From Pedobacter sp. SYSU D00535 (GTDB taxonomy: Bacteria > Bacteroidota > Bacteroidia > Sphingobacteriales > Sphingobacteriaceae), in contig NZ_JAFEWD010000002.1 of assembly GCF_017355855.1 (NCBI RefSeq), positions 732,577 through 796,576 on the forward strand: a stretch of 64,000 nucleotides of DNA, given 5' to 3'. The notes under the pieces were generated by a model. That model ran no database searches and had not been told where the DNA came from. It saw nothing but the letters and a program-made list of their open reading frames with translations. Of the stretch, positions 1 to 64,000 are shown piece after piece. The translations under genes were made by a program, and so were the position numbers. Positions within the stretch are counted from its first letter, which is position 1, and every line of letters begins with the position of its first letter.

Positions 1-2
1 TC

Positions 3-488
3 GTTTCAGCACAGGAGGAAGTTAACCGCTCAAAAATGGAGAAGCTCAAGGGTAAATACCGGGAGATTAAGGAACGCTTTCATATCGCCACACTACTTGT
101 TTCTACTGCTGGAATTGCCCCGGATGCCTGGCCTGTTGTACAGGATATTTATAATTCTCAGGACGCTATCCTGCAGAAGGCAAGAGACAATCCTGTCTTG
201 TTGCCGCTGGCTCTTGTTGTAGAAGAAGAGATGCTCGGAGAGGCTATGTTGCTGTTGAATTTCCTGTATGGACTGTGTCTGACAGTCGGAGACCTTAACC
301 AGATGAGACCCTCTGACCGGAATATTCTTTTTAATCACGCCCTTTCCAGGTTGAAGAGAATTGCAGCAGACAGCAAGGGACTAGAAATGGCCTTATCCAA
401 ACAAGGTTTCCGGCGAAGTTCCAGTCTTCCTGATTTGATCACTCAGGATCGGCGTCTTGCAGGAGATATTGTCGAAAGGATAAAGTAA
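3..488 (+). CDS. Secreted conjugation-operon protein, 5' end cut by window
   Basis: The frame is open to the left window edge: the codons before the first ATG (position 36) read V-S-A-Q-E-E-V-N-R-S-K without a stop. S-A-Q is a typical end of a Bacteroidetes signal peptide, so the true start is probably about 20 codons upstream of the window and the ATG at 36 is internal. The visible part is a helical protein of about 160 residues that I do not recognise by family. It sits 14 nt before another secreted gene and at the head of a TraJ-TraK-TraM-TraN series, in the place where TraI-like periplasmic proteins are found in Bacteroides conjugative transposons. Role in the mating channel is inferred from position only. 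Confidence 0.6.
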   Translation, partial: VSAQEEVNRSKMEKLKGKYREIKERFHIATLLVSTAGIAPDAWPVVQDIYNSQDAILQKARDNPVLLPLALVVEEEMLGEAMLLLNFLYGLCLTVGDLNQMRPSDRNILFNHALSRLKRIAADSKGLEMALSKQGFRRSSSLPDLITQDRRLAGDIVERIK

Positions 489-502
489 TTAAGGGATAGA
501 CT

Positions 503-1165
503 ATGAAGAAAAGACTCATTCTGTTTTTAACCCTGCTTATTCCGGAATTGCTGTGGGCCCAAGCAACCGTATATGATGCGGAACATTTCAAACGAGTAAT
601 ACTCAATAGTTCCTTCCGTGAACTGGCAGAGGTCAAACATCAATCATCGCTCAAAAAGGTTCAGGAGGATATAAGTGATATCCAGCTCAATCTCAATGCA
701 GTCATTTTGGTGCAAAACCTTATACATAAGTCGCTGACTCAAGTTGATGCAGCTTTGAAGAGCGGAATGTCAGTTATCCAGATAGGAGAGGTCACTTCGG
801 AAATAATCACTGAAAGCAGAGAAGTATTGGAACTTGCCCAAGGAAATCCGACCCTGCTGCTTTTTGCTGAAGAAAGCGCTCGCTACCTGAAGGATCGCGG
901 GCTAAAACTCGCAACTGAAACCGGGAGCTTTATTCTAAAGGAAGGCAGTGATGTATATATGGATTTTGAAAAACGTGACGCACTCCTAAGGAAAGTCATC
1001 CTCGAACTAAAGGTGATTCGTTCACTACTTTATAGCATTTCAAGAAGTATGTACTGGGCCAAAGTTAACGGGGTGTTCCGGAGTCTCAATCCCTACCGAA
1101 ATTTTATCAATCGAGATAAAGTATTAATTAAACAGATCATTATAAAAACAAGACTACTAAAATGA
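503..1165 (+). CDS. Secreted helical protein of the transfer operon (TraI-position)
   Basis: 220 residues with a clear signal peptide (MKKRLILFLTLLIPELLWAQ, cleavage after WAQ). The mature part is almost wholly helical, with repeated Leu/Ile spacing that suggests a coiled bundle, and no catalytic motif is visible. Periplasmic helical proteins of this size precede TraJ in Bacteroidetes conjugative elements (TraI, DUF4141) and are thought to act like VirB5. I cannot confirm DUF4141 by eye. Its stop overlaps the ATG of the next gene by 4 nt (1162-1165), so the two are probably translationally coupled. Confidence 0.6.
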   Translation: MKKRLILFLTLLIPELLWAQATVYDAEHFKRVILNSSFRELAEVKHQSSLKKVQEDISDIQLNLNAVILVQNLIHKSLTQVDAALKSGMSVIQIGEVTSEIITESREVLELAQGNPTLLLFAEESARYLKDRGLKLATETGSFILKEGSDVYMDFEKRDALLRKVILELKVIRSLLYSISRSMYWAKVNGVFRSLNPYRNFINRDKVLIKQIIIKTRLLK

Positions 1166-1938
1166 AAAGAAGAAAAACATGGCTGACGTTATGCAGCTTT
1201 CTTTTACTTAGCATAGCCACTTTTAGCCAAACTCCTATTCGGGATATTCATATTACCCACCAGCAGGAGCGCATGGTATATTACCAGTGGGACCGCTCAA
1301 AATTTAGTCCTAAAAAGGGTTTTCTAGGACTAAATCCGAATTACTGGCTGACCTGGGGACTGCATCCAGATTATCCTAAATCAGACAAACGGCCTTTAGG
1401 TCCTTCGGGTCCTCAAACGCTTCGCCTTGGTTTGGTACTGGCTCTAGAAAACTCGTCGAACAAGTATCTTACCGAGTCAGATACCCTGGCTAATGTCGCT
1501 GTTTCCGAAGCGCTTAATTATTCACCTTTTGCTGCCGCGGCAGATCCTCTTTGGTTACTGTATTACCAGAAAGAATTCAGGGTGCTTGAGGAAAAGGCAG
1601 ATCCATTACAGGGGTTAGCTGAAAAGGAGAAGACATACCTGATCAGCTCTGGCTTACTTAAATGGTACATGGATGAACGAGAAGCTATCAGGGAACGGCT
1701 AAAGATCGCAAGAAATACAATCCTGGATAGAGGCTCCAGAACACTAGCCTGTCAGAGAATTCTTATGGATATGGAGGTACTTGAAGCAACATGGAGCTCT
1801 AAACGACAGCGGGTAACTTATTACTTAAGGCTGAAAGAGAAACGTGACACCTTAAGAAAAAAGGCAATTCCAGTTAGGAAGGAAGGACGTTCTGATAAAG
1901 ATATTGCCGAGTCCATTTTACTAAACTCTAAACTATAG
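1162..1938 (+). CDS. Secreted protein of the transfer operon, unknown family
   Basis: 258 residues with a signal peptide ending near FSQ (residue 23). The N-terminal half is rich in Trp, Tyr and Pro (LGLNPNYWLTWGLHP around residues 55-70). The C-terminal half is a charged helical segment with many Lys and Arg. I do not recognise the family. The start overlaps the upstream gene by 4 nt, and TraJ begins 2 nt after its stop, so it is an integral member of the tra operon and probably a periplasmic part of the mating apparatus. Confidence 0.6.
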   Translation: MKRRKTWLTLCSFLLLSIATFSQTPIRDIHITHQQERMVYYQWDRSKFSPKKGFLGLNPNYWLTWGLHPDYPKSDKRPLGPSGPQTLRLGLVLALENSSNKYLTESDTLANVAVSEALNYSPFAAAADPLWLLYYQKEFRVLEEKADPLQGLAEKEKTYLISSGLLKWYMDEREAIRERLKIARNTILDRGSRTLACQRILMDMEVLEATWSSKRQRVTYYLRLKEKRDTLRKKAIPVRKEGRSDKDIAESILLNSKL

Positions 1939-1940
1939 CG

Positions 1941-3032
1941 ATGGGAAATCTATTAGCCGTATCAACAGTGCCGGATTCTTTCAAAGACACTTATCATTTC
2001 TTACAAGGAAGTGGTGTTTATGAGGATGGTATGATGCATTTCCTACATCTGTTGCGTGAAACGGTGTGGACTCACTTCGATACATTTATTGCAGATGCGC
2101 AAGCCCTTTCCTGTATTTTCATGCTCCTTTTCTTTGGAATGAAAAGCTGGGAAATGATTGCCGGCGACAGCAAACTCGAAGTGATGCCACTCTTGCGCCC
2201 CTTTGCGCTTTCAATGGTGATCCTCTGGTGGGGAAATTTTATAAAACTTGCTGCTTTTCCAACCGACCTGATCGCTACTAAAACCGAAGAGCTTTTTGAG
2301 GGAGGACAGCTTGAAGTGGACAACCTTCGCCTGGAGCGAGCGCAATTGGTTGCTGAACTGGGCAATCAGCTTATGAAGGTTCAGGCTGAAACAGAGACGG
2401 CAAAAAAAGAGGCAGATACCTGGTACGAAAACGCCTGGGAATCTGTCAAATCTTCTGTTAAGGAAGGATTCTCCGAGGTTTGGAATCCTATTGTTGAACT
2501 GCGAAACAGGATGCAGGTAAGTTTTCAGTTACTGATCACCTCACTTGTGGAAACACTTGCACTATGGTTCCTTAGAATTTGCGTTTATATCGTTTTCCTC
2601 TTCCAGGTAGTCTTTTCGACGATCTTGGTCATTCTCGGACCTTTCGCCGTAGCGATTAGCATACTCCCGGCATTCCGTGAATCCTTTAAAACATGGATTG
2701 CACGCTTTATTTCCGTCAACCTTTACACCGGCATAGCTTATCTGGTCCTTTACGTTTCCTCGCTACTTCAGCAATTTGCTATGGAAATGGAGATATCCAG
2801 GTACAAAGAACTGCTGCAAGGTGATGAGGCGATGGAGAAGATAGCTGTCTTTGCTACCAATGGCATGCTAAGCTTTGGGATTGTGGTCGTATCTTTTATA
2901 ATCAGTGGATTATGCATGCTGACAGTTCCCAGTATCTCAACATGGGTGGTCTCTACATCTGGTGTTAGTTCAGCTGCATCAACCGTGGGAAGACGACTTT
3001 CATCCATTACAACCATTGTAAACGGTCTTTAA
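1941..3032 (+). CDS. traJ: Conjugative transposon protein TraJ (VirB6-like inner-membrane channel)
   Basis: 363 residues with several hydrophobic segments: about 52-70 and 88-107 near the N-terminus, and a cluster between about 200 and 350. The central part (about 125-190) is polar and helical. This hydrophobic layout, the length and the position directly before TraK match Bacteroidetes TraJ, the VirB6-like polytopic membrane protein of the type IV secretion channel. It ends 8 nt before the TraK ATG. Assignment rests on topology and gene order more than on motifs. Confidence 0.75.
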   Translation: MGNLLAVSTVPDSFKDTYHFLQGSGVYEDGMMHFLHLLRETVWTHFDTFIADAQALSCIFMLLFFGMKSWEMIAGDSKLEVMPLLRPFALSMVILWWGNFIKLAAFPTDLIATKTEELFEGGQLEVDNLRLERAQLVAELGNQLMKVQAETETAKKEADTWYENAWESVKSSVKEGFSEVWNPIVELRNRMQVSFQLLITSLVETLALWFLRICVYIVFLFQVVFSTILVILGPFAVAISILPAFRESFKTWIARFISVNLYTGIAYLVLYVSSLLQQFAMEMEISRYKELLQGDEAMEKIAVFATNGMLSFGIVVVSFIISGLCMLTVPSISTWVVSTSGVSSAASTVGRRLSSITTIVNGL

Positions 3033-3040
3033 GCGAACTT

Positions 3041-3661
3041 ATGATCATACGAAATATTGAAGCAAAGATCCGGCTGGCTGCTTGGCTGTCGGCCGGTAGT
3101 TTTATTTGCGCTGTTTTGGTTGCAGCCATAGCATGTTTCTTTGCGTGGAAACAGGTAACACTCGCCCGCAAAAGTATTTATGTTCTGGACGGTGCCAATA
3201 TCCCTGTAATGGCTGCTCAAACAGATGTAGAAGTGAACCGACCTGCCGAATACAAAGCACATGTTCAACGCTTTCATACCTTATTTTTTTCTTTAAGTCC
3301 AGACGATAAATACATTGAATACCAAATGAAACAAGCAATGTATATGGTGGATGAGAGCGGTGCACTTCAGTACAATAATCTTAGAGAGAAAGGATACTTC
3401 AATTCGATTCTTTCTTCCAGCGCGGTACTGACCATTCGTACAGATTCGATCATTCTTGATCCTGCCAGAAAGTACTTCAGGTATTATGGGAAGCAAAAAA
3501 TTGATCGAAGAAGTTCCTCCCTGATTCGCTCTCTGGTTACAGAAGGTTACCTCAAGGATCTCGAGATGCGATCGGAGAACAATCCGCACGCGGTGTTAAT
3601 CACGCGTTGGAAAACTCTTGAAAATAAGGATATCGAAAGCCATGAGAAAAATGACCTTTAA
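3041..3661 (+). CDS. traK: Conjugative transposon protein TraK (VirB8-like)
   Basis: 206 residues with one N-terminal membrane anchor (about 15-37) followed by a periplasmic domain. Family signatures are easy to see: N-terminal NIEAKIRLA, ARKSIYVLDG after the anchor, the FHTLFFSLSPDD stretch, AMYMVDESG, YYGKQKIDRRSS and the terminal ENNPHAVLITRW. This is the standard TraK of Bacteroides-type conjugative elements, a VirB8-like scaffold of the inner-membrane part of the secretion channel. Its 3' end overlaps the next small gene. Confidence 0.93.
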   Translation: MIIRNIEAKIRLAAWLSAGSFICAVLVAAIACFFAWKQVTLARKSIYVLDGANIPVMAAQTDVEVNRPAEYKAHVQRFHTLFFSLSPDDKYIEYQMKQAMYMVDESGALQYNNLREKGYFNSILSSSAVLTIRTDSIILDPARKYFRYYGKQKIDRRSSSLIRSLVTEGYLKDLEMRSENNPHAVLITRWKTLENKDIESHEKNDL

Positions 3662-3953
3662 TCGAAGGATCGGTCTAATATCTCTACTATCTACTACCTT
3701 CCTCATTTCTCTGATACTTACAATTGTCAGATATCCATCCAGAAAAAAAGCTATTCCCATTGCCCTTCCAGCCTTGTCTTCATCAAATTCATCCGGGCTA
3801 AGTCAGAACCTGGCAGATCTAAGCACCCTCCTAATGCTGCAAGCGCGAATGGAAAGGCTCCTATCCAAAGATACGGTATCAGCAATGGACAGTTTGGAGG
3901 TGAGAGCAATATTTGCGGAATTGGACCGAATTAAAAAAAACATCAAAAAATAA
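3642..3953 (+). CDS. Small single-pass membrane protein in TraL position
   Basis: The protein is about 103 residues from the ATG at 3642 (MRKMTFNRR). ATGs at 3618 and 3651 are alternative starts, and all of them overlap the end of traK. One membrane segment (LISLLSTTFLISLILTIV) is followed by a Ser-rich linker and a charged helix. Position between TraK and TraM is that of TraL in CTnDOT-like operons, but the sequence is too short for a firm family call. Translational coupling with traK is likely because of the overlap. Confidence 0.6.
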   Translation: MRKMTFNRRIGLISLLSTTFLISLILTIVRYPSRKKAIPIALPALSSSNSSGLSQNLADLSTLLMLQARMERLLSKDTVSAMDSLEVRAIFAELDRIKKNIKK

Positions 3954-3958
3954 CGCTT

Positions 3959-5119
3959 ATGAAAATTGATTTCAGGCAGCCGCGTTATGTGCTGCCCTTA
4001 ATTTTTTTACCCTTTCTAATACTCTTCTTTCATGTATATCATAGAAATTTTGCAGAAAAGAAGAGGCAGGCTGATAAAAAGGAAGGCCTGCAGGAAAACC
4101 TGGCAGAAGTGTCTCCTGAAGTGCGAAATATGAGCCTAGCTGACAAACTGGATGCTTACAGGGAGGACTATCGTACAGCAGACGGCTATACAGCAATAGG
4201 TGAACTTGGGACAAAGGAACAGCAGGATGCGAGTATGCCGGATTTATATAATAATCGGGAAAAACAGCTGCTGGATTCTTTGGAGCAGGTTTCAAAAAAT
4301 AGATCGCCCAGAACGCAATATCCCGGGTCAACCAATTTTGGTAACAGAGATGAAGCCTACAATATCAGGGCAACGTTACAGGAAATAAAAAGGCAGCGTT
4401 CAACAGCGAGAAAAAACGAAAGTGATGAACCGGATCCGATGCAGCTTTTTAGAAGGCAGATGGAATTTGCCGACAGCATGGCCCGTGCTTCGGACCCTGA
4501 ATATCAAAAGGAGATTCGGAGAAGAAAAGCACGGGAAACGGCGGAACGGGCTGCATTATCTGAAAAGACCGTTCGCGTGGAGAAGCTTAAGAATAGCAAT
4601 TCCGGAATAAATTCGACTCACAATGCCGAGCCAGTTTCCTTTGTTTCAGCAATAATAGACCAGGACCACTCCGCATATCGCGGATCAAGAGTAAGGCTTA
4701 AACTTCTGGAAGATATTAAGGCGGGAAATGTTTTAATACCGGCAGGGAGTGCACTATATGCCCAGGTTAGCAGTTTCGGCACAGAGCGTATAGGTCTTAA
4801 AGTAAGTTCCTTGCTGTCCGGCAATACTATCCTGCCAGTTCATTTGGAAGTTTATGATCTTGACGGATTACAAGGTTTGTACGTCCCGGGTTCACTGTTC
4901 AGCGACCTCTCAACGCAGTTCAATACTTCTTCAGGATCTGCCTTGACCGAGCTTGTTGCTGAAGGCGAAAGCGAAAGCAAATTAGCTATGAGTCTTTTTC
5001 AAAAGATTTTCCAATCGGGGTCTGCCGCCATCAGCCGTGCCGCAAAGAAAAACAAGGCACGCTTCACCAATAGTACCAAGGTTTATCTAATAGACCCTAA
5101 AGAATTGAAAAACAATTAA
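3959..5119 (+). CDS. traM: Conjugative transposon protein TraM (VirB10-like)
   Basis: 386 residues with an N-terminal membrane anchor (about 11-27), then a long charged low-complexity region to about residue 215 (Glu/Lys/Arg-rich, probably crossing the periplasm), and a globular C-terminal domain from about 220. That domain carries the family pattern GSRVRLKLLEDI, LIPAGSALYAQV and YDLDGLQGLYVPGS. TraM is the VirB10-like component linking inner and outer membrane parts of the mating channel. It starts 5 nt after the preceding stop and precedes TraN by 13 nt. Confidence 0.92.
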   Translation: MKIDFRQPRYVLPLIFLPFLILFFHVYHRNFAEKKRQADKKEGLQENLAEVSPEVRNMSLADKLDAYREDYRTADGYTAIGELGTKEQQDASMPDLYNNREKQLLDSLEQVSKNRSPRTQYPGSTNFGNRDEAYNIRATLQEIKRQRSTARKNESDEPDPMQLFRRQMEFADSMARASDPEYQKEIRRRKARETAERAALSEKTVRVEKLKNSNSGINSTHNAEPVSFVSAIIDQDHSAYRGSRVRLKLLEDIKAGNVLIPAGSALYAQVSSFGTERIGLKVSSLLSGNTILPVHLEVYDLDGLQGLYVPGSLFSDLSTQFNTSSGSALTELVAEGESESKLAMSLFQKIFQSGSAAISRAAKKNKARFTNSTKVYLIDPKELKNN

Positions 5120-5132
5120 AATAAAGATCACT

Positions 5133-5951
5133 ATGAAAAATCTATTCACAAATATCATTCTCATTTTTTCGTGCCTTACCGCTTTAGCTCAGGACATCGC
5201 TTTAGACACAGATCTTCCCGGAATTGCGGTCAATCCAGACGTTACGCTCCATATTATTTCACCTGATAATATTCGGTTCGCTGAAATATCCTCGCCCGCT
5301 ATTAAGGTTGCTCTACCGGAGAAAAACATCATTCAGGTGAAAGTTTTACCGGATTCCGTAGTTAAATACGCAACGTTTGACAGGTCAGCGATTCTGACTA
5401 TTGTCGGCGAGCATTTCATAACACAATACAGGCTTTATCCTTCTAATGGACATGTAGTTACCCGAATCTATATTTCAGCTTCCGAGATGAAAGCTCTTGA
5501 CACAAATACTTCTTCGCTTTCGGGAAGCGAGATGAGAAATATAGCTTTTTCCCTGACAAAGCGAAAGCCAATTGCTTTAAAAAGCGCTACTTCAAACGGG
5601 TTAAAGGGGCAGGTGAATCAGGTTGTGGCTACGGGTGATTATCTCTTTTTAGATTTAAGCTGGCAAAACCGAACGGGATTGAAATACGATACGGAATCGC
5701 TCCGCTTTTTTCTGGAAGATAAGAAGACCAGAAAAGCAAGTAACCAACAATCACTTCCCGTTGTTCCCTTATTTTCGCTGTATAAAGACCGGTCATTCAG
5801 GCAGCGATTCAGAAACATTTATGTGATTCCTAAAATGACCTTCGCGGCAAGCAAAGTGTTGCGGATTGAGCTATCCGAAAGGCAAATTTCCGGAAGGAAT
5901 TTAAACATGAAACTAAATAATCGTGATCTTCTTGAAGCTGATACCTGGTAA
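5133..5951 (+). CDS. traN: Conjugative transposon protein TraN (VirB9-like, DUF4138)
   Basis: 272 residues with a signal peptide ending at ALAQ (about 20). The mature protein is beta-rich. It shows the TraN pattern of a first beta-domain (TLHIISPDNIRFAEIS, IIQVKVLP) and a second domain with GDYLFLDLSWQNRTGLKYD and LRFFLEDKKTRKASNQQS. This matches the DUF4138/TraN family, the VirB9-like periplasmic partner of TraM. Order TraM-TraN is the canonical one. The coupling ATPase follows 6 nt later, which differs from CTnDOT, where the coupling protein is encoded elsewhere. Confidence 0.9.
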   Translation: MKNLFTNIILIFSCLTALAQDIALDTDLPGIAVNPDVTLHIISPDNIRFAEISSPAIKVALPEKNIIQVKVLPDSVVKYATFDRSAILTIVGEHFITQYRLYPSNGHVVTRIYISASEMKALDTNTSSLSGSEMRNIAFSLTKRKPIALKSATSNGLKGQVNQVVATGDYLFLDLSWQNRTGLKYDTESLRFFLEDKKTRKASNQQSLPVVPLFSLYKDRSFRQRFRNIYVIPKMTFAASKVLRIELSERQISGRNLNMKLNNRDLLEADTW

Positions 5952-5957
5952 ACCATT

Positions 5958-7928
5958 ATGCAAGAAACAAAGGAACAGCAAGGTCTGCATCGTCTTCTGC
6001 AGGTTTGTGTCTACTTTTCATTGCTCCTGGAAGTCCTTGTATTTGTTTTTCCGGGTTCTGAACATCATGAACTATCTGGCTTCGTAGAAAGACTGCTTGA
6101 AGGAGTTGGCCGGTTAATTATATATCAGCATATCCTCTACTCGAAGTTCTTTACTTTGTTGCTGATATTACTTGCCTCAATAGGAACATTAAGCAAGAAA
6201 AAGCGGAAACTAAATCCGCTTACACATATCGTGCTGCCTTTAGGCGTAGGCTTGTTGCTGTTCTTTGGTTCAGCCTTGCTTGTAGAATGGAAAAATATAG
6301 CAGGGAACAGGATGTACCTTCTTCTGTATGCCATTACTAGTTTTAGCGGGACTCTTCTAATCCACCTGGCGTTAGATAATATATCCAAGATTATTAGTTC
6401 GAAACTGGGTCAAGACCTTTGGAATATCGAGGGCGAATCTTTTCAGCAGACGGAGTTGCTCCGACGATCAGATTACTCGGTTAACATACCAATGCTATTT
6501 TACTATCAGGGAAGAGTACGAAAGGGTTGGATAAATGTAGAAAGTCCCTTTCGGGGAACTCTGCTTATTGGTACACCGGGTTCAGGAAAGTCTTTTGGAG
6601 TAGTAGGGCCATTTATCCGGCAGCTGATTAATAAAGACTTTACCATGTGTCTTTACGACTTCAAGTTTCCGGATCTGGCACAGATAGCTTGGTATCAGTT
6701 TAATAGGGCTAAAGCAAAGGGAAAGTGCAGAAATTACAACTTTCATGTGCTTAACCTGAGCGAAGTAGAGCGTAGTCGGCGAATTAACCCCTGGAGAAAA
6801 GAATATATTACAAGTCTTGCAGATGCTTCTGAAACGGCAGAGGCATTGGTAGAAGCATTAAAGAAGGGAGATCGAAGTGGAGGGAGTGATCAGTTCTTTA
6901 CGCAATCAGCAGTAAATTTTCTGGCTTGTTGTATTTATTTATTTAGCAGGGCAGAGGGTGGTAGATACTCGTCTTTGCCCCACGTCCTTGCCTTTCTCAA
7001 TATGAGCTACGAAGAAGTTTTCGATTCGCTCTTTTCCGAACAGGAGCTACACTCGTTGCTTTCCCCTTTTTTAAGTGCCTATAAGGCTAAAGCTTTCGAT
7101 CAATTGGAGGGGCAGGTAGGAACCCTTAAGGTATTCATAAGCAGGATGGCGACTAAAGAGAGTTTTTGGGTATTCTCTGGTGACGACTTCGATCTTAAAA
7201 TATCATGTATGGAAGAACCTTCTGTCTTGGTACTTGCAAACGACCCAGCCACACAGAACATTAATTCTGCCTCTTATTCCATTGTGCTTAATCGCCTCAC
7301 TCGTCTGATCAACACTAAGGGAAACAAGCCTTGTGCTCTGATCATAGATGAAGTGCCAACTCTCTTTCTGCACAAAGTTGAAAACTTAATAGCGACGGCA
7401 AGGAGTAATAAGGTTGCTGTCCTTCTTGGTCTGCAGGAACTTCCGCAATTTATGCAGCAATATGGAAAGGAAACCTCATCCACAATTACTGCCGTCATTG
7501 GCAATGTATTATCGGGATCAGTACGTAACAAAGAGACTCTGGATTGGCTTGAGCGGCTCTTTGGTAAGGTGAAGCAGGGTTCTGAAAGCTTAAGCATTGA
7601 TCGGAATAGAACAAGTATATCCTTATCAGAGAAGCTCGAACCACTTATACCAGCTGGAAAAATAGCATCACTACGTTCCGGAGAATTGGTAGGACTCCTG
7701 GCAGGAGAGCATTCAGATGATTTTACAGGCCAGTACGAGAGCGCTGCTGTGCATTGTAAGGTCAATTTAAATATAAAAGAGATAGAGGATGAGCAATTAC
7801 GCAGACATGAGATGCCTCTCTTTTACGATTTTAAAGGGAAGAAGGATGAGATCCTTAAAAGCAATTTCTTACGAATCCATCGGGAAGTTCGCGAGTTGGT
7901 TGGGCGGATCAGGAGTCCAAGTAGTTAA
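5958..7928 (+). CDS. Type IV coupling protein (VirD4/TraG/MobC-like ATPase)
   Basis: 656 residues. Several membrane segments occupy the first 140 residues, then a cytosolic P-loop ATPase domain follows. Walker A is GTPGSGKS at 205-212 and Walker B is LIIDE at 461-465, preceded by the VLANDP and SIVLNRL features of TraG/VirD4 proteins. The C-terminal part (from about 560) is a normal tail for the family. It brings the relaxase-DNA complex to the mating channel. The relaxase itself is not in the window. The 3' end overlaps the M23 peptidase gene by about 80 nt. Confidence 0.92.
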   Translation: MQETKEQQGLHRLLQVCVYFSLLLEVLVFVFPGSEHHELSGFVERLLEGVGRLIIYQHILYSKFFTLLLILLASIGTLSKKKRKLNPLTHIVLPLGVGLLLFFGSALLVEWKNIAGNRMYLLLYAITSFSGTLLIHLALDNISKIISSKLGQDLWNIEGESFQQTELLRRSDYSVNIPMLFYYQGRVRKGWINVESPFRGTLLIGTPGSGKSFGVVGPFIRQLINKDFTMCLYDFKFPDLAQIAWYQFNRAKAKGKCRNYNFHVLNLSEVERSRRINPWRKEYITSLADASETAEALVEALKKGDRSGGSDQFFTQSAVNFLACCIYLFSRAEGGRYSSLPHVLAFLNMSYEEVFDSLFSEQELHSLLSPFLSAYKAKAFDQLEGQVGTLKVFISRMATKESFWVFSGDDFDLKISCMEEPSVLVLANDPATQNINSASYSIVLNRLTRLINTKGNKPCALIIDEVPTLFLHKVENLIATARSNKVAVLLGLQELPQFMQQYGKETSSTITAVIGNVLSGSVRNKETLDWLERLFGKVKQGSESLSIDRNRTSISLSEKLEPLIPAGKIASLRSGELVGLLAGEHSDDFTGQYESAAVHCKVNLNIKEIEDEQLRRHEMPLFYDFKGKKDEILKSNFLRIHREVRELVGRIRSPSS

Positions 7929-8409
7929 AGTCGGCTTTAGAAAATGCTTGTTTGTGTTACTGGCCACAAAGGTTGCCTATTTGGCCGGTCCTGTTTATGG
8001 ACAAAATTATTATTCAATGCCTCTATCCAATCTTAGAATCACCTCAACCTTCGGTAAACGCATTCATCCTATAACCAGAGATGTTCAGCAGCATTTCGGG
8101 CTCGATCTGGTGGCTGATTATGAACCTGTCTATGCTGTTCTGTCTGGTCAGGTTGAAAGGGTGGGGTATCATAAGGACCTGGGAAATTTTTTGGAATTAA
8201 AACAGGGATCTTTTCTGTTCCAATATGCTCATCTATCATTATCGCTGGTTGCACCAGGAGATGAAGTGTCTGCAGGAGAGATCCTGGCTATTAGCGGAAG
8301 TAGCGGCAAGGTTACCGGCCCTCATCTGCACTTTGCAGTGCGTTTCAAAAAGAGCTGGATTAATCCTCTTTATTTCCTTCGAGATCTCAGCCTGTCGGCT
8401 AATGAATAA
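7846..8409 (+). CDS. M23-family metallopeptidase (LytM-like murein hydrolase) of the transfer operon
   Basis: 187 residues from the ATG at 7846. In-frame ATGs at 7789 and 7807 lie even deeper inside the coupling-protein gene, so 7846 is the best choice, though it still overlaps by 83 nt. A hydrophobic segment before GPVYGQ looks like a signal peptide that sits unusually far (about 35 residues) from the start. The LytM zinc and catalytic residues are intact: HFGLD (H83, D87) and GPHLHF (H160, H162). Such peptidases open peptidoglycan locally for assembly of the mating channel, which fits its place in the operon. Confidence 0.88.
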   Translation: MRSLKAISYESIGKFASWLGGSGVQVVKVGFRKCLFVLLATKVAYLAGPVYGQNYYSMPLSNLRITSTFGKRIHPITRDVQQHFGLDLVADYEPVYAVLSGQVERVGYHKDLGNFLELKQGSFLFQYAHLSLSLVAPGDEVSAGEILAISGSSGKVTGPHLHFAVRFKKSWINPLYFLRDLSLSANE

Positions 8410-8432
8410 GCTTAACACTAAATTTTTACTAT

Positions 8433-9212
8433 ATGAAGAATGAATCCAATCAGGAAGAGCTTCCTCAAAAAGCTCTCGAGTCAATCGGCGTGTGGAAGGA
8501 CGGTAAAGCCTTGCTTTCCAAAGAAGACTTAGATGCTCTGCTTGCAGGCAGAAGAACTTCGTTTATTCGGCTGGAGAACCTTCACACAGATGGTTTTCAG
8601 ATTCCTCAGCTTGATGTTAAATTATCGCTAAGCCTCAATGCTGAAGGGAAGCCGGATCTTGTCTTTCATCCGATCTATAAAGAAGCTAAACCACATCCTC
8701 TTTTGACGGATGGCGAAGCCATGGATTTAATTGAGGGACAAAAGGACAGTTTACTTAAAACCTACAAGCCTGAAGGTAAGGAAGCATTACAGGTTGTTCT
8801 GCAGTACGATAAGGATACCCGGGAGTTTATAACTTATAATCCTTCGAAAGTGCAGGTACCTGAAGAAATTAATGGGCAGAAGCTCACGGAGAAACAAAAG
8901 GAGTCATACAAGAGAGGTGAGCTTATTACATTAGAAGACCAGACGAATTTGCGTATTGCAGCATCCGATAGCAAAGGCGTACTATCTGATAAAGCAGCCT
9001 TGATATTGTCTTTTCTTACCGACGGAGGAATTACTTATCTGGTAATAAAAGGATTGAAGGACCTCGACGGAAGGTTGCCTGCAACTGGTTTTTCTGAAGG
9101 TTATAAGAAAGCTTTAGAGGACATGGAAAGGCGGGATCCTTCTGACGACAAGGAAATTCGTAAAAATTCTCCAGAGATAAGTAGAGGCTATAGCCGGACA
9201 GGGTCCCGTTAA
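8433..9212 (+). CDS. DUF4099/DUF3945-type mobile-element protein
   Basis: 259 residues. The sequence shows the conserved pattern of this Bacteroidetes mobile-element family: LLAGRRTSFIRL near 37-48, LDVKLSLSLNAEGKPDL at about 60, HPIYKEA, LQYDKDTREFITY and LSFLTDGGITYLVIKG near 195-210. The C-terminus is a charged, probably disordered tail. Function is unknown. These proteins accompany mobilisation and topoisomerase genes in conjugative elements. It lies between the M23 peptidase and the Toprim-like gene on the same strand. Confidence 0.8.
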   Translation: MKNESNQEELPQKALESIGVWKDGKALLSKEDLDALLAGRRTSFIRLENLHTDGFQIPQLDVKLSLSLNAEGKPDLVFHPIYKEAKPHPLLTDGEAMDLIEGQKDSLLKTYKPEGKEALQVVLQYDKDTREFITYNPSKVQVPEEINGQKLTEKQKESYKRGELITLEDQTNLRIAASDSKGVLSDKAALILSFLTDGGITYLVIKGLKDLDGRLPATGFSEGYKKALEDMERRDPSDDKEIRKNSPEISRGYSRTGSR

Positions 9213-9223
9213 GCTTTTTTGCA

Positions 9224-9847
9224 TTGTTCTCCACCGATGTTCTCTCATTCCTTAGCAATTCAATTGCTGTGGATACAAACGGTACGCTGGAGTTTCTGTA
9301 TGAGTGGGATGGGCAAGCTGTTGCCAGAGAAGTTTATAAACTGTCTGTTCATGCAGTTCCTCAAACTTCCGGAATATGGTTGTTTACAGCTGGTTTTACT
9401 TTCGCAATTAATGAGCTTTACATCTTTTCTTCGGCAATAGAAGCACTTAGTTTCCTGCAGTGCCATAACTACCTTATTGCTGATAATAAACCACTCGCTT
9501 TTGCCAGTACTGGCCTAACTCCAAATTCTTCTCAAATCAGTCATTTACACCGGCTTTTCCCACTAGCCAGGCTAAAGCTGATTTTTGGGAGAGACTTGCC
9601 AGGAAGGGTAGCGGACTGCAGGGTCGCTTTGTGGTGGAAGGATCAGGAAGCCTACTTTAGTTATTGCCGCAATAACGTGTATATCCAGTTTCAGCAAGCA
9701 AATTACCTAATCCCGGAAGCCCGCTTCTCCCTTAACAGTTTCGAAAAAAAAGCTGGATTACGGTTTGGCCACAGAACGCTTAAACCTCCGGACAAATACG
9801 AAAGCTACCATCAATTATTAACTAACAACAACTTATCCTATGAATGA
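9224..9847 (+). CDS. Degenerate Toprim-like protein of the transfer operon
   Basis: About 207 residues. The frame opens after a stop at 9191-9193 and has no ATG upstream, so a TTG at 9224 is the likely start, 11 nt after the previous stop. Residues about 60-125 follow the layout of a Toprim domain: a SAIEALSFL helix, STGLTPNSSQISHLHRLFP, then LKLIFGRDLPGRVADCRVAL, which recalls the FDxDxxG strand. Key acids are altered: the usual Glu before the ALS helix is Ser, and the first Asp of DxD is Gly. A non-catalytic nucleic-acid-binding derivative is a reasonable inference. The 3' end overlaps the next gene by 8 nt. Confidence 0.6.
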   Translation: MFSTDVLSFLSNSIAVDTNGTLEFLYEWDGQAVAREVYKLSVHAVPQTSGIWLFTAGFTFAINELYIFSSAIEALSFLQCHNYLIADNKPLAFASTGLTPNSSQISHLHRLFPLARLKLIFGRDLPGRVADCRVALWWKDQEAYFSYCRNNVYIQFQQANYLIPEARFSLNSFEKKAGLRFGHRTLKPPDKYESYHQLLTNNNLSYE

Positions 9848-10691
9848 AAATAATCTTGATTATCTAAAGAATAGCCTCAAATATCTGGGCTTTGGAGAAA
9901 AGCTTCACGATGTTTTGGAAAAAGCAATACGTCAGGAACTGCCGGCCTTTAAGCTTCAACTTGGCGTTGCTTATAATCCTCCAAATCTTCCAAGGAATGA
10001 GCTGCCGGCAAAGGATCATATGAGTTACGAACTCAATTTCTCAAAAAGCAAGGAATCTGACATGTACTTTCTTAATTCCTACCAGGCTAAGCTCTATTCC
10101 TCAGGAGTTCCGGAAAAGGATCATAATTTCAACATCTCTTCAGGTACTTGGATTACTGCAAAGGAGGCATACAATTTATTATCGGGAAGATCATTGCTAA
10201 AGGAAATGTCAGGGAGGGAACAGGATTCGGAGAAGGTTAGTGCCTGGATGAAACTTGATCTTGATGTAAAAGATGCACGCGGAAATTATCCTGCTCGTAC
10301 CTTTTATCCGCAGTATGGCTATGATCTGGAGAAGGCACTAAATAAATATCCGATCATTGACTTGCAGCAGAACGTGTTGAAAGAGCAGATAATGTCCGGG
10401 CTGAAGAAAGGAAATCTTACGGCTGCGAATTTAAAGTTGGATGGTAAGACTGTGGCAGTTTATCTCAGCGCAAATCCGGAAATGAAGGGCATTGATATTT
10501 ATGATAAAAAATTGATTCCTATTAAGGATTACCCTATTTGGCCTGACAGGCAGCCAAATGAGCGTGACCATTCGGGTGGTAAAAATTCAATTTCAGTTCA
10601 GCAGGAAGCAGAACAGGGAAAGCAGGCTAAACCATCAAAACAGCAACAGGAGCAAGGAGAGGTTAAGGAACGATCACGTGGCAGATCATGA
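9840..10691 (+). CDS. DUF3945-like mobile-element protein
   Basis: 283 residues. Recognisable family patterns: LDYLKNSLKYLGFGEKL at the N-terminus, the DMYFLNSYQAKLYSSG segment, TAKEAYNLLSGRSLLKEM near 105-122, and YGYDLEKAL near 160. The last 60 residues are Gln/Glu/Lys-rich low complexity. Proteins with this pattern occur in Bacteroidetes conjugative elements beside topoisomerase or relaxase genes, and their biochemical role is unknown. Both ends overlap the neighbouring genes (8 nt upstream, 4 nt downstream), so it is part of the operon. Confidence 0.75.
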   Translation: MNENNLDYLKNSLKYLGFGEKLHDVLEKAIRQELPAFKLQLGVAYNPPNLPRNELPAKDHMSYELNFSKSKESDMYFLNSYQAKLYSSGVPEKDHNFNISSGTWITAKEAYNLLSGRSLLKEMSGREQDSEKVSAWMKLDLDVKDARGNYPARTFYPQYGYDLEKALNKYPIIDLQQNVLKEQIMSGLKKGNLTAANLKLDGKTVAVYLSANPEMKGIDIYDKKLIPIKDYPIWPDRQPNERDHSGGKNSISVQQEAEQGKQAKPSKQQQEQGEVKERSRGRS

Positions 10692-10888
10692 AACGAATCT
10701 TTCAAAAAATAGATCAGTTGCGAGCGAGCGGAAAAGCAACGCTAAATGTAAGGCAGGATTCTCCTTATTCCAAATTTAACGGAATTACCTATTCTGTTGT
10801 AGAGATCGGTAAGGCAGAACATAAATGTCGGGTGAGTTTGAAGATCGAAGGGCAGATAATTCATTTTACTCTCTGCGATATACTTTAA
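10688..10888 (+). CDS. Small protein at the end of the transfer operon
   Basis: 66 residues. It starts on an ATGA overlap with the upstream stop, a strong sign of real translation. The C-terminal two thirds read as a small beta-rich domain (GITYSVVEIG, CRVSLKIEGQIIHFTL). No family is recognised. It is the last gene before the hairpin terminator at 10915. Confidence 0.6.
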   Translation: MKRIFQKIDQLRASGKATLNVRQDSPYSKFNGITYSVVEIGKAEHKCRVSLKIEGQIIHFTLCDIL

Positions 10889-10914
10889 TTTATTTCGCTC
10901 TGTAGTCTGTTTTT

Positions 10915-10949
10915 CAGTCCTGTCGTTTTAGACAGGGCTGAGTCTTTTG
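10915..10949 (+). terminator. Hairpin terminator closing the transfer operon
   Basis: CAGTCCTGTC (10915-10924) pairs with GACAGGGCTG (10931-10940) through ten base pairs including one G-T wobble, with a six-base loop and a following T-rich stretch (AGTCTTTTG). It lies 26 nt after the last gene of the operon. Confidence 0.8.
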
Positions 10950-10993
10950 TCAAAGCACCCATTATTCATAAAAGAGTAGTAAGCTATAGGTAT

Positions 10994-11149
10994 TTAACGC
11001 CTAGTAAAACGCGAAATTTTGCTAATTAGAAAGACCCCAGCCAGCATTACAGGCAAAGCAAATATTGCTGCATGCCCCGTCATTACACTATTAAACAGAG
11101 CTCCTGTTAACGCAAAAGTCACGAACACTAAAAAAAGTAGACGTATCAT
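10994..11149 (-). CDS. 51-residue membrane protein
   Basis: The minus strand reads ATG at 11149 to TAA at 10994-10996. The product begins MIRLLFLVFVTFALTGALF and continues GHAAIFALPVMLAGVFLISK, then a basic end FTRR. That gives two hydrophobic segments, a short turn with NSVMTGH, and a positive C-terminus, the composition of a small integral membrane protein. Hydrophobic residues and small residues dominate throughout, which a random reading frame would hardly give. It lies between the tra operon terminator and the HTH gene. Function is unknown. A holin-like or TA-type small protein is possible but not shown. Confidence 0.55.
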   Translation of the reverse strand: MIRLLFLVFVTFALTGALFNSVMTGHAAIFALPVMLAGVFLISKISRFTRR

Positions 11150-11517
11150 ACTTAAATGTTTTATTAAAAATACTAAAAATTATAGTAACGCAAAGTCTAT
11201 TTGATTTTAATGTGAAAAAGACCGGAGATAAGTTCAGATATATACTTGTGTTTGCGAGAAATAATAGAATCTACTTGATAATCTTTAACTTATTTATGAT
11301 ATTGGCACTCACAAAATTGTGATAAGGTTTAGGTTAACCCGCGGTCTCATACTGCGGGTTCTTTTTTATCATCGGTAATCATACAGATTTACCACTGTTT
11401 CCGTCAAGCTAATAGTAATATTCTGAAAATTTGTAATCCGCTCCAGTATCAAAATGTTCGTACATCTTATGTGCTGAACTTTCAAATTTGATGAACTAGC
11501 GCTTTCAATAACCTAAT
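11150..11517. other. Gene-free stretch with hairpin and terminator-like signal
   Basis: No credible gene. It contains the small palindrome TCACAA-AA-TTGTGA (11309-11322) and, 13 nt further, a strong terminator-like hairpin with a T-run on the + strand (11336-11368). Since no + strand gene ends here, the pair could mark a short non-coding transcript. No promoter could be identified with confidence. Confidence 0.4.
11336..11368 (+). terminator. Orphan Rho-independent terminator
   Basis: AACCCGC (11336-11342) pairs perfectly with GCGGGTT (11354-11360), followed by CTTTTTT. It is a textbook intrinsic terminator on the + strand but lies about 450 nt after the nearest + strand gene, which already has its own terminator. 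Confidence 0.75.
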
Positions 11518-11535
11518 GTGATCCGCTGTCAATTA

Positions 11536-11895
11536 ATGAAACTCATGGAGAACCTAACATTCGAACAATTGCCTGAAGCAATTAGGGTATTGATTGAGAA
11601 AGTAAATAATATCGAAGCTCTTTTAACAGACTTGCGCCAAAAGGAAAGCGATGAAGATAAAATCTACACTGTAGCTGAAGCTGCCGCTTTTCTAAACCTT
11701 TCTATTCACACTATATATAGTAAAGTATCTCGGCAGGAAATTCCAGTTAATAAACAAGGTAAAAAACTGTACTTCTATAAATCAGAATTGATTCAGTGGA
11801 TTAGAGCCGGAAAAGTAAAAACCACTGCTGAATTGGAATTGGAAGCAAATGGATTTTTAGAAAAACGAAAAGCGTTAAGATCGTCTAGATATTAG
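11536..11895 (+). CDS. Excisionase-like helix-turn-helix protein
   Basis: 119 residues from the ATG at 11536. A GTG at 11518 and an ATG at 11545 are alternative starts. The N-terminal part is a short coiled coil (LIEKVNNIEALLTDLRQKE). The C-terminal part is a MerR/Xis-type winged HTH of the HTH_17 kind: YTVAEAAAFLNLSIHTIYSK, then KLYFYKSELIQWI. Such proteins are widespread in Bacteroidetes mobile elements, as recombination directionality or regulatory factors. No integrase is next to it, so a purely regulatory role is equally possible. Confidence 0.85.
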   Translation: MKLMENLTFEQLPEAIRVLIEKVNNIEALLTDLRQKESDEDKIYTVAEAAAFLNLSIHTIYSKVSRQEIPVNKQGKKLYFYKSELIQWIRAGKVKTTAELELEANGFLEKRKALRSSRY

Positions 11896-12000
11896 TTGTA
11901 GGTCTTTCAACATGGAAGGGCAGGGATTTTAAGTAGTTATTTTGCCCGGAAACAGCTTTAATGGTAAGAACGTTATGTCCGTTACAATTGAGTATTTCAT

Positions 12001-12552
12001 TTACAGTCTTGCCCACATTGGGTTCTGCTTCAAAACTTTTTTGTGTATAATACAACCCTCAGAGTGTGCCCCGGGCAGATAGCCAATACTCATTAAAAAC
12101 TCGTTCACAATTTCTCCACCTGTAAAGCGAAGTGTTATCCCGAACAGTTTAATCCATTCCTCTTTAGATTTCGGGTGGTGGTACTCTAGCCAATTTGCGA
12201 ACGAGCCATACTCTTTTTGCAGAACAAGTATTGTCTTTGCGTTTTCTATTGCTGCATTTACTTTCAGTTTGTTGCGTATAATTCCAGCATCAGTCAAAAG
12301 CCGTTCCCTGTCCGTTTCTGTGTAAGCAGCGATTTTTTTAATGTTGAAGTTACTGTAGGCATTTCTGAACGAGTGCTCCTTTTTCAAAATCGTTTCCCAA
12401 CTCAATCCTGCCTGATTGATCTCTAAAATTAACCTGCCAAACAATTCATTGTCATCGTAGATCGGGAAACCATAGTGGTTGTCGTGATAGTTTTTATGCA
12501 AAGTCCTTCTTTCTTCGGATTGCATATTTTCAATAGCGGTACAATAGGACAT
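12001..12552 (-). CDS. tag: DNA-3-methyladenine glycosylase I (Tag)
   Basis: 183 residues, the normal length for Tag. Family landmarks: YHDNHYGFP near 23-31, LFGRLILEINQAGLSWETIL (36-55), the LLTDAGIIRNKLKVNA segment, and near the end the zinc-site pattern HSEGC together with an N-terminal Cys at position 4. Tag removes 3-methyladenine from alkylated DNA in base-excision repair. Its start lies inside the 3' end of the upstream NTF2-like frame, which itself seems to have lost its stop. Confidence 0.92.
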   Translation of the reverse strand: MSYCTAIENMQSEERRTLHKNYHDNHYGFPIYDDNELFGRLILEINQAGLSWETILKKEHSFRNAYSNFNIKKIAAYTETDRERLLTDAGIIRNKLKVNAAIENAKTILVLQKEYGSFANWLEYHHPKSKEEWIKLFGITLRFTGGEIVNEFLMSIGYLPGAHSEGCIIHKKVLKQNPMWARL

Positions 12553-12941
12553 TCTCTATCTAATTCTGGTCGTAAGGTCTTAAAGATAAAAGAAATGGCT
12601 AAATCAGCCATTCCCATTAAGCCAGAAATTTTGAGCTTCTGTATCAAGCCTTCAATGATTTCTAAATGATAATTTAACACAATGGGGCTTCCCTCAAAAC
12701 TTCCTGAAACTTTTGCTTTTAAAATGCTCTCAGTTTCTTTTTCTTCGAAGCTTATTGGTTCCATTGTCGCCCTGTATCGGTTATTGGCATTGTCAATCCA
12801 ATGTTCTATCTCTTTTCGCCCTATATGCGTCTTGCCTTCATCAAAAACTACCGCACTTTCGGAAAAACAATTTGCGTAAGCAACGCTTTCAAAGTCGTTT
12901 TGTGCTTTTACTAAATCTGCTATTACTTTCGGTAAGTTCAT
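12429..12941 (-). CDS. NTF2/SnoaL-like protein with an abnormal C-terminal extension
   Basis: The first 106 or so residues form a SnoaL-like fold domain (AYANCFSESAVVFDEGKTH, IEHWIDNANNRYRATMEPIS, LNYHLEIIEGLIQKLKISG). Relatives of this type usually end right after the KISG/KITG strand. Here the frame reads GGC-TTA-ATG instead of GGC-TAA, and continues about 64 residues, ending in a Thr/Met-rich stretch read out of frame inside tag. A one-base T insertion near 12617-12622 would explain it. Small-molecule binding is likely for the fold, but no substrate is known. Confidence 0.65.
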   Translation of the reverse strand: MNLPKVIADLVKAQNDFESVAYANCFSESAVVFDEGKTHIGRKEIEHWIDNANNRYRATMEPISFEEKETESILKAKVSGSFEGSPIVLNYHLEIIEGLIQKLKISGLMGMADLAISFIFKTLRPELDRECPIVPLLKICNPKKEGLCIKTITTTTMVSRSTMTMNCLAG

Positions 12942-12959
12942 TCTTTTATTCCTGAAATA

Positions 12960-13751
12960 TTAAATGGTGGGTACAGTTCCACCGTCAATTATAAAATTTG
13001 TTCCTGTTAAGTAGCTGGCTCTTGGTGAAACCAGAAAGCCAACCAATTCTGCTACTTCTTCCGGTTCGGCTGGCCTGCCGTAAGGTATTCCACCCAATGC
13101 ATCCATAACACTTTGCTGAGCCTCTTCTATAGTACTGTTTGCATTTCTTGCAATCTCGCCCAACCAGGCTTTTGATGCTGTTGTATTTATCCATCCCGGC
13201 GAAACAGTGAGCACGCGCACACCTTTCGGCGTAACTTCGTTCGATAAGCTTTTACTGTAATTAATTAATCCTGCTTTTGCAGTAGCATACGGCAAGGTAG
13301 AATCGTACAAAGGCAATTTGCCCTGGATGGAAGCAATGTGAATAATCACACCACTCTTGTTATCGATCATTTGCGGTAAAAAGCCTCTGTCAAGTCGAAC
13401 CGGAGCCAGCAAATTTGCTTGCAGGGTTGACTCCCAATCGCCATCAGTTAAAGCAGCAAAGCCACCAGCAGGTGTTACAGAAGAACCCAAGTTATTTACA
13501 AGAATATCCAGTCTCCCATAAGAGGACAGAACTTCACTGATTACTTTTTGTGTTCCTTCTGCTGTACTTAGATCGGAAGGGATAAAGTGCAGACTGCCGG
13601 TTTCTTTTTCGGGTGCGTTTCTTGCTGTAATAATAACTGTTGCTCCGGCTTGTAAAAGTCTTTCTGCAATTGCTCTTCCAGCTCCTTTTGTACCTCCTGT
13701 TACCAATGCTATCTTGCCTGATAACTCATTGTTGAAATCAAATTGTTCCAT
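12960..13751 (-). CDS. SDR-family oxidoreductase
   Basis: 263 residues from the ATG at 13751. The frame is open to 13820 but the extra N-terminus is unlike an SDR. Classical short-chain dehydrogenase: cofactor motif TGGTKGAG at 18-25, NNLG in place of NNAG after the fourth strand, active-site Y155 and K159 (YATAK), and a GG(T) end typical of the family. It is an NAD(P)-dependent enzyme with unknown substrate. It is divergent from an HxlR regulator 126 nt away, an arrangement typical of regulator and target pairs responding to aldehydes or electrophiles. Confidence 0.9.
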   Translation of the reverse strand: MEQFDFNNELSGKIALVTGGTKGAGRAIAERLLQAGATVIITARNAPEKETGSLHFIPSDLSTAEGTQKVISEVLSSYGRLDILVNNLGSSVTPAGGFAALTDGDWESTLQANLLAPVRLDRGFLPQMIDNKSGVIIHIASIQGKLPLYDSTLPYATAKAGLINYSKSLSNEVTPKGVRVLTVSPGWINTTASKAWLGEIARNANSTIEEAQQSVMDALGGIPYGRPAEPEEVAELVGFLVSPRASYLTGTNFIIDGGTVPTI

Positions 13752-13877
13752 TTTGAGAATTATTATAGGCCAAAATTGAGCTATAAAAGCAGGCTCCACA
13801 AGTAGGGCATTACGATTCATATAGGGATAAATTATTCCCCTATTGCACAGCTTGGAACATACGTTTAATTTAGCAGG

Positions 13878-14237
13878 ATGTATGAAAGGAAGATACTTCC
13901 AAACTTAAATTGTGGGCTTGATCTGATAGGTGAAGTGCTTTACGGCAAATGGAAAATCCGCCTGTTATGGTTTATCAATGAAGGCAATAAACGCCCGAGT
14001 GAATTGCAACGCAAAATACCCGATGCCTCTCGCAGGGTTTTAAATATTCAATTGAAAGAATTGGAAGAACATGATCTGATTAAGAAAAAGATCTATCCGG
14101 TGGTACCGCCAAAAGTAGAATACAGACTCACTGAATTCGGTAAGACCTTAATTCCAGTCATTGCCGCCATGGGGCAGTGGGCCGATGAACATGAAGTTCA
14201 TTTACGTGATGTGATTTTGAAGCAGAACCTAGTGTAA
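13878..14237 (+). CDS. HxlR-family transcriptional regulator
   Basis: 119 residues with a winged helix: LNCGLDLIGEVLYGKWKI, FINEGNKRPSELQRKIPDAS, the LNIQLKELEEHDLI recognition and turn region, and the wing PPKVEYRLTEFGKTLIPV. The N-terminal Cys (about residue 12) is the usual redox or electrophile-sensing Cys of the family. It lies divergently from the SDR gene and probably controls it from the shared intergenic segment. Confidence 0.92.
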   Translation: MYERKILPNLNCGLDLIGEVLYGKWKIRLLWFINEGNKRPSELQRKIPDASRRVLNIQLKELEEHDLIKKKIYPVVPPKVEYRLTEFGKTLIPVIAAMGQWADEHEVHLRDVILKQNLV

Positions 14238-14605
14238 CTCATTGAATATATCTCTCAAGAATTACCTAATAGTGCTTGAATATTCTTGTTTTCATCGAGG
14301 CACAGTTTAAAAGATAACTTCTAGATAAGAATGTGTCATTCTCATTATATCTAAAAAATTCGTTTTATTACATAATCGGTGGTAGGGAAGGCTAGCCAGA
14401 AAACGTACTTAGATAGTTCAAGAAGTTGGTCTCAAAAAGGAAAAATACTATTTTTTCTGGACCTACTTCTTGAACCCTCATTTTGATTGCTCTTTTATGA
14501 AAATAGGAAGAAATGAGCCAAGCCCAGAAAGTTATGACTTTTTGGCCCTTTAAGTATTCTTGAAAATCACAATTATTTTCAACTTTAAATAATATTAAGC
14601 AGAAC
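14238..14605. other. Gene-free stretch carrying a long inverted repeat
   Basis: No supported gene. It holds the inverted repeat at 14416-14475 and an AAAGTTATGACTTTTTGG element at about 14527, a near copy of which recurs at about 16695. The short minus-strand frame here has no family features. Confidence 0.4.
14416..14475. repeat. 16-bp imperfect inverted repeat forming a long hairpin
   Basis: GTTCAAGAAGTTGGTC (14416-14431) is the complement of GACCTACTTCTTGAAC (14460-14475) with one mismatch. The spacer adds an inner GAAAAATA/TATTTTTTC pairing. It lies 130 nt before the AraC-type regulator and could be an operator, an attenuator or a relic of a small element. Confidence 0.7.
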
Positions 14606-15469
14606 ATGTCAGAGGAAATAGTTAAGTATGAATTTAAACATGGCCTACCCATCGAGTTTGAAATAGTAGATATTACTGAACTATATAGAGATAAGCGGGA
14701 GATGATTATTCGACCTCACCGAACTGGTTTCTATCATATTATATGGATTCAAAAGGGAGGTACTACCCATATAATCGACTTTCAATCTGTAACCGCCCCT
14801 GCAAATACTATTCTTTTCTTAAATAAGGATATAGTGCAGATGTTTAACCCTGAACCTTTCCAGGGACAAGCAATCTTATTTACCGAGGCTTTTTTTTCAA
14901 AATCAGATACAGACATAAAGTTTTTAAAGGAGAATGTTTTATTTAATGATCTGTTCTCCATTTCAAAGTTAGAACTTGATAGTGCTGGGGTGTCTTTTGA
15001 AGTGTTATTAACCCTTATGCAGGAGGAAGCTTTGAAAGCCGAAGATGCCTATCAATCCGGAATTCTAAAAAATTTCCTTCATAGCTTTTTGCTACTGGCT
15101 GAGCGGGAAAGAAGAAAGAATGGCTTTTTGGAAGTAAAGAAAGGAGCTGACAAAGATTATATTATTCTTTTCCGGGATCTTTTGGAGGGAAATTTCAAAC
15201 ATCAAAAGCAAGTAAACTTCTATGCCTCAAAGCTGAGCGTAACCGAAAAGCGGCTAAATCAGGCAACTTCAAAAATTTTGGGGAAGACCGTTAAACAGGT
15301 GATTGATGAGAGAGTGATGTTGGAAGCAAAGCGATTGCTGGCTCATACAACCGATAGCATAAAGGAAGTAGGCTTTACCCTTGGCTTTGAAGAGCCTACA
15401 AACTTCATAAAATATTTTAAAAAGCACAATTCCAGTACGCCCTTTGAATTCAGGGAGAACTTCTTATAG
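14606..15469 (+). CDS. AraC-family transcriptional regulator
   Basis: 287 residues. The N-terminal part has a cupin-like effector domain (HRTGFYHIIWIQKGG, followed by FLNKDIVQMFNPEP). The C-terminal 90 residues are an AraC double HTH: VNFYASKLSVTEKRLNQATS in the first helix-turn-helix, IKEVGFTLGFEEPTNFIKYF in the second, and the normal FEFREN end. The next gene, a lipoprotein with two SnoaL-like domains, starts about 90 nt downstream and is the most likely target. Confidence 0.92.
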   Translation: MSEEIVKYEFKHGLPIEFEIVDITELYRDKREMIIRPHRTGFYHIIWIQKGGTTHIIDFQSVTAPANTILFLNKDIVQMFNPEPFQGQAILFTEAFFSKSDTDIKFLKENVLFNDLFSISKLELDSAGVSFEVLLTLMQEEALKAEDAYQSGILKNFLHSFLLLAERERRKNGFLEVKKGADKDYIILFRDLLEGNFKHQKQVNFYASKLSVTEKRLNQATSKILGKTVKQVIDERVMLEAKRLLAHTTDSIKEVGFTLGFEEPTNFIKYFKKHNSSTPFEFRENFL

Positions 15470-15560
15470 TAACTGTCGCAAAAGTATCATTCAAACGGCT
15501 GTTTCTACCTTTTCCAGGGCTTCAAGTCTTCCAATCTTTGTAGCAGAAAAAAACAAGGAT

Positions 15561-16427
15561 ATGAAATATTTCAAGCAGACTTTATTAACAATAACAGCAG
15601 CAATAACATTCAGTTCTTGCTCATCACAGGAAAGAGAAATAATAAAAAAAGAAACAGTCATGAATAAGAAACAACAAGTAGTAGCTTTATTAAAAGCTAT
15701 TGAAACCGGAGCGGCAGAGCCAGTAGGTGTAATTGATGCAGCTAAATACAAACAACACAACTTAGCAATAGCAGATGGCTTAGCGGGCTTTGGTGCTGCT
15801 CTTGCTCAACTACCTAAAGGTTCCGCAAGGGTCAATACCGTAAGGGTATTTGAAGAGGGGAATTTTGTGTTCGCCCACACAGACTATAACTTCTTTGGCC
15901 CGAAAATAGGCTTTGACATCTTCCGCTTTGAGGATGGTAAAATTGTAGAGCACTGGGACAATTTACAAGAAAAACCAGTGAACGCAAATCCGAGTGGGCG
16001 CACAATGACAGATGGGCCCCAAGAAGCATCTGAACTGGAAAAGACTGAAGCAAATAAAATATTAGTCAGAGCTTTCGTAGATGATATTCTGGTTAATGGA
16101 AAAATGGAAAAACTAGCGGGATACTTCAATGGTGATAACTACATTCAGCATAACCCACAAATTGCTGATCAATTGTCAGGCCTAGGACAGGCACTCGGAG
16201 AATGGGCTAAACAGGGAATTACGATGAAATATGATACCATTCATAAAGTATTAGGAGAAGGTAACTTTGTGCTGGTAGTAAGTGAAGGTCATTTAGCTGG
16301 TAAGCTAACTTCGTTCTACGATTTATTCAGAGTAGAAAAGGGAAAGATCGCGGAACACTGGGATGTGATAGAGCCAATCGCTCCACAAAGTGAATGGAAA
16401 AATCAGAACGGCAAATTTGGTTTTTAA
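15561..16427 (+). CDS. Lipoprotein with two SnoaL-like domains
   Basis: 288 residues from the ATG at 15561, which opens a lipoprotein signal peptide (TITAAITFSSCSS). The longer frame from 15444 overlaps the regulator gene and has no signal. Two similar SnoaL-like domains follow: about 35-140 (KYKQHNLAIADGLAGFGAAL, FDIFRFEDGKIVEHWDNLQ) and about 165-285 (YIQHNPQIADQLSGLGQAL, YDLFRVEKGKIAEHWDVIE). The internal similarity shows a domain duplication. Substrate is unknown. It may deal with small organic compounds at the cell surface or in the periplasm. Confidence 0.88.
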   Translation: MKYFKQTLLTITAAITFSSCSSQEREIIKKETVMNKKQQVVALLKAIETGAAEPVGVIDAAKYKQHNLAIADGLAGFGAALAQLPKGSARVNTVRVFEEGNFVFAHTDYNFFGPKIGFDIFRFEDGKIVEHWDNLQEKPVNANPSGRTMTDGPQEASELEKTEANKILVRAFVDDILVNGKMEKLAGYFNGDNYIQHNPQIADQLSGLGQALGEWAKQGITMKYDTIHKVLGEGNFVLVVSEGHLAGKLTSFYDLFRVEKGKIAEHWDVIEPIAPQSEWKNQNGKFGF

Positions 16428-16440
16428 TTGAACATAATGA

Positions 16441-16477
16441 AAAACAGTAGAGCCCTTTCAGGGGCTTTACTGTTTTT
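16441..16477 (+). terminator. Rho-independent terminator
   Basis: AACAGTA (16443-16449) pairs with TACTGTT (16468-16474), with an inner AGCCC/GGGCT stem and a T-run at the end. It follows the SnoaL lipoprotein gene by 14 nt. Confidence 0.88.
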
Positions 16478-16707
16478 ACTAGCAGGGGAAATATGAAACC
16501 TTATAAAGTCTATGATCGAAGAGAATAAAATAAATGCAGTTGCTTTCTAGGACTTGATGTTTAACCAAAATAAGCACTAGCATTAACTCTTGAACTGGGT
16601 TATCATCTAATTAAATCAAATTTTTATGGCCTAATTAAACCCTACTTTCTGACTCCCTTTTCCAGAGGAAATAACGAAGGTTCATAAAGTTATCACTTTT
16701 TGAACTA

Positions 16708-16809
16708 ATGGACTATACTCACATCCGGAAGAGCCAGATGAGAAGTATTAAAAAGCATATTGAAGAAATTCTATTTAAGATCCGAAAGGCAGAATCTGGG
16801 AAGGGATAA
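16708..16809 (+). CDS. Possible 33-residue small protein
   Basis: The frame starts ATG at 16708 (MDYTHIRKSQ) and ends TAA at 16807-16809. It is helical and basic (MRSIKKHIEEILFKIRKAES). It may be a small protein, a remnant of a larger gene or chance. No family is recognised and no ribosome-binding site stands out. Confidence 0.25.
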   Translation: MDYTHIRKSQMRSIKKHIEEILFKIRKAESGKG

Positions 16810-16873
16810 AAGCTTAATGGTCCATTTGATCCGTGATAGTTAGCTTGTATAACTAGGTGAATAAAATAAAAAG

Positions 16874-16890
16874 GGAAGCCTTAAGCTTCC
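16874..16890. terminator. Short hairpin in the operon leader
   Basis: GGAAGC (16874-16879) pairs with GCTTCC (16885-16890) over a CTTAA loop, after an A-rich stretch and before TATCCGTTTC. It may be a weak terminator for either strand or part of an RNA leader. Confidence 0.45.
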
Positions 16891-17161
16891 TATCCGTTTC
16901 TAGTAACTGATTTTAGAACAATGCTGTGGAGATCAGATGAAGGGATATACTGAAATTTTATTTAGCTTAATTGATAATTAGTAGAGTTGACATCATGTGT
17001 AGTAAAAAAAAAATTTCCACAAGCATGAAACAGCCTATCTTTTAAGTTATATTTGAACTACCTGACCATAATTACTTACACCTCCCGTTATTTCAATTAG
17101 TTCAGGCCGATGAGTTTCACGATTGCTGCATGATTTTTCATGTGGGCTTATTAATGCTTGA

Positions 17162-20100
17162 ATGATTAGTTTATTTCCTGAAGAAAAGTTCGTTGTTAAG
17201 TTTGAATGTTCAAAAGTTATTCCTGTGCATGGTAATAAGATCGAGTATCATGTTGGCACAGAAAAAGGCATACTGAGAAAGTATACGGCTAGTGATTATA
17301 GTGGATTTGAATTTTTTTCAGATAATGGTTCCAAGTATTTCATTTCAACAGTAAAATCAAGCATTCCTAATGGATACGATGCTGCCTTCTTTGTTGATAC
17401 AACTAAATATGATAAACTAACTTACTCTGTTTTAGCTAAATGCTCAAAGAAAGCTGTATATATCAACATCCCCAAGAGTAGCGAAGTAGAGACTTCATGG
17501 GAGAACGCCTTCAAGTATAAAAAAGAGACTAGGAGTAAAGATAAATCATCGATATTACAAAAGGGGCTTAGACCCCCACAGTTAGGAGCGTTGCATGCAA
17601 TTCAAGCGCATTGGAGTATTTCTTCTAAGCCTGCTGTAGTCGTTATGCCAACAGGAACAGGCAAGACTGAGACAATGTTATGTTTAACTGTTGCTGAGAA
17701 GCTTACTGGTCTACTAGTAATCGTACCAACGGCATCATTGCGCACACAAATTTTTGATAAATTTAAAACTCTTGGAATATTAAAACAACCAGATACAGAG
17801 ATCATTTCCTTTGAAGCTAAGGCTCCTTTGGTAGGACATTTAAACACAAAAATTAAATCTGACGAAGATGCTGATCAAATTTTTAAGTCAAATGTTATAG
17901 TTTCAACCCCGCAGATTATTACAGGAATTCTTAAAGGACCTTCAAAGATTAAGAGCAAATTTTTACAATGGCTTAAGGTGCTTACTATGGATGAAGCGCA
18001 TCATAGTCAAGCACAGGAGTGGAATAAAATCAAGCAAAATGTAGAAATTTTAGAGCTCCCTGTTCTTCTCTTTACTGCAACTCCATTTAGAAACGATAAA
18101 AAAAGGCTTCAAGGTGAAATAATTTACAATTATCCATTATCACTTGCTCAAAGGGATGGGTACTACAAGAATATAAATTTTCATCACATTTTAGATTTTA
18201 ATCCTGAAACAGCTGATAAAGCAATTGCGCAGAAAGCAATTGATATTTTGATTAAGGATCGAAAAGTGTATGATCATATACTCATGGCACGTGTTGATCT
18301 TAAAGAGCGAGCTCAGATCGTGTTTGATGATATATATAGTAAGTATACAGAGTTCAATCCGATATTAATAGATAGTGATACGCCCGATAAAAAGGCGTTA
18401 TTGGAAGATATTAAAAAGGGACTTCACAAGATAATTGTGTGTGTTGACATGCTTGGAGAAGGATTTGACTTGCCTCAACTTAAAATTTGTGCATTACATG
18501 ATCTTCATAAGAACATAACAACGTCCTTTCAATTTTTCGGCAGGTTTACTCGTGACTCAAGCTTAAGGCTGGGTGAAGCATCGATAGTTGCAAATATTGC
18601 TGACCCAAACTTGAAGGGTACATTAAACAAGTTGTATCAGAAGGATTCAGACTGGAATACTATTATAAAAAGCTCAAACGAAGAGATAATTGAGTCGATA
18701 GTTAAGGAAGAGAATTTTTTTAAAAACTTCTCTCAAGCGGAAATTCCTAATAAAATCCCGTTAAGAAATATAATGCCGGCAATGAGTACGGTTGTATTTC
18801 AACTTCATGACTCTAAAATCGAATGGAACCCCAACAAGTACAAAAAGTTGTTTGATAAAGATAAGTATGAAGCAGTCTCAGTAGAACATGAAGAAGAAAA
18901 GCTGTTAATAATCATCGTTAAACAGATTGAATCTGTAAAATGGGGAAAAATTGATGATTTATTAAATTGTGCGTACCATTTGTACATCGTATACCTAAAC
19001 GAAGAACAGAAGTTGTTGTATATCAACAGTTCTAATAATGGAAGTATTCATCGAGAATTAGGCGAACTAGTTGTTGGTGAGAATATATCGTTATTTAATG
19101 AGTCTAAAATTTACCGATGTCTGGGAAATATTTTTCAAATAGAACTTTTTAATCTTGGGCTGAAATCGGTACTTGATGGTCCGATTAGTTTTACAATGTA
19201 CGCCGGAAATGGTATTGTAAATGGATTGGATGAATTAGATAATAAAACTAAATCAAGTTCCAATCTTTTTGGGGTTGGATATGAGGATGGCGAGAAAATA
19301 AGTATTGGTTGTTCATCAAAAGGGCGTGTTTGGACTAAGCTTGTAAAAAGTATACCTGATTTTTGCACGTGGTGTGATTTGCTTGGATTAAAGCTTCTCG
19401 ATGAATCTATAAATACAGATGATATATTCAGCTTCATTCAAAAGCCAGAAGTAATTACAACCTTGCCTATTGACCTTGTCCCTGTCTCAATATCTTGGAA
19501 TGAGGAACTTTATGCGTATCCGAACTTAGCACTCTACCGAAATATACCAATTGTAGACTATGGTATTTCTCTTGTATCATTTGATGCAAGTATTTTAAAC
19601 TTCTCAATTCAAATTGATGAGTTAAGAATTGAGTACAGATTGCATTTGATTGATGAAGGCAGAGGCTTTAAATATGAGCTTAAATCTACTATCCCACTAT
19701 ATATAACTCAAGGAGGCGATTTGAAATTATTGGAGGAGGTGTTTTATGAATATCCGCCAATCATTCGATTCCATGATAACTCAAAAATGCACAATAATAT
19801 ACTGCTCAGATTTAAGGGTGATTACGATATTTTTGACGTCAATAATATTATTCCTTACGATTGGAAAGGTGTTAATATTCAGCAAGAGTCTCAGAAGGAA
19901 GAAAAACGTCTAAATTCCATTCAATATTTTATTTTATTGCAGTTGAAATCAGATGAAGATTGTAAGATTGTATTTGATGATGACAGCGCTAACGAGGCAA
20001 GTGATATAGTTGCAATAAAGTATTGGGCTGATGCTGACTATAAAATTGATGTCAGTTTATATCATTGCAAATTTTCAAGCAAACCGCAAAGTGGAGCAAG

Positions 20101-20440
20101 GTTAAAAGATATTTATGAAGTAAATGGACAGGCTCAAAGAAGCTTTCATTGGCGACATCAGAGTATCGAGCTTCTTAATCACATGATCCGTCGAGAAAAT
20201 TTGAGAATTAATCAGGGCAGAAATTCTAGGTTCGAGAAGGGTACGAAAGATGACATTAAACTCTTATTAAGTATGTTATCTACCGGTTATTGCAGGATCA
20301 ACTTTAATATTTATGTAGTACAACCTGGATTAAGTAGAGAACTATTGATTAATGAACCCGAGCATCTAAAACTTTTGGGAGCGACCGATTTACTGTTAAA
20401 GAAGACGGGAAACAATTTTTACATCATTACTGATAAATAG
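17162..20440 (+). CDS. DEAH-box superfamily 2 helicase with C-terminal nuclease-like domain
   Basis: 1092 residues. The helicase core has motif I PTGTGKT (163-169), motif II DEAH (277-280), motif III TATPF (305-309) and motif VI QFFGRFTRD (457-465). These define an intact SF2 translocase related to type III restriction and DISARM-like helicases. The last 160 residues contain a conserved-looking patch: acidic NEASDIVAIKYW, then YHCKFS (H968, C969, K970), then GQAQRSFHWRHQS. The acidic-then-Lys order recalls a PD-(D/E)xK nuclease with a changed third position, but this is inference. It is the first gene of the putative defence operon; MBL starts 31 nt after its stop. The gene is visibly A+T richer than the flanks. 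Confidence 0.88.
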   Translation: MISLFPEEKFVVKFECSKVIPVHGNKIEYHVGTEKGILRKYTASDYSGFEFFSDNGSKYFISTVKSSIPNGYDAAFFVDTTKYDKLTYSVLAKCSKKAVYINIPKSSEVETSWENAFKYKKETRSKDKSSILQKGLRPPQLGALHAIQAHWSISSKPAVVVMPTGTGKTETMLCLTVAEKLTGLLVIVPTASLRTQIFDKFKTLGILKQPDTEIISFEAKAPLVGHLNTKIKSDEDADQIFKSNVIVSTPQIITGILKGPSKIKSKFLQWLKVLTMDEAHHSQAQEWNKIKQNVEILELPVLLFTATPFRNDKKRLQGEIIYNYPLSLAQRDGYYKNINFHHILDFNPETADKAIAQKAIDILIKDRKVYDHILMARVDLKERAQIVFDDIYSKYTEFNPILIDSDTPDKKALLEDIKKGLHKIIVCVDMLGEGFDLPQLKICALHDLHKNITTSFQFFGRFTRDSSLRLGEASIVANIADPNLKGTLNKLYQKDSDWNTIIKSSNEEIIESIVKEENFFKNFSQAEIPNKIPLRNIMPAMSTVVFQLHDSKIEWNPNKYKKLFDKDKYEAVSVEHEEEKLLIIIVKQIESVKWGKIDDLLNCAYHLYIVYLNEEQKLLYINSSNNGSIHRELGELVVGENISLFNESKIYRCLGNIFQIELFNLGLKSVLDGPISFTMYAGNGIVNGLDELDNKTKSSSNLFGVGYEDGEKISIGCSSKGRVWTKLVKSIPDFCTWCDLLGLKLLDESINTDDIFSFIQKPEVITTLPIDLVPVSISWNEELYAYPNLALYRNIPIVDYGISLVSFDASILNFSIQIDELRIEYRLHLIDEGRGFKYELKSTIPLYITQGGDLKLLEEVFYEYPPIIRFHDNSKMHNNILLRFKGDYDIFDVNNIIPYDWKGVNIQQESQKEEKRLNSIQYFILLQLKSDEDCKIVFDDDSANEASDIVAIKYWADADYKIDVSLYHCKFSSKPQSGARLKDIYEVNGQAQRSFHWRHQSIELLNHMIRRENLRINQGRNSRFEKGTKDDIKLLLSMLSTGYCRINFNIYVVQPGLSRELLINEPEHLKLLGATDLLLKKTGNNFYIITDK

Positions 20441-20471
20441 CTCGATCGACAGTAATCAATCAAGTAAAATC

Positions 20472-21464
20472 ATGAAGATAAAATTTTTAAAAGCAGGGAC
20501 TGGAGACTCCATATTAATTCAGCATAATAACAAAAATATATTAATTGATGGTGGTAATGAACCCAAATTTTTACTATCGCAAGTTTCTCAGATTCGGCAA
20601 CTTGAAGAAAAGTTAGACTTGCTTATTATTACGCATCATGATGATGATCATATAAGAGGAATTCTTGAACTCTTAAATCTTATTATAGATGAAGATTATG
20701 GCAAAGACTTTATCAAAGAAGTCGTTTTTAATTCTCCAAGAAAGATCATGGGAAAAATAAGTAGGGACGATTCAAATAATTTATCCTATAAACAAGCTTT
20801 CGAGGTAGAAAATCTTCTAACACGAATAGGTCGTAATTGGAAGACTTCTATTGAGTTTGGTATATGTAGAGAATTTGAGGATCTCAAGCTTACTTTTTTT
20901 GGACCTACCACGGAAATCTTAGAGAAATATTCAACTCAGAAAGGTGCATATCTAACTGGAGATTATCGTTGTGATTGGAATTCGCCAATGGCGACTTTGG
21001 AAGAGTTTATAGACGATGCAAGCTTGGATACGTCTCTCCCAAATAAAACAAGTGTCGTTGTTCTGATCGAACATGAAAATTCGCGGGTTTTGTTAACTGC
21101 AGACTCTACACCTGATCGATTGGAAGACGTTGTAAATACTTTAATTGATCCTAATACTGGAAAAGCTTTTTTTTCTGCTGTAAAATTACCTCATCATGGA
21201 AGTTACAGAAGTTTATCAAAAGGAATTCTTGAGAAAATCGATTGTAACAAGTTTATCATAAGCACCAACAGTCAGAAACATTTTCTTCCAAATAAAAGAG
21301 CCATTCTGAAGATATTAAAATTCTTGAGAAAAGATACCAAGCCTGTGGAATTACTTTTCAATTATGAGGAGGCTCTAAATGCGTTAAAAATTTCAGATTT
21401 AGAGAAAAAGAAATATAAAATCGAATTAATAAAAAACAACGAACCTTATGGAGTCGCTCTCTGA
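20472..21464 (+). CDS. ComEC/Rec2-type metallo-beta-lactamase-fold hydrolase
   Basis: 330 residues. N-terminal strand FLKAGTGDSILI and ILIDGG, then metal motif THHDDDH (T54 to H60) of the HxDxDH type seen in ComEC-like hydrolases, the LLTADS strand, and LPHHGS (L239 to S244) with the second metal His. The fold acts on phosphodiesters in many relatives, so a nuclease or nucleotide hydrolase role is plausible. It is soluble, without a signal peptide or membrane segment. Its end overlaps the protease-RT start by 17 nt, implying coupled translation. Confidence 0.9.
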   Translation: MKIKFLKAGTGDSILIQHNNKNILIDGGNEPKFLLSQVSQIRQLEEKLDLLIITHHDDDHIRGILELLNLIIDEDYGKDFIKEVVFNSPRKIMGKISRDDSNNLSYKQAFEVENLLTRIGRNWKTSIEFGICREFEDLKLTFFGPTTEILEKYSTQKGAYLTGDYRCDWNSPMATLEEFIDDASLDTSLPNKTSVVVLIEHENSRVLLTADSTPDRLEDVVNTLIDPNTGKAFFSAVKLPHHGSYRSLSKGILEKIDCNKFIISTNSQKHFLPNKRAILKILKFLRKDTKPVELLFNYEEALNALKISDLEKKKYKIELIKNNEPYGVAL

Positions 21465-23841
21465 AAAACTGAAAAGTTGCGGCATAAAAATTAAAACTAA
21501 CATTAGTGGTGTCAACGGTTACGGCTCCGGCGTATTGTATTCTACTCCTAACCGTATTTCTTACAATTATGTTCTTACCGCAAAACATTTATTTCAGGAA
21601 GATTCAAATACACCCTATGACAGTCATAAGGTAGGGAAAATCGAACTTGAATACCTGCATGATCATAAATTTCACAGGTTAGATCTTATTAAAAAGTCAG
21701 AGGTAAAGGATAGGCTAATTGTGTTTGAGGAAGATTTTGCGGTAATAAAAGTAAGCAAAAACCACAAGTTGTCTTTTAGACAAATTTTTGTGGCGGACGA
21801 GCTACAGGTTGAAGATGAAAAATTCTTTTTTTGGGCTGTTTTTTCTGCTAACGAAGGTGAGTTAAGCAAATTTAACTTGGAGAGAAATGATATAACAGCA
21901 AAACGTTTCTCTTTACATGCTAATCTTAAAGCAAGTGCCCTACCAGGAATGTCGGGCGCCGGTGTTTTCCTAAATACTAAAAGCGTGCTTTATGGGATAA
22001 TTTCTAGGTATCCCAATGAAGATTTTCAAAATGAAACCATTGATTGTACCAGAATCAAATTTGCAGATATTAATTTGCAATTAAAATCCTTAGGACTAGT
22101 TGAATTAAGTACAGAAAATTCTAGTTTTAAAAGGGAGGTTGGTAGCAATGTTGTAGATATAAATCAAGCTATAATAAATGATGCGTGTTTGAATTTAGAG
22201 CTAGCTAGGAGGCGGCTTTCAACGGATATATCAGATGACTGGTTTTACGACCCATTAAAATATATTGATTTACTTAATCAAGATTATCTTTTTGCTCAAT
22301 TGGAGCCATACTTATCCGGTGTAACGTACGAAGCTTCAGTAGCTGAAAGATTTTACGTACCGAAAAAGCAATTTACATTAAGGCAAAGTTTAAATGTACC
22401 ATTTATTGATAGAATAATGTATATGGCAGCGGTTGGGGTAATTGCAGAAAAGCTTGATTCAGCTATGATTAACTCAGTCTATTCAGCCCGATATAACAGA
22501 TTTTCCAAAAACAACTTGATCCTAAATGGAGTAGAGCAATGGAAGAAATTGCAATATCAGTTAGAAGAGACAGTACTACAAAGAAATGTAGATGGAAAAT
22601 ATGATTTTAACTGCGTTATTGAAGTTGATCTGTTGAATTTTTATGACAATATAAGCAAGAAGCTTCTTCATGAAAAAGTTTTACGAGTATGCGAGACTCA
22701 AAACGAAAAGAATGCAGCTCTCCTTCTAACCAAAATGTTAAGAAGGTTCAGTAATCAAGATGTCGGACTTCCTCAAAATAGTGATGCATCGTCATTGCTG
22801 GCCTCATTTTATCTTAATCAAGTAGATGTATTTATGCAAAGCCATGGCATAGTGTACTACAGATTCATGGACGACATCAGAATTTTTTGCAAAAATAAAT
22901 TTGAAGCCAGGCGAATACTACAAACTTTCGAATTTGAGTTGAGAAGATGCTATCTGTCTGTTAATTCACAAAAAACAAAAATTATAACGCTTATCGAGGA
23001 AAATGAAAAAGGTTGCTCTTCTGACGAGAAATTTAGAAAAGACTTTTTTGTAGAATTTAACTTCGATTTGGCCAAGATTAGCAGATATAGACAATCAGAG
23101 AATCAACAGTACCTTAATGAAGCTTTTCATGGAAGTATTAAATTGATAAAGGATAATATAAAGGTTAAAGTAGAGCGTTTCGATGATGCTCAAAAAAGAT
23201 TAAACTTTGCATTTAATACATTTCGCTTTTTGGCGATAAAAAAGTTCTCTCTTGAAAACGCTGCTTCCGATTTTCTTCCAACCATTTTGAAGGCGACCAA
23301 AGCCTTGATTAATAGACCCTGGACCACTACAGAAGTTTGCAAAGTCTTAAATTATATCTCTTCTGATGTTATTGAAACACATTTTATTGATTCTCTAAAA
23401 AGAATCGTATTGAAAGTAAGATATAACACTTATGCCTTTCAAACTTATCAAATATGGTTACTCCTTGCTAAACATAAATGTAACCATGCAGATCTCAAAG
23501 CCCATGCTATAAGACAGATTGAAAGGAATGACGACACCAATCGCTCCGTAATCGGCGCAATGATTATCTATTTATGTTCGGTAAATCCGGCCTATAGAAG
23601 AGTAGTTCTAAGAAAACTGGGCGAAGGTTTCACTCATGGGTATTTTCAAAATAGGATTGCGCTTATTGCTTTGAGACACTTTACTTCAGATCTTTTACCA
23701 TTTGACAAAATAGAAAGTACCTTAAATAAAGCTCATGCTTTTAGCCATAGGTGGAAAGAAAAGGATCTTGTTTTTGTACAGGGGGCAGAGGAATCGGAAG
23801 AGACGGAAGAAAGTGAGGCTGAACAATTATATTCTCTATAA
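21448..23841 (+). CDS. Trypsin-like protease fused to reverse transcriptase with alpha-helical tail
   Basis: 797 residues. Residues 1-200 form a trypsin-like domain with an apparent triad H47 (TAKHLF), D96 (EEDFAVI) and S169 (PGMSGAG). Residues about 240-560 form a reverse transcriptase: motif 3 EVDLLNFYDNI (392-402, catalytic D394), motif 4 GLPQNSDASS (440-449), catalytic FMDD (473-476, in place of YADD) and the QKTK loop (508-511). Residues 570-780 are helical repeats like the alpha-repeat tails of UG/Abi defence RTs, followed by an acidic end. There is no intron maturase part and no VTG motif as in retrons. Overlaps the genes on both sides, so it sits at the centre of the operon. Confidence 0.9.
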   Translation: MESLSEKLKSCGIKIKTNISGVNGYGSGVLYSTPNRISYNYVLTAKHLFQEDSNTPYDSHKVGKIELEYLHDHKFHRLDLIKKSEVKDRLIVFEEDFAVIKVSKNHKLSFRQIFVADELQVEDEKFFFWAVFSANEGELSKFNLERNDITAKRFSLHANLKASALPGMSGAGVFLNTKSVLYGIISRYPNEDFQNETIDCTRIKFADINLQLKSLGLVELSTENSSFKREVGSNVVDINQAIINDACLNLELARRRLSTDISDDWFYDPLKYIDLLNQDYLFAQLEPYLSGVTYEASVAERFYVPKKQFTLRQSLNVPFIDRIMYMAAVGVIAEKLDSAMINSVYSARYNRFSKNNLILNGVEQWKKLQYQLEETVLQRNVDGKYDFNCVIEVDLLNFYDNISKKLLHEKVLRVCETQNEKNAALLLTKMLRRFSNQDVGLPQNSDASSLLASFYLNQVDVFMQSHGIVYYRFMDDIRIFCKNKFEARRILQTFEFELRRCYLSVNSQKTKIITLIEENEKGCSSDEKFRKDFFVEFNFDLAKISRYRQSENQQYLNEAFHGSIKLIKDNIKVKVERFDDAQKRLNFAFNTFRFLAIKKFSLENAASDFLPTILKATKALINRPWTTTEVCKVLNYISSDVIETHFIDSLKRIVLKVRYNTYAFQTYQIWLLLAKHKCNHADLKAHAIRQIERNDDTNRSVIGAMIIYLCSVNPAYRRVVLRKLGEGFTHGYFQNRIALIALRHFTSDLLPFDKIESTLNKAHAFSHRWKEKDLVFVQGAEESEETEESEAEQLYSL

Positions 23842-25280
23842 TGAAAAGATTTGCGATAATTCTACTTAATAACCAATGGCATGGATTAAATATCGACGAC
23901 CATTCTGAATCAATTTTGCATCTTCCAGTTTCTCAAGATGTTACCTTAGTTTCGTCCCAAACTGCAGATGTCATTAGATCTATAAAATCGATGCAAGGCA
24001 TCAAAACTCTGCCTGATATAATTGATCTTGAATCATTTGATAAGCAAATGTCTCAAGAAGGAAAAGAGTTTCGAGCCGATAAAAAATGGAAACTTCTCTC
24101 GTTTCTAAAGCACTATAGGGTTGTTGGTCAGGATTTTAAATTAAGCTCTGCTACAATTAAAGAATGCTTGGAAGCTATTGCAAAAGTGTTTCTTCAATTG
24201 TACGAAAAGGATACGGAAGAAAAAAATAGGTTCGAGGAGATTGAGAAAAAAATAAATAAAGTTATATACAGAAGGCAGCTTGAAGGGATAAAAATTAACG
24301 CACATATAATTTTAGAATTATGCAAGAGTTTAGAGAGGGAAATCTATAGGGCAAAAAACAACTTGCAATTAAAGTATAATATCTATAATCCAGATAGTAT
24401 TGATCAACAACGGCATTATATAGAAAAATGTGGTTATAATCTCATAAAATCTACAACGTTTACTTTTAAGGCAAGAAGAGGAGATGATGAAGTTTGTAAA
24501 ATGTTTTACGAAATTTTTCGAAATCAGCAAGATCTTGATAGTTTGCTAATGATGCTATCGCATTGGGGAGGAGAGAATAGAACGAACCCAACTTATCATG
24601 GCTTCGGTACAATTACATCTCGGATAACATTAAGAGAACCTGGTCTTCAAAATCTTAGAAAGGCCAATCGGGTGGTTATTGAAGCAGATGAAGGCTATAA
24701 TTTACTTTATATTGATTATTGTCAATTTGAAGCTGGTATTCTTGCATCAATAAGCAAGGACAATAATTTGATAAACCTTTATAAAAAAGACATTTATAGG
24801 GATCTTGCAAGGGAGGTAATTGGTGACGAGACTAAACGAGGAGACGCCAAAATCATTTTCTACAGATATATCTATGGTGACAATTCATTAAGTGAACATG
24901 CGAAGGCTTATTTTCACAGATTCAAGAAGCTTGAAGTTTTTCGAGATAAGGTATATAATTCGATTCACAGCAGCAGTCGAATCGGAACAACCAAAGGAAA
25001 CTACAGATATCGAAAGAACGATGAATATACTTGGGCATTAAGTCACTTAATCCAAGGTACAGCATCATTGATTTATAAGCAGGCTGTATTACGTGTTGCG
25101 GAAGATGTTCAGGGCGCTGATTTATTAATTCCCATGCATGATGGCACCCTTTACCAAGTAGCTACTGGTTCCTATATCAATGTTAAGGAACAGATTGAAC
25201 AGATTTACAAGGATGAATTTAAGAAGATTTGCCCAGAAATAGATGTTTTAGTAAAGTGTGATGAACGTTTTCATGTATAG
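23841..25280 (+). CDS. Reduced family-A (Pol I-like) DNA polymerase
   Basis: 479 residues. The start overlaps the RT stop by one base (TAATG). The polymerase core is recognisable: ERREIYRAKN-type palm entry helix after EGIKIN, TSR (259-261) with PGLQNLRK (PNLQN equivalent, Q270 N271), motif A YIDYCQFEAGILASIS with D292, O-helix R333-x3-K337 and YGD (345-347), and motif C PMHDG (H433, D434). In cellular Pol I motif C is HDE; here the Glu is Gly435. There is no 5' nuclease and no visible DxE exonuclease site in the first 145 residues. It is about half the size of Pol I. It may make the second strand of RT-made DNA (inference). Confidence 0.88.
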   Translation: MKRFAIILLNNQWHGLNIDDHSESILHLPVSQDVTLVSSQTADVIRSIKSMQGIKTLPDIIDLESFDKQMSQEGKEFRADKKWKLLSFLKHYRVVGQDFKLSSATIKECLEAIAKVFLQLYEKDTEEKNRFEEIEKKINKVIYRRQLEGIKINAHIILELCKSLEREIYRAKNNLQLKYNIYNPDSIDQQRHYIEKCGYNLIKSTTFTFKARRGDDEVCKMFYEIFRNQQDLDSLLMMLSHWGGENRTNPTYHGFGTITSRITLREPGLQNLRKANRVVIEADEGYNLLYIDYCQFEAGILASISKDNNLINLYKKDIYRDLAREVIGDETKRGDAKIIFYRYIYGDNSLSEHAKAYFHRFKKLEVFRDKVYNSIHSSSRIGTTKGNYRYRKNDEYTWALSHLIQGTASLIYKQAVLRVAEDVQGADLLIPMHDGTLYQVATGSYINVKEQIEQIYKDEFKKICPEIDVLVKCDERFHV

Positions 25281-25622
25281 CAAATCTTAAATGCTTCTCC
25301 CGTACTTCTTTTAATGTACGACCATTTGATCGTTTTAATCAGATACTAAGAAACTACACGCTTCATTTTTGTATGCAGTAGCAAAATATTTTCAGGTTGG
25401 ACAAGATTTTGCATTGTCAGATAGATAAAACTAAATACTAGAATCTAAATGTTATTTGAAATAATTACCTTTGTAACACGCTGAAAATAACAGTATTAAT
25501 GGATTCTGTTTTTCTGTTTCATATTTGTATCTCTTGATATACATCTAGCTGACTATCAATAGTGTTTTACTTTCTGTATCGGCAAATAAAGGACAGGAAC
25601 AGATCACTCTCTCCGCCGGTTC
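25281..25622. other. A+T-rich tail after the polymerase gene
   Basis: No gene. It contains a short hairpin CGTAC-tt..at-GTACG around 25300 and a TACCTTTG sequence at 25466-25473 that matches the Bacteroidetes -7 box TAnnTTTG. No proper -33 box is seen 19-21 nt upstream. It is the second place to search for a non-coding RNA partner of the RT. Confidence 0.35.
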
Positions 25623-25991
25623 TTATTTCAGTTTAGATCCCTGCGATATAAGCTGAGGGGAGCGGGTACTTTTTTTGTACTGGAACGCCGAATAGAGATT
25701 AAGATTGCTTTTAAGCAGCTCTTCATTCGAAATCTTCCTTTTGCTGACCTCATAACTTTTTACAGAACAGGTTAAAACAAGCGGTTCTTTCGACATCCCC
25801 CGTACACGGTACCTTAAGCAATAGCCCGTGTCTTCAAGCGAGGCGATGACGTTATTCTTAGTGCTGGTTATAAAAACGAGGGTATCACTGCGACCATTCA
25901 TATAGGTGACGGCAACTTTATACTCTCTCTTTTTAAAACTCATTGTAATAGCGGCCAATGCCAGCAGGGCGTAGGGAAGAAGCGTTTTCAT
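25623..25991 (-). CDS. Small secreted or membrane-anchored hypothetical protein
   Basis: 122 residues from the ATG at 25991, chosen because it opens a hydrophobic N-terminus (MKTLLPYALLALAAITMSF). The longer frame to 26186 has no such signal. The rest is beta-rich with two Cys (GYCLRYRVRG, VLTCSVKSYEV) and a basic C-terminus. No family is recognised. It is divergent from the glycosidase gene. Confidence 0.5.
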   Translation of the reverse strand: MKTLLPYALLALAAITMSFKKREYKVAVTYMNGRSDTLVFITSTKNNVIASLEDTGYCLRYRVRGMSKEPLVLTCSVKSYEVSKRKISNEELLKSNLNLYSAFQYKKSTRSPQLISQGSKLK

Positions 25992-26207
25992 AGATTTCAG
26001 AAGTAGATAAAGGGAGAACAGATTGATAAATAAAATGTTTCTATAGTTAAAAACTTTTTTGGAAGGTATTTTCTCAGTTCTTGTTTTTTTAGTTTTTACT
26101 TTAGTCAATTGATTTAAACTGCTCCTGGCTATATCCAGGGGAAAAAGGAATGGTTTATTCGATTCTAGTTTTCCATCCCTCAACAACTAATTATATCTTG
26201 GATTTAT

Positions 26208-27323
26208 ATGAAAAAACAGTTCAGCCATTGCAAGTACCTCCTAAGCTATGCTATACTGCTTGTTAGCTTTTTTCCTGCTTTTTCGCAGAAGAGCCAGGAC
26301 ATGCGCGGAAGTATGTTGTCGCCAAGAAAATCTAAACAAACGCTCCAGCTAATTTCAGCCGAGAAAGGCCCGGTGATTAAAGCCGATCATCCCGACGTTC
26401 TCGCTACCCATAACCGTTCTGGCTTTGAAACCGGACAGGTAGTGAAGCTGAAGGGAGTGTACCATATGTTCGTAAACGAAATGTTTGAGCGGCCCCATCG
26501 CGACCTTCGAATTTCGCATTGGACAAGCCCCGACGCCCGGAACTGGAAACGGCAGTCGACAGTAGTCAACAGCGTACCTGGTCGTACCCATACAAATCCG
26601 CGTGCCGAAGTCTGGGTGACAGGTGTGGTGTTTAATGAGGAGGAGAATGCCTGGAATATCTTCTATGTCGCTTACCGGGGAGGAGACGAAAGTAAGGGTG
26701 AAATCCCGGGAAGTGATTATCAGGGACGGATTTGGCGGGCTAAATCAACAATAGCCGGAATTGACGGAATCGCTGGTCCCTATGCAGATATGGGAATCGT
26801 ACTGGAGCCAGATGCAAATTCCCAGGCCTGGGAAGGGCAACAGGCAGTAGCCTGCTTTAACCCCTATAAAGTTGGCAACACGTGGTACTCACCCTACGAC
26901 GGGCACAATTACATCCCCATGACAGGCTGGCCCACAGGACTTGCCTTCGCGAGTAGTCTGTCCGGTCCATGGACCCGTATGCCGGAAGGCTTTAATCCGC
27001 TTCCACTAGCTGAAGTGTTTACCGAAAATGAAGTAGTCAGCCGTTTGAAGGATGGTCGTTACCTGATGATCTATGATTCGATGGGGGACCACGAAATCGG
27101 CTATAGTTTATCCGAAGATGGAATTCATTGGACGAAGGAAACCAGAGTAAAGATTCAGAATCAGCGTAATTTATGGGCGGAGCCCGGCGATCACTACACT
27201 CGCACTCCGCTTTGTGCGATTGAGGAAGACGATGGTACCTTCACGGTAGTGTATACCGCGATGATGAAAGTGGATGGAAGAAACTTTTACGCCGTTGGTA
27301 AATGCGTGCTTGGCTGGAAATAA
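26208..27323 (+). CDS. Secreted five-bladed beta-propeller glycosidase-like protein
   Basis: 371 residues with a signal peptide ending near FSQ (about 26). The repeated layout of a GH43/GH32/GH130-type propeller is visible: KLKGVYHMFVNEM in blade one, WNIFYVAYRGG in blade two, NTWYSPYDGHNY in blade three, KDGRYLMIYDSMGDHEIGYSLS in blade four, and DGTFTVVYTAMM in blade five. Exact GH family and active-site acids cannot be fixed by eye. It faces the SusC/SusD locus and is probably its periplasmic glycan-processing enzyme. Confidence 0.75.
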   Translation: MKKQFSHCKYLLSYAILLVSFFPAFSQKSQDMRGSMLSPRKSKQTLQLISAEKGPVIKADHPDVLATHNRSGFETGQVVKLKGVYHMFVNEMFERPHRDLRISHWTSPDARNWKRQSTVVNSVPGRTHTNPRAEVWVTGVVFNEEENAWNIFYVAYRGGDESKGEIPGSDYQGRIWRAKSTIAGIDGIAGPYADMGIVLEPDANSQAWEGQQAVACFNPYKVGNTWYSPYDGHNYIPMTGWPTGLAFASSLSGPWTRMPEGFNPLPLAEVFTENEVVSRLKDGRYLMIYDSMGDHEIGYSLSEDGIHWTKETRVKIQNQRNLWAEPGDHYTRTPLCAIEEDDGTFTVVYTAMMKVDGRNFYAVGKCVLGWK

Positions 27324-27389
27324 CTAAATCGAAGAAGAACTTTTACTGGCAGATGAGAAGGAGTGGAGCAGATTTGGAAAAAACTAATG

Positions 27390-27416
27390 AAGGCTGTCTC
27401 ACGACAGCCTTTATTA
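27390..27416. terminator. Bidirectional hairpin terminator
   Basis: AAGGCTGTC (27390-27398) pairs perfectly with GACAGCCTT (27403-27411) over a TCAC loop. It has an A-run on the left and T-rich sequence on the right, so it can serve the converging glycosidase (+) and phosphoesterase (-) genes. Confidence 0.88.
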
Positions 27417-27426
27417 GTCCAACTTA

Positions 27427-29235
27427 TCATTCGCTTTTGAAGAAAGCGCTTCTGATAGGATAAGGAAGGTTGAGGATCGCTGCTTTTGTGGAGCCTGCTT
27501 TCAGTTGTTTCCCGGAGGCAGAATAAACAGTGCCACTCGCCGGACGGTATACCGCAGGCTCTATACGGCCATTGCCAAAGTAATCTCCCGGCACTGGGAT
27601 GTCTCCCGGTTTGCCTAGCTTGACCGCTGTTTTGGCATTATAAAAAAGCCATTCCCCTGAAGAGGGGCGGTAGACAGCGATCTCGCTTTTTCCGTCTCCG
27701 TTGTAATCTCCCGGCACAGGGATGTCTCCGTCTTGCCCGAAAGGAACATTACCCAGATCCGCGATGTACCATACGTGGTTCGAATAGCGGAAGACTGCCA
27801 GTTCTGCTTTTCCGTCTCCATCATAATCAGCGGGAACAGGCAAAGATTCCTTCCAGCCATGCTTCCTGGGTTCCTGGCCTTTAATGTACCAGGTAGCATT
27901 TGAAGGACGCCATACGGCAAGATCCGCAACACCATCGCCGGTATAATCTGCCGGAAGCGGAACGTCTCCTGCTTCTCCTAAAGGCTGGTCGGCGAGGCCC
28001 TTAATCCGAAACACTTGTTCAGCAGGGGAGTAGACTGCCAGTTCTGCTCTGCCACTTCCCAGGTAGTCGGCGGGAACAGGAATGTCACCTTCTTTCCCAA
28101 AGTTTACTTTATCACCACCGATGTGCCAGGTACCCGCCTGATAGAACGCTATCTCCGATTTGCCATCATTATTAAAATCGTAGATCCTCGAAGCGGAAGA
28201 TTCGCGCAACCAGGGCTTCACGAACTCACTGTCGCCGTCCCGTTCGTAGGTGCCCAAGTCCGGGGAGAGTGTCTGGACACTAATCAGATCTTTTTCAGGA
28301 GAAAACTTCATCAGTCGCATCAAACCGTTGCCACCCCTCGGCCGGCTCTGATAGTCGGCAAGGAAAGTTTTGACCGTTTTGCCTGCATAGGTGTCCTGCC
28401 GGTAGCCTTCACCGTTATCCCCGACATGTCCGCAAAGCATCATAAACAAGTTCGGTTTCGTTTTAAGGCGGTCATACAGCCTCTTACCCTGCTTGCCGAA
28501 CTGTGCTTCTCCTCCCAGATTCGTTCCGGGAACTTTATTAAAACCAATAATGTAATGACTCACGACGATTGCCTTCCTGTCGGAGTACTTATCCAGCAAG
28601 CCTGCGGCCCAGTTGTTCATATTTTCCTGGTCCTCGTCAAACGCATCATACTCAATATAGATGACGATGAAGTCTGAACCTCCTGCCGAGAAGAGGTCGT
28701 AGTGACTGTCGTTGTCATTTTTATAGTTTCCGCCATACCAGGGCCGGTTCTTGAAATGCTCCACACCAAAATACTTATTGAAGTAATAGGTGTTACCGGT
28801 TACAGCGAACTGGCTCGGCGACTGGTCGTGGTTTCCTACGGCCAGACCGTAAGGAATCCCGTAGGGCAGGCCGGGCTGTGGTTTTTCCAGGCGGTACAGT
28901 GCTTTCACCGCGTTATCCCATTGCTCCGGCTTGCTATCTCCGTCGTCTACAATGTCTCCCACGTGAATCACATAGACGATGTTTTCTTTCTCCCGGTTCT
29001 TAACAATCCAGTCAGTTTGGGCAGTAAAAAGTGCATTGGAGCCGCCCTGGCTTTCTTTGGTATTGTACTGAGTGTCCGGAATCACTGCTATAGAGAATTC
29101 CTTTTTTTCCTTAGCTGTGTCAGCTACCTTTTTTGGCGGCGTAGTTTGTCCGTAGACTGCTACCACTGCAAGAAGACTAAGGCAGCTTAAAGGGAATTTA
29201 AGCTGCTGGTTCAGTTTGTTCAAAATCATTTTCAC
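27427..29235 (-). CDS. Calcineurin-like phosphoesterase with C-terminal FG-GAP/VCBS repeats
   Basis: 602 residues with a signal peptide ending VYGQ. Residues about 46-330 are a calcineurin-like metallophosphoesterase: IPDTQ, HVGDIVDDGD, AVGNHDQS, then VSHY and CGHVG, all metal-ligand motifs present. From about 345 onward come five or six FG-GAP units, each with a DYxGDGxxELAVYRP pattern and a calcium-binding DxDxDG loop (YDGDGKAELAVF, YNGDGKSEIAVY). The repeats probably form a propeller for ligand or surface binding. It follows SusD directly, so it is part of the glycan-uptake locus and may remove phosphate from a phosphorylated substrate. Confidence 0.88.
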   Translation of the reverse strand: MKMILNKLNQQLKFPLSCLSLLAVVAVYGQTTPPKKVADTAKEKKEFSIAVIPDTQYNTKESQGGSNALFTAQTDWIVKNREKENIVYVIHVGDIVDDGDSKPEQWDNAVKALYRLEKPQPGLPYGIPYGLAVGNHDQSPSQFAVTGNTYYFNKYFGVEHFKNRPWYGGNYKNDNDSHYDLFSAGGSDFIVIYIEYDAFDEDQENMNNWAAGLLDKYSDRKAIVVSHYIIGFNKVPGTNLGGEAQFGKQGKRLYDRLKTKPNLFMMLCGHVGDNGEGYRQDTYAGKTVKTFLADYQSRPRGGNGLMRLMKFSPEKDLISVQTLSPDLGTYERDGDSEFVKPWLRESSASRIYDFNNDGKSEIAFYQAGTWHIGGDKVNFGKEGDIPVPADYLGSGRAELAVYSPAEQVFRIKGLADQPLGEAGDVPLPADYTGDGVADLAVWRPSNATWYIKGQEPRKHGWKESLPVPADYDGDGKAELAVFRYSNHVWYIADLGNVPFGQDGDIPVPGDYNGDGKSEIAVYRPSSGEWLFYNAKTAVKLGKPGDIPVPGDYFGNGRIEPAVYRPASGTVYSASGKQLKAGSTKAAILNLPYPIRSAFFKSE

Positions 29236-30788
29236 TAGTTGTATCCTTTGTTTTGAGTTAATGCAGGGTTTACCTCACGCTCCGACTGTGGAATAGGGAA
29301 CAAGAGCCTTTCGGCTGTCACATTGTAGGTGTCAGCGCCGAGGTAAGGGAACTTGCTCTTCATTTGCTCGCCATAGGTTGTCATTACCTCTATGGCCTTA
29401 CCGGTCCTTACCAGGTCATGCCACCGGTGATTTTCAAATGCCAGCTCCACCCTGCGTTCGCGAGCAATAATGTCACGCAATTCAGCAGGGTCAGTAGTGG
29501 TGATAGGAGACACACCGGCACCAAATGCCCGGTCACGCACCTGATTGAGGTAGGGCAGTGCCTGAGGCGACAATCCCTGTTCATTGAGGGCCTCGGCCAA
29601 CATTAGGAGTGCATCCGCATACCTGTAGATGGGCCAGTTGTCGTTGGTATTGTTGGCGATGCTATGCGGGTTCAGGTACTTCTTGATATAAGGAACACCA
29701 ATTTTTCCCGCGGCCGGGCTATAGTTTTCAATGCTTTTGTTTGCAGAGATAGAAAAGATATTGCTGGCATTGTAGGTGCCCTCTGCAATACCGATAGAAG
29801 CGGCCTTCCGCTTGTCGCCTTCTTCATAAGCATTAATCAAATCTTCTGTAGGCGTGTTCCAGCCCCCTGTGCCGCTGTTGTTAGTGGCAACGCCGGTAAT
29901 GATGGAAGTATTGAGACTTCTCGGAAGAAATGAATAGATAAAGGTGCTCTGCTGATCGCCCTGGGCACCAGCCATATACTGAACTTCAAAGATCGACTCC
30001 CTGCTGTTTTTGTTCGCCGTCGAGAAAACAGCGGCATAGTCGGGTAGGAGCTGGTAGCCCATCCCCGGAAGGGTTCTAAGCAGCTTCTCCGCTTCATCAT
30101 AGTCCTTCAGGGTCATGTAGACCTCTGCAAGGAGCATTGTGGCTGCCCCCTTCGTAGCCTGTCCCGTTTGAGGAAACTTGGGTACATCGAGTTTCAGGAT
30201 TGCATCGTTAGCATCTTCAATGATCTGGCTATACACTTTTTCAACATGGCTCCTTGTTAGGAAGGCATCTTCAGCTGTGCTAACTTCCTTCAGGTACAAC
30301 GGTACTTCCCCAAAGTAGCGGACGAGCTTGAAGTAATTGAAAGCCCGAAGGAATTTTGCTTGTCCTTCAATTTCGTTTTTAGCCTTCTCTTCCAGCGTCG
30401 CCGTCGCTAGTCTTCCAAGCACAATATTCGCTCTCGAAATACCTTTGTAGCAGTGGAAGTAGACTGCATTGCTGTAGGCATTGTTGGGATCGTCGGTAAA
30501 ATCGGCAATAGTTTCCCTGAAAAGGTAAGCGGTGCCCCGGTTGATCTCATAAAATTCGTAATGCGTATTGTCAGAGCGCATTTCCCCAGTAAAAAAGTCG
30601 TTGACCAGCAGGTCGCGCAGGGGAGTATAGGCTGCTGTAACGGCTTGTCTGAACTGTTCCTCCGTGCGAAAGAAGCTTTCGCTGGATTGCTGATCTTCCG
30701 GCGCGAGGTCAATAAAGGATTCTTTACAGGAACTTCCCGCCAGGGCTAGCATCAGCAGAAGTCCGTATGTTGATTTCGATAGTTTCAT
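29235..30788 (-). CDS. SusD/RagB-family outer-membrane glycan-binding lipoprotein
   Basis: 517 residues with a lipoprotein signal (LALAGSSC, Cys21). SusD family landmarks: EEQFRQAVTAAYTPLRDLL at the N-terminus, FLRAFNYFKLVRYFGEVPL near 145, TPR-like helices with ATKGAATMLLAEVY, and the C-terminal blocks RYADALLMLAEALNEQG, RERRVELAFENHRWHDLVR and LLFPIPQSE. It binds the substrate at the cell surface and lids the SusC channel. It lies 13 nt after the SusC gene and is coupled to the phosphoesterase behind it. Confidence 0.95.
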   Translation of the reverse strand: MKLSKSTYGLLLMLALAGSSCKESFIDLAPEDQQSSESFFRTEEQFRQAVTAAYTPLRDLLVNDFFTGEMRSDNTHYEFYEINRGTAYLFRETIADFTDDPNNAYSNAVYFHCYKGISRANIVLGRLATATLEEKAKNEIEGQAKFLRAFNYFKLVRYFGEVPLYLKEVSTAEDAFLTRSHVEKVYSQIIEDANDAILKLDVPKFPQTGQATKGAATMLLAEVYMTLKDYDEAEKLLRTLPGMGYQLLPDYAAVFSTANKNSRESIFEVQYMAGAQGDQQSTFIYSFLPRSLNTSIITGVATNNSGTGGWNTPTEDLINAYEEGDKRKAASIGIAEGTYNASNIFSISANKSIENYSPAAGKIGVPYIKKYLNPHSIANNTNDNWPIYRYADALLMLAEALNEQGLSPQALPYLNQVRDRAFGAGVSPITTTDPAELRDIIARERRVELAFENHRWHDLVRTGKAIEVMTTYGEQMKSKFPYLGADTYNVTAERLLFPIPQSEREVNPALTQNKGYN

Positions 30789-30801
30789 TTGTCTGTGTCG
30801 T

Positions 30802-33800
30802 TTATCTGAATGTTGTGTTGATACCTAAAGAAAAAGTACGGGGAACAGGGTACGCATTCTCGTCGATCCCCAGACCCTTTGACGGGTCCATTCCTCCCAC
30901 ATTTACTTCCGGATTCATGCCCGAATAGTTGCTGATAGTGAAAGCCTGTTGCACGGAGGCATAAATGCGAAGGTTGCTCAGCGTCTTACTATTCTTTAGA
31001 GGCACGGTATAGCCCAGGGAGATATTTTTGGCAGTCAGGTAGGAGACATCCTCGATCCACTGGGTGTTTACACTGCGACCGAGACCGGTAGTGCCCGACA
31101 TGGTGCGCGGATAAACACCCGAACCAGGATTCTCCGGCGACCTCCACCGGTCCTTCGTAGCAGCCAGCATCATGCGGGCACCGTCGAGGTTAGCCAGGTA
31201 GGCCCATTTTCCTGGGTTCATAATTTTTCCTCCAACAGATCCCGCCATGGCGATATTTAAGTCGAAATTTTTGTATCGGAAGTCGTTGAAGAAACCGAAG
31301 TTGAAATCTGGGGTGGGGTTTCCAATGAAGGTACGGTCGTCGTTGGTGATAAAGCCATCTCCGTTCACGTCCTTCATTTTGACGGTACCTACTGCCGATT
31401 TCAGACCGGAGATCTGCAACTTCGGAGAATTGGCCAGATCCTGCTCGTCTTTATACAAACCCTCGAAAACGAAGCCGTAGAATTCGCCTAGCGAGCGACC
31501 TTCCTGGTGGCGGTAATAGTCGGAGGAAGTAGTGTTGTTCCGGCGAAGGAAGCCAGGATTTACGAGTGATTTAATCCGGTTGCGGTCGAAAGACATGTTG
31601 AAACTGCTGTTCCACTTGAGCTTTCCGGTGAGGTTTACCGTATTCAGACTAAGCTCATGTCCCCATAGCTCAAGCACTCCAACGTTAGATTTAATGGTGG
31701 TAAATCCGGAAGCGCGGGGAATCGGCATGTCCATGATCAACCCGTCTGATATCTTATCATAATAATCGTAGGTAAATGATACGCGATTATCCAGAATGCT
31801 TAAGTCTGCTCCGATATTAAACTGTTTGTTCCGCTCCCAGGCAAGATCCACGTTGCCCAGGTTACTGATGGAAATGCCAGGAGTTAGTTGATTTCCAAAT
31901 ACATAATTATAGCTACCTGTATTAGGAATAAAGGTATAATTTCCAATGCTGTTATTACCTGTGATACCGTAGCTGGCGCGAAGTTTCAGGAGGTCCAGCT
32001 TGGTAAACCTATCCATGAACGGCTCTTCACTCAATACCCAGCCCGCGGCTACGGAAGGGAAGTAGCCATATTTCCGGTTACTGCCAAATCGGGAAGAACC
32101 GTCGCGGCGAACGGCGCCTGATAGAAGATACTTTCTTTTGAAATTATAGTTCAGTCGGGCGATCTGTGAGATAAGGGAATAATGGGTGGTATTGCTGCTA
32201 CCCTCACTGATCGCTGTCGCTGCCGAGATCCATTCCACATCATCATTTGGAAAATTGGTACCCGTTACGGAGTTACTTTCCTGATCGAACTTTTGGGCAG
32301 AATAGCCAACCAGCGCCTCCACATGGTGGTAATCAAAAAAGGTTTTATTGTAATGCAGATTAGCCTCTGCTGTCCAGGAGTAATTGTCAACTGCACTGCT
32401 TAATCCACTGGCGATACCATTTGCCACAATGGTGGAAGGCACAAAGCGGTTCCGGGTTTCTGCCCCCTTGTCAACCGCGAAATTGGTTTTCAGGCTCAAG
32501 CCTTTCAGAAACTCGTAGTTGAGGTAGGCATTTCCCAGGATCCGGGTCGTCTTGTAGTCGTCCTTCGTCTGTAAAAATTGGGCGTAAGGATTCAGATTTG
32601 TCACCATGCCCGGCGAGTTAACGTAAAGCGGCATGGTACCATCAGGGTTTACTGGGGAAATCAATGGACTAGCTTCTACGACTTTCTCCATCAGACCATT
32701 CAGGCCATCGGTGCTCAGTCGGTTATTATGATCTATCCGGTAACTTGGCGCGATATTAAATCCAAGCTTTATCCGGTCGTTATTCAAACGAAGATCCTGG
32801 TTGAGACGAAGCGAAAAGAGCTGGGTTCCGGTGTTTAACACGACTCCCTGGTGATTCAAATAGCCTGCAATGATGGTAGAGCTGGAACGCTCTCTCGCCG
32901 AGGATACGATCAGGTCATACTTTTGAATAGGATTCGTTTCGGTGAGGGTGTTGAACCAGTTGGTTCCTTCGCCGTAGCGTTCCGGATTCTGATACACGGG
33001 ATCCAGCGTCCCTTTGTAGTTTTCGTATTTTACTCTGTCTTCATAATACTCGTTTTGAAATTCGGCGAACTCGCGTGCCGTCATCATTTTCGGTATTCTG
33101 CCTTCCGGGATTTTTTGGATCCCATAAAAACTGTTGAACTCTACTTTCGATTCCCCCGCTTTCGCGTGCCTGGTAGTGATCAATATGACACCGTTTGCTG
33201 CCCTTGATCCGTAGAGCGCGGTTGATGAGGCATCCTTCAGGACGGTGAAAGATTCAATTTCTGCCGGATTGATATTGTTGATACTTCCGGTCACCGGTAT
33301 TCCGTCAATTACTACCAGTGGCTGGTTGTCCGCAAAAAGTGAGGCAGCTCCCCGTATCCGGAATTCGATGCCTCTTCCGGGCTGGCCACTGTATTGGTTG
33401 ATCTGGACCCCTGCAATTCGTCCCTGTAGTTGTTGGGCAAACTGACCTACCGGCTGGTCCTGAAGGTCCTCGGCATCTACCTGGGCTATAGCTCCTGTGA
33501 TTTCAGCTCTGCGCTGCTGCCCGTAGCTGACCACCACTTCTTTCAATTGCGCCATCGCTTTAAGGCTGACATTCAACTCCTGATCGCTGCCTTCAGCAAC
33601 GGTAACAGGGTATTCACGACTCTGGTAGCCGATATAGCTTACTACTAGCGTATAGTTTCCCGGCTCGAGTGAGAGCACATAGGTACCTTGCATATTGGTC
33701 ATGGTACCTTTGTTGGTCCCTTTTACACGGACACTGGCACCAGGTAGGCTCTCGCCGGATTCGTCCGTTACGGAGCCCCTTATGCTGCCGGGCTGTGCCT

Positions 33801-34167
33801 TGCGTCGCACATAGATATTTTCGCCCGACTGACGGTAGCTTATCGGCATCTCGCGGGAAAGCAGGTCCAAGATTTGTTTTAACGACTGCTCATTTCTGGG
33901 CAGGGTGAAGGGGAGTGGTCGCTCTCCACCCAAATCCCGGGAGTTGTACATGATCATAAAGCCGGATTTCTGCTGTAGCTCCTGCAACAGTTCGTCCAAC
34001 GTTCCCGGGCGGTTTTCCAAACGCAGCCTGACCTGGTTCAACTGCTGCGCCCGGGTTTTATTAGCCATTAATGAACCACTCAATACTGCTATGACTGTGA
34101 AGACTAAAAGCGAGAATTTCATGATGGGTATGGTATGGTAAAAGAGTTTTTTTAAGTGTTTTTTCAT
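30802..34167 (-). CDS. SusC/RagA-family TonB-dependent transporter with STN domain
   Basis: 1121 residues. A signal segment (about 15-40) is followed by an STN domain (about 45-110; LLQELQQKSGFMIMYNSRDL) and a CarboxypepD-regulatory beta-domain (GSIRGSVTDESGESLPGASV, about 128-195). A TonB plug comes next (AVGQ-like PVGQFAQQLQGRIAGVQIN, RIRGAASL, SSTALYGSRAANGVI), then the long beta-barrel ending in TFSLGINTTFR. The STN domain signals substrate binding to FecR, which matches the FecR/sigma pair upstream. It imports the substrate bound by SusD. Confidence 0.96.
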   Translation of the reverse strand: MKKHLKKLFYHTIPIMKFSLLVFTVIAVLSGSLMANKTRAQQLNQVRLRLENRPGTLDELLQELQQKSGFMIMYNSRDLGGERPLPFTLPRNEQSLKQILDLLSREMPISYRQSGENIYVRRKAQPGSIRGSVTDESGESLPGASVRVKGTNKGTMTNMQGTYVLSLEPGNYTLVVSYIGYQSREYPVTVAEGSDQELNVSLKAMAQLKEVVVSYGQQRRAEITGAIAQVDAEDLQDQPVGQFAQQLQGRIAGVQINQYSGQPGRGIEFRIRGAASLFADNQPLVVIDGIPVTGSINNINPAEIESFTVLKDASSTALYGSRAANGVILITTRHAKAGESKVEFNSFYGIQKIPEGRIPKMMTAREFAEFQNEYYEDRVKYENYKGTLDPVYQNPERYGEGTNWFNTLTETNPIQKYDLIVSSARERSSSTIIAGYLNHQGVVLNTGTQLFSLRLNQDLRLNNDRIKLGFNIAPSYRIDHNNRLSTDGLNGLMEKVVEASPLISPVNPDGTMPLYVNSPGMVTNLNPYAQFLQTKDDYKTTRILGNAYLNYEFLKGLSLKTNFAVDKGAETRNRFVPSTIVANGIASGLSSAVDNYSWTAEANLHYNKTFFDYHHVEALVGYSAQKFDQESNSVTGTNFPNDDVEWISAATAISEGSSNTTHYSLISQIARLNYNFKRKYLLSGAVRRDGSSRFGSNRKYGYFPSVAAGWVLSEEPFMDRFTKLDLLKLRASYGITGNNSIGNYTFIPNTGSYNYVFGNQLTPGISISNLGNVDLAWERNKQFNIGADLSILDNRVSFTYDYYDKISDGLIMDMPIPRASGFTTIKSNVGVLELWGHELSLNTVNLTGKLKWNSSFNMSFDRNRIKSLVNPGFLRRNNTTSSDYYRHQEGRSLGEFYGFVFEGLYKDEQDLANSPKLQISGLKSAVGTVKMKDVNGDGFITNDDRTFIGNPTPDFNFGFFNDFRYKNFDLNIAMAGSVGGKIMNPGKWAYLANLDGARMMLAATKDRWRSPENPGSGVYPRTMSGTTGLGRSVNTQWIEDVSYLTAKNISLGYTVPLKNSKTLSNLRIYASVQQAFTISNYSGMNPEVNVGGMDPSKGLGIDENAYPVPRTFSLGINTTFR

Positions 34168-34208
34168 ACATTTAACTGTTTTTAATTATTGAAAGAGATT
34201 AAAGACCT

Positions 34209-34241
34209 GCTGCCCGGAGCTGGGCCAATAGCTCGGGCAGC
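34209..34241. terminator. Strong hairpin between fecR and susC
   Basis: GCTGCCCG-g-AGCT (34209-34221) pairs with AGCT-CGGGCAGC (34230-34241), a 12-bp stem. On the minus strand it is followed by a moderately T-rich stretch. It may terminate or attenuate transcription from the fecR side, so that susC has its own control by the ECF sigma factor. Confidence 0.7.
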
Positions 34242-34293
34242 TTTGTTTAAAAGCGTTATCTTACATATACTGTCCTCCTTTGGCTGATCCTGG

Positions 34294-35277
34294 TTAATGA
34301 CTTATAAAAACTTTCCTGTTATCGATGCGGTAGTGGAAGGAGTTGATGTCCCGGAGCGATTCCAGCACTTCGCGCAAAGGCTTATCCCGGTAGGCTGCGG
34401 TGAACAATTGTTTTCCCGAACGCGTTCCCTGAAATATTACCTCAACGTCGTACCAGTTTTCAATTTTTGATTTGATTTCCGTCCAGGTCGCGTCCTTAAA
34501 TACGAGGAGGTTATCCTTCCAGGCAGTATAATTGCTTACATCTGCCGTGTTTTTGCTAAAGCCACCGTCTTTGCGACGGTAGTTAAGGCGATATCCCCTG
34601 GTAACGGTGTCAATCACTCGGCGGTTCCCCTGACTTTCGGAAACGAGCACCCTGCCGGTACTTACACAAAGCACGAAATCTTCCTCTCTGCTGCCGGCGG
34701 AAATATTGAAGGAAGTACCTAATACCCGCGTATCGATACCAGCTGAATGGACTACGAAAGGCCGCTGCTTATCGTGCTTTACTTCAAAGAATGCTTCGCC
34801 CTTGTCCAGGTATACCTCCCTGATTTTGTCAAACGTTTTACTGTAGCGAATGCTGCTACGCCCGTTCAGCCAGATGGTACTGCTGTCCGGCAGCGTTATT
34901 TTAGCTTTTTGTCCCGCAGGTACGTGCAGCTCCGTAAAGACCGGCACCTCGCGGGTTTTCCCGTGCTTTTTACCCGTTTTTAAATATTCGTAGGAACCAT
35001 AGAATAAGAGGGCGAAGCCAAGAAGGGCAGCTGCCTTGAATAAGAATGGCAGGACTTTGATCAACCTGCCGGAACTCTTCACCGGCTCAGGATCTATCCT
35101 CTTTTCAATACTGCGATAGATGTCAGTGCGGATATGCTCCCTTTGCTGATCAGAAAGCACAGGTGGAACTTTAGCGCCTGTTCTTCGGAACCATCCCTCG
35201 ATAAACTCGAGTTCTTCCTGACTTGCCGTTCCGGAAAGGTATTTATCGAAGAGCCGGAGCAGTTGTTTATCATTCAT
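34294..35277 (-). CDS. FecR-family anti-sigma factor
   Basis: 327 residues. The cytoplasmic N-terminus (LLRLFDKYLSGTASQEELEFIEGWF) is followed by one membrane segment (about 70-95), the FecR domain (HVPAGQKAKITLPDSSTIWL, GEAFFEVKHDKQRPFVV, DTRVLGTSFNI) and a DUF4974-type C-terminal domain (WYDVEVIF, PLREVLESLRDINSFHYRI). It holds the sigma factor until the STN domain of the SusC transporter signals. It lies 98 nt downstream of the sigma gene on the same strand. Confidence 0.94.
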   Translation of the reverse strand: MNDKQLLRLFDKYLSGTASQEELEFIEGWFRRTGAKVPPVLSDQQREHIRTDIYRSIEKRIDPEPVKSSGRLIKVLPFLFKAAALLGFALLFYGSYEYLKTGKKHGKTREVPVFTELHVPAGQKAKITLPDSSTIWLNGRSSIRYSKTFDKIREVYLDKGEAFFEVKHDKQRPFVVHSAGIDTRVLGTSFNISAGSREEDFVLCVSTGRVLVSESQGNRRVIDTVTRGYRLNYRRKDGGFSKNTADVSNYTAWKDNLLVFKDATWTEIKSKIENWYDVEVIFQGTRSGKQLFTAAYRDKPLREVLESLRDINSFHYRIDNRKVFISH

Positions 35278-35375
35278 GCTTATTGTTGTATATAAGCATG
35301 AGGAAAGTTATGAAGGAAAGTACCGGTCCGACCTGGTTATGAAAATATTAAGAAATTGTTTCTTTAATGGGCGAC

Positions 35376-35945
35376 CTACTGCATGAGGAACAGCAGGCCC
35401 AGCATAGCTTCGCTCGCCGCCGTCCTAAGACGTTTTTTTGCAAGTCCGAGCTGGTTCTTCACGGTTTGGCTGGAAAGGTTTAGCTGAGCGGCGATTTCCT
35501 GAATACTTAGCTCCTGCTCTTTATTAAGCCTGTATATTTCCCTTTGACGGTCGGGTAGGTTTTCTATTTCCCGGTCGAGAATACTGACGAGTTCTTTGTA
35601 AGCAGCATGATCGTCGGGAAGTACGAAGGAAGGGAGAACGTATTCGTGGTAGTGTGTGATTTTTTCCTGCAACCTTAAGGCATGGCTGATTTTCCGGATG
35701 GTTTCATGCTTCACCATCGTCAGGAGGTAGGCTCGGATATTTTCTACGCTTTCCAGCTGTTCTTTTTTCAACCACGCCGTTACAAATATTTCCTGCACTA
35801 CATCTTTTGCCTCGTCGGTATCTTTTAATCGACTGATAGCAAACTGGTAAAGAAACTCCCAATTCCGGTTGTAGAACTCACTGAACGCTTCCTTATCGCC
35901 ACTGATGATCCCTGCAATTAAATCCCTTGTATCTAAGCTCTCCAT
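35376..35945 (-). CDS. ECF RNA polymerase sigma factor (sigma-70 family)
   Basis: 189 residues from the ATG at 35945. The ATG at 35966 lies within the promoter -7 box, so the inner start is preferred. Region 2 shows FYNRNWEFLYQFAISRLKDTDEAKDVVQEIFVTAW, and region 4 shows LPDRQREIYRLNKEQELSIQEIAAQLNLSSQTVKNQLGLA. It is the usual regulator of a FecR-SusC-SusD locus and should drive susC and the genes behind it. Confidence 0.93.
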   Translation of the reverse strand: MESLDTRDLIAGIISGDKEAFSEFYNRNWEFLYQFAISRLKDTDEAKDVVQEIFVTAWLKKEQLESVENIRAYLLTMVKHETIRKISHALRLQEKITHYHEYVLPSFVLPDDHAAYKELVSILDREIENLPDRQREIYRLNKEQELSIQEIAAQLNLSSQTVKNQLGLAKKRLRTAASEAMLGLLFLMQ

Positions 35946-35963
35946 TCGTTGATCGAATTGCAG

Positions 35964-35971
35964 CAAAGGTA
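35964..35971 (-). promoter_or_regulatory. Bacteroidetes-type -7 promoter element of the sigma gene
   Basis: On the minus strand TACCTTTG (35971-35964) fits the TAnnTTTG box exactly. A TTG lies 17 nt further upstream (35991-35989), close to the -33 position. Transcription would begin a few bases before the ATG at 35945. Confidence 0.65.
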
Positions 35972-36150
35972 GCAGGGGAGTGTTAGCTCAATGTTAAGGA
36001 CAGGGAAATACGGCGTTTTTGCTGACGCAGACGGACTCTTTGCTGCCTGTGTGTCGCTGGGAGAACTGTAGCATGTCCTTTATTTTATTGACCACCAATG
36101 TCTCTCTTGTCGGCTTAGAAAAAACATTTCTTCGGAAAAGAAAATCTTTC

Positions 36151-36158
36151 TATCTTTG
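36151..36158 (+). promoter_or_regulatory. Bacteroidetes-type -7 promoter element of the rtcB operon
   Basis: TATCTTTG fits the TAnnTTTG box exactly. No clean -33 TTTG is visible. If used, it gives rtcB a leader of about 380 nt with a short reading frame and several hairpins. Confidence 0.55.
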
Positions 36159-36545
36159 CCTCAATTCCTGTACGTCTTAATACCTGGAGTTATGAATCAC
36201 ACTATTCACATATAGCCCTTTCGCCTTCAGCTTTTAGCTGAATCCATCATTTATTGTATTTCGATCAAATGTTGCTTGAGTTGTAATGCCAGGCATTGCG
36301 GAAAGGTATATTCCCGTCCTTGGGGAATGAATCAACTTTACTATTTCAAAATATTTACTTATTGATTGATCGCTGAAATGCTCAGTGATCAGGGATTGAA
36401 CTAAGGGTGAGCTGAATTCGCCGGCGTCTGAAGTCCCAGGTGACGCTGCTGTTTCTGCTATAGATAACGCTCGTGCTGCTGGACCTCACGCTTTATTCCT
36501 ACTGCTTTTCCTCGTTTCGATCCAGTTACACAAAAAAACAAAGAC
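36159..36545 (+). promoter_or_regulatory. Long structured leader of rtcB-prfH
   Basis: The stretch contains a 7-codon frame MNHTIHI (36192-36215) with two His codons, then a hairpin TTCAGC/GCTGAA (36226-36242), a second AATGCC-a-GGCATT (36285-36297) and a third ATTCCC/GGGAAT (36310-36328), before the rtcB ATG at 36546. Such a series of a mini-ORF and hairpins suggests control by ribosome behaviour or RNA structure, though this is not proven. No tRNA is present. Confidence 0.45.
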
Positions 36546-37946
36546 ATGGGCAACCATTTAAAAACAAAATACTTAACCCAATTGGGTTATACCAATAATC
36601 AGTTGAGGAGCCTGGTAGTGAACATTTTTACCAGGCATTTTAAGCACAGCGGTGTGGAGGAGCAATGGGACTTGCTGGCTCGGATAAAGGAAGAGCCCGA
36701 GGCCTTTATCGCCGATCCACTGACGAGTAAAATTGCGATGGCCTTTACAGCTAAGCCGCAGGCGAAGAAGCTGGCCTATGATCTTCTGGAAGAGCATGCG
36801 CCTCTGAAAGTCTACGGCGGCAAGGAAATCGAGGAACAGGCTTTGAAACAAATGAAGCTGGCCACTTCCTTGCCCGTCAGCGTGCAGGCTGCGCTTCTGC
36901 CCGATGCACATAGCGGCTACGGTTTACCTATAGGCGGGGTACTTGCTACTGAAAACGTCGTCATACCTTACGGCGTGGGCATGGACATCGGCTGTCGTAT
37001 GGCCCTTTCCATCCTGGATGCTGGCGAACTGTATCTGAAGCGATACGACTATAAGTTAAAGCAGGCACTTCGCGACTTTACCCACTTTGGGATGGAGGGG
37101 GGACTAGCTTTCCGGCAAGAACACGAAGTGCTGGACAGCCCGCTGTTCAAAACCAGTTCACTGCTCAAGCCTTTGCATGCTAAAGCAGTAAGGCAGCTGG
37201 GAAGTTCCGGCAGCGGCAATCACTTTGTGGAGTTCGGGGAGATCTCTTTGCACGGGGAAAATAGTCTGGGGCTTGAACCGAAGAAATACCTTGCCCTGCT
37301 TTCCCATTCAGGAAGCCGTGGCTTAGGTGCGGCTATTACGATGCACTTCACAAAAATCGCCATGGACACCTGTAAACTTCCAAGGCAGGCGCAGCAGCTA
37401 GCCTGGCTCGATCTGCAGACCGAGGCAGGACAAGCCTACTGGCAACACATGAATTTTGCGGGAGAGTACGCCCAAGCTTGCCACGACCGTATCCACGCCA
37501 ACCTGCTTCGATCGCTGGGGCTGGAAACACTGGCTCGTGTAGAGAACCACCACAACTTCGCCTGGAAAGATACGCTGCCTGATGGACGGGAGGTAATCAT
37601 CCATAGGAAGGGGGCCACCCCCGCCCATGCCGGAGAACTGGGTATTATTCCCGGGAGTATGTGTACACCTGCTTATCTGGTGCGGGGCTCGGGCCGGCAC
37701 AGCTCTCTGTTTTCTGCTTCACATGGAGCAGGAAGAGCAATGAGCAGGCAAAAGGCAAAGAATAGCATGACTCCCTCGGCCTTGAAGAAGATGTTGCTGA
37801 AAGCGGGAGTAGAGCTGATCGGGGGAAGCGTGGAGGAAAACCCGTCAGCCTACAAGGATATTGACAACGTAATGCGCGCTCAAAGGGACCTCGTAACCAT
37901 CGAGGGTAGCTTTCAACCCCGCCTAGTACGGATGAACAAGGAGTAG
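36546..37946 (+). CDS. rtcB: RNA ligase RtcB (RtcB2-type, paired with PrfH)
   Basis: 466 residues. Metal and nucleotide motifs: PDAHSGYGLPIGG, GVGMDIGCR (D147, C150), SGSGNHFVEF, LLSHSGSRGLG, GSMCTPAYLVRGSG and the guanylylated-His region SHGAGRAMSR (H393). RtcB joins RNA ends with 3'-phosphate and 5'-OH using GTP and manganese. The prfH gene starts 2 nt later. This RtcB-PrfH pairing is known to deal with ribosomes broken in the decoding centre of 16S rRNA, with PrfH releasing the stalled peptide and RtcB resealing the cut. Confidence 0.95.
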   Translation: MGNHLKTKYLTQLGYTNNQLRSLVVNIFTRHFKHSGVEEQWDLLARIKEEPEAFIADPLTSKIAMAFTAKPQAKKLAYDLLEEHAPLKVYGGKEIEEQALKQMKLATSLPVSVQAALLPDAHSGYGLPIGGVLATENVVIPYGVGMDIGCRMALSILDAGELYLKRYDYKLKQALRDFTHFGMEGGLAFRQEHEVLDSPLFKTSSLLKPLHAKAVRQLGSSGSGNHFVEFGEISLHGENSLGLEPKKYLALLSHSGSRGLGAAITMHFTKIAMDTCKLPRQAQQLAWLDLQTEAGQAYWQHMNFAGEYAQACHDRIHANLLRSLGLETLARVENHHNFAWKDTLPDGREVIIHRKGATPAHAGELGIIPGSMCTPAYLVRGSGRHSSLFSASHGAGRAMSRQKAKNSMTPSALKKMLLKAGVELIGGSVEENPSAYKDIDNVMRAQRDLVTIEGSFQPRLVRMNKE

Positions 37947-37948
37947 AT

Positions 37949-38602
37949 ATGGAAGAAAAGATTATTCAAATTACTGCAGGACGCGGTCCCCTGGAATGCG
38001 CGCGGGTAGTGTATAAAGTGCAGGAAATTTTCCGGAAAGAAGCAGAAGGCAGGGGAATGAAAACCGAAGTAATGGAAGCGGTAAAAGCCGAAAAAGCAGG
38101 GACACTACTTTCCACTACCCTCCGCTTAAAAGGGGAGTTGCTTGGTGCCTTTCTTTCGGGCTGGAGAGGAAGTATTCTTTGGATCGGAAAGAGCCCTTAC
38201 CGGACCGGCCATAAGCGAAAAAACTGGTTCGTAGGGTTGGAAGTATTCGACCAATTGCCTCCCGCATGCAATGAAAAAGCGACAGGGGCAGAACGAGACG
38301 TTTCATTCCTGCAGGAATCAGAACTGCGCTTTGAAACCTTTCGCGCTTCGGGACCGGGCGGGCAGAACGTCAATAAGGTGGAAACAGCGGTTCGTGCTAC
38401 CCATCTGCCTAGCGGACTGCAGGTACAGGTGATGGACAGCCGTTCTCAACTTGAAAATAAAAAGATAGCTATCCGCCGCCTGGAAGAAAAGCTGTATCAA
38501 CTGCAGGAGCGGGCATTCAGTCAACAGCGACAGGAGCAATGGCACGAACACCATTCACTGGAGCGGGGAAACCCGGTAAGGATAATCCGGGGAACCCTTT
38601 GA
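37949..38602 (+). CDS. prfH: Peptide chain release factor H (PrfH)
   Basis: 217 residues, much shorter than RF1/RF2. The catalytic GGQ lies at 137-139 within ASGPGGQNVNKVETAVRA, followed by SRSQLENKKIAIRRLEEKL and a short basic tail (NPVRIIRG). The codon-recognition domains of RF1/RF2 are absent, replaced by an N-terminal domain (ITAGRGPLECARVVYKV, SGWRGSILWIGKSPYR) typical of PrfH. It frees peptides from ribosomes with damaged 16S rRNA and works with RtcB. It shares the operon with rtcB. Confidence 0.94.
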   Translation: MEEKIIQITAGRGPLECARVVYKVQEIFRKEAEGRGMKTEVMEAVKAEKAGTLLSTTLRLKGELLGAFLSGWRGSILWIGKSPYRTGHKRKNWFVGLEVFDQLPPACNEKATGAERDVSFLQESELRFETFRASGPGGQNVNKVETAVRATHLPSGLQVQVMDSRSQLENKKIAIRRLEEKLYQLQERAFSQQRQEQWHEHHSLERGNPVRIIRGTL

Positions 38603-38631
38603 GTTTTATTGATTACCAGACATTAATTATT

Positions 38632-39147
38632 ATGGACATTTATTGTACTACAGATGAGCGGTACATTCAGGCAATAGAAGAGCTGCGATATGGAGAAGCA
38701 GCAAAGTCGCTGCGATTATTCAACGAGCTGCTGCTGGCCGATCCTGGCTATGCACGCGCTTATTTTCAGGTCGGCATTCTGAACTACTATTATACTCAGG
38801 ATTATCAGGCAGCCGGATACTATTTCGGCAAATGCATAGAGCTGGAACCAGGTTTTCCTGAAGCCTACCAGGAGTTTCTTAAACTCCTGGTCTTTTTAAA
38901 TATGAAGAAGAAAGCCGGAGAGCTGGCATCTCAGGCGCTCAAGGTACCGGGCATGGAGAGGTCTTTCATCTACCAGCAGCTGGGCTTGCTGGAAGAGAAA
39001 AATCAGGACGACCGAAAGGCCCTGGACCTTTATAGGAAAGCATATGCTTGTGTACTGGAGAAGGAGGAAGCTGATAATTTGAAAGAAGCGATAGGACGAG
39101 TGAAGGAGAAACTGCAAAGGGGGGAGAAATTTGTGTATAGCTGCTGA
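38632..39147 (+). CDS. TPR-repeat protein after rtcB-prfH
   Basis: 171 residues from the ATG at 38632. The frame also opens at 38539 inside prfH, but that part has no TPR character. It shows four or more tetratricopeptide-like units (AAKSLRLFNELLLADPGYARAY, AAGYYFGKCIELEPGFPEAY, ERSFIYQQLGLLEEKNQDDRKAL, DLYRKAYA). No signal peptide. It follows prfH by 29 nt, so it may be an adaptor co-expressed with the rescue pair, or simply a neighbouring gene. Confidence 0.8.
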   Translation: MDIYCTTDERYIQAIEELRYGEAAKSLRLFNELLLADPGYARAYFQVGILNYYYTQDYQAAGYYFGKCIELEPGFPEAYQEFLKLLVFLNMKKKAGELASQALKVPGMERSFIYQQLGLLEEKNQDDRKALDLYRKAYACVLEKEEADNLKEAIGRVKEKLQRGEKFVYSC

Positions 39148-39201
39148 GAGACAGGTACGCTCTATGATCTCATAAAAACTCGCTTTCGTCGAGACCATAA
39201 T

Positions 39202-39238
39202 AACGCTCCTTGCTCAGCAGTAACAAGGAGCGTTTATG
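39202..39238. terminator. Strong bidirectional terminator
   Basis: AACGCTCCTTG (39202-39212) pairs perfectly with CAAGGAGCGTT (39224-39234), an 11-bp stem with an 11-nt loop. It separates the converging TPR gene (+) and FN3 lipoprotein gene (-). Confidence 0.88.
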
Positions 39239-39262
39239 CTTAACCCGTTGATAGGTATCAGC

Positions 39263-39946
39263 TTATTTCACACTAAATTGATAAACTACCGTTTCTGAAC
39301 TGTTCCCTTTAGCATCTTTGGTAATCACCTTCCAGTAATAGGTTGTCCCACTTCTCACCGTAACATCGGTTATACTGGTTTCCTTTGTATCCGTTTTTAG
39401 CAGGGAAAGGTTGCCTTCGGTACCGAAATAAACGTCGTAAGTGCTGATATCCCAGTCGACGTCATTCCCGCTCCAGTTCAGGTTCACCTTTTGTGTCCCT
39501 TGAGGAAAACTTTCAGCCATTGCAGGTGCATTTATTGTTGCGGGGTAGGGCGCGTAAGAGCTGGAAGCCGGTCCCGAATTATAAAATTTCCAGCCTTCAC
39601 TCTTCGCTGTTTCTGCTGTCTTTGATGACTTCGAAATCACGTACCAGGAATAGGGAGTGTTCCTGGAGAGCGGGACAGACAGACTTGTAGCAGAAGTGGT
39701 TTTAACTACGGCCGAATCTTTTAGCAGGTGCTTGATGTGGAGCTCGTAAGATTGCGCATTCCCGGCCGGATTCCATTTGAATTCGATAATACTTTGGCTG
39801 TTGGAAATGACACTGCCCGAAGTACACACCTGGTTCTGAAGCGGAAAAACCAAACTTGCTTTCTCCGGGGGAAGCACTGGTGTATCTTTTTTTCCTGAGC
39901 ACCCCGCCAGGGAGACAATTAGCACTGATAGAATTAGCTTCCTCAT
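39263..39946 (-). CDS. Lipoprotein with two FN3-like domains
   Basis: 227 residues with a lipoprotein signal (LIVSLAGCSG, Cys16). Two fibronectin-III-like units follow: about 40-120 (IIEFKWNPAGNAQSYELHIK, TPYSWYVISK) and about 140-225 (QKVNLNWSGNDVDWDISTYDVYF, GTTYYWKVITKDAKGN). It overlaps the 3' end of the giant gene upstream by 4 nt (ATGA), so it is co-translated with it and may anchor or assist it at the cell surface. Confidence 0.85.
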   Translation of the reverse strand: MRKLILSVLIVSLAGCSGKKDTPVLPPEKASLVFPLQNQVCTSGSVISNSQSIIEFKWNPAGNAQSYELHIKHLLKDSAVVKTTSATSLSVPLSRNTPYSWYVISKSSKTAETAKSEGWKFYNSGPASSSYAPYPATINAPAMAESFPQGTQKVNLNWSGNDVDWDISTYDVYFGTEGNLSLLKTDTKETSITDVTVRSGTTYYWKVITKDAKGNSSETVVYQFSVK

Positions 39947-42900
39947 TTCTTGATGACTTTTAATAATGACTCGTGTTTACCGTTCTTCACTGACAGGATA
40001 TACATTGCCGGTTGCAGGTGCTGAAGATTTAATTGCAGCTGGCCCTCGGGTAGCTGAGCTATCTTTTCGTATACCACTGTTCCGCTTGTAGAAAGCACCC
40101 TTACCATCACGATATCTTCCCCGGGATTGGGAATACTTAAATTCAATAGATCGTCAAATGGGTTAGGGTAAACCCTGGCTGAAGGCAATAGATTAATTAC
40201 CCGCTCAAAAACACCCTGACAGTCTTTTCCTGTCCTCACTTTTATGCGGTTAGTCCCGTTTACGAGGGGAAGCTCGATCGTACCTTGTTTAGTGGTATAA
40301 GTTGTTCCGTTAAAATCAACAACGTAGTTCTCACCGCCCGCCATTTGTAACCTCAGCTTATTTGTTTCTTCGTTGAAATTCGTATAAACCGCCAAGTCCT
40401 CAGGTTCGGTGATGCTTACCGAATAACACTGCTGATAACCGGGCTGGTCTGGTACGGTGATACAAACTGAGTACTTCCCGGCGCCAAGGTTGTTAATGTC
40501 CTTGCTAATACTAAAGGTGTAATCGGCGTTGATACCGCCCCCGGTTATGCGTGCATTATAGCTCATTGGATTTTTTGCGGTTATCTTAACCGAGCCATCA
40601 TTGCTACTGCGACAGGTCTCGTTGGTATTCCTTATGTTGAAATTATCGGGGGGAAGGGCGAATATCACTTTGACTTCGACTGGCTCAGCACTGATAGAAA
40701 AAGAGCCGGCACTCAGCATAACCGAGTAAGATCCAGCCGACCTGGCTTCATAGCTTGTACCGTTGGCACCAAGGATTGGAACACCGTTTCTCGACCACTG
40801 CAAGGTGTAAGGAACCGGTATGTTCAGGGAAGACGAGAAATTCAGATTTACTTTTCCGCCCGTGATAAAAGTGGTGTTGCCTGCAGCACTAATAAAAGGC
40901 TTGGGGATGAAAGTAAACCCTTCTTTAGAGGTGCTTCCACCCGCTGTGGTAACCGAAACAGCACCGCTGGCAGCGGAACCCACCACCGCCGAAACAGAAG
41001 TGGGAGAGTTGAGGGTAAAGGAGGCCGCAGGGGTGCCGCCGATACTTACCGCGCTAACACCCGCCAGGTTTTCTCCTGTTATGGTAATGGTGCTGCCTAA
41101 TCCCCCTACAGCAGGACTGAAGGAGGTAATAACAGGTGCCTTAATGAAGCTAAAACCACTTTTGGTAGCAGAGCCGCCGGCAGTTGTCACCTTTACTTGG
41201 CCGTCAGCACCTCCATCAACAATCGCAATGATGGTGTTGGGCGATTCTACGCTGAACCAGGTTGCTTCAACCCCTCCAAAGCTAACAGAAGTGGTACCTG
41301 TAAAATTCTGTCCGCTGATCGTTACCCGCGTACCTTTTGCAGCGGCAGAAGGGGTAAAGCCAGTCAGCGTGGGCGCTGGCTTATTTAAAAATGTAAAGCC
41401 GGGCAGCGATACGTCCCAGCCCTGGGCGCTAACGGTCACGCTTCCGCTGCTTCCCTTGCCAACCACTCCAATAAGGGTTGTTGGAGATACAAATATCACA
41501 GAGGTAGCATCATAATTACCGAACATGACAACGGAGTTCTCTGAAAAATTAGTACCCGTTATAGTCACCCGTTCACCTTCACCTGCTTCGGTAGGAGCAA
41601 AGGAGCTGATAGTATGCTTAACCAAATAGGTAAAATCAGCATTGCTTGTTGCTACACCTCCGGGAGATGTTACCGATATGCGGCCCGTGGCTCCTTCTCC
41701 AACTACCGCTTTGATAGTAGTGGCGGATACGACCGTAAATGAACTCGCTGGACTTCCCCCGAAACTTACCGCTGTAACATCAGATAAATTAGTTCCTGTA
41801 ATAGTCACCACGGAACCAAGACTACCTCTCGATAGATCAAATGAAGTAATAAGCGGAGCAGCAGTAAAATTAAAGCCTGCTTTGCTGGCCGTTCCGCCTG
41901 CTGTTTTCACTGAAACAGGTCCCGCGCCTCCAGCACCTACAACCGCAGTGATGGTAGTAGGGGAGACGACAGTGAAAGAAGCAGCGGACACATCCCCGAA
42001 GCTTACGGCTGTTGCTCCTGAAAAGTTTGTACCACTGATCGTAACGGTAGTCCCTTCCTTGCCTGAGAGGGGATTGAATGAATTAATAACAGGCCCGGCA
42101 ATGTAAGTGAAGCCTGCGATAGTGCCTTCACCTCCGGGCGTCTCTACAGACACACTCCCCGTAGATCCTGCACCTACTACGGCAGTAATACTTGTCGCCG
42201 AATTCACGGTAAAGGATGCTGCGGCCGTGCCTCCGAACTTAACAGCAGTCGCCCCGCTTAAATTAGTGCCGCTTATTGTTATGGTGGTTCCGCTACCTCC
42301 AACTGGCGGCGAAAATGTGAATACAGCAGGCTTTGGGATAAAAGTAAAGCCGGTCACGGAATCACTGCCTTCCGGCGATGTGACGGAAACAGTTCCGGAA
42401 CTTCCGGTTCCAAGTGTGGCAGTAATATGGGTAGGGGATTTGACGATAAAGGTCGCCGCAGTTCCGCCAAATTTAACCTCGGTGACTCTGCCTAAATTTA
42501 CACCGCTGATCATAACCGTATCGCCAGCAGCAGCTGTAGCCGGACTAAAAAGCCTAATGTCTGGTACTTGATATTTGTTAGGTAGGATCGATATGCTGTT
42601 ATCTGTATAGTTGGCTACTACCAGGTCGGGGCGACCGTCATTATTTACATCGCCTGCAGACACCCAGTCGGCTCCAAGGCCAGTAGCATAATCTACCTTC
42701 CAGTCAAAAGAAAGGGCAGTATTTGTACTGGTATTCTTTAGTACAGAGACGGTTGTTCCGTAGCCGGCTTCAAAATTTACTATAGCTAAATCTGGCTTTC
42801 CTTCACCGTCCAGATCAGTGATCGCGATACCGTTGGGACCGCTGCCTGTATAGTAATCTACTTTCCCGGCAAAGGCGATGGAGCCATTAGTGCTGATGTT

Positions 42901-45900
42901 CTTTAATACAGATACCGTGTTGGATGCGGTGTTTAGTACCGCGATATCTAATTTACCATCTGCGTCAAGATCAGCTACAGCAGTTTGCAGGGGATCCGAC
43001 CCCGTAGTAAACTGGATGCCGGCAGCAAAAGAAATGGTACCCACATTGCTGGTGTTTCTGTGCACGGAGACCGTATTCGAGAACCTGTTAGTGACTGCGA
43101 AATCTGGCTTCCCATCCATGTTAAAGTCGCCAATGGCAATTCCATAGGGACGATCGCCAGTCAGAAAATCAACTTTAGCTGCGAAAGATACCGTCCCCTC
43201 CGTGCTTATGTTTCTGAAAACAGAGGCGGTGTTGGAGGATTGGTTTACCAATACCAGATCCGTCTTTCCGTCGCCGTCAAAGTCTGTTGCCGCCACGCCA
43301 TAGGAACCTCTTAAACCATCAGCGTAATCTACTTTGGTTGCAAAGGAAATAGCCCCCGGTGTACTCGTGTTCTTATAAACCGAAACAGCACTGTTACTAC
43401 CCGAATTGTAATTCGTGGTAATTAAATCCAACTTGCCGTCGCGGGTAACATCTGCAATAGCGATACACACCGGTTCATTATTCGCCGGCAGGTCTAATTT
43501 CTCAGCGAGTGCCGCGTTCCCATTCGTCCCTGTATTCCTAAATACAGATATAGTGTTTGAGAATACGTTGGCCGATACCATGTCTGCTTTACCATCCCCA
43601 TCGAAATCTGCCAGAGATACAGCTCGTGGCCCCCTGCCCGTCGCGATATCTGTTTTCTTCTCGAACGAAGCCTGTGTGAAGGTGCTGGCAGCACCGGGGA
43701 AAAGAACGTGGAAAGGCTTAGCTGAAAATGCTGTCAGTTCATTGGTCGTAACACTAATCGGTTCATAGGTGGCTCCCAGAGGAACGGTTACCGTAAGGGT
43801 CTTCACCGTCGCAGCAGTAACCTTAGCTTTTACCGCCCCAAAAAAAACAATATTCTCAGCCGCTATCGGACTAAAGTTTGCTCCCTGTATAGTTACAGTA
43901 GTGCCTGCCGCACCAGACGCCGGCGCAAAGGTTTGGATGAAGGGCCGTGCTTTAGGGGCATTTAGGATGACTGATACCGAGCTTGAAAAGCTATTGCTGT
44001 TCGCAGCAAGGATATCGGTCCTGTTATCATTATCAAGGTCGGCAAGGGCAACACTTGAGGGTTGCTGGCCTGTGGGTAGGTCCAGCGTTTCCGCCAATGA
44101 AATAGAACTCGTGCTGGTGTTTCTCAGTACCGATATACTGTTCGAGCTAAAATTCGCAACAGCTACGTCTACCAGTCCGTCACCATCCAGGTCATTTAGA
44201 GCGAGCCCCCTCGGATTTTTTCCGGTGGGGTAATCTGCTTTAGCATCAAAAGAAATTGAACCGATGGTACTCGTGTTTTTAATTACTGAAACAGTATGGG
44301 TAAGGTCGTTCGCAGCAATCAGGTCGGGCTTGTTGTCATTGTTTAGATCGCCGGCAGCCAGAGAAAGGAGGTAGGCGGATGCGTTAACATACGTTGATCC
44401 GGCGAAAGAAATAGAGCCTATGCTGCTCTCATTTCTACGAATATCAATGGTAGTGCTTGTCATGCTGCCTACCGCTACATCTGGTTTACCGTCTCCGTCG
44501 AAATCTGCTATAGCCAAACTTACCGGACTGCTTCCTGCGGCAAAATCTACTTTGTCAGCAAAACTGACAGTACCATTGGTACTCGTGTTTCTGAAAATGG
44601 AGAACGACTTCTCGCCTCCGTTTGTGACCACTATATCCGGTTTACCATCCTGGTCGATATCGGTAACTGCAACGGCTGAAGGATTAATTCCAGTGGTCAG
44701 ATCGATTTTTGGTTGGAAGGAGATGGTGCCAGCGGTGTTGTTTATTAAAACAGATACACTGTTACCATTCTGATTTGCCGTCACTACATCCAATTTTCCA
44801 TCTCCATTGAAGTCTCCCAAAGCTGCAGCAGAGGGCGATTCGCCGGTGGTGAAATTTAGTTTAGGATCGAAGGAAATCTGTTCCCTGCTACCGGTATTTT
44901 TAAGCACAGCAATCGTAGTAGCATGCGGCGATAAACTTACGCTTGTTGCGATTATTTCAGATTTTCCATCACCGTCCAAATCTCCCACCGCCACGCTATT
45001 TACTCCACCGGTTGGGAAATCGCTCTTTGGAGAAAACGTTTTGGACTCCATCTGGATGGGATTCACCTGTTTTACCATAAAGGGCTTCTGGGAATAGGCA
45101 GTCAGATTATTGACGGTTACGGTGATGGGCGCAAAGGTCGCGCTGAGGGGAACTGCTACTGTTAATGAGGTGCTGCTGGCAGCCTGTACCTGTGCTTTTA
45201 CTGCACCAAAGTAAACGATATTATTTCCGGGCGTTGGACTAAAGTTCGTACCTGTGATAGTCACCGAAGTTCCGTTGACACCGGAGCTTGGGCTAAAGGA
45301 GGTGATCTTTGGGACACTGGCAGCATTCGCTTCCGGCTGGTTCGTGAGGTTACGAAGTATACTCACAGAATTTGCCGAAGTGCTGCTGTTGGCAGCGGCA
45401 AGATCCGGAACACCATCACCGTCGAAGTCATTAATGAGAATTCCCGCGGGCTCGGCGCCGGTAGCGAAATTTACGGCCGACGAAAAGTTGATTAAACCGC
45501 TGGTGCTGGTGTTTTTGTACACTGAAGCGTTATTGTTGTTTTTGTCTGAAATGACAACCTCAGGCATCCTGTCTCCGTCCAGATCAGCTACAGCAAGGCC
45601 AGTTGAGGTGCCGGAGAAAGGAAGAGTTGTGCCGGTTGAAAAGGACAGTGAGTTCCCTGTGTTGGTATTTCTAAATGCACTGACAGCTGCACCGGTAGTT
45701 ACAATATCGACTTTTCCGTCGCCGTCGATGTCATTCAGCTTCAAAGACGAAACTGTGCTGGCTGCTGTAAGGCGGAGCTGTGGCCCAAAGCCGATGTAGT
45801 CGGGAGTGCTGCCGCCTCCATAGATCAGGACACTAGCAACAGTAGCGTGACCAATAACCAGGTCTTGGGTTTTATCATTATTCATATCGCCGATTGCGAT

Positions 45901-48366
45901 GCACGTCACGGGCGCATCAGCTGTAAATACTTGTGGTAACGAGAATTGAGTTGTGTCATTGATAGAAACATTTCTGTAAATTGAAACGCGGTTCTCAAGT
46001 ACATGGCCAACTACAACATCAGGCTTACCATCAAGATCCAGGTCCCCGGCAGTAATCGTAGAAGGGGCGTTTACCTGAAAGGCGAAGGGGGATGTAAATG
46101 AGATAGATCCAGCTTGACTGGTATTAAGACTCACAAAAAAACTATTGCTGCCTTTACTTACCCAAAGCAGGTCCGGTTTTCCATCTCTATTCATATCAGG
46201 CGCAGATACGGCTGCCGGATTACTACCGGCAGTAATACTTCCCTGAGAGAGATAGGCGGAACTTCCCGATGAGCTCGTGTTCCTTAAAATGCCGAGTGTA
46301 CCTGCACTTGACAAACCGCCACTGTTCACAGTTACAATATCTACTTTTTGATCTCCATCAAAATCGGCCGCAACCATGTCAGTAGGAGCGATGCCTGCTG
46401 TAAAATCTATCTTGCTACGAAAAGAGTTTATATCAATCTGCGTTGTTCCGGGAAAAGACGGATAGAACGTTCTTGCCGATGTGCCGGTCAAATTCTTTGC
46501 AGTCACAGAAATAGGTTGGTTGGCAGCTGCTAATGGCACTTTGACCAGCAATGATGAGGTTGTCGCGGTCATAACTTCTCCTTTCACCGGTCCGAAGTAA
46601 ACGAAATTCTGCTCAGCCTCCTGATTAAAGTTGGCACCGTTTACAGTGATGGTACTCCCTGCTGAGGCACTTGCAGGAGAGATGGTACTGATTATCGGCA
46701 CATTGGCTTCATACCGAAACTTATTCAGGGAAGCGATACCGTGAGGGAGTGTTACAGAAACGCTTCCGGTGTTTCCTTTTCCTATGATTGCAGAAATACT
46801 TGTTGAAGAATTGACAGTAAAAGAAGCGGCTGGTCGGCCTCCGAAGTACACTGAATTTGCATTTAGGAGGTTTTTTCCTGTTATGGTCACTGTTTCGCCT
46901 TCAAGACCGTTTGATGGCAAAAAAGCAGTTATTTCCGAGGCGTTGCCATGCCCATTTAGTATAAATAGTTCTCTTCTATAACGGCTACTTACTGCAAGGT
47001 CTGGCTTTTTATCATCATTTAGATCTGTGAGAGCTAGTCCTGAAGGACCAGGTAGCTGATAGTCGACATGTTCGCCGAAATTAATCGTTCCCGGACTGCT
47101 CGCATTCTTTAATATGCTCACGTTCGATCCATTGGAATTAGCGACAAGAAGATCAGCTTTCCCGTCGTCATTCAGGTCTGCTGAAATGATATCTGCTGCT
47201 GAGAAAGTAGCTGGATAGTCGGTCTTTTCAGTGAGGGGAAAGGAGATATTTCCGGTAGTGCTGGTGTTTTTATAGACCGAGATATGTCGGGAAGCCGTAT
47301 TGGTAACAGCGATGTCCGGGAGCCCGTCCCCATCGTAGTCGGCGGAAGTGATTTGTTTCAAATTTCCGCCTTCTCCGGCAATATCTACCCTTCCTGCAAG
47401 GGAAACCTGCCCCGGCTTGCTTAAGTTTTTAAAGACCGAAAAGGAACTTCCATCTGCATCCGTGTTCGCTGCAATGAGATCGGCAATCCCATCTCCATCA
47501 ACGTCCGTCATTATAAGTGCAGTGGGAGAGTAAGGGGCCTGATAGACGCTTTTTGAGAAGGTGATACCCGTGCTGCCGCCTTCATTTCTCAAAACCGTAA
47601 TTGTTCTATTCCACAGGTCGGCGGTAATTATATCTGGTTTCCCGTCGTAATCAACGTCCCTGATTAAGGCATCAAAGGCAGCAAAAAGACCAGCTATTTC
47701 CGATCGTTGAAAGCTGATCTTACCCGGTGTTCCGGTGTTTTTTAAGATGCTTATTCGCCCAGTGTTCTTGTCCATTACTACCACATCAGCCTTGCCGTCT
47801 CCATCAAGGTCTCCAGCTGCTAAATTATCAGCACCATAACCAAGGTGGTATGTAAGTTCTTCTGCAAAAGAGGTCTGTGTAGAGTTTGAAGTTGTGTTTC
47901 TGTAAAGAGAAATATAATAGGAGTCCCGGTTTATCACCAGGATATCCAATTTGCCATCGTTGTCCAAGTCGGCCAACTCCACACTTTCGGCCCCCACCCC
48001 AGTGTCGTAGCTTATCTTGGATAGAAAGGTTCCCGGCCCAATAACTGATCCGGTATATCGGGGAAGAAAAGGTTTGACTGAGTAAGCGGTGAGGCCGTTG
48101 CTGGTAACCGAAACGGATCCATAAGTGGCGCCGGCAGGGACTTGCACCTTTATCTCGGTTGCAGTAGCGGAAATAACGGAGGCTTTCTTCTTACCGAAGA
48201 AAACAATGTTATCCGGTGCGCTTGATGCAAAGCCCGTGCCGTCAATCGTAACTTCAGTACCTGCAGCACCTGAGTAAGGATCCAGTGAGGTAATGACAGG
48301 TGTTGTTTGCGCAAAAGACGAGACAATGGGTAAAATAGCTGCGATAAGGAGTAAAAATCTTCTCAT
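39943..48366 (-). CDS. Giant secreted FG-GAP/IPT repeat protein with T9SS sorting domain
   Basis: 2807 residues with a signal peptide ending FAQ. Architecture from N to C: an IPT/TIG domain (FxPxSGxxGTxVTI pattern), several FG-GAP/VCBS blocks (DLDGDGKADVVVMDKNTGR pattern with calcium loops DxDxDG), a further IPT domain, and more blocks of this alternation. From about residue 1870 there is a run of eight or more IPT/TIG units (ATAVKFGGTAAASFTVNSAT pattern). It ends with an Ig-like segment, a Pro/Cys-poor domain and a T9SS type A sorting domain (RVYPNPFDDLLNLSIPN to LLKVIKK). Probably a surface adhesin or scaffold with calcium-stabilised propellers. The strong internal repetition makes assembly errors possible. 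Confidence 0.93.
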   Translation of the reverse strand: MRRFLLLIAAILPIVSSFAQTTPVITSLDPYSGAAGTEVTIDGTGFASSAPDNIVFFGKKKASVISATATEIKVQVPAGATYGSVSVTSNGLTAYSVKPFLPRYTGSVIGPGTFLSKISYDTGVGAESVELADLDNDGKLDILVINRDSYYISLYRNTTSNSTQTSFAEELTYHLGYGADNLAAGDLDGDGKADVVVMDKNTGRISILKNTGTPGKISFQRSEIAGLFAAFDALIRDVDYDGKPDIITADLWNRTITVLRNEGGSTGITFSKSVYQAPYSPTALIMTDVDGDGIADLIAANTDADGSSFSVFKNLSKPGQVSLAGRVDIAGEGGNLKQITSADYDGDGLPDIAVTNTASRHISVYKNTSTTGNISFPLTEKTDYPATFSAADIISADLNDDGKADLLVANSNGSNVSILKNASSPGTINFGEHVDYQLPGPSGLALTDLNDDKKPDLAVSSRYRRELFILNGHGNASEITAFLPSNGLEGETVTITGKNLLNANSVYFGGRPAASFTVNSSTSISAIIGKGNTGSVSVTLPHGIASLNKFRYEANVPIISTISPASASAGSTITVNGANFNQEAEQNFVYFGPVKGEVMTATTSSLLVKVPLAAANQPISVTAKNLTGTSARTFYPSFPGTTQIDINSFRSKIDFTAGIAPTDMVAADFDGDQKVDIVTVNSGGLSSAGTLGILRNTSSSGSSAYLSQGSITAGSNPAAVSAPDMNRDGKPDLLWVSKGSNSFFVSLNTSQAGSISFTSPFAFQVNAPSTITAGDLDLDGKPDVVVGHVLENRVSIYRNVSINDTTQFSLPQVFTADAPVTCIAIGDMNNDKTQDLVIGHATVASVLIYGGGSTPDYIGFGPQLRLTAASTVSSLKLNDIDGDGKVDIVTTGAAVSAFRNTNTGNSLSFSTGTTLPFSGTSTGLAVADLDGDRMPEVVISDKNNNNASVYKNTSTSGLINFSSAVNFATGAEPAGILINDFDGDGVPDLAAANSSTSANSVSILRNLTNQPEANAASVPKITSFSPSSGVNGTSVTITGTNFSPTPGNNIVYFGAVKAQVQAASSTSLTVAVPLSATFAPITVTVNNLTAYSQKPFMVKQVNPIQMESKTFSPKSDFPTGGVNSVAVGDLDGDGKSEIIATSVSLSPHATTIAVLKNTGSREQISFDPKLNFTTGESPSAAALGDFNGDGKLDVVTANQNGNSVSVLINNTAGTISFQPKIDLTTGINPSAVAVTDIDQDGKPDIVVTNGGEKSFSIFRNTSTNGTVSFADKVDFAAGSSPVSLAIADFDGDGKPDVAVGSMTSTTIDIRRNESSIGSISFAGSTYVNASAYLLSLAAGDLNNDNKPDLIAANDLTHTVSVIKNTSTIGSISFDAKADYPTGKNPRGLALNDLDGDGLVDVAVANFSSNSISVLRNTSTSSISLAETLDLPTGQQPSSVALADLDNDNRTDILAANSNSFSSSVSVILNAPKARPFIQTFAPASGAAGTTVTIQGANFSPIAAENIVFFGAVKAKVTAATVKTLTVTVPLGATYEPISVTTNELTAFSAKPFHVLFPGAASTFTQASFEKKTDIATGRGPRAVSLADFDGDGKADMVSANVFSNTISVFRNTGTNGNAALAEKLDLPANNEPVCIAIADVTRDGKLDLITTNYNSGSNSAVSVYKNTSTPGAISFATKVDYADGLRGSYGVAATDFDGDGKTDLVLVNQSSNTASVFRNISTEGTVSFAAKVDFLTGDRPYGIAIGDFNMDGKPDFAVTNRFSNTVSVHRNTSNVGTISFAAGIQFTTGSDPLQTAVADLDADGKLDIAVLNTASNTVSVLKNISTNGSIAFAGKVDYYTGSGPNGIAITDLDGEGKPDLAIVNFEAGYGTTVSVLKNTSTNTALSFDWKVDYATGLGADWVSAGDVNNDGRPDLVVANYTDNSISILPNKYQVPDIRLFSPATAAAGDTVMISGVNLGRVTEVKFGGTAATFIVKSPTHITATLGTGSSGTVSVTSPEGSDSVTGFTFIPKPAVFTFSPPVGGSGTTITISGTNLSGATAVKFGGTAAASFTVNSATSITAVVGAGSTGSVSVETPGGEGTIAGFTYIAGPVINSFNPLSGKEGTTVTISGTNFSGATAVSFGDVSAASFTVVSPTTITAVVGAGGAGPVSVKTAGGTASKAGFNFTAAPLITSFDLSRGSLGSVVTITGTNLSDVTAVSFGGSPASSFTVVSATTIKAVVGEGATGRISVTSPGGVATSNADFTYLVKHTISSFAPTEAGEGERVTITGTNFSENSVVMFGNYDATSVIFVSPTTLIGVVGKGSSGSVTVSAQGWDVSLPGFTFLNKPAPTLTGFTPSAAAKGTRVTISGQNFTGTTSVSFGGVEATWFSVESPNTIIAIVDGGADGQVKVTTAGGSATKSGFSFIKAPVITSFSPAVGGLGSTITITGENLAGVSAVSIGGTPAASFTLNSPTSVSAVVGSAASGAVSVTTAGGSTSKEGFTFIPKPFISAAGNTTFITGGKVNLNFSSSLNIPVPYTLQWSRNGVPILGANGTSYEARSAGSYSVMLSAGSFSISAEPVEVKVIFALPPDNFNIRNTNETCRSSNDGSVKITAKNPMSYNARITGGGINADYTFSISKDINNLGAGKYSVCITVPDQPGYQQCYSVSITEPEDLAVYTNFNEETNKLRLQMAGGENYVVDFNGTTYTTKQGTIELPLVNGTNRIKVRTGKDCQGVFERVINLLPSARVYPNPFDDLLNLSIPNPGEDIVMVRVLSTSGTVVYEKIAQLPEGQLQLNLQHLQPAMYILSVKNGKHESLLKVIKK

Positions 48367-48637
48367 TCAATTGTGATAAAAAATGTTTAAGTACAAGCGT
48401 GGATCACATCATCTATTCAACTCATCGCTATGTGGATCCCTGGGGAGAGCGCTTTGCGTTCAAATTTAGTCATTACTCTGGAAAAGAAAAGGATAAACAC
48501 CTTTTTAAGAGCAAAACATAGAGGAAAGTGGTTTCGATCTCTCATCCCTTTCCTGAAATCTTTTCATCCATAGCTAACTTTCATCTAGTTCTTCTGCATA
48601 TATTTATACCATTAATTCAATTGTAAACCTGAAACAA

Positions 48638-49378
48638 ATGCAAACTTTAACCTTAAAACACATCTTAGCGCTGCTATTGATCGCTTCTGCAACACTTTCT
48701 TGTCAAAAAGGAGATGACGCTCCCGGGAAACCTGGCACTGCTGCTCAGGGGGAAGTATCTTACTTTGCTAAAGCTTTAGGGACAGGCACCAAAGCTACCG
48801 CAATAAAGTCAGCACAGGTTTTAACCGATTCAATGGTAGCTGTTAACTGGTCTTCCGCCAGCATTTGGGTAGAAAAGATTTCGTTTGTGGGAATGAGTAA
48901 TAAGATGCTTGACACCACGATCATTGTTGGGAAGAATATGAATATTTTTGACAGTGATGCATTAGCAGGCGTATTTAAGCTACCTTCCGGATCTTACACT
49001 AACGTCAAGGTGAAGCTACTTTTACGGAAATCTCCAAAATCCGAATTGGCCTTTTACCTGAAGGGAACGTTTGAGAACAGCCGTGCGGGACGGGACACGG
49101 TGGTAGTGGCCAGCTCACTTCCTTTTGAAGCAAATATCGCTGTGAACGACTTCAATATTCAACCGCAGGACAATTACAAAGTGGTGTTTAATTTTAACCT
49201 TGACCGGGTATTGGCCGGAATTAAAACCCGCGCCTTAGAACATGCAGTGAGCTACAACGGCTCCAGCGATCGAAAAACTTATTATATCTGGAAAGGTGGA
49301 TCGGACGATGTACCTTTTTACCAGCAGGTCAGCCAAAACTGGCAAACGGTAGCCAGTGTAGTGGTGTTGAAACAATAG
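48638..49378 (+). CDS. Lipoprotein, DUF4382-like
   Basis: 246 residues with a lipoprotein signal (LIASATLSC, Cys22). The mature part is beta-rich: VNWSSASIWVEKISFVG, the ALAGVFKLPSGSYTNVKVKL segment and LPFEANIAVNDFNIQPQDNYKVVFNFNLDRVL. The spacing recalls DUF4382-type surface proteins, but the match is not certain. It is divergent from the giant repeat gene, 271 nt away. Confidence 0.7.
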   Translation: MQTLTLKHILALLLIASATLSCQKGDDAPGKPGTAAQGEVSYFAKALGTGTKATAIKSAQVLTDSMVAVNWSSASIWVEKISFVGMSNKMLDTTIIVGKNMNIFDSDALAGVFKLPSGSYTNVKVKLLLRKSPKSELAFYLKGTFENSRAGRDTVVVASSLPFEANIAVNDFNIQPQDNYKVVFNFNLDRVLAGIKTRALEHAVSYNGSSDRKTYYIWKGGSDDVPFYQQVSQNWQTVASVVVLKQ

Positions 49379-49533
49379 AAAAGGTGGCTAAAGTTACAAC
49401 CGTGGCTGATTGAAGGGCAGACATACCGTTTCATACCGTTAGATATCAGTCCTCGCCGCGCTTACCTTAGGAGGAGGGTGCGGAGCAAGGGTGCCCTCTG
49501 GCCCGAATCCGGTAATCTTAGTTGTAATAGTAC

Positions 49534-50301
49534 CTAAGGTAAAAAAGCCCCTAAGCGAAAGATCTTAACCAGCTTTTTCATTCCTTTTTTAGATAAGGGT
49601 GCTCCTGTTTCCAGGAAGGCTTTGACGCTTTCAAACGGTTCCCCTAAGTCTAGTGCCAACAGGTCGGTCGTATATCTACGCTCCTCCATATGAAGCCCCA
49701 CCACGTCCAGCAAGGTCACCTCCATAAACCGAAATTGGTCATCTTCATAGTCCCTGATCAGCGGTAGCAATGACAATAGCTCTTCATATTCTTTGGTGCC
49801 GGGTTCTGAGTTAAATATCATTAACGCCCGGAAATACAGCCGTTTATATTCCTTGTCATTCCCAATAGCTTTACGTTCTTCCTTTTCAGTTCTTTGCGAC
49901 GCTTTCGCCGCTTCGGCCTGGGGGATGGGATAGTCTTCATCGCGAAGCTTGTTTGGGACTTCCTTTCGTTCGATGATCGTTTTAGTCCGCCCTCTTCCGG
50001 TCATGATCGTGATTGATTCTGCTATCAGGTCCTCCTGGATTTCTGGCATCGTAACATCGCCCGGAATACTCTTATGCTCCTTGCCTGCGTAGTGCACGTA
50101 TCCCCATCTAAGACCTCGATTATAGACATAGTTAAGCTGAAACTTCCCGAAGGGACTACAGCTAGCAAAGCTGGGTCGAAAGACCGGCGAATAGAGACCA
50201 TGATCAAGCCGATCTTGTTTAAGCCATGCAGACAGCGCTCTTTCGTCTTCGGGATAGGCCTTAATAAATTCTGCTAATTTGTACTTTCCGATAAGGTCCA
50301 T
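49534..50301 (-). CDS. HigB-HigA-like toxin-antitoxin fusion protein
   Basis: 255 residues from the ATG at 50301; the frame to 50331 adds ten residues without features. The N-terminal 100 residues look HigB-like (LIGKYKLAEFIKAYPEDERAL, FQLNYVYNRGLRWGYVHYAG), though the usual GTHxxYD end is missing. The C-terminal 110 residues align with HigA-type antitoxins: EYEELLSLLPLIRDYEDDQF, then a HTH region LLALDLGEPFESVKAFLETGAPLSKKGMKKL. A Lys/Glu-rich linker joins them. It is a single-gene toxin-antitoxin or an autoregulator derived from one. Assignments rest on motif pattern and are moderately sure for HigA, less for HigB. Confidence 0.65.
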   Translation of the reverse strand: MDLIGKYKLAEFIKAYPEDERALSAWLKQDRLDHGLYSPVFRPSFASCSPFGKFQLNYVYNRGLRWGYVHYAGKEHKSIPGDVTMPEIQEDLIAESITIMTGRGRTKTIIERKEVPNKLRDEDYPIPQAEAAKASQRTEKEERKAIGNDKEYKRLYFRALMIFNSEPGTKEYEELLSLLPLIRDYEDDQFRFMEVTLLDVVGLHMEERRYTTDLLALDLGEPFESVKAFLETGAPLSKKGMKKLVKIFRLGAFLP

Positions 50302-50530
50302 GGTTAAAGATACAAAAAACGCGTTGTTCATCAGTTCCTTCCTGAACAGCGACTACTTTTTTACTTGAATTCGGCCTGACTTATGACAATCTCCCTCTTT
50401 ATTAAAGGATTTAGATTCATCCTTTGCTGAGATGGTAAGAAAATACCCTCGGTGCTATTCCTGCAGACCTGCCTTTTTGTATTGTTACTATATTTCCCTA
50501 TTTTTCTCCTCAAATCTTACAATTGCAATT

Positions 50531-51232
50531 ATGAAATACGCCTTATCATTTATTTGTCTCCTGTTATCCGCTTGTAACTTCAGGCCTCATCAGAAAGCAG
50601 AAACGATTCGTGTGACAGGAGAAGGAAAGATCAGGGCGAAACCCGATTTGGTGATTTTGACCCTTCAGGTTTCCTTCACGCAACCCCGGATGGCCGATGC
50701 TGTTCGAATGACCCAGCAGACAGTAGATTCCGTGTTGAACATCCTTGGCCGGTACAGTTCAAACGAAAACGATATAAAAACAAGCAGTATATCTGCTAAT
50801 AAGCATTACGAATATAATGGCAGAGCGAACGTATTTGCCGGGTACCAGGCAGAACAGTCCATCGACTTCGTGTTGCACGATATCCGGAAATTTACTGAAC
50901 TGACGGGAAATCTGCTGGCAACAAAGATCAGTAGTATTTCGCAGATCCAGTTTGACCATTCAAAGGCCGACAGTCTCTTTAGAGAAGCCGACCTGCTGGC
51001 ATACGACGATGCCCTTCAGTCGGCGAAGAAACTTAGCAGCAGGGCAAATGTAGAACTCGGGAAACTGGTTTACATCAGCAACGCGGGCAGCGCCGCTACC
51101 GACCATTCAGGCTATTCCTCAAATGACGAGATCCAAACCTTCGCCAAGGGATATGGTGGAAATGGCTTTAAAATCTCGCCAGAGGTAATGGAATTTAGAC
51201 GGACAATTATTTCTGAATACGAAATCGATTAA
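50531..51232 (+). CDS. SIMPL-domain lipoprotein
   Basis: 233 residues from the ATG at 50531, chosen because it opens a lipoprotein signal (ICLLLSAC, Cys15). The SIMPL (DUF541) pattern follows: IRVTGEGKIRAKPDLVILTLQV, then the alternating helix part (TQQTVDSVLNIL, NDIKTSSISANKHYEY) and YQAEQSIDFVLHDI, then ADLLAYDDALQSAKKLS with the last strand. Family members are periplasmic or surface proteins of poorly known role, often linked with oxidative stress. Monocistronic. Confidence 0.88.
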   Translation: MKYALSFICLLLSACNFRPHQKAETIRVTGEGKIRAKPDLVILTLQVSFTQPRMADAVRMTQQTVDSVLNILGRYSSNENDIKTSSISANKHYEYNGRANVFAGYQAEQSIDFVLHDIRKFTELTGNLLATKISSISQIQFDHSKADSLFREADLLAYDDALQSAKKLSSRANVELGKLVYISNAGSAATDHSGYSSNDEIQTFAKGYGGNGFKISPEVMEFRRTIISEYEID

Positions 51233-51387
51233 GAAAAGGGATCATTTCTTCCTTCTGCACTGTTAAATTTAAAGAGAACTTGTTTCCGGCTGTTTCAGAA
51301 ATTGCCCGAGTTGTTGCGGTCTTGATTCATCAACGGCTTTATATCTCTTTTCTCCAATCGAGATGAAAGCGGTATCACTTATAACCT

Positions 51388-52611
51388 TCATTCCCTTATG
51401 ACAACTCCGTTCCCTCCTTGACGCCGTTTTCTCGGTAATCTGGCCGCTTTTCTGGCTTTCTTTCGTCGTCCCCACCAGATGATAAAGCCGGTAACCGGTA
51501 AACTTGCCGCAATAAGGCTGGCGATAAAGGCGATGATCTTCCCGGTCAGCCCCCAAACAGCACCCACATGAATATCGTAGTTCATCTTTATGATTTTCTC
51601 CCCGTTATTCTTGTCGGAGAAATTCTCCCTGCCCAGCAGCTTGCCGCTGTATTGGTCGAGCTTCAGCACATCTGCGTCGTAATAGGTTTCCGTCCCGTAA
51701 TAGCCAGTGGCAGAAATCGCCCCCGATGCATCTTTTGCGGGTGAAAGCGCGATCCTCTTGGCATCCGGAAAACGGGAAAGCGCTTGCAGATAGGCTGCCT
51801 GAAGCGGATCTTTTACAGGAACAGCGGTAGAATCAGAGCTGTAGACCTTCTTGACAGGTGGAGTGACCGACTGTGAGGCGACTACATAGACCGCCGTCTG
51901 GAACCATTTCATTGCCCAGTTCATGCCGGTGAGGGCCAGAATCAACAGGATCAACATAGCGTAGAAGCCTGGGACATTGTGCAAATCATAATTTAGACGC
52001 TTAAAACTAGCCCTCCAGTTGATGCTAAAACTTTTGCGCAAATTATGGCGGTTCCAGTTCCTGGGCCACCACAGGATCAGGCCGGTGATGAGGAGTACCA
52101 CAAAGATCAGGGTAGCATAACCAACAATGGGCTGTCCGTACTTGGTATTGAGCAGCAAACTCCAGTGCAGGTATTTAACGATGATGAAGAAATCCTGCTT
52201 GTAGTCCTTCAGCCCTGTAAGCTCCCCGGTGTATGGATTAAGGAAGGCCGATTTGTAGGCTTTCACTGTATCGAAGAACCAAAGCGCTTCTTTGTCGCCT
52301 GGTTCAAACACCATAAACTCCCAGGCATGCTGCTGATCTCTATAAGTAGTTATGGAATAGACCTTCTGCTGGAGCGCTTTTTCCGCCCGTTCCTTCAGTT
52401 CACCGATCGGCAGGAGGGAGCTGCCGGCGGCTGGCGGCTCAATATATAGCGTCTCCCGGTCTGCTACCTGCGAAATCTCTTTATGAAATACGTAGAGGCA
52501 GCCAGTTACCGCGACTATAAACACCACCAGCCCGGACGCTAGTCCGAGCCATAGGTGTAAAAATGAGGAGATCTTCTTCTTTTTTGGGTTCGAAGGGCTT
52601 GTCGCTGCCAT
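51388..52611 (-). CDS. PepSY-associated membrane protein (siderophore/iron reductase-like)
   Basis: 407 residues from the ATG at 52611. Four membrane segments with PepSY-type soluble parts: the N-terminal LHLWLGLASGLVVFIVAVTG, then VGYATLIFVVLLITGLILWWPR, FYAMLILLILALTGM and the C-terminal AFIASLIAASLPVTGFIIWWGRR. The WGRR end and HLWLG start are family marks. Such proteins sit beside TonB siderophore receptors and probably reduce ferric siderophores in the inner membrane. It begins one base after the receptor stop, so they form an operon. Confidence 0.9.
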   Translation of the reverse strand: MAATSPSNPKKKKISSFLHLWLGLASGLVVFIVAVTGCLYVFHKEISQVADRETLYIEPPAAGSSLLPIGELKERAEKALQQKVYSITTYRDQQHAWEFMVFEPGDKEALWFFDTVKAYKSAFLNPYTGELTGLKDYKQDFFIIVKYLHWSLLLNTKYGQPIVGYATLIFVVLLITGLILWWPRNWNRHNLRKSFSINWRASFKRLNYDLHNVPGFYAMLILLILALTGMNWAMKWFQTAVYVVASQSVTPPVKKVYSSDSTAVPVKDPLQAAYLQALSRFPDAKRIALSPAKDASGAISATGYYGTETYYDADVLKLDQYSGKLLGRENFSDKNNGEKIIKMNYDIHVGAVWGLTGKIIAFIASLIAASLPVTGFIIWWGRRKKARKAARLPRKRRQGGNGVVIRE

Positions 52612-52612
52612 T

Positions 52613-55036
52613 TTACAGTTTGAAAGCAATACCCGCCAGCACACTTCTTGGAAGCTGCGGCTCTACCGTTGTCCAACCTTTATAATAAGTTTCATTGCTG
52701 ATATTATCCACTTTCAGGCTGATTCTATATAAGCGGGCATTATAAAAGGCCGTGGCATTCAGAACGGTATAAGCCGGGATAGAAAATACCCCCGTAGCAG
52801 CTGAGTTGGTGATCAAATTTTCACTTGCATAATTTCCACCGAAACCAAAGCCCAATCCTTTTAATGCTCGTTGCTGTATGGAATAGCTGATCCAAGCGTT
52901 CACCAGGTGCGCCGGGCCCGCAGTGACCGGCCGACGGCCTTGTACTCCAGCGGCGGCTTTCGTCATTTTGCTGTCGTTATAGCTATAGCCTGCTACGATG
53001 TTCAGCCCCTTTAAGGGATTGCTCACGACGTCAGTTTCAAATCCTTTGCTCGTCTGTGTTCCATCCTGAATCGTTACGTTGTAAGGAGTTCCGTTTACTG
53101 TGATAGTTTCGGCACGTGTCATATTCGATACAGTAATGTCGTAATAGCTCGCAGTAAGACTTAGTTTATTTCGGAAGATATCAAGTTTTACCCCACCTTC
53201 CAGCTGGTTTGCATGTTGCGGTTTGAAGGTTCCTGAATAGTCAGGAAGCGGCTGAGTGACAGGCGCTACGTTTTTAAAGCCATTCATGTAATTTCCGAAT
53301 AGCGCAACCTTGTCTTTAACTACCTGATAAACCAATCCCAATTTGGGAGACCAGGCGGTTTGCAGGTACTTTCCGGTGGTTGAACCATTGCTTTGGTTAA
53401 AAGTGCCCCGGTTATCGAAGCGGTCCACGCGAACACTTAACATCGCCATCAGTTCTGGTGTGATATTTAATACGTTAGAGACGTACGCACCGTAGACGTT
53501 ATTTAGCAAGGTGTTCTTTGTGAAAGCCGCAGTACTTGCTGCTAATTTCGCTTCCACTGCGGCTTCGTTTAGTTTTCCATAGTTGGCGTCGTCTGCTTGA
53601 ACAGAATTTACCTGATCAAATAAGATATAGGGTGAATTGTTATTGCGCGTTTCCAGTCTCAATGCGTCGAATCCGGCCACCAGCCTGTTTCTTAGTCCGG
53701 CAATCTGGAAGTCGCCCGTGAAGTTCTGCTGGAAGTTTCCGGAAGTGCTGATAGAGTTCTGGTCGGCCACATACCGATTCAGCAGATCATCGGTAGCACC
53801 GATGAACATGACATACTGGTAAAGGCCGTTTGACTGGCGGTTGCTTCTGGAGAAGCTGGTTTGCGAGGTCCAGGAGTCAGACAGTTTGTAGGTGATCTGA
53901 CCGAAGATATTACTGGTAGGAGTTTGAAAAGTAACGTCATTACTGGTGTAGGAGCGCTCGAAATTAAAGTTCAATTCTGCGGGTGTCCTGGCGATCAGCT
54001 GGCGACTTCTGTTTAGAAATACCATCAAGGGATTAGTGCCCTCATAATTGTAAAATTGCGCATCCAGGTTCAAACGTAGGCGATCGCTTACCTTGTATTC
54101 AAGGGCCGGTGCTACAAAAAAGGACCGCGAAAAGCCTGCATCCTGAAAGCTGTTGCGGTAATTGTAGGCCGTGTTAAGGCGCCCCGTCAGTTTACCGTCC
54201 TTGCTCACCGGCCCATAAATATCGCCACTAAGTCTGTTTAGGTCAAAGCTACCTGTTGTATAGCTTAGCTCGCCACCAAGCGTATCAAGTGGTCTTTTGG
54301 TCACGATGTTGATCAAACCGCCGAAATTAGTCAGGGCACCGCCGAAAAGTGTACCGGATGGACCTTTGATTACCTCGATCTTTTCAATGTTCGCTGGATC
54401 CAGATCTCCGTTAGTCAGGCCTGCAATCCCGTTTACCATTGAAGCTTGGGTGGCAAACCCGCGGAGATTATAGTAGGCTGCTCCATCGCCTGCACGGCCG
54501 GTAGAAGACCAAAGCTTGTCGATTCCAGAGGAATTTTTCAAAGCATCATTGAAATTAATCGTCATCTGCAATTGCATCAACTCTTTGTTGATCGTGGTGT
54601 ATACTTGCGGATTCTCCAGGTTCTCCAGGGGTAATCTCGCTACCGATTCACTTTTTCTGGTATGAAGCGTATTTACTTTCTGGGAAGAGATAGTGACCTC
54701 TTGCAATCGTGCAGCATCAGCGCTAAGTACAAAGTCCGCGACAATTGTCTCACCAGCACCCAGTTCTACAGTTTTTTCCTGGGCAAGCGAACCTACCGCA
54801 GTCACCCGTACCATATAGGCGCCGGGGCGTAGCTCATTGAATGAATACTCTCCTGCAGTATTCGTCGCCGTGCCGCGTCCTTTTCCTTTCAGCATTACGG
54901 ATATTTTCTCAGCTGGCTTTCCATCGGGTGTGCTTATGCTGCCCCGGATAGTACCGGTAGATTGGGCAAAAAGGCTGCTAAAATTCAAAAGGACAACGCT
55001 AAGTAGAAGTGTTAAAAAAGGTATCTTTTGTTTCAT
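52613..55036 (-). CDS. TonB-dependent siderophore receptor
   Basis: 807 residues from the ATG at 55036, which opens a signal peptide ending LFAQ. A CarboxypepD-regulatory beta-domain (TIRGSISTPDGKPAEKISVML) comes first, then the plug (INFNDALKNSSGIDKLW, YYNLRGFATQ, IEVIKGPSGTLFGGALTNFGG) and a 22-strand barrel ending RSVLAGIAFKL. Receptor features such as NIVTKRP, NRYVADQ and LEGGVKLDIFRNKL are typical of FhuE/FpvA-like receptors. The upstream region holds the palindrome mosaic rather than an obvious Fur box, although a site could be missed by eye. Confidence 0.92.
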   Translation of the reverse strand: MKQKIPFLTLLLSVVLLNFSSLFAQSTGTIRGSISTPDGKPAEKISVMLKGKGRGTATNTAGEYSFNELRPGAYMVRVTAVGSLAQEKTVELGAGETIVADFVLSADAARLQEVTISSQKVNTLHTRKSESVARLPLENLENPQVYTTINKELMQLQMTINFNDALKNSSGIDKLWSSTGRAGDGAAYYNLRGFATQASMVNGIAGLTNGDLDPANIEKIEVIKGPSGTLFGGALTNFGGLINIVTKRPLDTLGGELSYTTGSFDLNRLSGDIYGPVSKDGKLTGRLNTAYNYRNSFQDAGFSRSFFVAPALEYKVSDRLRLNLDAQFYNYEGTNPLMVFLNRSRQLIARTPAELNFNFERSYTSNDVTFQTPTSNIFGQITYKLSDSWTSQTSFSRSNRQSNGLYQYVMFIGATDDLLNRYVADQNSISTSGNFQQNFTGDFQIAGLRNRLVAGFDALRLETRNNNSPYILFDQVNSVQADDANYGKLNEAAVEAKLAASTAAFTKNTLLNNVYGAYVSNVLNITPELMAMLSVRVDRFDNRGTFNQSNGSTTGKYLQTAWSPKLGLVYQVVKDKVALFGNYMNGFKNVAPVTQPLPDYSGTFKPQHANQLEGGVKLDIFRNKLSLTASYYDITVSNMTRAETITVNGTPYNVTIQDGTQTSKGFETDVVSNPLKGLNIVAGYSYNDSKMTKAAAGVQGRRPVTAGPAHLVNAWISYSIQQRALKGLGFGFGGNYASENLITNSAATGVFSIPAYTVLNATAFYNARLYRISLKVDNISNETYYKGWTTVEPQLPRSVLAGIAFKL

Positions 55037-55205
55037 CTTATTTGGATTGATTCTAAGTAAGGGCAAAAGAAGCACCTTTTTTTCTTTTTCACAAATAAAT
55101 TAGATTAAATCTAAATAGTAACTATTAATTAATTTAGTATCGCCCTGATGACTAAGAGTGCTGGTTGTTAATTGCAACTCAAATTCACTACCGCTGATCC
55201 CGGGC

Positions 55206-55384
55206 CGGACTTCCCTTAGGGTTGGAAAAAGTTCCTGAATCAGCAGGGTTTGAGCCAGGGAAGAGGGCATTGGCTGGTTGGCTGAAGTGAAAGCCCGTGC
55301 GTCTTGGTCCCAAACAGGCGCAGCCCTCGAACGCTAATGCAGGAACTGTGCGGTTGACTTGTGCGACAAAGGCACCTTGAGATC
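55206..55384. repeat. Palindromic repeat family 1, copy B1
   Basis: 179 bp bounded by GGACTTCCC and a degenerate GAGATCC end. It has an outer arm TTCCTGAATCAGC paired with the region ending GCAGGAA, and an inner arm GAGGGC (55262-55267) paired with GCCCTC (55322-55327). It shares GGGCATTGGCTGGTTG with the other B copy and with the reverse complement of the A copies. Confidence 0.7.
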
Positions 55385-55647
55385 CTTTTATCTTTTTGTC
55401 TTGCACAAAAAGAAACCATGCCGAGCGAAGCGAGACCATGAACTCCAATAACAATCAAATCAACCCTTGTTCGGATTGCAAATGCTGTGATAGGGCTTTT
55501 TAATTTTATTCAAAAGCTCCGGAATTTTTCTCCGCTCATGGCCGCGGAAAGGCCTAGTCCTTTTGTCTTGACACAAAAGGAAACAATGCCGAGCAAAGCG
55601 AGACCATGAACACCATTAAATAACAAATAATTTGTGAATAACGTCAA

Positions 55648-55826
55648 GCCTTCCCGAATGTTCCTTGGCCGCACATAGCAACCGCACAAATTTGCTCATC
55701 AGCTCGGGGCCTTGGCTGCTTGTCCCCTGAAACGCGCAAACCTTCGCTTCAGACAACCAGCCAAGGCCCCATCCCCAAGCACAAGCCAGCTGATGCGCAA
55801 ATTTTTCCCGAAACTTACGGGAAGGC
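55648..55826. repeat. Palindromic repeat family 1, copy A1
   Basis: 179 bp bounded by GCCTTCCCG (55648-55656) and CGGGAAGGC (55818-55826), perfect 9-bp terminal inverted repeats. Inner arms AAATTTGCTCATCAGCT and AGCTGATGCGCAAATTT pair with one mismatch. The core GGGGCCTTGGCTG pairs perfectly with CAGCCAAGGCCCC. It is the most nearly perfect palindrome of the family. Confidence 0.8.
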
Positions 55827-55848
55827 GGGCCCATTGATCAACGTAGCT

Positions 55849-55945
55849 GCAAGTTTTCGACAAAGCTAACCGTACTACCCTCGATAAAAAGGTACTGCAG
55901 TTGAAGCAACAATCATATTTAGTACTAACGTTTATCCGGAGGGCC
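55849..55945. repeat. Repeat D, copy 1
   Basis: About 90 bp between A1 and B2. It contains CCGTACTACCCTCGATAAAA followed by GGTACTGCAGTTGAAGCAAC and ends CGTTTATCCGGAGGG. It recurs at 56663-56748 with three or four base changes. Confidence 0.7.
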
Positions 55946-56121
55946 GGACTTCCCTCAGTGCCGGAAAAAGCTCTGGCAGCAGTAGGCCTGTGTAATGGGA
56001 AAGGGCATTGGCTGGTTGCGAAGCGAGGGATATGGGTATGAGGGCAAAGCAGCCCAGCCCTTGAGCGCTGCTGGCAGAACTGTGCGGTTGCCTTGTGCGG
56101 TAAAGGCACCTTGGGAAGTCC
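55946..56121. repeat. Palindromic repeat family 1, copy B2
   Basis: 176 bp bounded by GGACTTCCC (55946-55954) and GGGAAGTCC (56113-56121), perfect terminal inverted repeats. The inner arm CTCTGGCAGCAG pairs with CTGCTGGCAGA-like sequence, and AAGGGC pairs with GCCCTT (55997-56080 area). Homologous in plan to A1 on the other strand but with quite different bases in the arms. Confidence 0.7.
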
Positions 56122-56220
56122 TTGAGTTTTTCAGTGTTTTAATTGATTTTTAATGGCCTGAAAGAAATCGCTTCGCTAAGTTTTGGTTACTTTTCTTTCA
56201 AGAGAAAAGTGACGAGAAAC
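56104..56220. repeat. Repeat C, copy 1 (hairpin type)
   Basis: About 115 bp. It opens AAGGCACCTTGGGAAGTCCT, has a T-rich middle and TAATGGCCTG, then GCTTCGCTAAGTTTTGGTTA and a hairpin ACTTTTCT-ttcaag-AGAAAAGT. Further copies: C2 at 56223-56325, C3 (degenerate) at 56391-56456, C4 at 56796-56911, C5 (partial) at 56912-56965. Confidence 0.75.
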
Positions 56221-56467
56221 ACAGGCACCCTGGGAAGTCCTTGAGTTTTTCAGGTGTTAATTTGATTTTTAAAGGCATGAAAGAGATCGCTTAGCTAAGT
56301 TTTGATTACTTTTCTTTCAAGAGAACCGACCGAAGGGAGTTCATGAGTGCCGATGAAAACCAATAATCAGACGAATAAAAGTGACAAGAAAGGCCTGAGA
56401 GAGAATGCTTCGCTAAGTCTTGCTTCTTTTCTTTTTGTCTTGACACAAAAAGAAACAAAAAACTCAA

Positions 56468-56647
56468 GCCTTCCCGAATGTTCCTTGGCCGCACATACCA
56501 ACCGCACAAATTTGCTCATCAGCTCGGGGCTGCGTCTGCTTGTCCCCTGAAACGCGCAAACCTTCGCTTCAGACAACCAGCCAATGCCCCATCCTCCCGC
56601 ACAAAGTCAGCTGATGCGCAAATTTTTCCCGGAACTTACGGGACGGC
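56468..56647. repeat. Palindromic repeat family 1, copy A2
   Basis: 180 bp bounded by GCCTTCCCG (56468-56476) and CGGGACGGC (56639-56647). The AAATTTGC/GCAAATTT arms are as in A1, while the core GGGGCTGCGTCTG and CAGCCAATGCCCC pairs less well. Over its whole length it is nearly identical to copy A3. Confidence 0.8.
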
Positions 56648-56662
56648 CGTCCCATCGATCAA

Positions 56663-56751
56663 CAACAAAGCTGACCGTACTACCCTCGATAAAAAGGTAC
56701 TGCAATTGAAGCAACAATCATATTTAGTACGAACGTTTATCCGGAGGGCAC
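56663..56751. repeat. Repeat D, copy 2
   Basis: Near copy of the 55849-55945 element. It is placed again after an A copy and before a B copy, so the whole A-D-B-C block was duplicated. Confidence 0.7.
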
Positions 56752-56812
56752 GGACTTCCCTCAGTGCAGGAACTGTGAGGGACCTTGAGCGAAAAGGCAC
56801 CTTGGGAAGTCC
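56752..56812. repeat. Palindromic repeat family 1, internally deleted copy B3
   Basis: 61 bp bounded by GGACTTCCC (56752-56760) and GGGAAGTCC (56804-56812). About 115 bp of the middle, compared with B2, are missing, while both ends are intact. This is the form an internal deletion of a MITE-like element takes. Confidence 0.7.
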
Positions 56813-56911
56813 TTGAGTTTTTTAGTGTCTAATTTGATTTTTAAAGGCCTGAAAGAGATTGCTTCGCTAAGTTTTGGTTACTTTTCTTTCAAGAGAAAAG
56901 TGACAAGAAAA
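56796..56911. repeat. Repeat C, copy 4
   Basis: As repeat C copy 1, with the CTTTTCT/AGAAAAG hairpin intact. A partial copy follows at once (56912-56965) and leads into a tail (CCGAAGGGAGCTCATGAGTG to AATAAAAGTGATAAG) that repeats 56327-56390. Confidence 0.7.
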
Positions 56912-57153
56912 GCCGGAAAGTGATCGCTTCGCTAAGTTTTGGTACTTTTCTTTCAAGAAAACCAACCGAAGGGAGCTCATGAGTGCAATGAAGACCAACA
57001 ATCAGACGAATAAAAGTGATAAGAACCAAAGGCACCTTGGAAATTCTTCGAGTATTTCAGGCACAAAGCATCAGCGCTATCGTATTATCGCCACCACAAT
57101 TCACAAAAAAGCCAGGCGCCCAATCAGAACACCTGGCTTTTCTTAAACAAAAA

Positions 57154-59364
57154 CTAATTTACCTTCTCCAGTAACACCTTCTTCAAGCCCAGCGCACTGC
57201 CTTCCTCAATTAGTTCAGCAAGAAGAGGCCAATCTGCAGCCTTTTCGAAATAATTGGTGTAAGAACGACTGATGGTGATACGAAGCGTTTCCCCTTCCAC
57301 AGCTGCCCTGGAACTGAATGCTCCGGTTTTATTCTTTTTCTCTGCATTTAAGTCTTCCAATCCTTTAACCCTGTAACCCTTAGGTACGGCCAGATTGATG
57401 GCATACTGAAATGTCCTTGGTCCTGACATATACACATCCACTGTGCGGGTCCGGCTTTCATCATCCAATTTAAGAAAAGAGCCAGCCAATTTTCCAGCCT
57501 CAACGATGTAGTTGTTGCCTGCTTTCTTGACAAAATTGTCCAGCACGAATGTGGCCGTATACTCAAACTCAGGAGCTGACGCTTTCAAGCCCGAGTTGAG
57601 GATCTTGTAGTTGCTGAGTTGTTGTGGCTCCTGGTCGAAGTGTTCTTTGATCTCTGAAGAAAAATTGTTCTTCTCGTCAAGCCTTGCCTTTTCAAAAGCC
57701 GCCTGATAGTCATCTACCATTTTCTTAGTGATATAGTTCTTTGACAAACGTGTTTGAAGCGGCTTGCCTTTTACGAGTGCCGTCAGTTCCCGGTCGATAT
57801 CCTCCATCAGCAACAGGTGAGCCTGAACATCGCTCCGAAGGAAGCCGCGCTGTTTGCTCGTTCGGGTAATTTTTACCTTCTGCGGCGCTTCGTTAAGCAG
57901 GCTTACATGAAGTACTTCCGATAAAGTATTCTCGTCACTGCTGCCTGCCGGGAGCACTGTTTCGCTTTTTGTAAAGTTCGTTTCAAACTTGTTTTTTCTG
58001 TCAGGTTTCAGCACAATAGCTTTTTCGCCCAGAAACATGTGAGGAATTTCATTATACAATCCTGTAACGCTGTTAAAAAACAGATAGATGGGTTTCGCTC
58101 CCTTCACCCGGATAAAGGTTTCCAGGGGAGTATCTCGCTTTTTAGCATCTAACGCCGGCGAGAATCTGGAAGCTGCAAGCAGAACGTCGTGATCAATTTT
58201 CAAATCAATGAGGTTCTGACTGAACACCGCGGCATTGTACAAGCTCTTGGCTGTCCTGGAATTGCGTGCGTTCGACATATCCATCTCTTCTCCATCATAA
58301 AAGCAAAAGAGGGAATGTTTCCAGGTGTCGTATAGCTTGCAGATCACGCTGTCCAAAGGCACTGCCTTCAATTGTTTAGCACCTCCGAAGTAGTCTTTTA
58401 CTTTAGTGCTGATCTCCGGATCTGCCACCCCTGTCCTTGCATCATACATGTTTTTCAGCGTCTCTATATGGGCGTCAACTACAGGCAGAGTCGACTCCTC
58501 TCGGGTTGAGCCTTTTCCTACAAACGTCCCTGACACCGAGATGTAGGGGAACTGACGGTAGGGGGACGACCAGATCAGGCCCTTATGCTTGGGAAGGTTA
58601 CTGAGTTGAGCTGTCAGAATATGGTCTTTATCACTGTTCGTGGTGATCTTTAGTTCAGGAGCCCCATTGCCACTCATCTGCCTGACCACAATGTTGGGTC
58701 CGTAGCGGAAGTGGATCTTATAGTTTAGCACCGGGTACTCATCTTTCAGGAAAAATACATAATTGTTATCGTCGTAGTTGTCAGCATATCCTTCGGTAAT
58801 CTCCGAGGTAGCAATGTAGTAATCGATGATATCACCGACGCTGAGGTTGGACACCGCAATTTTTCCGGCCTCGTCTTTTTTATCCTTCAGCAGCACCTGT
58901 TCATCAATATCTACCTCAATGGTTTTACCATCGGATTTCAGAATTTTGATACCAATAAATGTCTCTGCCGTATTTCTCAGCTTTGACACGCCGAAGTGAC
59001 TGGTATTGTCCAGCCTTTTCTGATATTCGATGGTCGAAAATTCCTCCAGGGAAGATTTGTCGTTCAGTTTTACTCGTTCACGGAAAATCGTTGTTTTATC
59101 GGTACGGGCCACATTGCCGGTTCCGCCGGATGCACCCCATTTAAACCTGCTGCCCTTGGTCCGCTGCAGGTCAAAGTAACGGGCCAGCACCACAGCACTT
59201 TCAGAATTCATACCTGCAGGCGCCTCCTTCAGTTCAAAGCCAGGTGCCGGAGTCGCCCATACCTGCTTCTTTATCTCTTCCGCCTTTTGCTGGTAGCTCA
59301 GTTTCTGCCCGAAGGCCAGGCATTGGACCAGCAGCAGGGGGGTAATAAGTAAGGTTTTTTTCAT
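57154..59364 (-). CDS. DUF3857 protein with degenerate transglutaminase domain
   Basis: 736 residues with a signal peptide (MKKTLLITPLLLVQCLAFGQ). DUF3857 domain (about 80-270; VKLNDKSSLEEFSTIEYQKR, ISNLSVGDIIDYYIATSEI-like parts). The part that should be transglutaminase (about 300-430) has ARNSRTAKSLYNAAVFSQNL instead of the GDCKDKA Cys loop, so the catalytic Cys is missing, and the His and Asp motifs are not evident. The C-terminal part is beta-rich (DESRTRTVDVYMSGPRTFQYAI). Likely a periplasmic binding or structural partner. Its start overlaps the upstream stop by one base (TAATG), so the pair is co-translated. Confidence 0.85.
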   Translation of the reverse strand: MKKTLLITPLLLVQCLAFGQKLSYQQKAEEIKKQVWATPAPGFELKEAPAGMNSESAVVLARYFDLQRTKGSRFKWGASGGTGNVARTDKTTIFRERVKLNDKSSLEEFSTIEYQKRLDNTSHFGVSKLRNTAETFIGIKILKSDGKTIEVDIDEQVLLKDKKDEAGKIAVSNLSVGDIIDYYIATSEITEGYADNYDDNNYVFFLKDEYPVLNYKIHFRYGPNIVVRQMSGNGAPELKITTNSDKDHILTAQLSNLPKHKGLIWSSPYRQFPYISVSGTFVGKGSTREESTLPVVDAHIETLKNMYDARTGVADPEISTKVKDYFGGAKQLKAVPLDSVICKLYDTWKHSLFCFYDGEEMDMSNARNSRTAKSLYNAAVFSQNLIDLKIDHDVLLAASRFSPALDAKKRDTPLETFIRVKGAKPIYLFFNSVTGLYNEIPHMFLGEKAIVLKPDRKNKFETNFTKSETVLPAGSSDENTLSEVLHVSLLNEAPQKVKITRTSKQRGFLRSDVQAHLLLMEDIDRELTALVKGKPLQTRLSKNYITKKMVDDYQAAFEKARLDEKNNFSSEIKEHFDQEPQQLSNYKILNSGLKASAPEFEYTATFVLDNFVKKAGNNYIVEAGKLAGSFLKLDDESRTRTVDVYMSGPRTFQYAINLAVPKGYRVKGLEDLNAEKKNKTGAFSSRAAVEGETLRITISRSYTNYFEKAADWPLLAELIEEGSALGLKKVLLEKVN

Positions 59365-61232
59365 TATGATTTTGGTTTTAGAATAACTGTTTCGTTGTAC
59401 GCTGTATTTAACTTCTTAATGTCCGCGTTCCACTGCGCAAACTGAGCACGTTGAATACGGGGATTTTGAAAGCGCAACGTTTTTTTATAAAATACTTTGT
59501 CGCCTTCTTGTCGGTAGGAGATTTTGAATTCATAGTTGGCATTACGAATGGAAAGATCTTGGGGAAGGCTTCCCACAGTATAATCCGAAGGTATTTTTAG
59601 CTCCGTTTCTCGTTCGATATTGAACTTGTAAGGAAGCCAGTAGTCGTGTCTCCGGCTAGCTTCATCGATCTGGAAGTTGCCAAACTCCTTCCGCAGATCC
59701 ATCTCTACATAATATTCTTTATCGAAAGAGCTGATCCCGCTCTTCTGTACCACGTTGTACCGGATGCTCAGCTCCTCATCATAATTGTTCAGATCAGAGG
59801 TGGTCACATTCTTCACCGTGTTTTCTTCGCCGCTGCTCAAATACTTCATTAAACTATTTTCGTAGTCACTTTTTTTCAAAGCATTAATGCGGCTAAGCAT
59901 ATACTCTTTCTCTTCTCCTTTATAGCTGTGCTGAGCAGTCCCCTGCAAGGCAGCAGCCTGCAGATTTAGCAGCCTTTTTTCATAATCCAGGTTCTGGGAA
60001 ACGCTGGTAGCAGGGATTTTAGACAAAATGTATTTTTCACCATCTTCTATCAGCACCTGCCGGCCCTGGATGCGTTCGGCATACTCGTTAAAAGGCAGGT
60101 AAGTTTCTGTCGCGTCCAGAAAATACTGCTTCCCTTTATAGTTGACTGCACAGATCATGTGGTTATCTACGGCTAACGAAGGAGTACTGTAATCATAAGC
60201 AATGTGATTGGTTCCAATCCAGCACAGGCGGGCATCAAACCCCAGGGCGACCAGAAGATTTTTAGTAAGATTAGCCATGCCTTTGCAGTCGCCGTACTTT
60301 TTCCTGAGTACTTCATCGGCTTTGTCGGGTCTGAAGCCGGCAATACCATCTTCAAAAGCGATGTAACGGACGTTATCCTGCACCCAATAGAAGATCTTCT
60401 TGATTTTCTGCAGGTCATCGCTCAGTCCCTGCGTTAGTTCAAGTGCCTTGGCCTTCACGGCCTCCCTGTTTTCACCGTTTACTGCAACAGCCTTGTACCA
60501 GGCATACTGGTCGGCAAGGGTATTGAAATAGGTGATCGAAGTGCCATTATAGCTGGCTGATTTTGGTAAAAAAAGCAGGTGAGGGTAGAGGTAGGTGGGA
60601 CCAGGGCTTTCCGGTTCTGCCTTTTGAGGAGCCAGATTACTGACCTGGTAGGTGAATACGTCGGCATCGTCACGCTTATCATAGCGGACGGTTTTGAAGA
60701 TGTTGGGGCCGAAATTCAACTCTTTGATGTCGAGCTTCATCCACCTCGGTACAGATACACGGATCTCACGCGATTGTATCCGGTAGGGCTCCGTGAAATA
60801 CAGGTTGCAGAAATACCTGGGGTCTTCTGTTGTTTTTACAATCGTGGAAGTAGCCTTATTCCCCTTTTCTTTAAGAACAATTGGGAAATGACAAACCCGG
60901 GCATCTGAATAGAAAATCCCGTCAATCGAATGGTGGCTATATTGCGGGCTGAAGCCCAGAGGCTTATACCCATTCACCGTGCAGCTTACCTGATCGATTT
61001 CGGTGTCGTTATCATAGAACTCCGCCACCTGGATATTGGCATTATAACCCTCGGCCAGATAGTTCAGTACCTCCTTTTGTCGCACTTTCACCTGCGACGT
61101 CTTTCCGTTCCACTCGAACTTGATCTCGGTCACGGCACTGGTGATTAGAACACTTGAATCGGGCTCGACAGCAAAAGATTTGATAACAGCAACAAAGGCT
61201 ATCATCAATGACAGAAACAGATTCTTTAACAT
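59364..61232 (-). CDS. DUF3857 protein with active-looking transglutaminase domain
   Basis: 622 residues with a signal peptide ending SFAV. The N-terminal part (about 25-240) is DUF3857. The transglutaminase-like domain has a complete triad: C316 (YGDCKGMANL), H358 (DNHMICAV) and D373 (FLDATETYLPF). The C-terminal part is beta-rich (YEFKISYRQEGDKVFYKKTL). It is the same domain plan as the next gene, so the pair arose by duplication, with activity kept in this copy. The substrate in the periplasm is unknown. Confidence 0.88.
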   Translation of the reverse strand: MLKNLFLSLMIAFVAVIKSFAVEPDSSVLITSAVTEIKFEWNGKTSQVKVRQKEVLNYLAEGYNANIQVAEFYDNDTEIDQVSCTVNGYKPLGFSPQYSHHSIDGIFYSDARVCHFPIVLKEKGNKATSTIVKTTEDPRYFCNLYFTEPYRIQSREIRVSVPRWMKLDIKELNFGPNIFKTVRYDKRDDADVFTYQVSNLAPQKAEPESPGPTYLYPHLLFLPKSASYNGTSITYFNTLADQYAWYKAVAVNGENREAVKAKALELTQGLSDDLQKIKKIFYWVQDNVRYIAFEDGIAGFRPDKADEVLRKKYGDCKGMANLTKNLLVALGFDARLCWIGTNHIAYDYSTPSLAVDNHMICAVNYKGKQYFLDATETYLPFNEYAERIQGRQVLIEDGEKYILSKIPATSVSQNLDYEKRLLNLQAAALQGTAQHSYKGEEKEYMLSRINALKKSDYENSLMKYLSSGEENTVKNVTTSDLNNYDEELSIRYNVVQKSGISSFDKEYYVEMDLRKEFGNFQIDEASRRHDYWLPYKFNIERETELKIPSDYTVGSLPQDLSIRNANYEFKISYRQEGDKVFYKKTLRFQNPRIQRAQFAQWNADIKKLNTAYNETVILKPKS

Positions 61233-61441
61233 AAGAATATAAATTTGATAGAGCGCTTGTAACCGGTTAGTCCGGATGCGGGGTTCTCAGGTCGTTGGGA
61301 GCTGATTCCAACCTCGCAGCTTCGGGAGAGCGTTTGAAGCCGGAGTTGTGATAATACTTAATGAGCGGGATTTCTCAGCTTTCTTTAAAATGAATGAACG
61401 CTATTGCTTTTGTTACCATTCTCAGGAGGGAAGCCCGGAAC

Positions 61442-61963
61442 CTACTTTCTTCCGCCGCCGAACATCCAGCCCAGCTTAAGGGAAGCATAATCGCCGTTGA
61501 AGCCGTAAGTCTTCAGTAACTTATTGTATTCGAGTCCCAGTCGGAAGTGTCCCGTTTCAAATCCGGTCCGCGCAAGAATGGCAGGGCTGTCTTTGTGGGT
61601 CAAGCGTTCTCCTGATTCATCTACGGCTGCCGCGTCCAGCACACCTACACCAATGCCAAACAGGGGACGTAGTCCATTCGTGTTCAGATAGTAGTCGCCG
61701 GTAGCCATGTAGGAGCCCGCCAGGTCGTCAAATTCAATTCTGCTTCCGGCAGCATAAATCCGTTCTCCGCTTTCCAGCCGAAGACCGAAGGTGAGTTTAT
61801 CGTTGATAGCATACTTAGGTTCCATCGCTAACACGACACCTACGTCGCCTCCCTTACCGGTGGCCATGGTCGGCCCCACTGCAAGCTCTACTTTAAAGGC
61901 TTTAAAAGATTGTGCGCACACACTAGCCTTCGCACCCAGTGCTAAGGCCGCAACTAACATCAT
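61442..61963 (-). CDS. Small outer-membrane beta-barrel protein
   Basis: 173 residues from the ATG at 61963. The longer frame to 62098 adds a segment without membrane character. The signal peptide ends VCAQ, then alternating beta-strands typical of an 8-strand barrel follow: FKVELAVGPTMATG, KLTFGLRLESGERIYA, LRPLFGIGVGVLDA, HFRLGLEYNKLL and ASLKLGWMFGGG. Function is unknown. Confidence 0.78.
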   Translation of the reverse strand: MMLVAALALGAKASVCAQSFKAFKVELAVGPTMATGKGGDVGVVLAMEPKYAINDKLTFGLRLESGERIYAAGSRIEFDDLAGSYMATGDYYLNTNGLRPLFGIGVGVLDAAAVDESGERLTHKDSPAILARTGFETGHFRLGLEYNKLLKTYGFNGDYASLKLGWMFGGGRK

Positions 61964-62252
61964 ACGTTTCAATTGTGACAAGTTTTGCTCAAATATAGAA
62001 AAGAAGCTTTGTTTTTGCATAAAGCTTCTTTCGTCGGAGAGAAAAAAAGTACCTTCAAACGAAAGCATGCCCTTGAGATTTTTCTGCCCTAAAAACAAGA
62101 AACGAGGACTTATCTGGGTCAGCTCCCAAGCTACCGCGGGGGAGGCTGAAGTCCTATTGAACTTGGTTGTTTGTGTACGTTCTTTCTCCTTTTGTTCATT
62201 AAAATTCTTTGTCCTATCATTGTATTCGATTTTTTAAAAAAGCCGATACCTT

Positions 62253-63182
62253 ATGCCAAGAATTTTCACTACTACAATTGCCTTGATTATATCGCTGCAC
62301 GCTTCTTCACAGATAAATATGAAAGATTCGACGATGCAGGTCATCGCTTACTGGAATAAGCAGGAAAAGCAGACTTATCATATCGTAGATGAAAAATTCA
62401 AGGTGACAGATAGCGATACTACTTCGAGGGAAACTACGGAGTACGATGTCGAGATCACCGTAAGCGACTCCACAGCTAATTCTTTTACGGTTCAGTGGCT
62501 TTATAAAAACGTGAGGGTGAAAACAGATAATAAATTTATTCAGAAGGTGGCCGGCCTCTCAGAGCAGCTTCCCATTGTGTTTAAAACGGATGAAATGGGT
62601 GTCTTTCAGGAGGTGCTAAACTGGAAGGAAGTCAGTGACTACATAAAAAAAGCAACAGCTCTACTGCGGGAGGAGTTTAAAGGCACGCCCAAATTGAAGG
62701 AAATTACCGGGCAGGTAGAACAAAGATTTAGCACTAAGGCCGGCATCGAAGCATCAGCGATAAAAGATATTATTCAGTTCCACAATTTTTACGGCGGAAA
62801 ATACACCTTACACGAAGAGGCGACCGGAAAAACCAAAATGGCGAATCTGTATGGCGGGGAGCCTTTCGATGCAGAAGTCTCTGTTATTTTGGAGGAGATG
62901 GATGAAAAGGAAGATACCGGAATCATAAAATCCTGGCAAACTATCGATTCTAAACAGGTGACCGAAGCAACGTATGAATATCTAAAAAAGATGGCTTCTA
63001 GCTTGGGTAGCCCTGCCCCTAAACGTGAAGATCTTCCTGACATGACAATTGAAGACTACCTCGGATCCAGTTTTCATGCCTCCTCAGGCTGGCTTCTTTA
63101 CAGTGTTCTTGAGCGAACTACAAAAGGTGACAATATCACGCAGATCGACAAGAGGACAATTGAGCTGGTTACGGAGGAGTAA
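62253..63182 (+). CDS. Secreted hypothetical protein
   Basis: 309 residues with a signal peptide (IALIISLHASSQ, ending near 20). The mature part has alternating strands with many Thr and Ser (TTEYDVEITVSDSTANSFTV, VFKTDEMGVFQEVLNWKEVS) and a long helix (LLREEFKGTPKLKEITGQVEQ). No family is recognised. It is divergent from the barrel protein. Confidence 0.6.
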   Translation: MPRIFTTTIALIISLHASSQINMKDSTMQVIAYWNKQEKQTYHIVDEKFKVTDSDTTSRETTEYDVEITVSDSTANSFTVQWLYKNVRVKTDNKFIQKVAGLSEQLPIVFKTDEMGVFQEVLNWKEVSDYIKKATALLREEFKGTPKLKEITGQVEQRFSTKAGIEASAIKDIIQFHNFYGGKYTLHEEATGKTKMANLYGGEPFDAEVSVILEEMDEKEDTGIIKSWQTIDSKQVTEATYEYLKKMASSLGSPAPKREDLPDMTIEDYLGSSFHASSGWLLYSVLERTTKGDNITQIDKRTIELVTEE

Positions 63183-63351
63183 TGGAGGTGCAGCGTAGTC
63201 AGAACCGCGGGGAGCTATGAAAGACGCCGTCTGGAGCTCTCTATCTCTGCAGTAGAACTGCACTTTTCTTCGTCATCCTGAAATTTACGCTGAACTTATT
63301 TCAACCCTATTTCAGTATCTCTAGAACCCCTTTTTACACTTAACCAGGTGC

Positions 63352-63618
63352 TCACGACTTACCCAAATACTCTCTTAACGTACTTTCAATTTTTCCACAG
63401 CCCACCAGGAAGGGCTTATCCTCAATGCTGATATTAAAACCCTGCCCTTCCACCATATAGGCTCCGGATACCTTACCGAGAGGAGTAGAAATAGCAAAGC
63501 TGCCAGCTGAGGAGCTGCCATTAAAAGTTCCGCCCGCCTGCGCAATAGCAGTCTGAGCCTTGGCAACAAGGGATTCCGCCGAGCCTTGAAAGGGGATTGT
63601 AAAGTTACATTTAGCCAT
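63352..63618 (-). CDS. Small hypothetical protein, possibly a polyhydroxyalkanoate-granule-type fold
   Basis: 88 residues: CNFTIPFQGSAESLVAKAQTAI, a Gly/Ser-rich middle, then VSGAYMVEGQGFNISIEDKP and IESTLREYLGKS. The helix followed by beta-strands resembles small proteins related to the PHA-granule region family, but the match is weak. No signal peptide. Confidence 0.5.
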   Translation of the reverse strand: MAKCNFTIPFQGSAESLVAKAQTAIAQAGGTFNGSSSAGSFAISTPLGKVSGAYMVEGQGFNISIEDKPFLVGCGKIESTLREYLGKS

Positions 63619-63820
63619 AAGGATTGTTTTTTTGTTTACAACGTGAGGAGCTTGAAATAGTTTAGGTCACTATTGTCTTCCTAAATTCATCTGATTGATA
63701 CCTACTAATGTTATTACTACGTTTGATCCGGAGGGCTGTGTGAGAAAGGCACCTTCGGTTGCCCTCATAGCCGGGCAGGCCTAGTCCTTTTGTCTTGACA
63801 CAAAAGGACCCAAAAGTCAA

Positions 63821-64000
63821 GCCTTCCCGAATGTTCCTTTGCCGCACATGCCAACCGCACAAATTTGCTCATCAGCTCGGGGCTGCGTCTGCTTGTCCCC
63901 TGAAACGCGCAAACCTTCGCTTCAGACAACCAGCCAATGCCCCATCCTCCCGCACAAAGTCAGCTGATGCGCAAATTTTTCCCGGAACTTACGGGACGGC
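63821..64000. repeat. Palindromic repeat family 1, copy A3
   Basis: 180 bp bounded by GCCTTCCCG (63821-63829) and CGGGACGGC (63992-64000). The last base of the terminal repeat is the last base of the window. It is very close to A2 over its whole length. It is preceded by the CTTTTGTC/ACACAAAAG hairpin, as in the 55.5-kb area. Confidence 0.78.

What the first reader, a model, noticed from the sequence alone, without database searches (positions are those of the whole stretch)
17162..25280. Four-gene operon: helicase, MBL hydrolase, protease-reverse transcriptase fusion, family-A DNA polymerase
Seen: four + strand genes with a 31-nt gap and then overlaps of 17 nt and 1 nt, all visibly A+T richer than their flanks, next to a conjugative-element region. 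Known: RTs of the UG/Abi class act in defence (DRT systems), and MBL plus trypsin-like components occur together in AVAST type I. Inference: this is one defence system in which an RT and a dedicated DNA polymerase make DNA and a protease, hydrolase and helicase act as sensor or effector. I cannot place this gene set in any named system from memory.
Basis: partly seen in the sequence, partly recalled or inferred. Interest (0 to 1): 0.96.

Follow-up and report, generated by a model that had tools for sequence, protein, structure and literature searches.

The report
Reverse transcriptase guarding a locked nuclease
A mobile DNA element carries a reverse transcriptase fused to a protease, next to its own DNA polymerase and a nuclease-like protein that is predicted to stay locked until the protease cuts it; the set likely stops phages by destroying DNA, and it belongs to a catalogued family for which we found no published test.

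Summary
Three (MBL hydrolase, trypsin-RT fusion, family-A polymerase) match PADLOC's RTasMBL, RT_UG9_large and RTasPolA: a catalogued kind of defence-associated reverse transcriptase, untested as far as the papers searched show. The MBL gene adjoins the RT in 16 of 17 other genome loci and the polymerase in 17 of 17. The helicase is not part of the set: adjacent in 0 of the 15 loci where this can be seen, and present without UG9 elsewhere. MBL and protease are the published nuclease-protease pair: catalytic residues are invariant, and the MBL model has exactly two disordered loops, each with a conserved Leu before Ser/Thr. The RT model aligns through its helical domain with DRT4/DRT6, and the protein ends in a conserved disordered tail ([YF]-S-x in 119 of 120 listed proteins), the region where DRT3b, DRT9 and DRT10 prime DNA. 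Proposed mechanism: self-primed DNA on that tail, made duplex by the polymerase, controls a protease that unlocks the nuclease. A protease-free form (RT plus polymerase only) also exists. The operon sits at the right end of a 76.9-kb ICE in mnmE.

The parts
20472..21464 (+). MBL-fold hydrolase (330 aa), predicted gated pro-nuclease; metal-ligand positions H55 D57 D59 H60 D211 H241/H242; disordered loops at residues 98-105 and 159-162
   Evidence: PADLOC RTasMBL E 5.6e-131; these residues 31 of 31 in A2, window included; AlphaFold2 pLDDT 88.9 with only those two segments under 50
20745..20792 (+). gate loop 1 of the MBL (residues 92-107), candidate protease site Leu104-Ser105
   Evidence: pLDDT under 50 at 98-105; L104 30 of 31, S105 31 of 31; being cut is inferred
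20934..20978 (+). gate loop 2 of the MBL (residues 155-169), candidate protease site Leu161-Thr/Ser162
   Evidence: pLDDT under 50 at 159-162; L161 31 of 31, residue 162 T or S in 27 of 31; being cut is inferred
21448..23841 (+). trypsin-like protease (about 1-225) fused to a UG9 reverse transcriptase (about 240-530) and a helix-only domain (about 530-775)
   Evidence: PADLOC RT_UG9_large E 0 over 1-797; H47 D96 S169 and D394 D475 D476 34 of 34 in A1, window included; model pLDDT 86.4
23821..23838 (+). conserved C-terminal tail EQLYSL of the RT (residues 792-797), candidate DNA-priming tail with Ser796
   Evidence: [YF]-S-x in 119 of 120 listed proteins, the window's own included; only segment of the model with pLDDT under 50 is 779-797; priming is inferred
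23841..25280 (+). family-A DNA polymerase (479 aa), active-site residues D292 E297 R333 K337 Y341 Y345 H433 D434
   Evidence: PADLOC RTasPolA E 5.2e-144; residues 16 of 16 in A3, window and one near-duplicate included; best solved relatives are DNA polymerase I
17162..20440 (+). SF2 helicase (ResIII/DEAD, 1092 aa), 31 nt upstream; judged a neighbour, not a member of the conserved set
   Evidence: adjacent to the trio in 0 of 15 other loci; found without UG9 elsewhere
25572..25588 (+). attR: right-hand 17-bp direct repeat of the mnmE 3' end, right boundary of the ICE
   Evidence: same 17 bp at contig C12 681213-681229 at the end of mnmE
1..25571 (.). right part of the 76,935-bp integrative conjugative element that carries the operon

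Best explanation
This is a UG9-type defence-associated reverse transcriptase operon at the right end of a conjugative element, in which the RT is predicted to build DNA on its own C-terminal serine, the partner polymerase would copy it into duplex, and the fused protease would then likely cut two gate loops in the neighbouring MBL protein and so release a DNA-degrading nuclease. Shown here: the three genes, their invariant catalytic residues, the two disordered loops in the MBL model, an RT model that aligns with DRT4/DRT6 through the helical domain, the conserved C-terminal tail, the co-conservation of the trio and the existence of a protease-free two-gene form. Inferred: that the tail primes DNA; that the polymerase makes a second strand; that DNA synthesis, or its disturbance by phage, oligomerises or frees the protease; that Leu104 and Leu161 are the cut sites; that the freed nuclease kills or arrests the infected cell. 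The helicase upstream is taken as a neighbour that may share the transcript.
Confidence: 0.55

Rival explanations
1. A true four-gene system: the SF2 helicase is the phage-DNA sensor and drives the protease, as HamB does for the MBL/protease-HamA form of Hachiman.
For: 31-nt gap and same strand; in L023 and L028 the trio lies in a type I restriction operon whose HsdR is also an SF2 motor; HamMAB couples a helicase to the same pair.
Against: Helicase adjacent to the trio in 0 of 15 other loci; a 34% homologue lies about 5 kb upstream in L014 and L015 only. In 395 genomes of the phylum 7 have the helicase (E 1e-40) and 2 a UG9-like RT (E 1e-60); only the window's own genome is in both lists. Longest-contig lengths: RT and MBL lists share 56, RT and helicase 0, MBL and helicase 0 (a proxy). 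No HamB match for the window's helicase at E 0.1.
Confidence: 0.12
2. RNA-templated DRT: an unrecognised ncRNA (for example in the 734-nt gap before the helicase) is copied by the RT, and PolA makes the cDNA double-stranded.
For: The gap is long and folds better than 20 of 20 shuffles (z -2.17); DRT2, DRT9 and DRT10 use ncRNAs (passages); DRT9 is rank 9 in Foldseek.
Against: No Rfam match at gathering level. Among flanks of 14 loci plus the window only three matches passed E 0.01: the shared hsdS end of L023/L028 and two short ones (21 and 32 nt, E 0.006 and 0.002); none downstream. In L023 and L028 the gene before the MBL ends 9-10 nt away and the gene after PolA starts within 18 nt or overlaps. 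DRT4, DRT6 and UG15 are the VIA rows that align through the helical domain.
Confidence: 0.2
3. The conserved C-terminal tail is not a primer but a product-like inhibitor that sits in the protease's active site, released when the RT changes shape.
For: Of 119 tails the residue after the Ser is the last one in 118: I 66, L 46, V 5, P 1; one ends -IT. This fits the Ile specificity reported for the HamA-fused protease.
Against: Six protease-free UG9-small RTs also end in an acidic tail with a terminal Ser (3) or a penultimate Tyr (3), which fits priming rather than protease inhibition.
Confidence: 0.15
4. Not antiphage: the polymerase set serves the ICE itself (its replication, or exclusion of rival elements).
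For: It is ICE cargo; the UG9-small matches on plasmids are all on conjugative (4) or mobilizable (1) ones, three of the five being copies in one species.
Against: L023 and L028 have the trio inside restriction operons and L014 beside an nSTAND gene; the nuclease-protease pair is an immune effector in the systems tested.
Confidence: 0.1

Closest known systems
UG9 DRT (PADLOC RT_UG9_large / RT_UG9_small, RTasMBL, RTasPolA)
   Same: Three of the four genes match (near) full length; myRT reports the polymerase domain PRK14975 with 94% of UG9 RTs (PMC8934634 Table 4, passage)
   Different: The helicase is extra. No UG9 experiment was found in the papers searched
Nuclease-protease pairs of Hachiman (HamMAB) and AVAST type I (PMC12799240)
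   Same: [quoted passage not shown] two disordered loops in the MBL model; catalytic triad kept
   Different: Partner is an RT with its own polymerase, not HamA or a STAND ATPase; conserved loop residues are Leu, not Ile
DRT4 / DRT6 / AbiK (template-free RTs with a helical domain)
   Same: DRT6, DRT4 and UG15 align over about 450 residues, RT plus helical domain; AbiK is Foldseek rank 2
   Different: N-terminal protease, conserved C-terminal tail, polymerase neighbour
DRT3 (two RTs make the two strands of a duplex)
   Same: Two polymerases in one system; a conserved hydroxyl residue at the end of a C-terminal tail (Y666 of DRT3b, passages)
   Different: Second polymerase here is family A, no ncRNA found, nuclease-like effector present

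Membership tests
UG9 DRT | Full-length match to the UG9 RT model, better than to other UG groups | tested here: met
   1053 bits RT_UG9_large; next RT_UG9_small 251 and RT_UG32 160
UG9 DRT | Adjacent family-A polymerase with intact catalytic residues | tested here: met
   RTasPolA E 5.2e-144; catalytic residues 16 of 16
UG9 DRT | Antiphage activity dependent on the RT | not testable with these tools
   needs plating assays
Class 1 (template-free) UG RT | RT fused to an alpha-helical repeat domain | tested here: met
   helices only from residue 530 on; DRT6, DRT4 and UG15 align through to 776-778
Class 1 (template-free) UG RT | Template-independent, protein-primed synthesis | not testable with these tools
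   tail conservation is suggestive only
Nuclease-protease pair (PMC12799240) | MBL gene directly upstream of an N-terminal trypsin-like protease fusion | tested here: met
Nuclease-protease pair (PMC12799240) | Two disordered insertions in the MBL that appear to block the active site | tested here: inconclusive
   two segments with pLDDT under 50; residues 69-186 have no counterpart in the profile match to ComEC 9ic4; whether they block the active site was not measured
Nuclease-protease pair (PMC12799240) | Conserved cleavage residue in each loop (Ile in HamM/Avs1a, Gly in CanC) | tested here: inconclusive
   conserved residues are Leu104 (30 of 31) and Leu161 (31 of 31); positions 92 and 180 are Ile in 22 of 31 each; cutting untested
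AVAST type I | STAND ATPase fused to the protease | tested here: not met
   no STAND domain in the four proteins; NCBI's Avs1a model matched at 147 bits against a cut-off of 420
Lamassu | SMC-like LmuB ATPase in the operon | tested here: not met
   none among the four proteins; the MBL and the protease do match LmuA models (E 4.8e-65 and 7.8e-28)
Hachiman | HamA domain fused to the protease, with a HamB helicase | tested here: not met
   the protease is fused to an RT, no HamA domain in Pfam; no HamB among the 15 PADLOC matches of the helicase

The most novel reading that the evidence does not exclude
UG9-large is a DNA-gated zymogen: the RT grows random DNA on its own C-terminal Ser796, PolA makes it duplex, and that tethered DNA is itself the switch. 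The tail ends one residue beyond the Ser in Ile or Leu, like the cut ends its protease would make, so it could sit in the protease as a product mimic until DNA priming, or loss of the DNA during infection, moves it and the protease opens the MBL nuclease. As far as the papers read here go, it would be the first immune circuit to join an RT, a private family-A polymerase and a proteolytic nuclease cascade.
Probability: 0.12. Interest if true: 0.9.

Novelty: new member of a known kind. Interest (0 to 1): 0.56.

Why it matters
UG9 is a catalogued RT family for which the searches here found no published mechanism. This work turns it into point-testable predictions (primer Ser796, gate sites Leu104 and Leu161, a second-strand polymerase) and joins two recent lines of work: DRTs that write DNA, and proteases that unlock pro-nucleases. 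The protease-free form lets the DNA-making core be tested apart from the nuclease-protease pair.

Tried and rejected
Four-gene unit: rejected on co-occurrence. The contig-length comparison is a proxy: lengths were copied by hand from the best-120 lists (120, 120 and 119 of 120 entries; the window's own left out of the overlaps). Linked ncRNA: Rfam gathering scan, flank comparison and folding of the gap gave little support; a diverged RNA is not excluded. The first UG9 scan of genome contigs, with one protein, confirmed none of 22 stretches; the alignment scan confirmed 17 of 58. UG9 in viral contigs: 95 stretches, none confirmed; phage records: none at E 1e-10. Avs1a family search: 75 of 148 genomes at E 0.001, none over the cut-off, loci not read further. 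Island at mnmE in L018: mnmE lies upstream, but no exact repeat of its end of 11 nt or more was found. Sigma-70 scan: 41 sites against 38.0 expected, terminators 8 against 5.2, uninformative. No HamM or Avs1a structure among the sequence matches. Exonuclease in the PolA N-terminal part: a D62-x-E64 pair is kept (D in 15, E in 16 of 16); other motifs were not tested. Foldseek on the MBL model: best rows a phosphorylcholine esterase and ComEC, TM-scores 0.51-0.61.

Alignment rows were my choice: A1 holds 34 (window plus 33 of the 120 listed, which listed 120 of 222 matches), A2 31 (window, 22 of the 120 listed, 8 loci), A3 16 (window and 15 of 17 loci; L022 and L027 left out as interrupted). L015, L022, L025 and L027 were left out of the 14 trios. 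Neighbours were scanned with Pfam in 4 of 15 loci only (L013, L014, L023, L028); the rest were judged by ORF starts.

Full report
What is there. The four ORFs are exactly as described. Pfam gives ResIII/DEAD/Helicase_C, Lactamase_B, Trypsin_2 (27.4 bits, just under its cut-off of 27.6) with RVT_1, and DNA_pol_A. PADLOC names three of them outright: RTasMBL (E 5.6e-131), RT_UG9_large (E 0, residues 1-797) and RTasPolA (E 5.2e-144), all filed under DRT; the helicase has only partial helicase-domain matches, best PbeA at 1.5e-11.

The unit is three genes. An alignment-based scan of species genomes found 17 loci. The MBL gene lies beside the RT in 16 of 17 (in L025 the contig starts inside the RT gene) and PolA in 17 of 17; in L022 the RT and PolA frames and in L027 the PolA frame are interrupted. 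Among 14 trios measured, the window included, MBL and RT always overlap (11-74 nt) and RT and PolA are spaced -56 to +5 nt; protein distances correlate at r 0.85 (MBL-RT), 0.85 (RT-PolA) and 0.67 (MBL-PolA), 0 of 2000 permutations as high (shared host history not controlled). The helicase is adjacent to the trio in none of the 15 loci with upstream DNA; L014 and L015, which are near-copies, have a 34% homologue about 5 kb upstream. In 395 genomes of the phylum the helicase occurs in 7 at E 1e-40 and a UG9-like RT in 2 at E 1e-60, and only the window's own genome is in both lists; five of the six other helicase loci were fetched and, by their ORF starts, have differing neighbours.

A simpler form exists. 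PADLOC confirms RT_UG9_small for the three of them tested (L030, L053, L055). On a tree of the RT part the 14 large rows form one group (94/99) and the 4 small rows in the tree another (92/92), both just under the starred level, with two very long outgroup branches. This agrees with PMC12799240, which says that the DRT variants with the pair emerged only once (Results read in full). Whether the pair was gained, or lost in the small form, is not settled.

The tail. After a hypervariable acidic linker (mean majority share 0.39 at 780-791) the last six residues are conserved (0.86). Of the 120 listed proteins, the window's own among them, 119 end in [Y/F]-S-x: Tyr 112, Phe 7; the exception (P0111, 612 aa) ends differently. 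The six UG9-small RTs end in -DELPEFIS (3) or -DEVS[EG]YD (3). Hydroxyl residues near the C terminus prime DNA in DRT9 (Y496/Y498), DRT10 (S456, or Y444) and DRT3b (Y666) (passages: PMC12483538, PMC12632851, PMC13174585); DRT1 uses Ser402 (PMC13275509, passage). As the Ser, not the Tyr, is kept in all 119, Ser796 is the better candidate.

The polymerase. The family-A active-site residues are kept in 16 of 16; the best solved relatives are DNA polymerase I large fragments. Tyr341 stands where Klenow has Phe762 (numbering recalled). DRT3 makes a duplex from two RTs, and DRT7 is said to have preprint evidence for duplex-like DNA made by an RT-primase-polymerase fusion (PMC13213688, first of two parts read). 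A private PolA doing the second strand is my inference.

Proposed working order: RT oligomer self-primes DNA on its tail; PolA copies it; phage infection changes that DNA or its synthesis; protease domains are brought together or freed; MBL loops are cut; DNA is destroyed. Only the parts, not the order, are evidenced here.

Context. The operon ends 291 nt before attR of a 76,935-bp element between 17-bp repeats of the mnmE 3' end, with a tyrosine recombinase 0.9 kb inside the left end, a relaxase, TraG, TraM and a coupling protein. The assembly holds a second copy on contig C11, identical over the 33.9 kb compared, of which 24.0 kb are ICE, followed by an unoccupied mnmE site and joined to it at a point that is not att; I read this as assembly overlap or a mixed population, not as proof of two copies. 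In L023 and L028, two of the four loci whose neighbours were scanned with Pfam, the trio lies inside a type I restriction operon, hsdM-hsdS-[trio]-hsdR, with a 189-aa ORF before hsdR in L023.

Literature limits. Searches that held the term UG9 were 34 papers, 20 listed; the two RT papers are surveys, read in passages; 0 papers; DRT searches listed no paper on UG9 by title or abstract, and 'UG9' occurs 0 times in the papers. Most subscription papers are not held, and Mestre et al. 2022 (the UG/Abi survey) could not be read.

Noticed in passing
window 25572-25588; contig C12 681213-681229; contig C11 77014-83249: 76.9-kb ICE in the 3' end of mnmE; a second assembled copy on C11 is followed by an unoccupied mnmE site, so occupied and empty sites are both in the assembly.
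   Followed up: partly
L023:4774-16200 and L028:6209-17008: The UG9 trio is embedded in a type I restriction operon between hsdS and hsdR (2 of the 4 loci scanned with Pfam, of 15), a placement that (from recall) PrrC-type guards also use.
   Followed up: partly
L022:9992-12393 and 12397-13823; L027:3424-4759: In L022 (Niastella) both the RT and the PolA frames are interrupted, and in L027 the PolA match lies in two pieces: broken copies.
   Followed up: no
L013:13832-16252: An 806-aa ORF overlaps the PolA end by 8 nt and has no Pfam or PADLOC match at E 1e-5; a possible further partner in that locus.
   Followed up: partly
L018:4299-5768: mnmE (by its FCIGK end) again lies upstream of a UG9 trio in a Chitinophagaceae MAG, but no exact repeat of its 3' end of 11 nt or more was found.
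   Followed up: partly
L040 (G022:C93:121001-121480): A 371-aa MBL frame in a genome of the same family scores higher on the Avs1a model (107 bits) than the window's MBL (86 bits in the same search); its neighbours were not read.
   Followed up: no
window 12001-12941, - strand: Two overlapping ORFs, one resembling a DNA glycosylase (Tag-like, recalled), overlap by 124 nt; a frame problem or fusion is possible.
   Followed up: no
window about 63760-64000: The last 240 bases or so belong to a short repeat with many copies in the same genome (54 matches to the 4-kb query, itself included, most of them to this end).
   Followed up: no
contig C12 674155-675357 (L037): Array of about 181-nt direct repeats upstream of mnmE, at the point where contig C11 departs from C12.
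   Followed up: no
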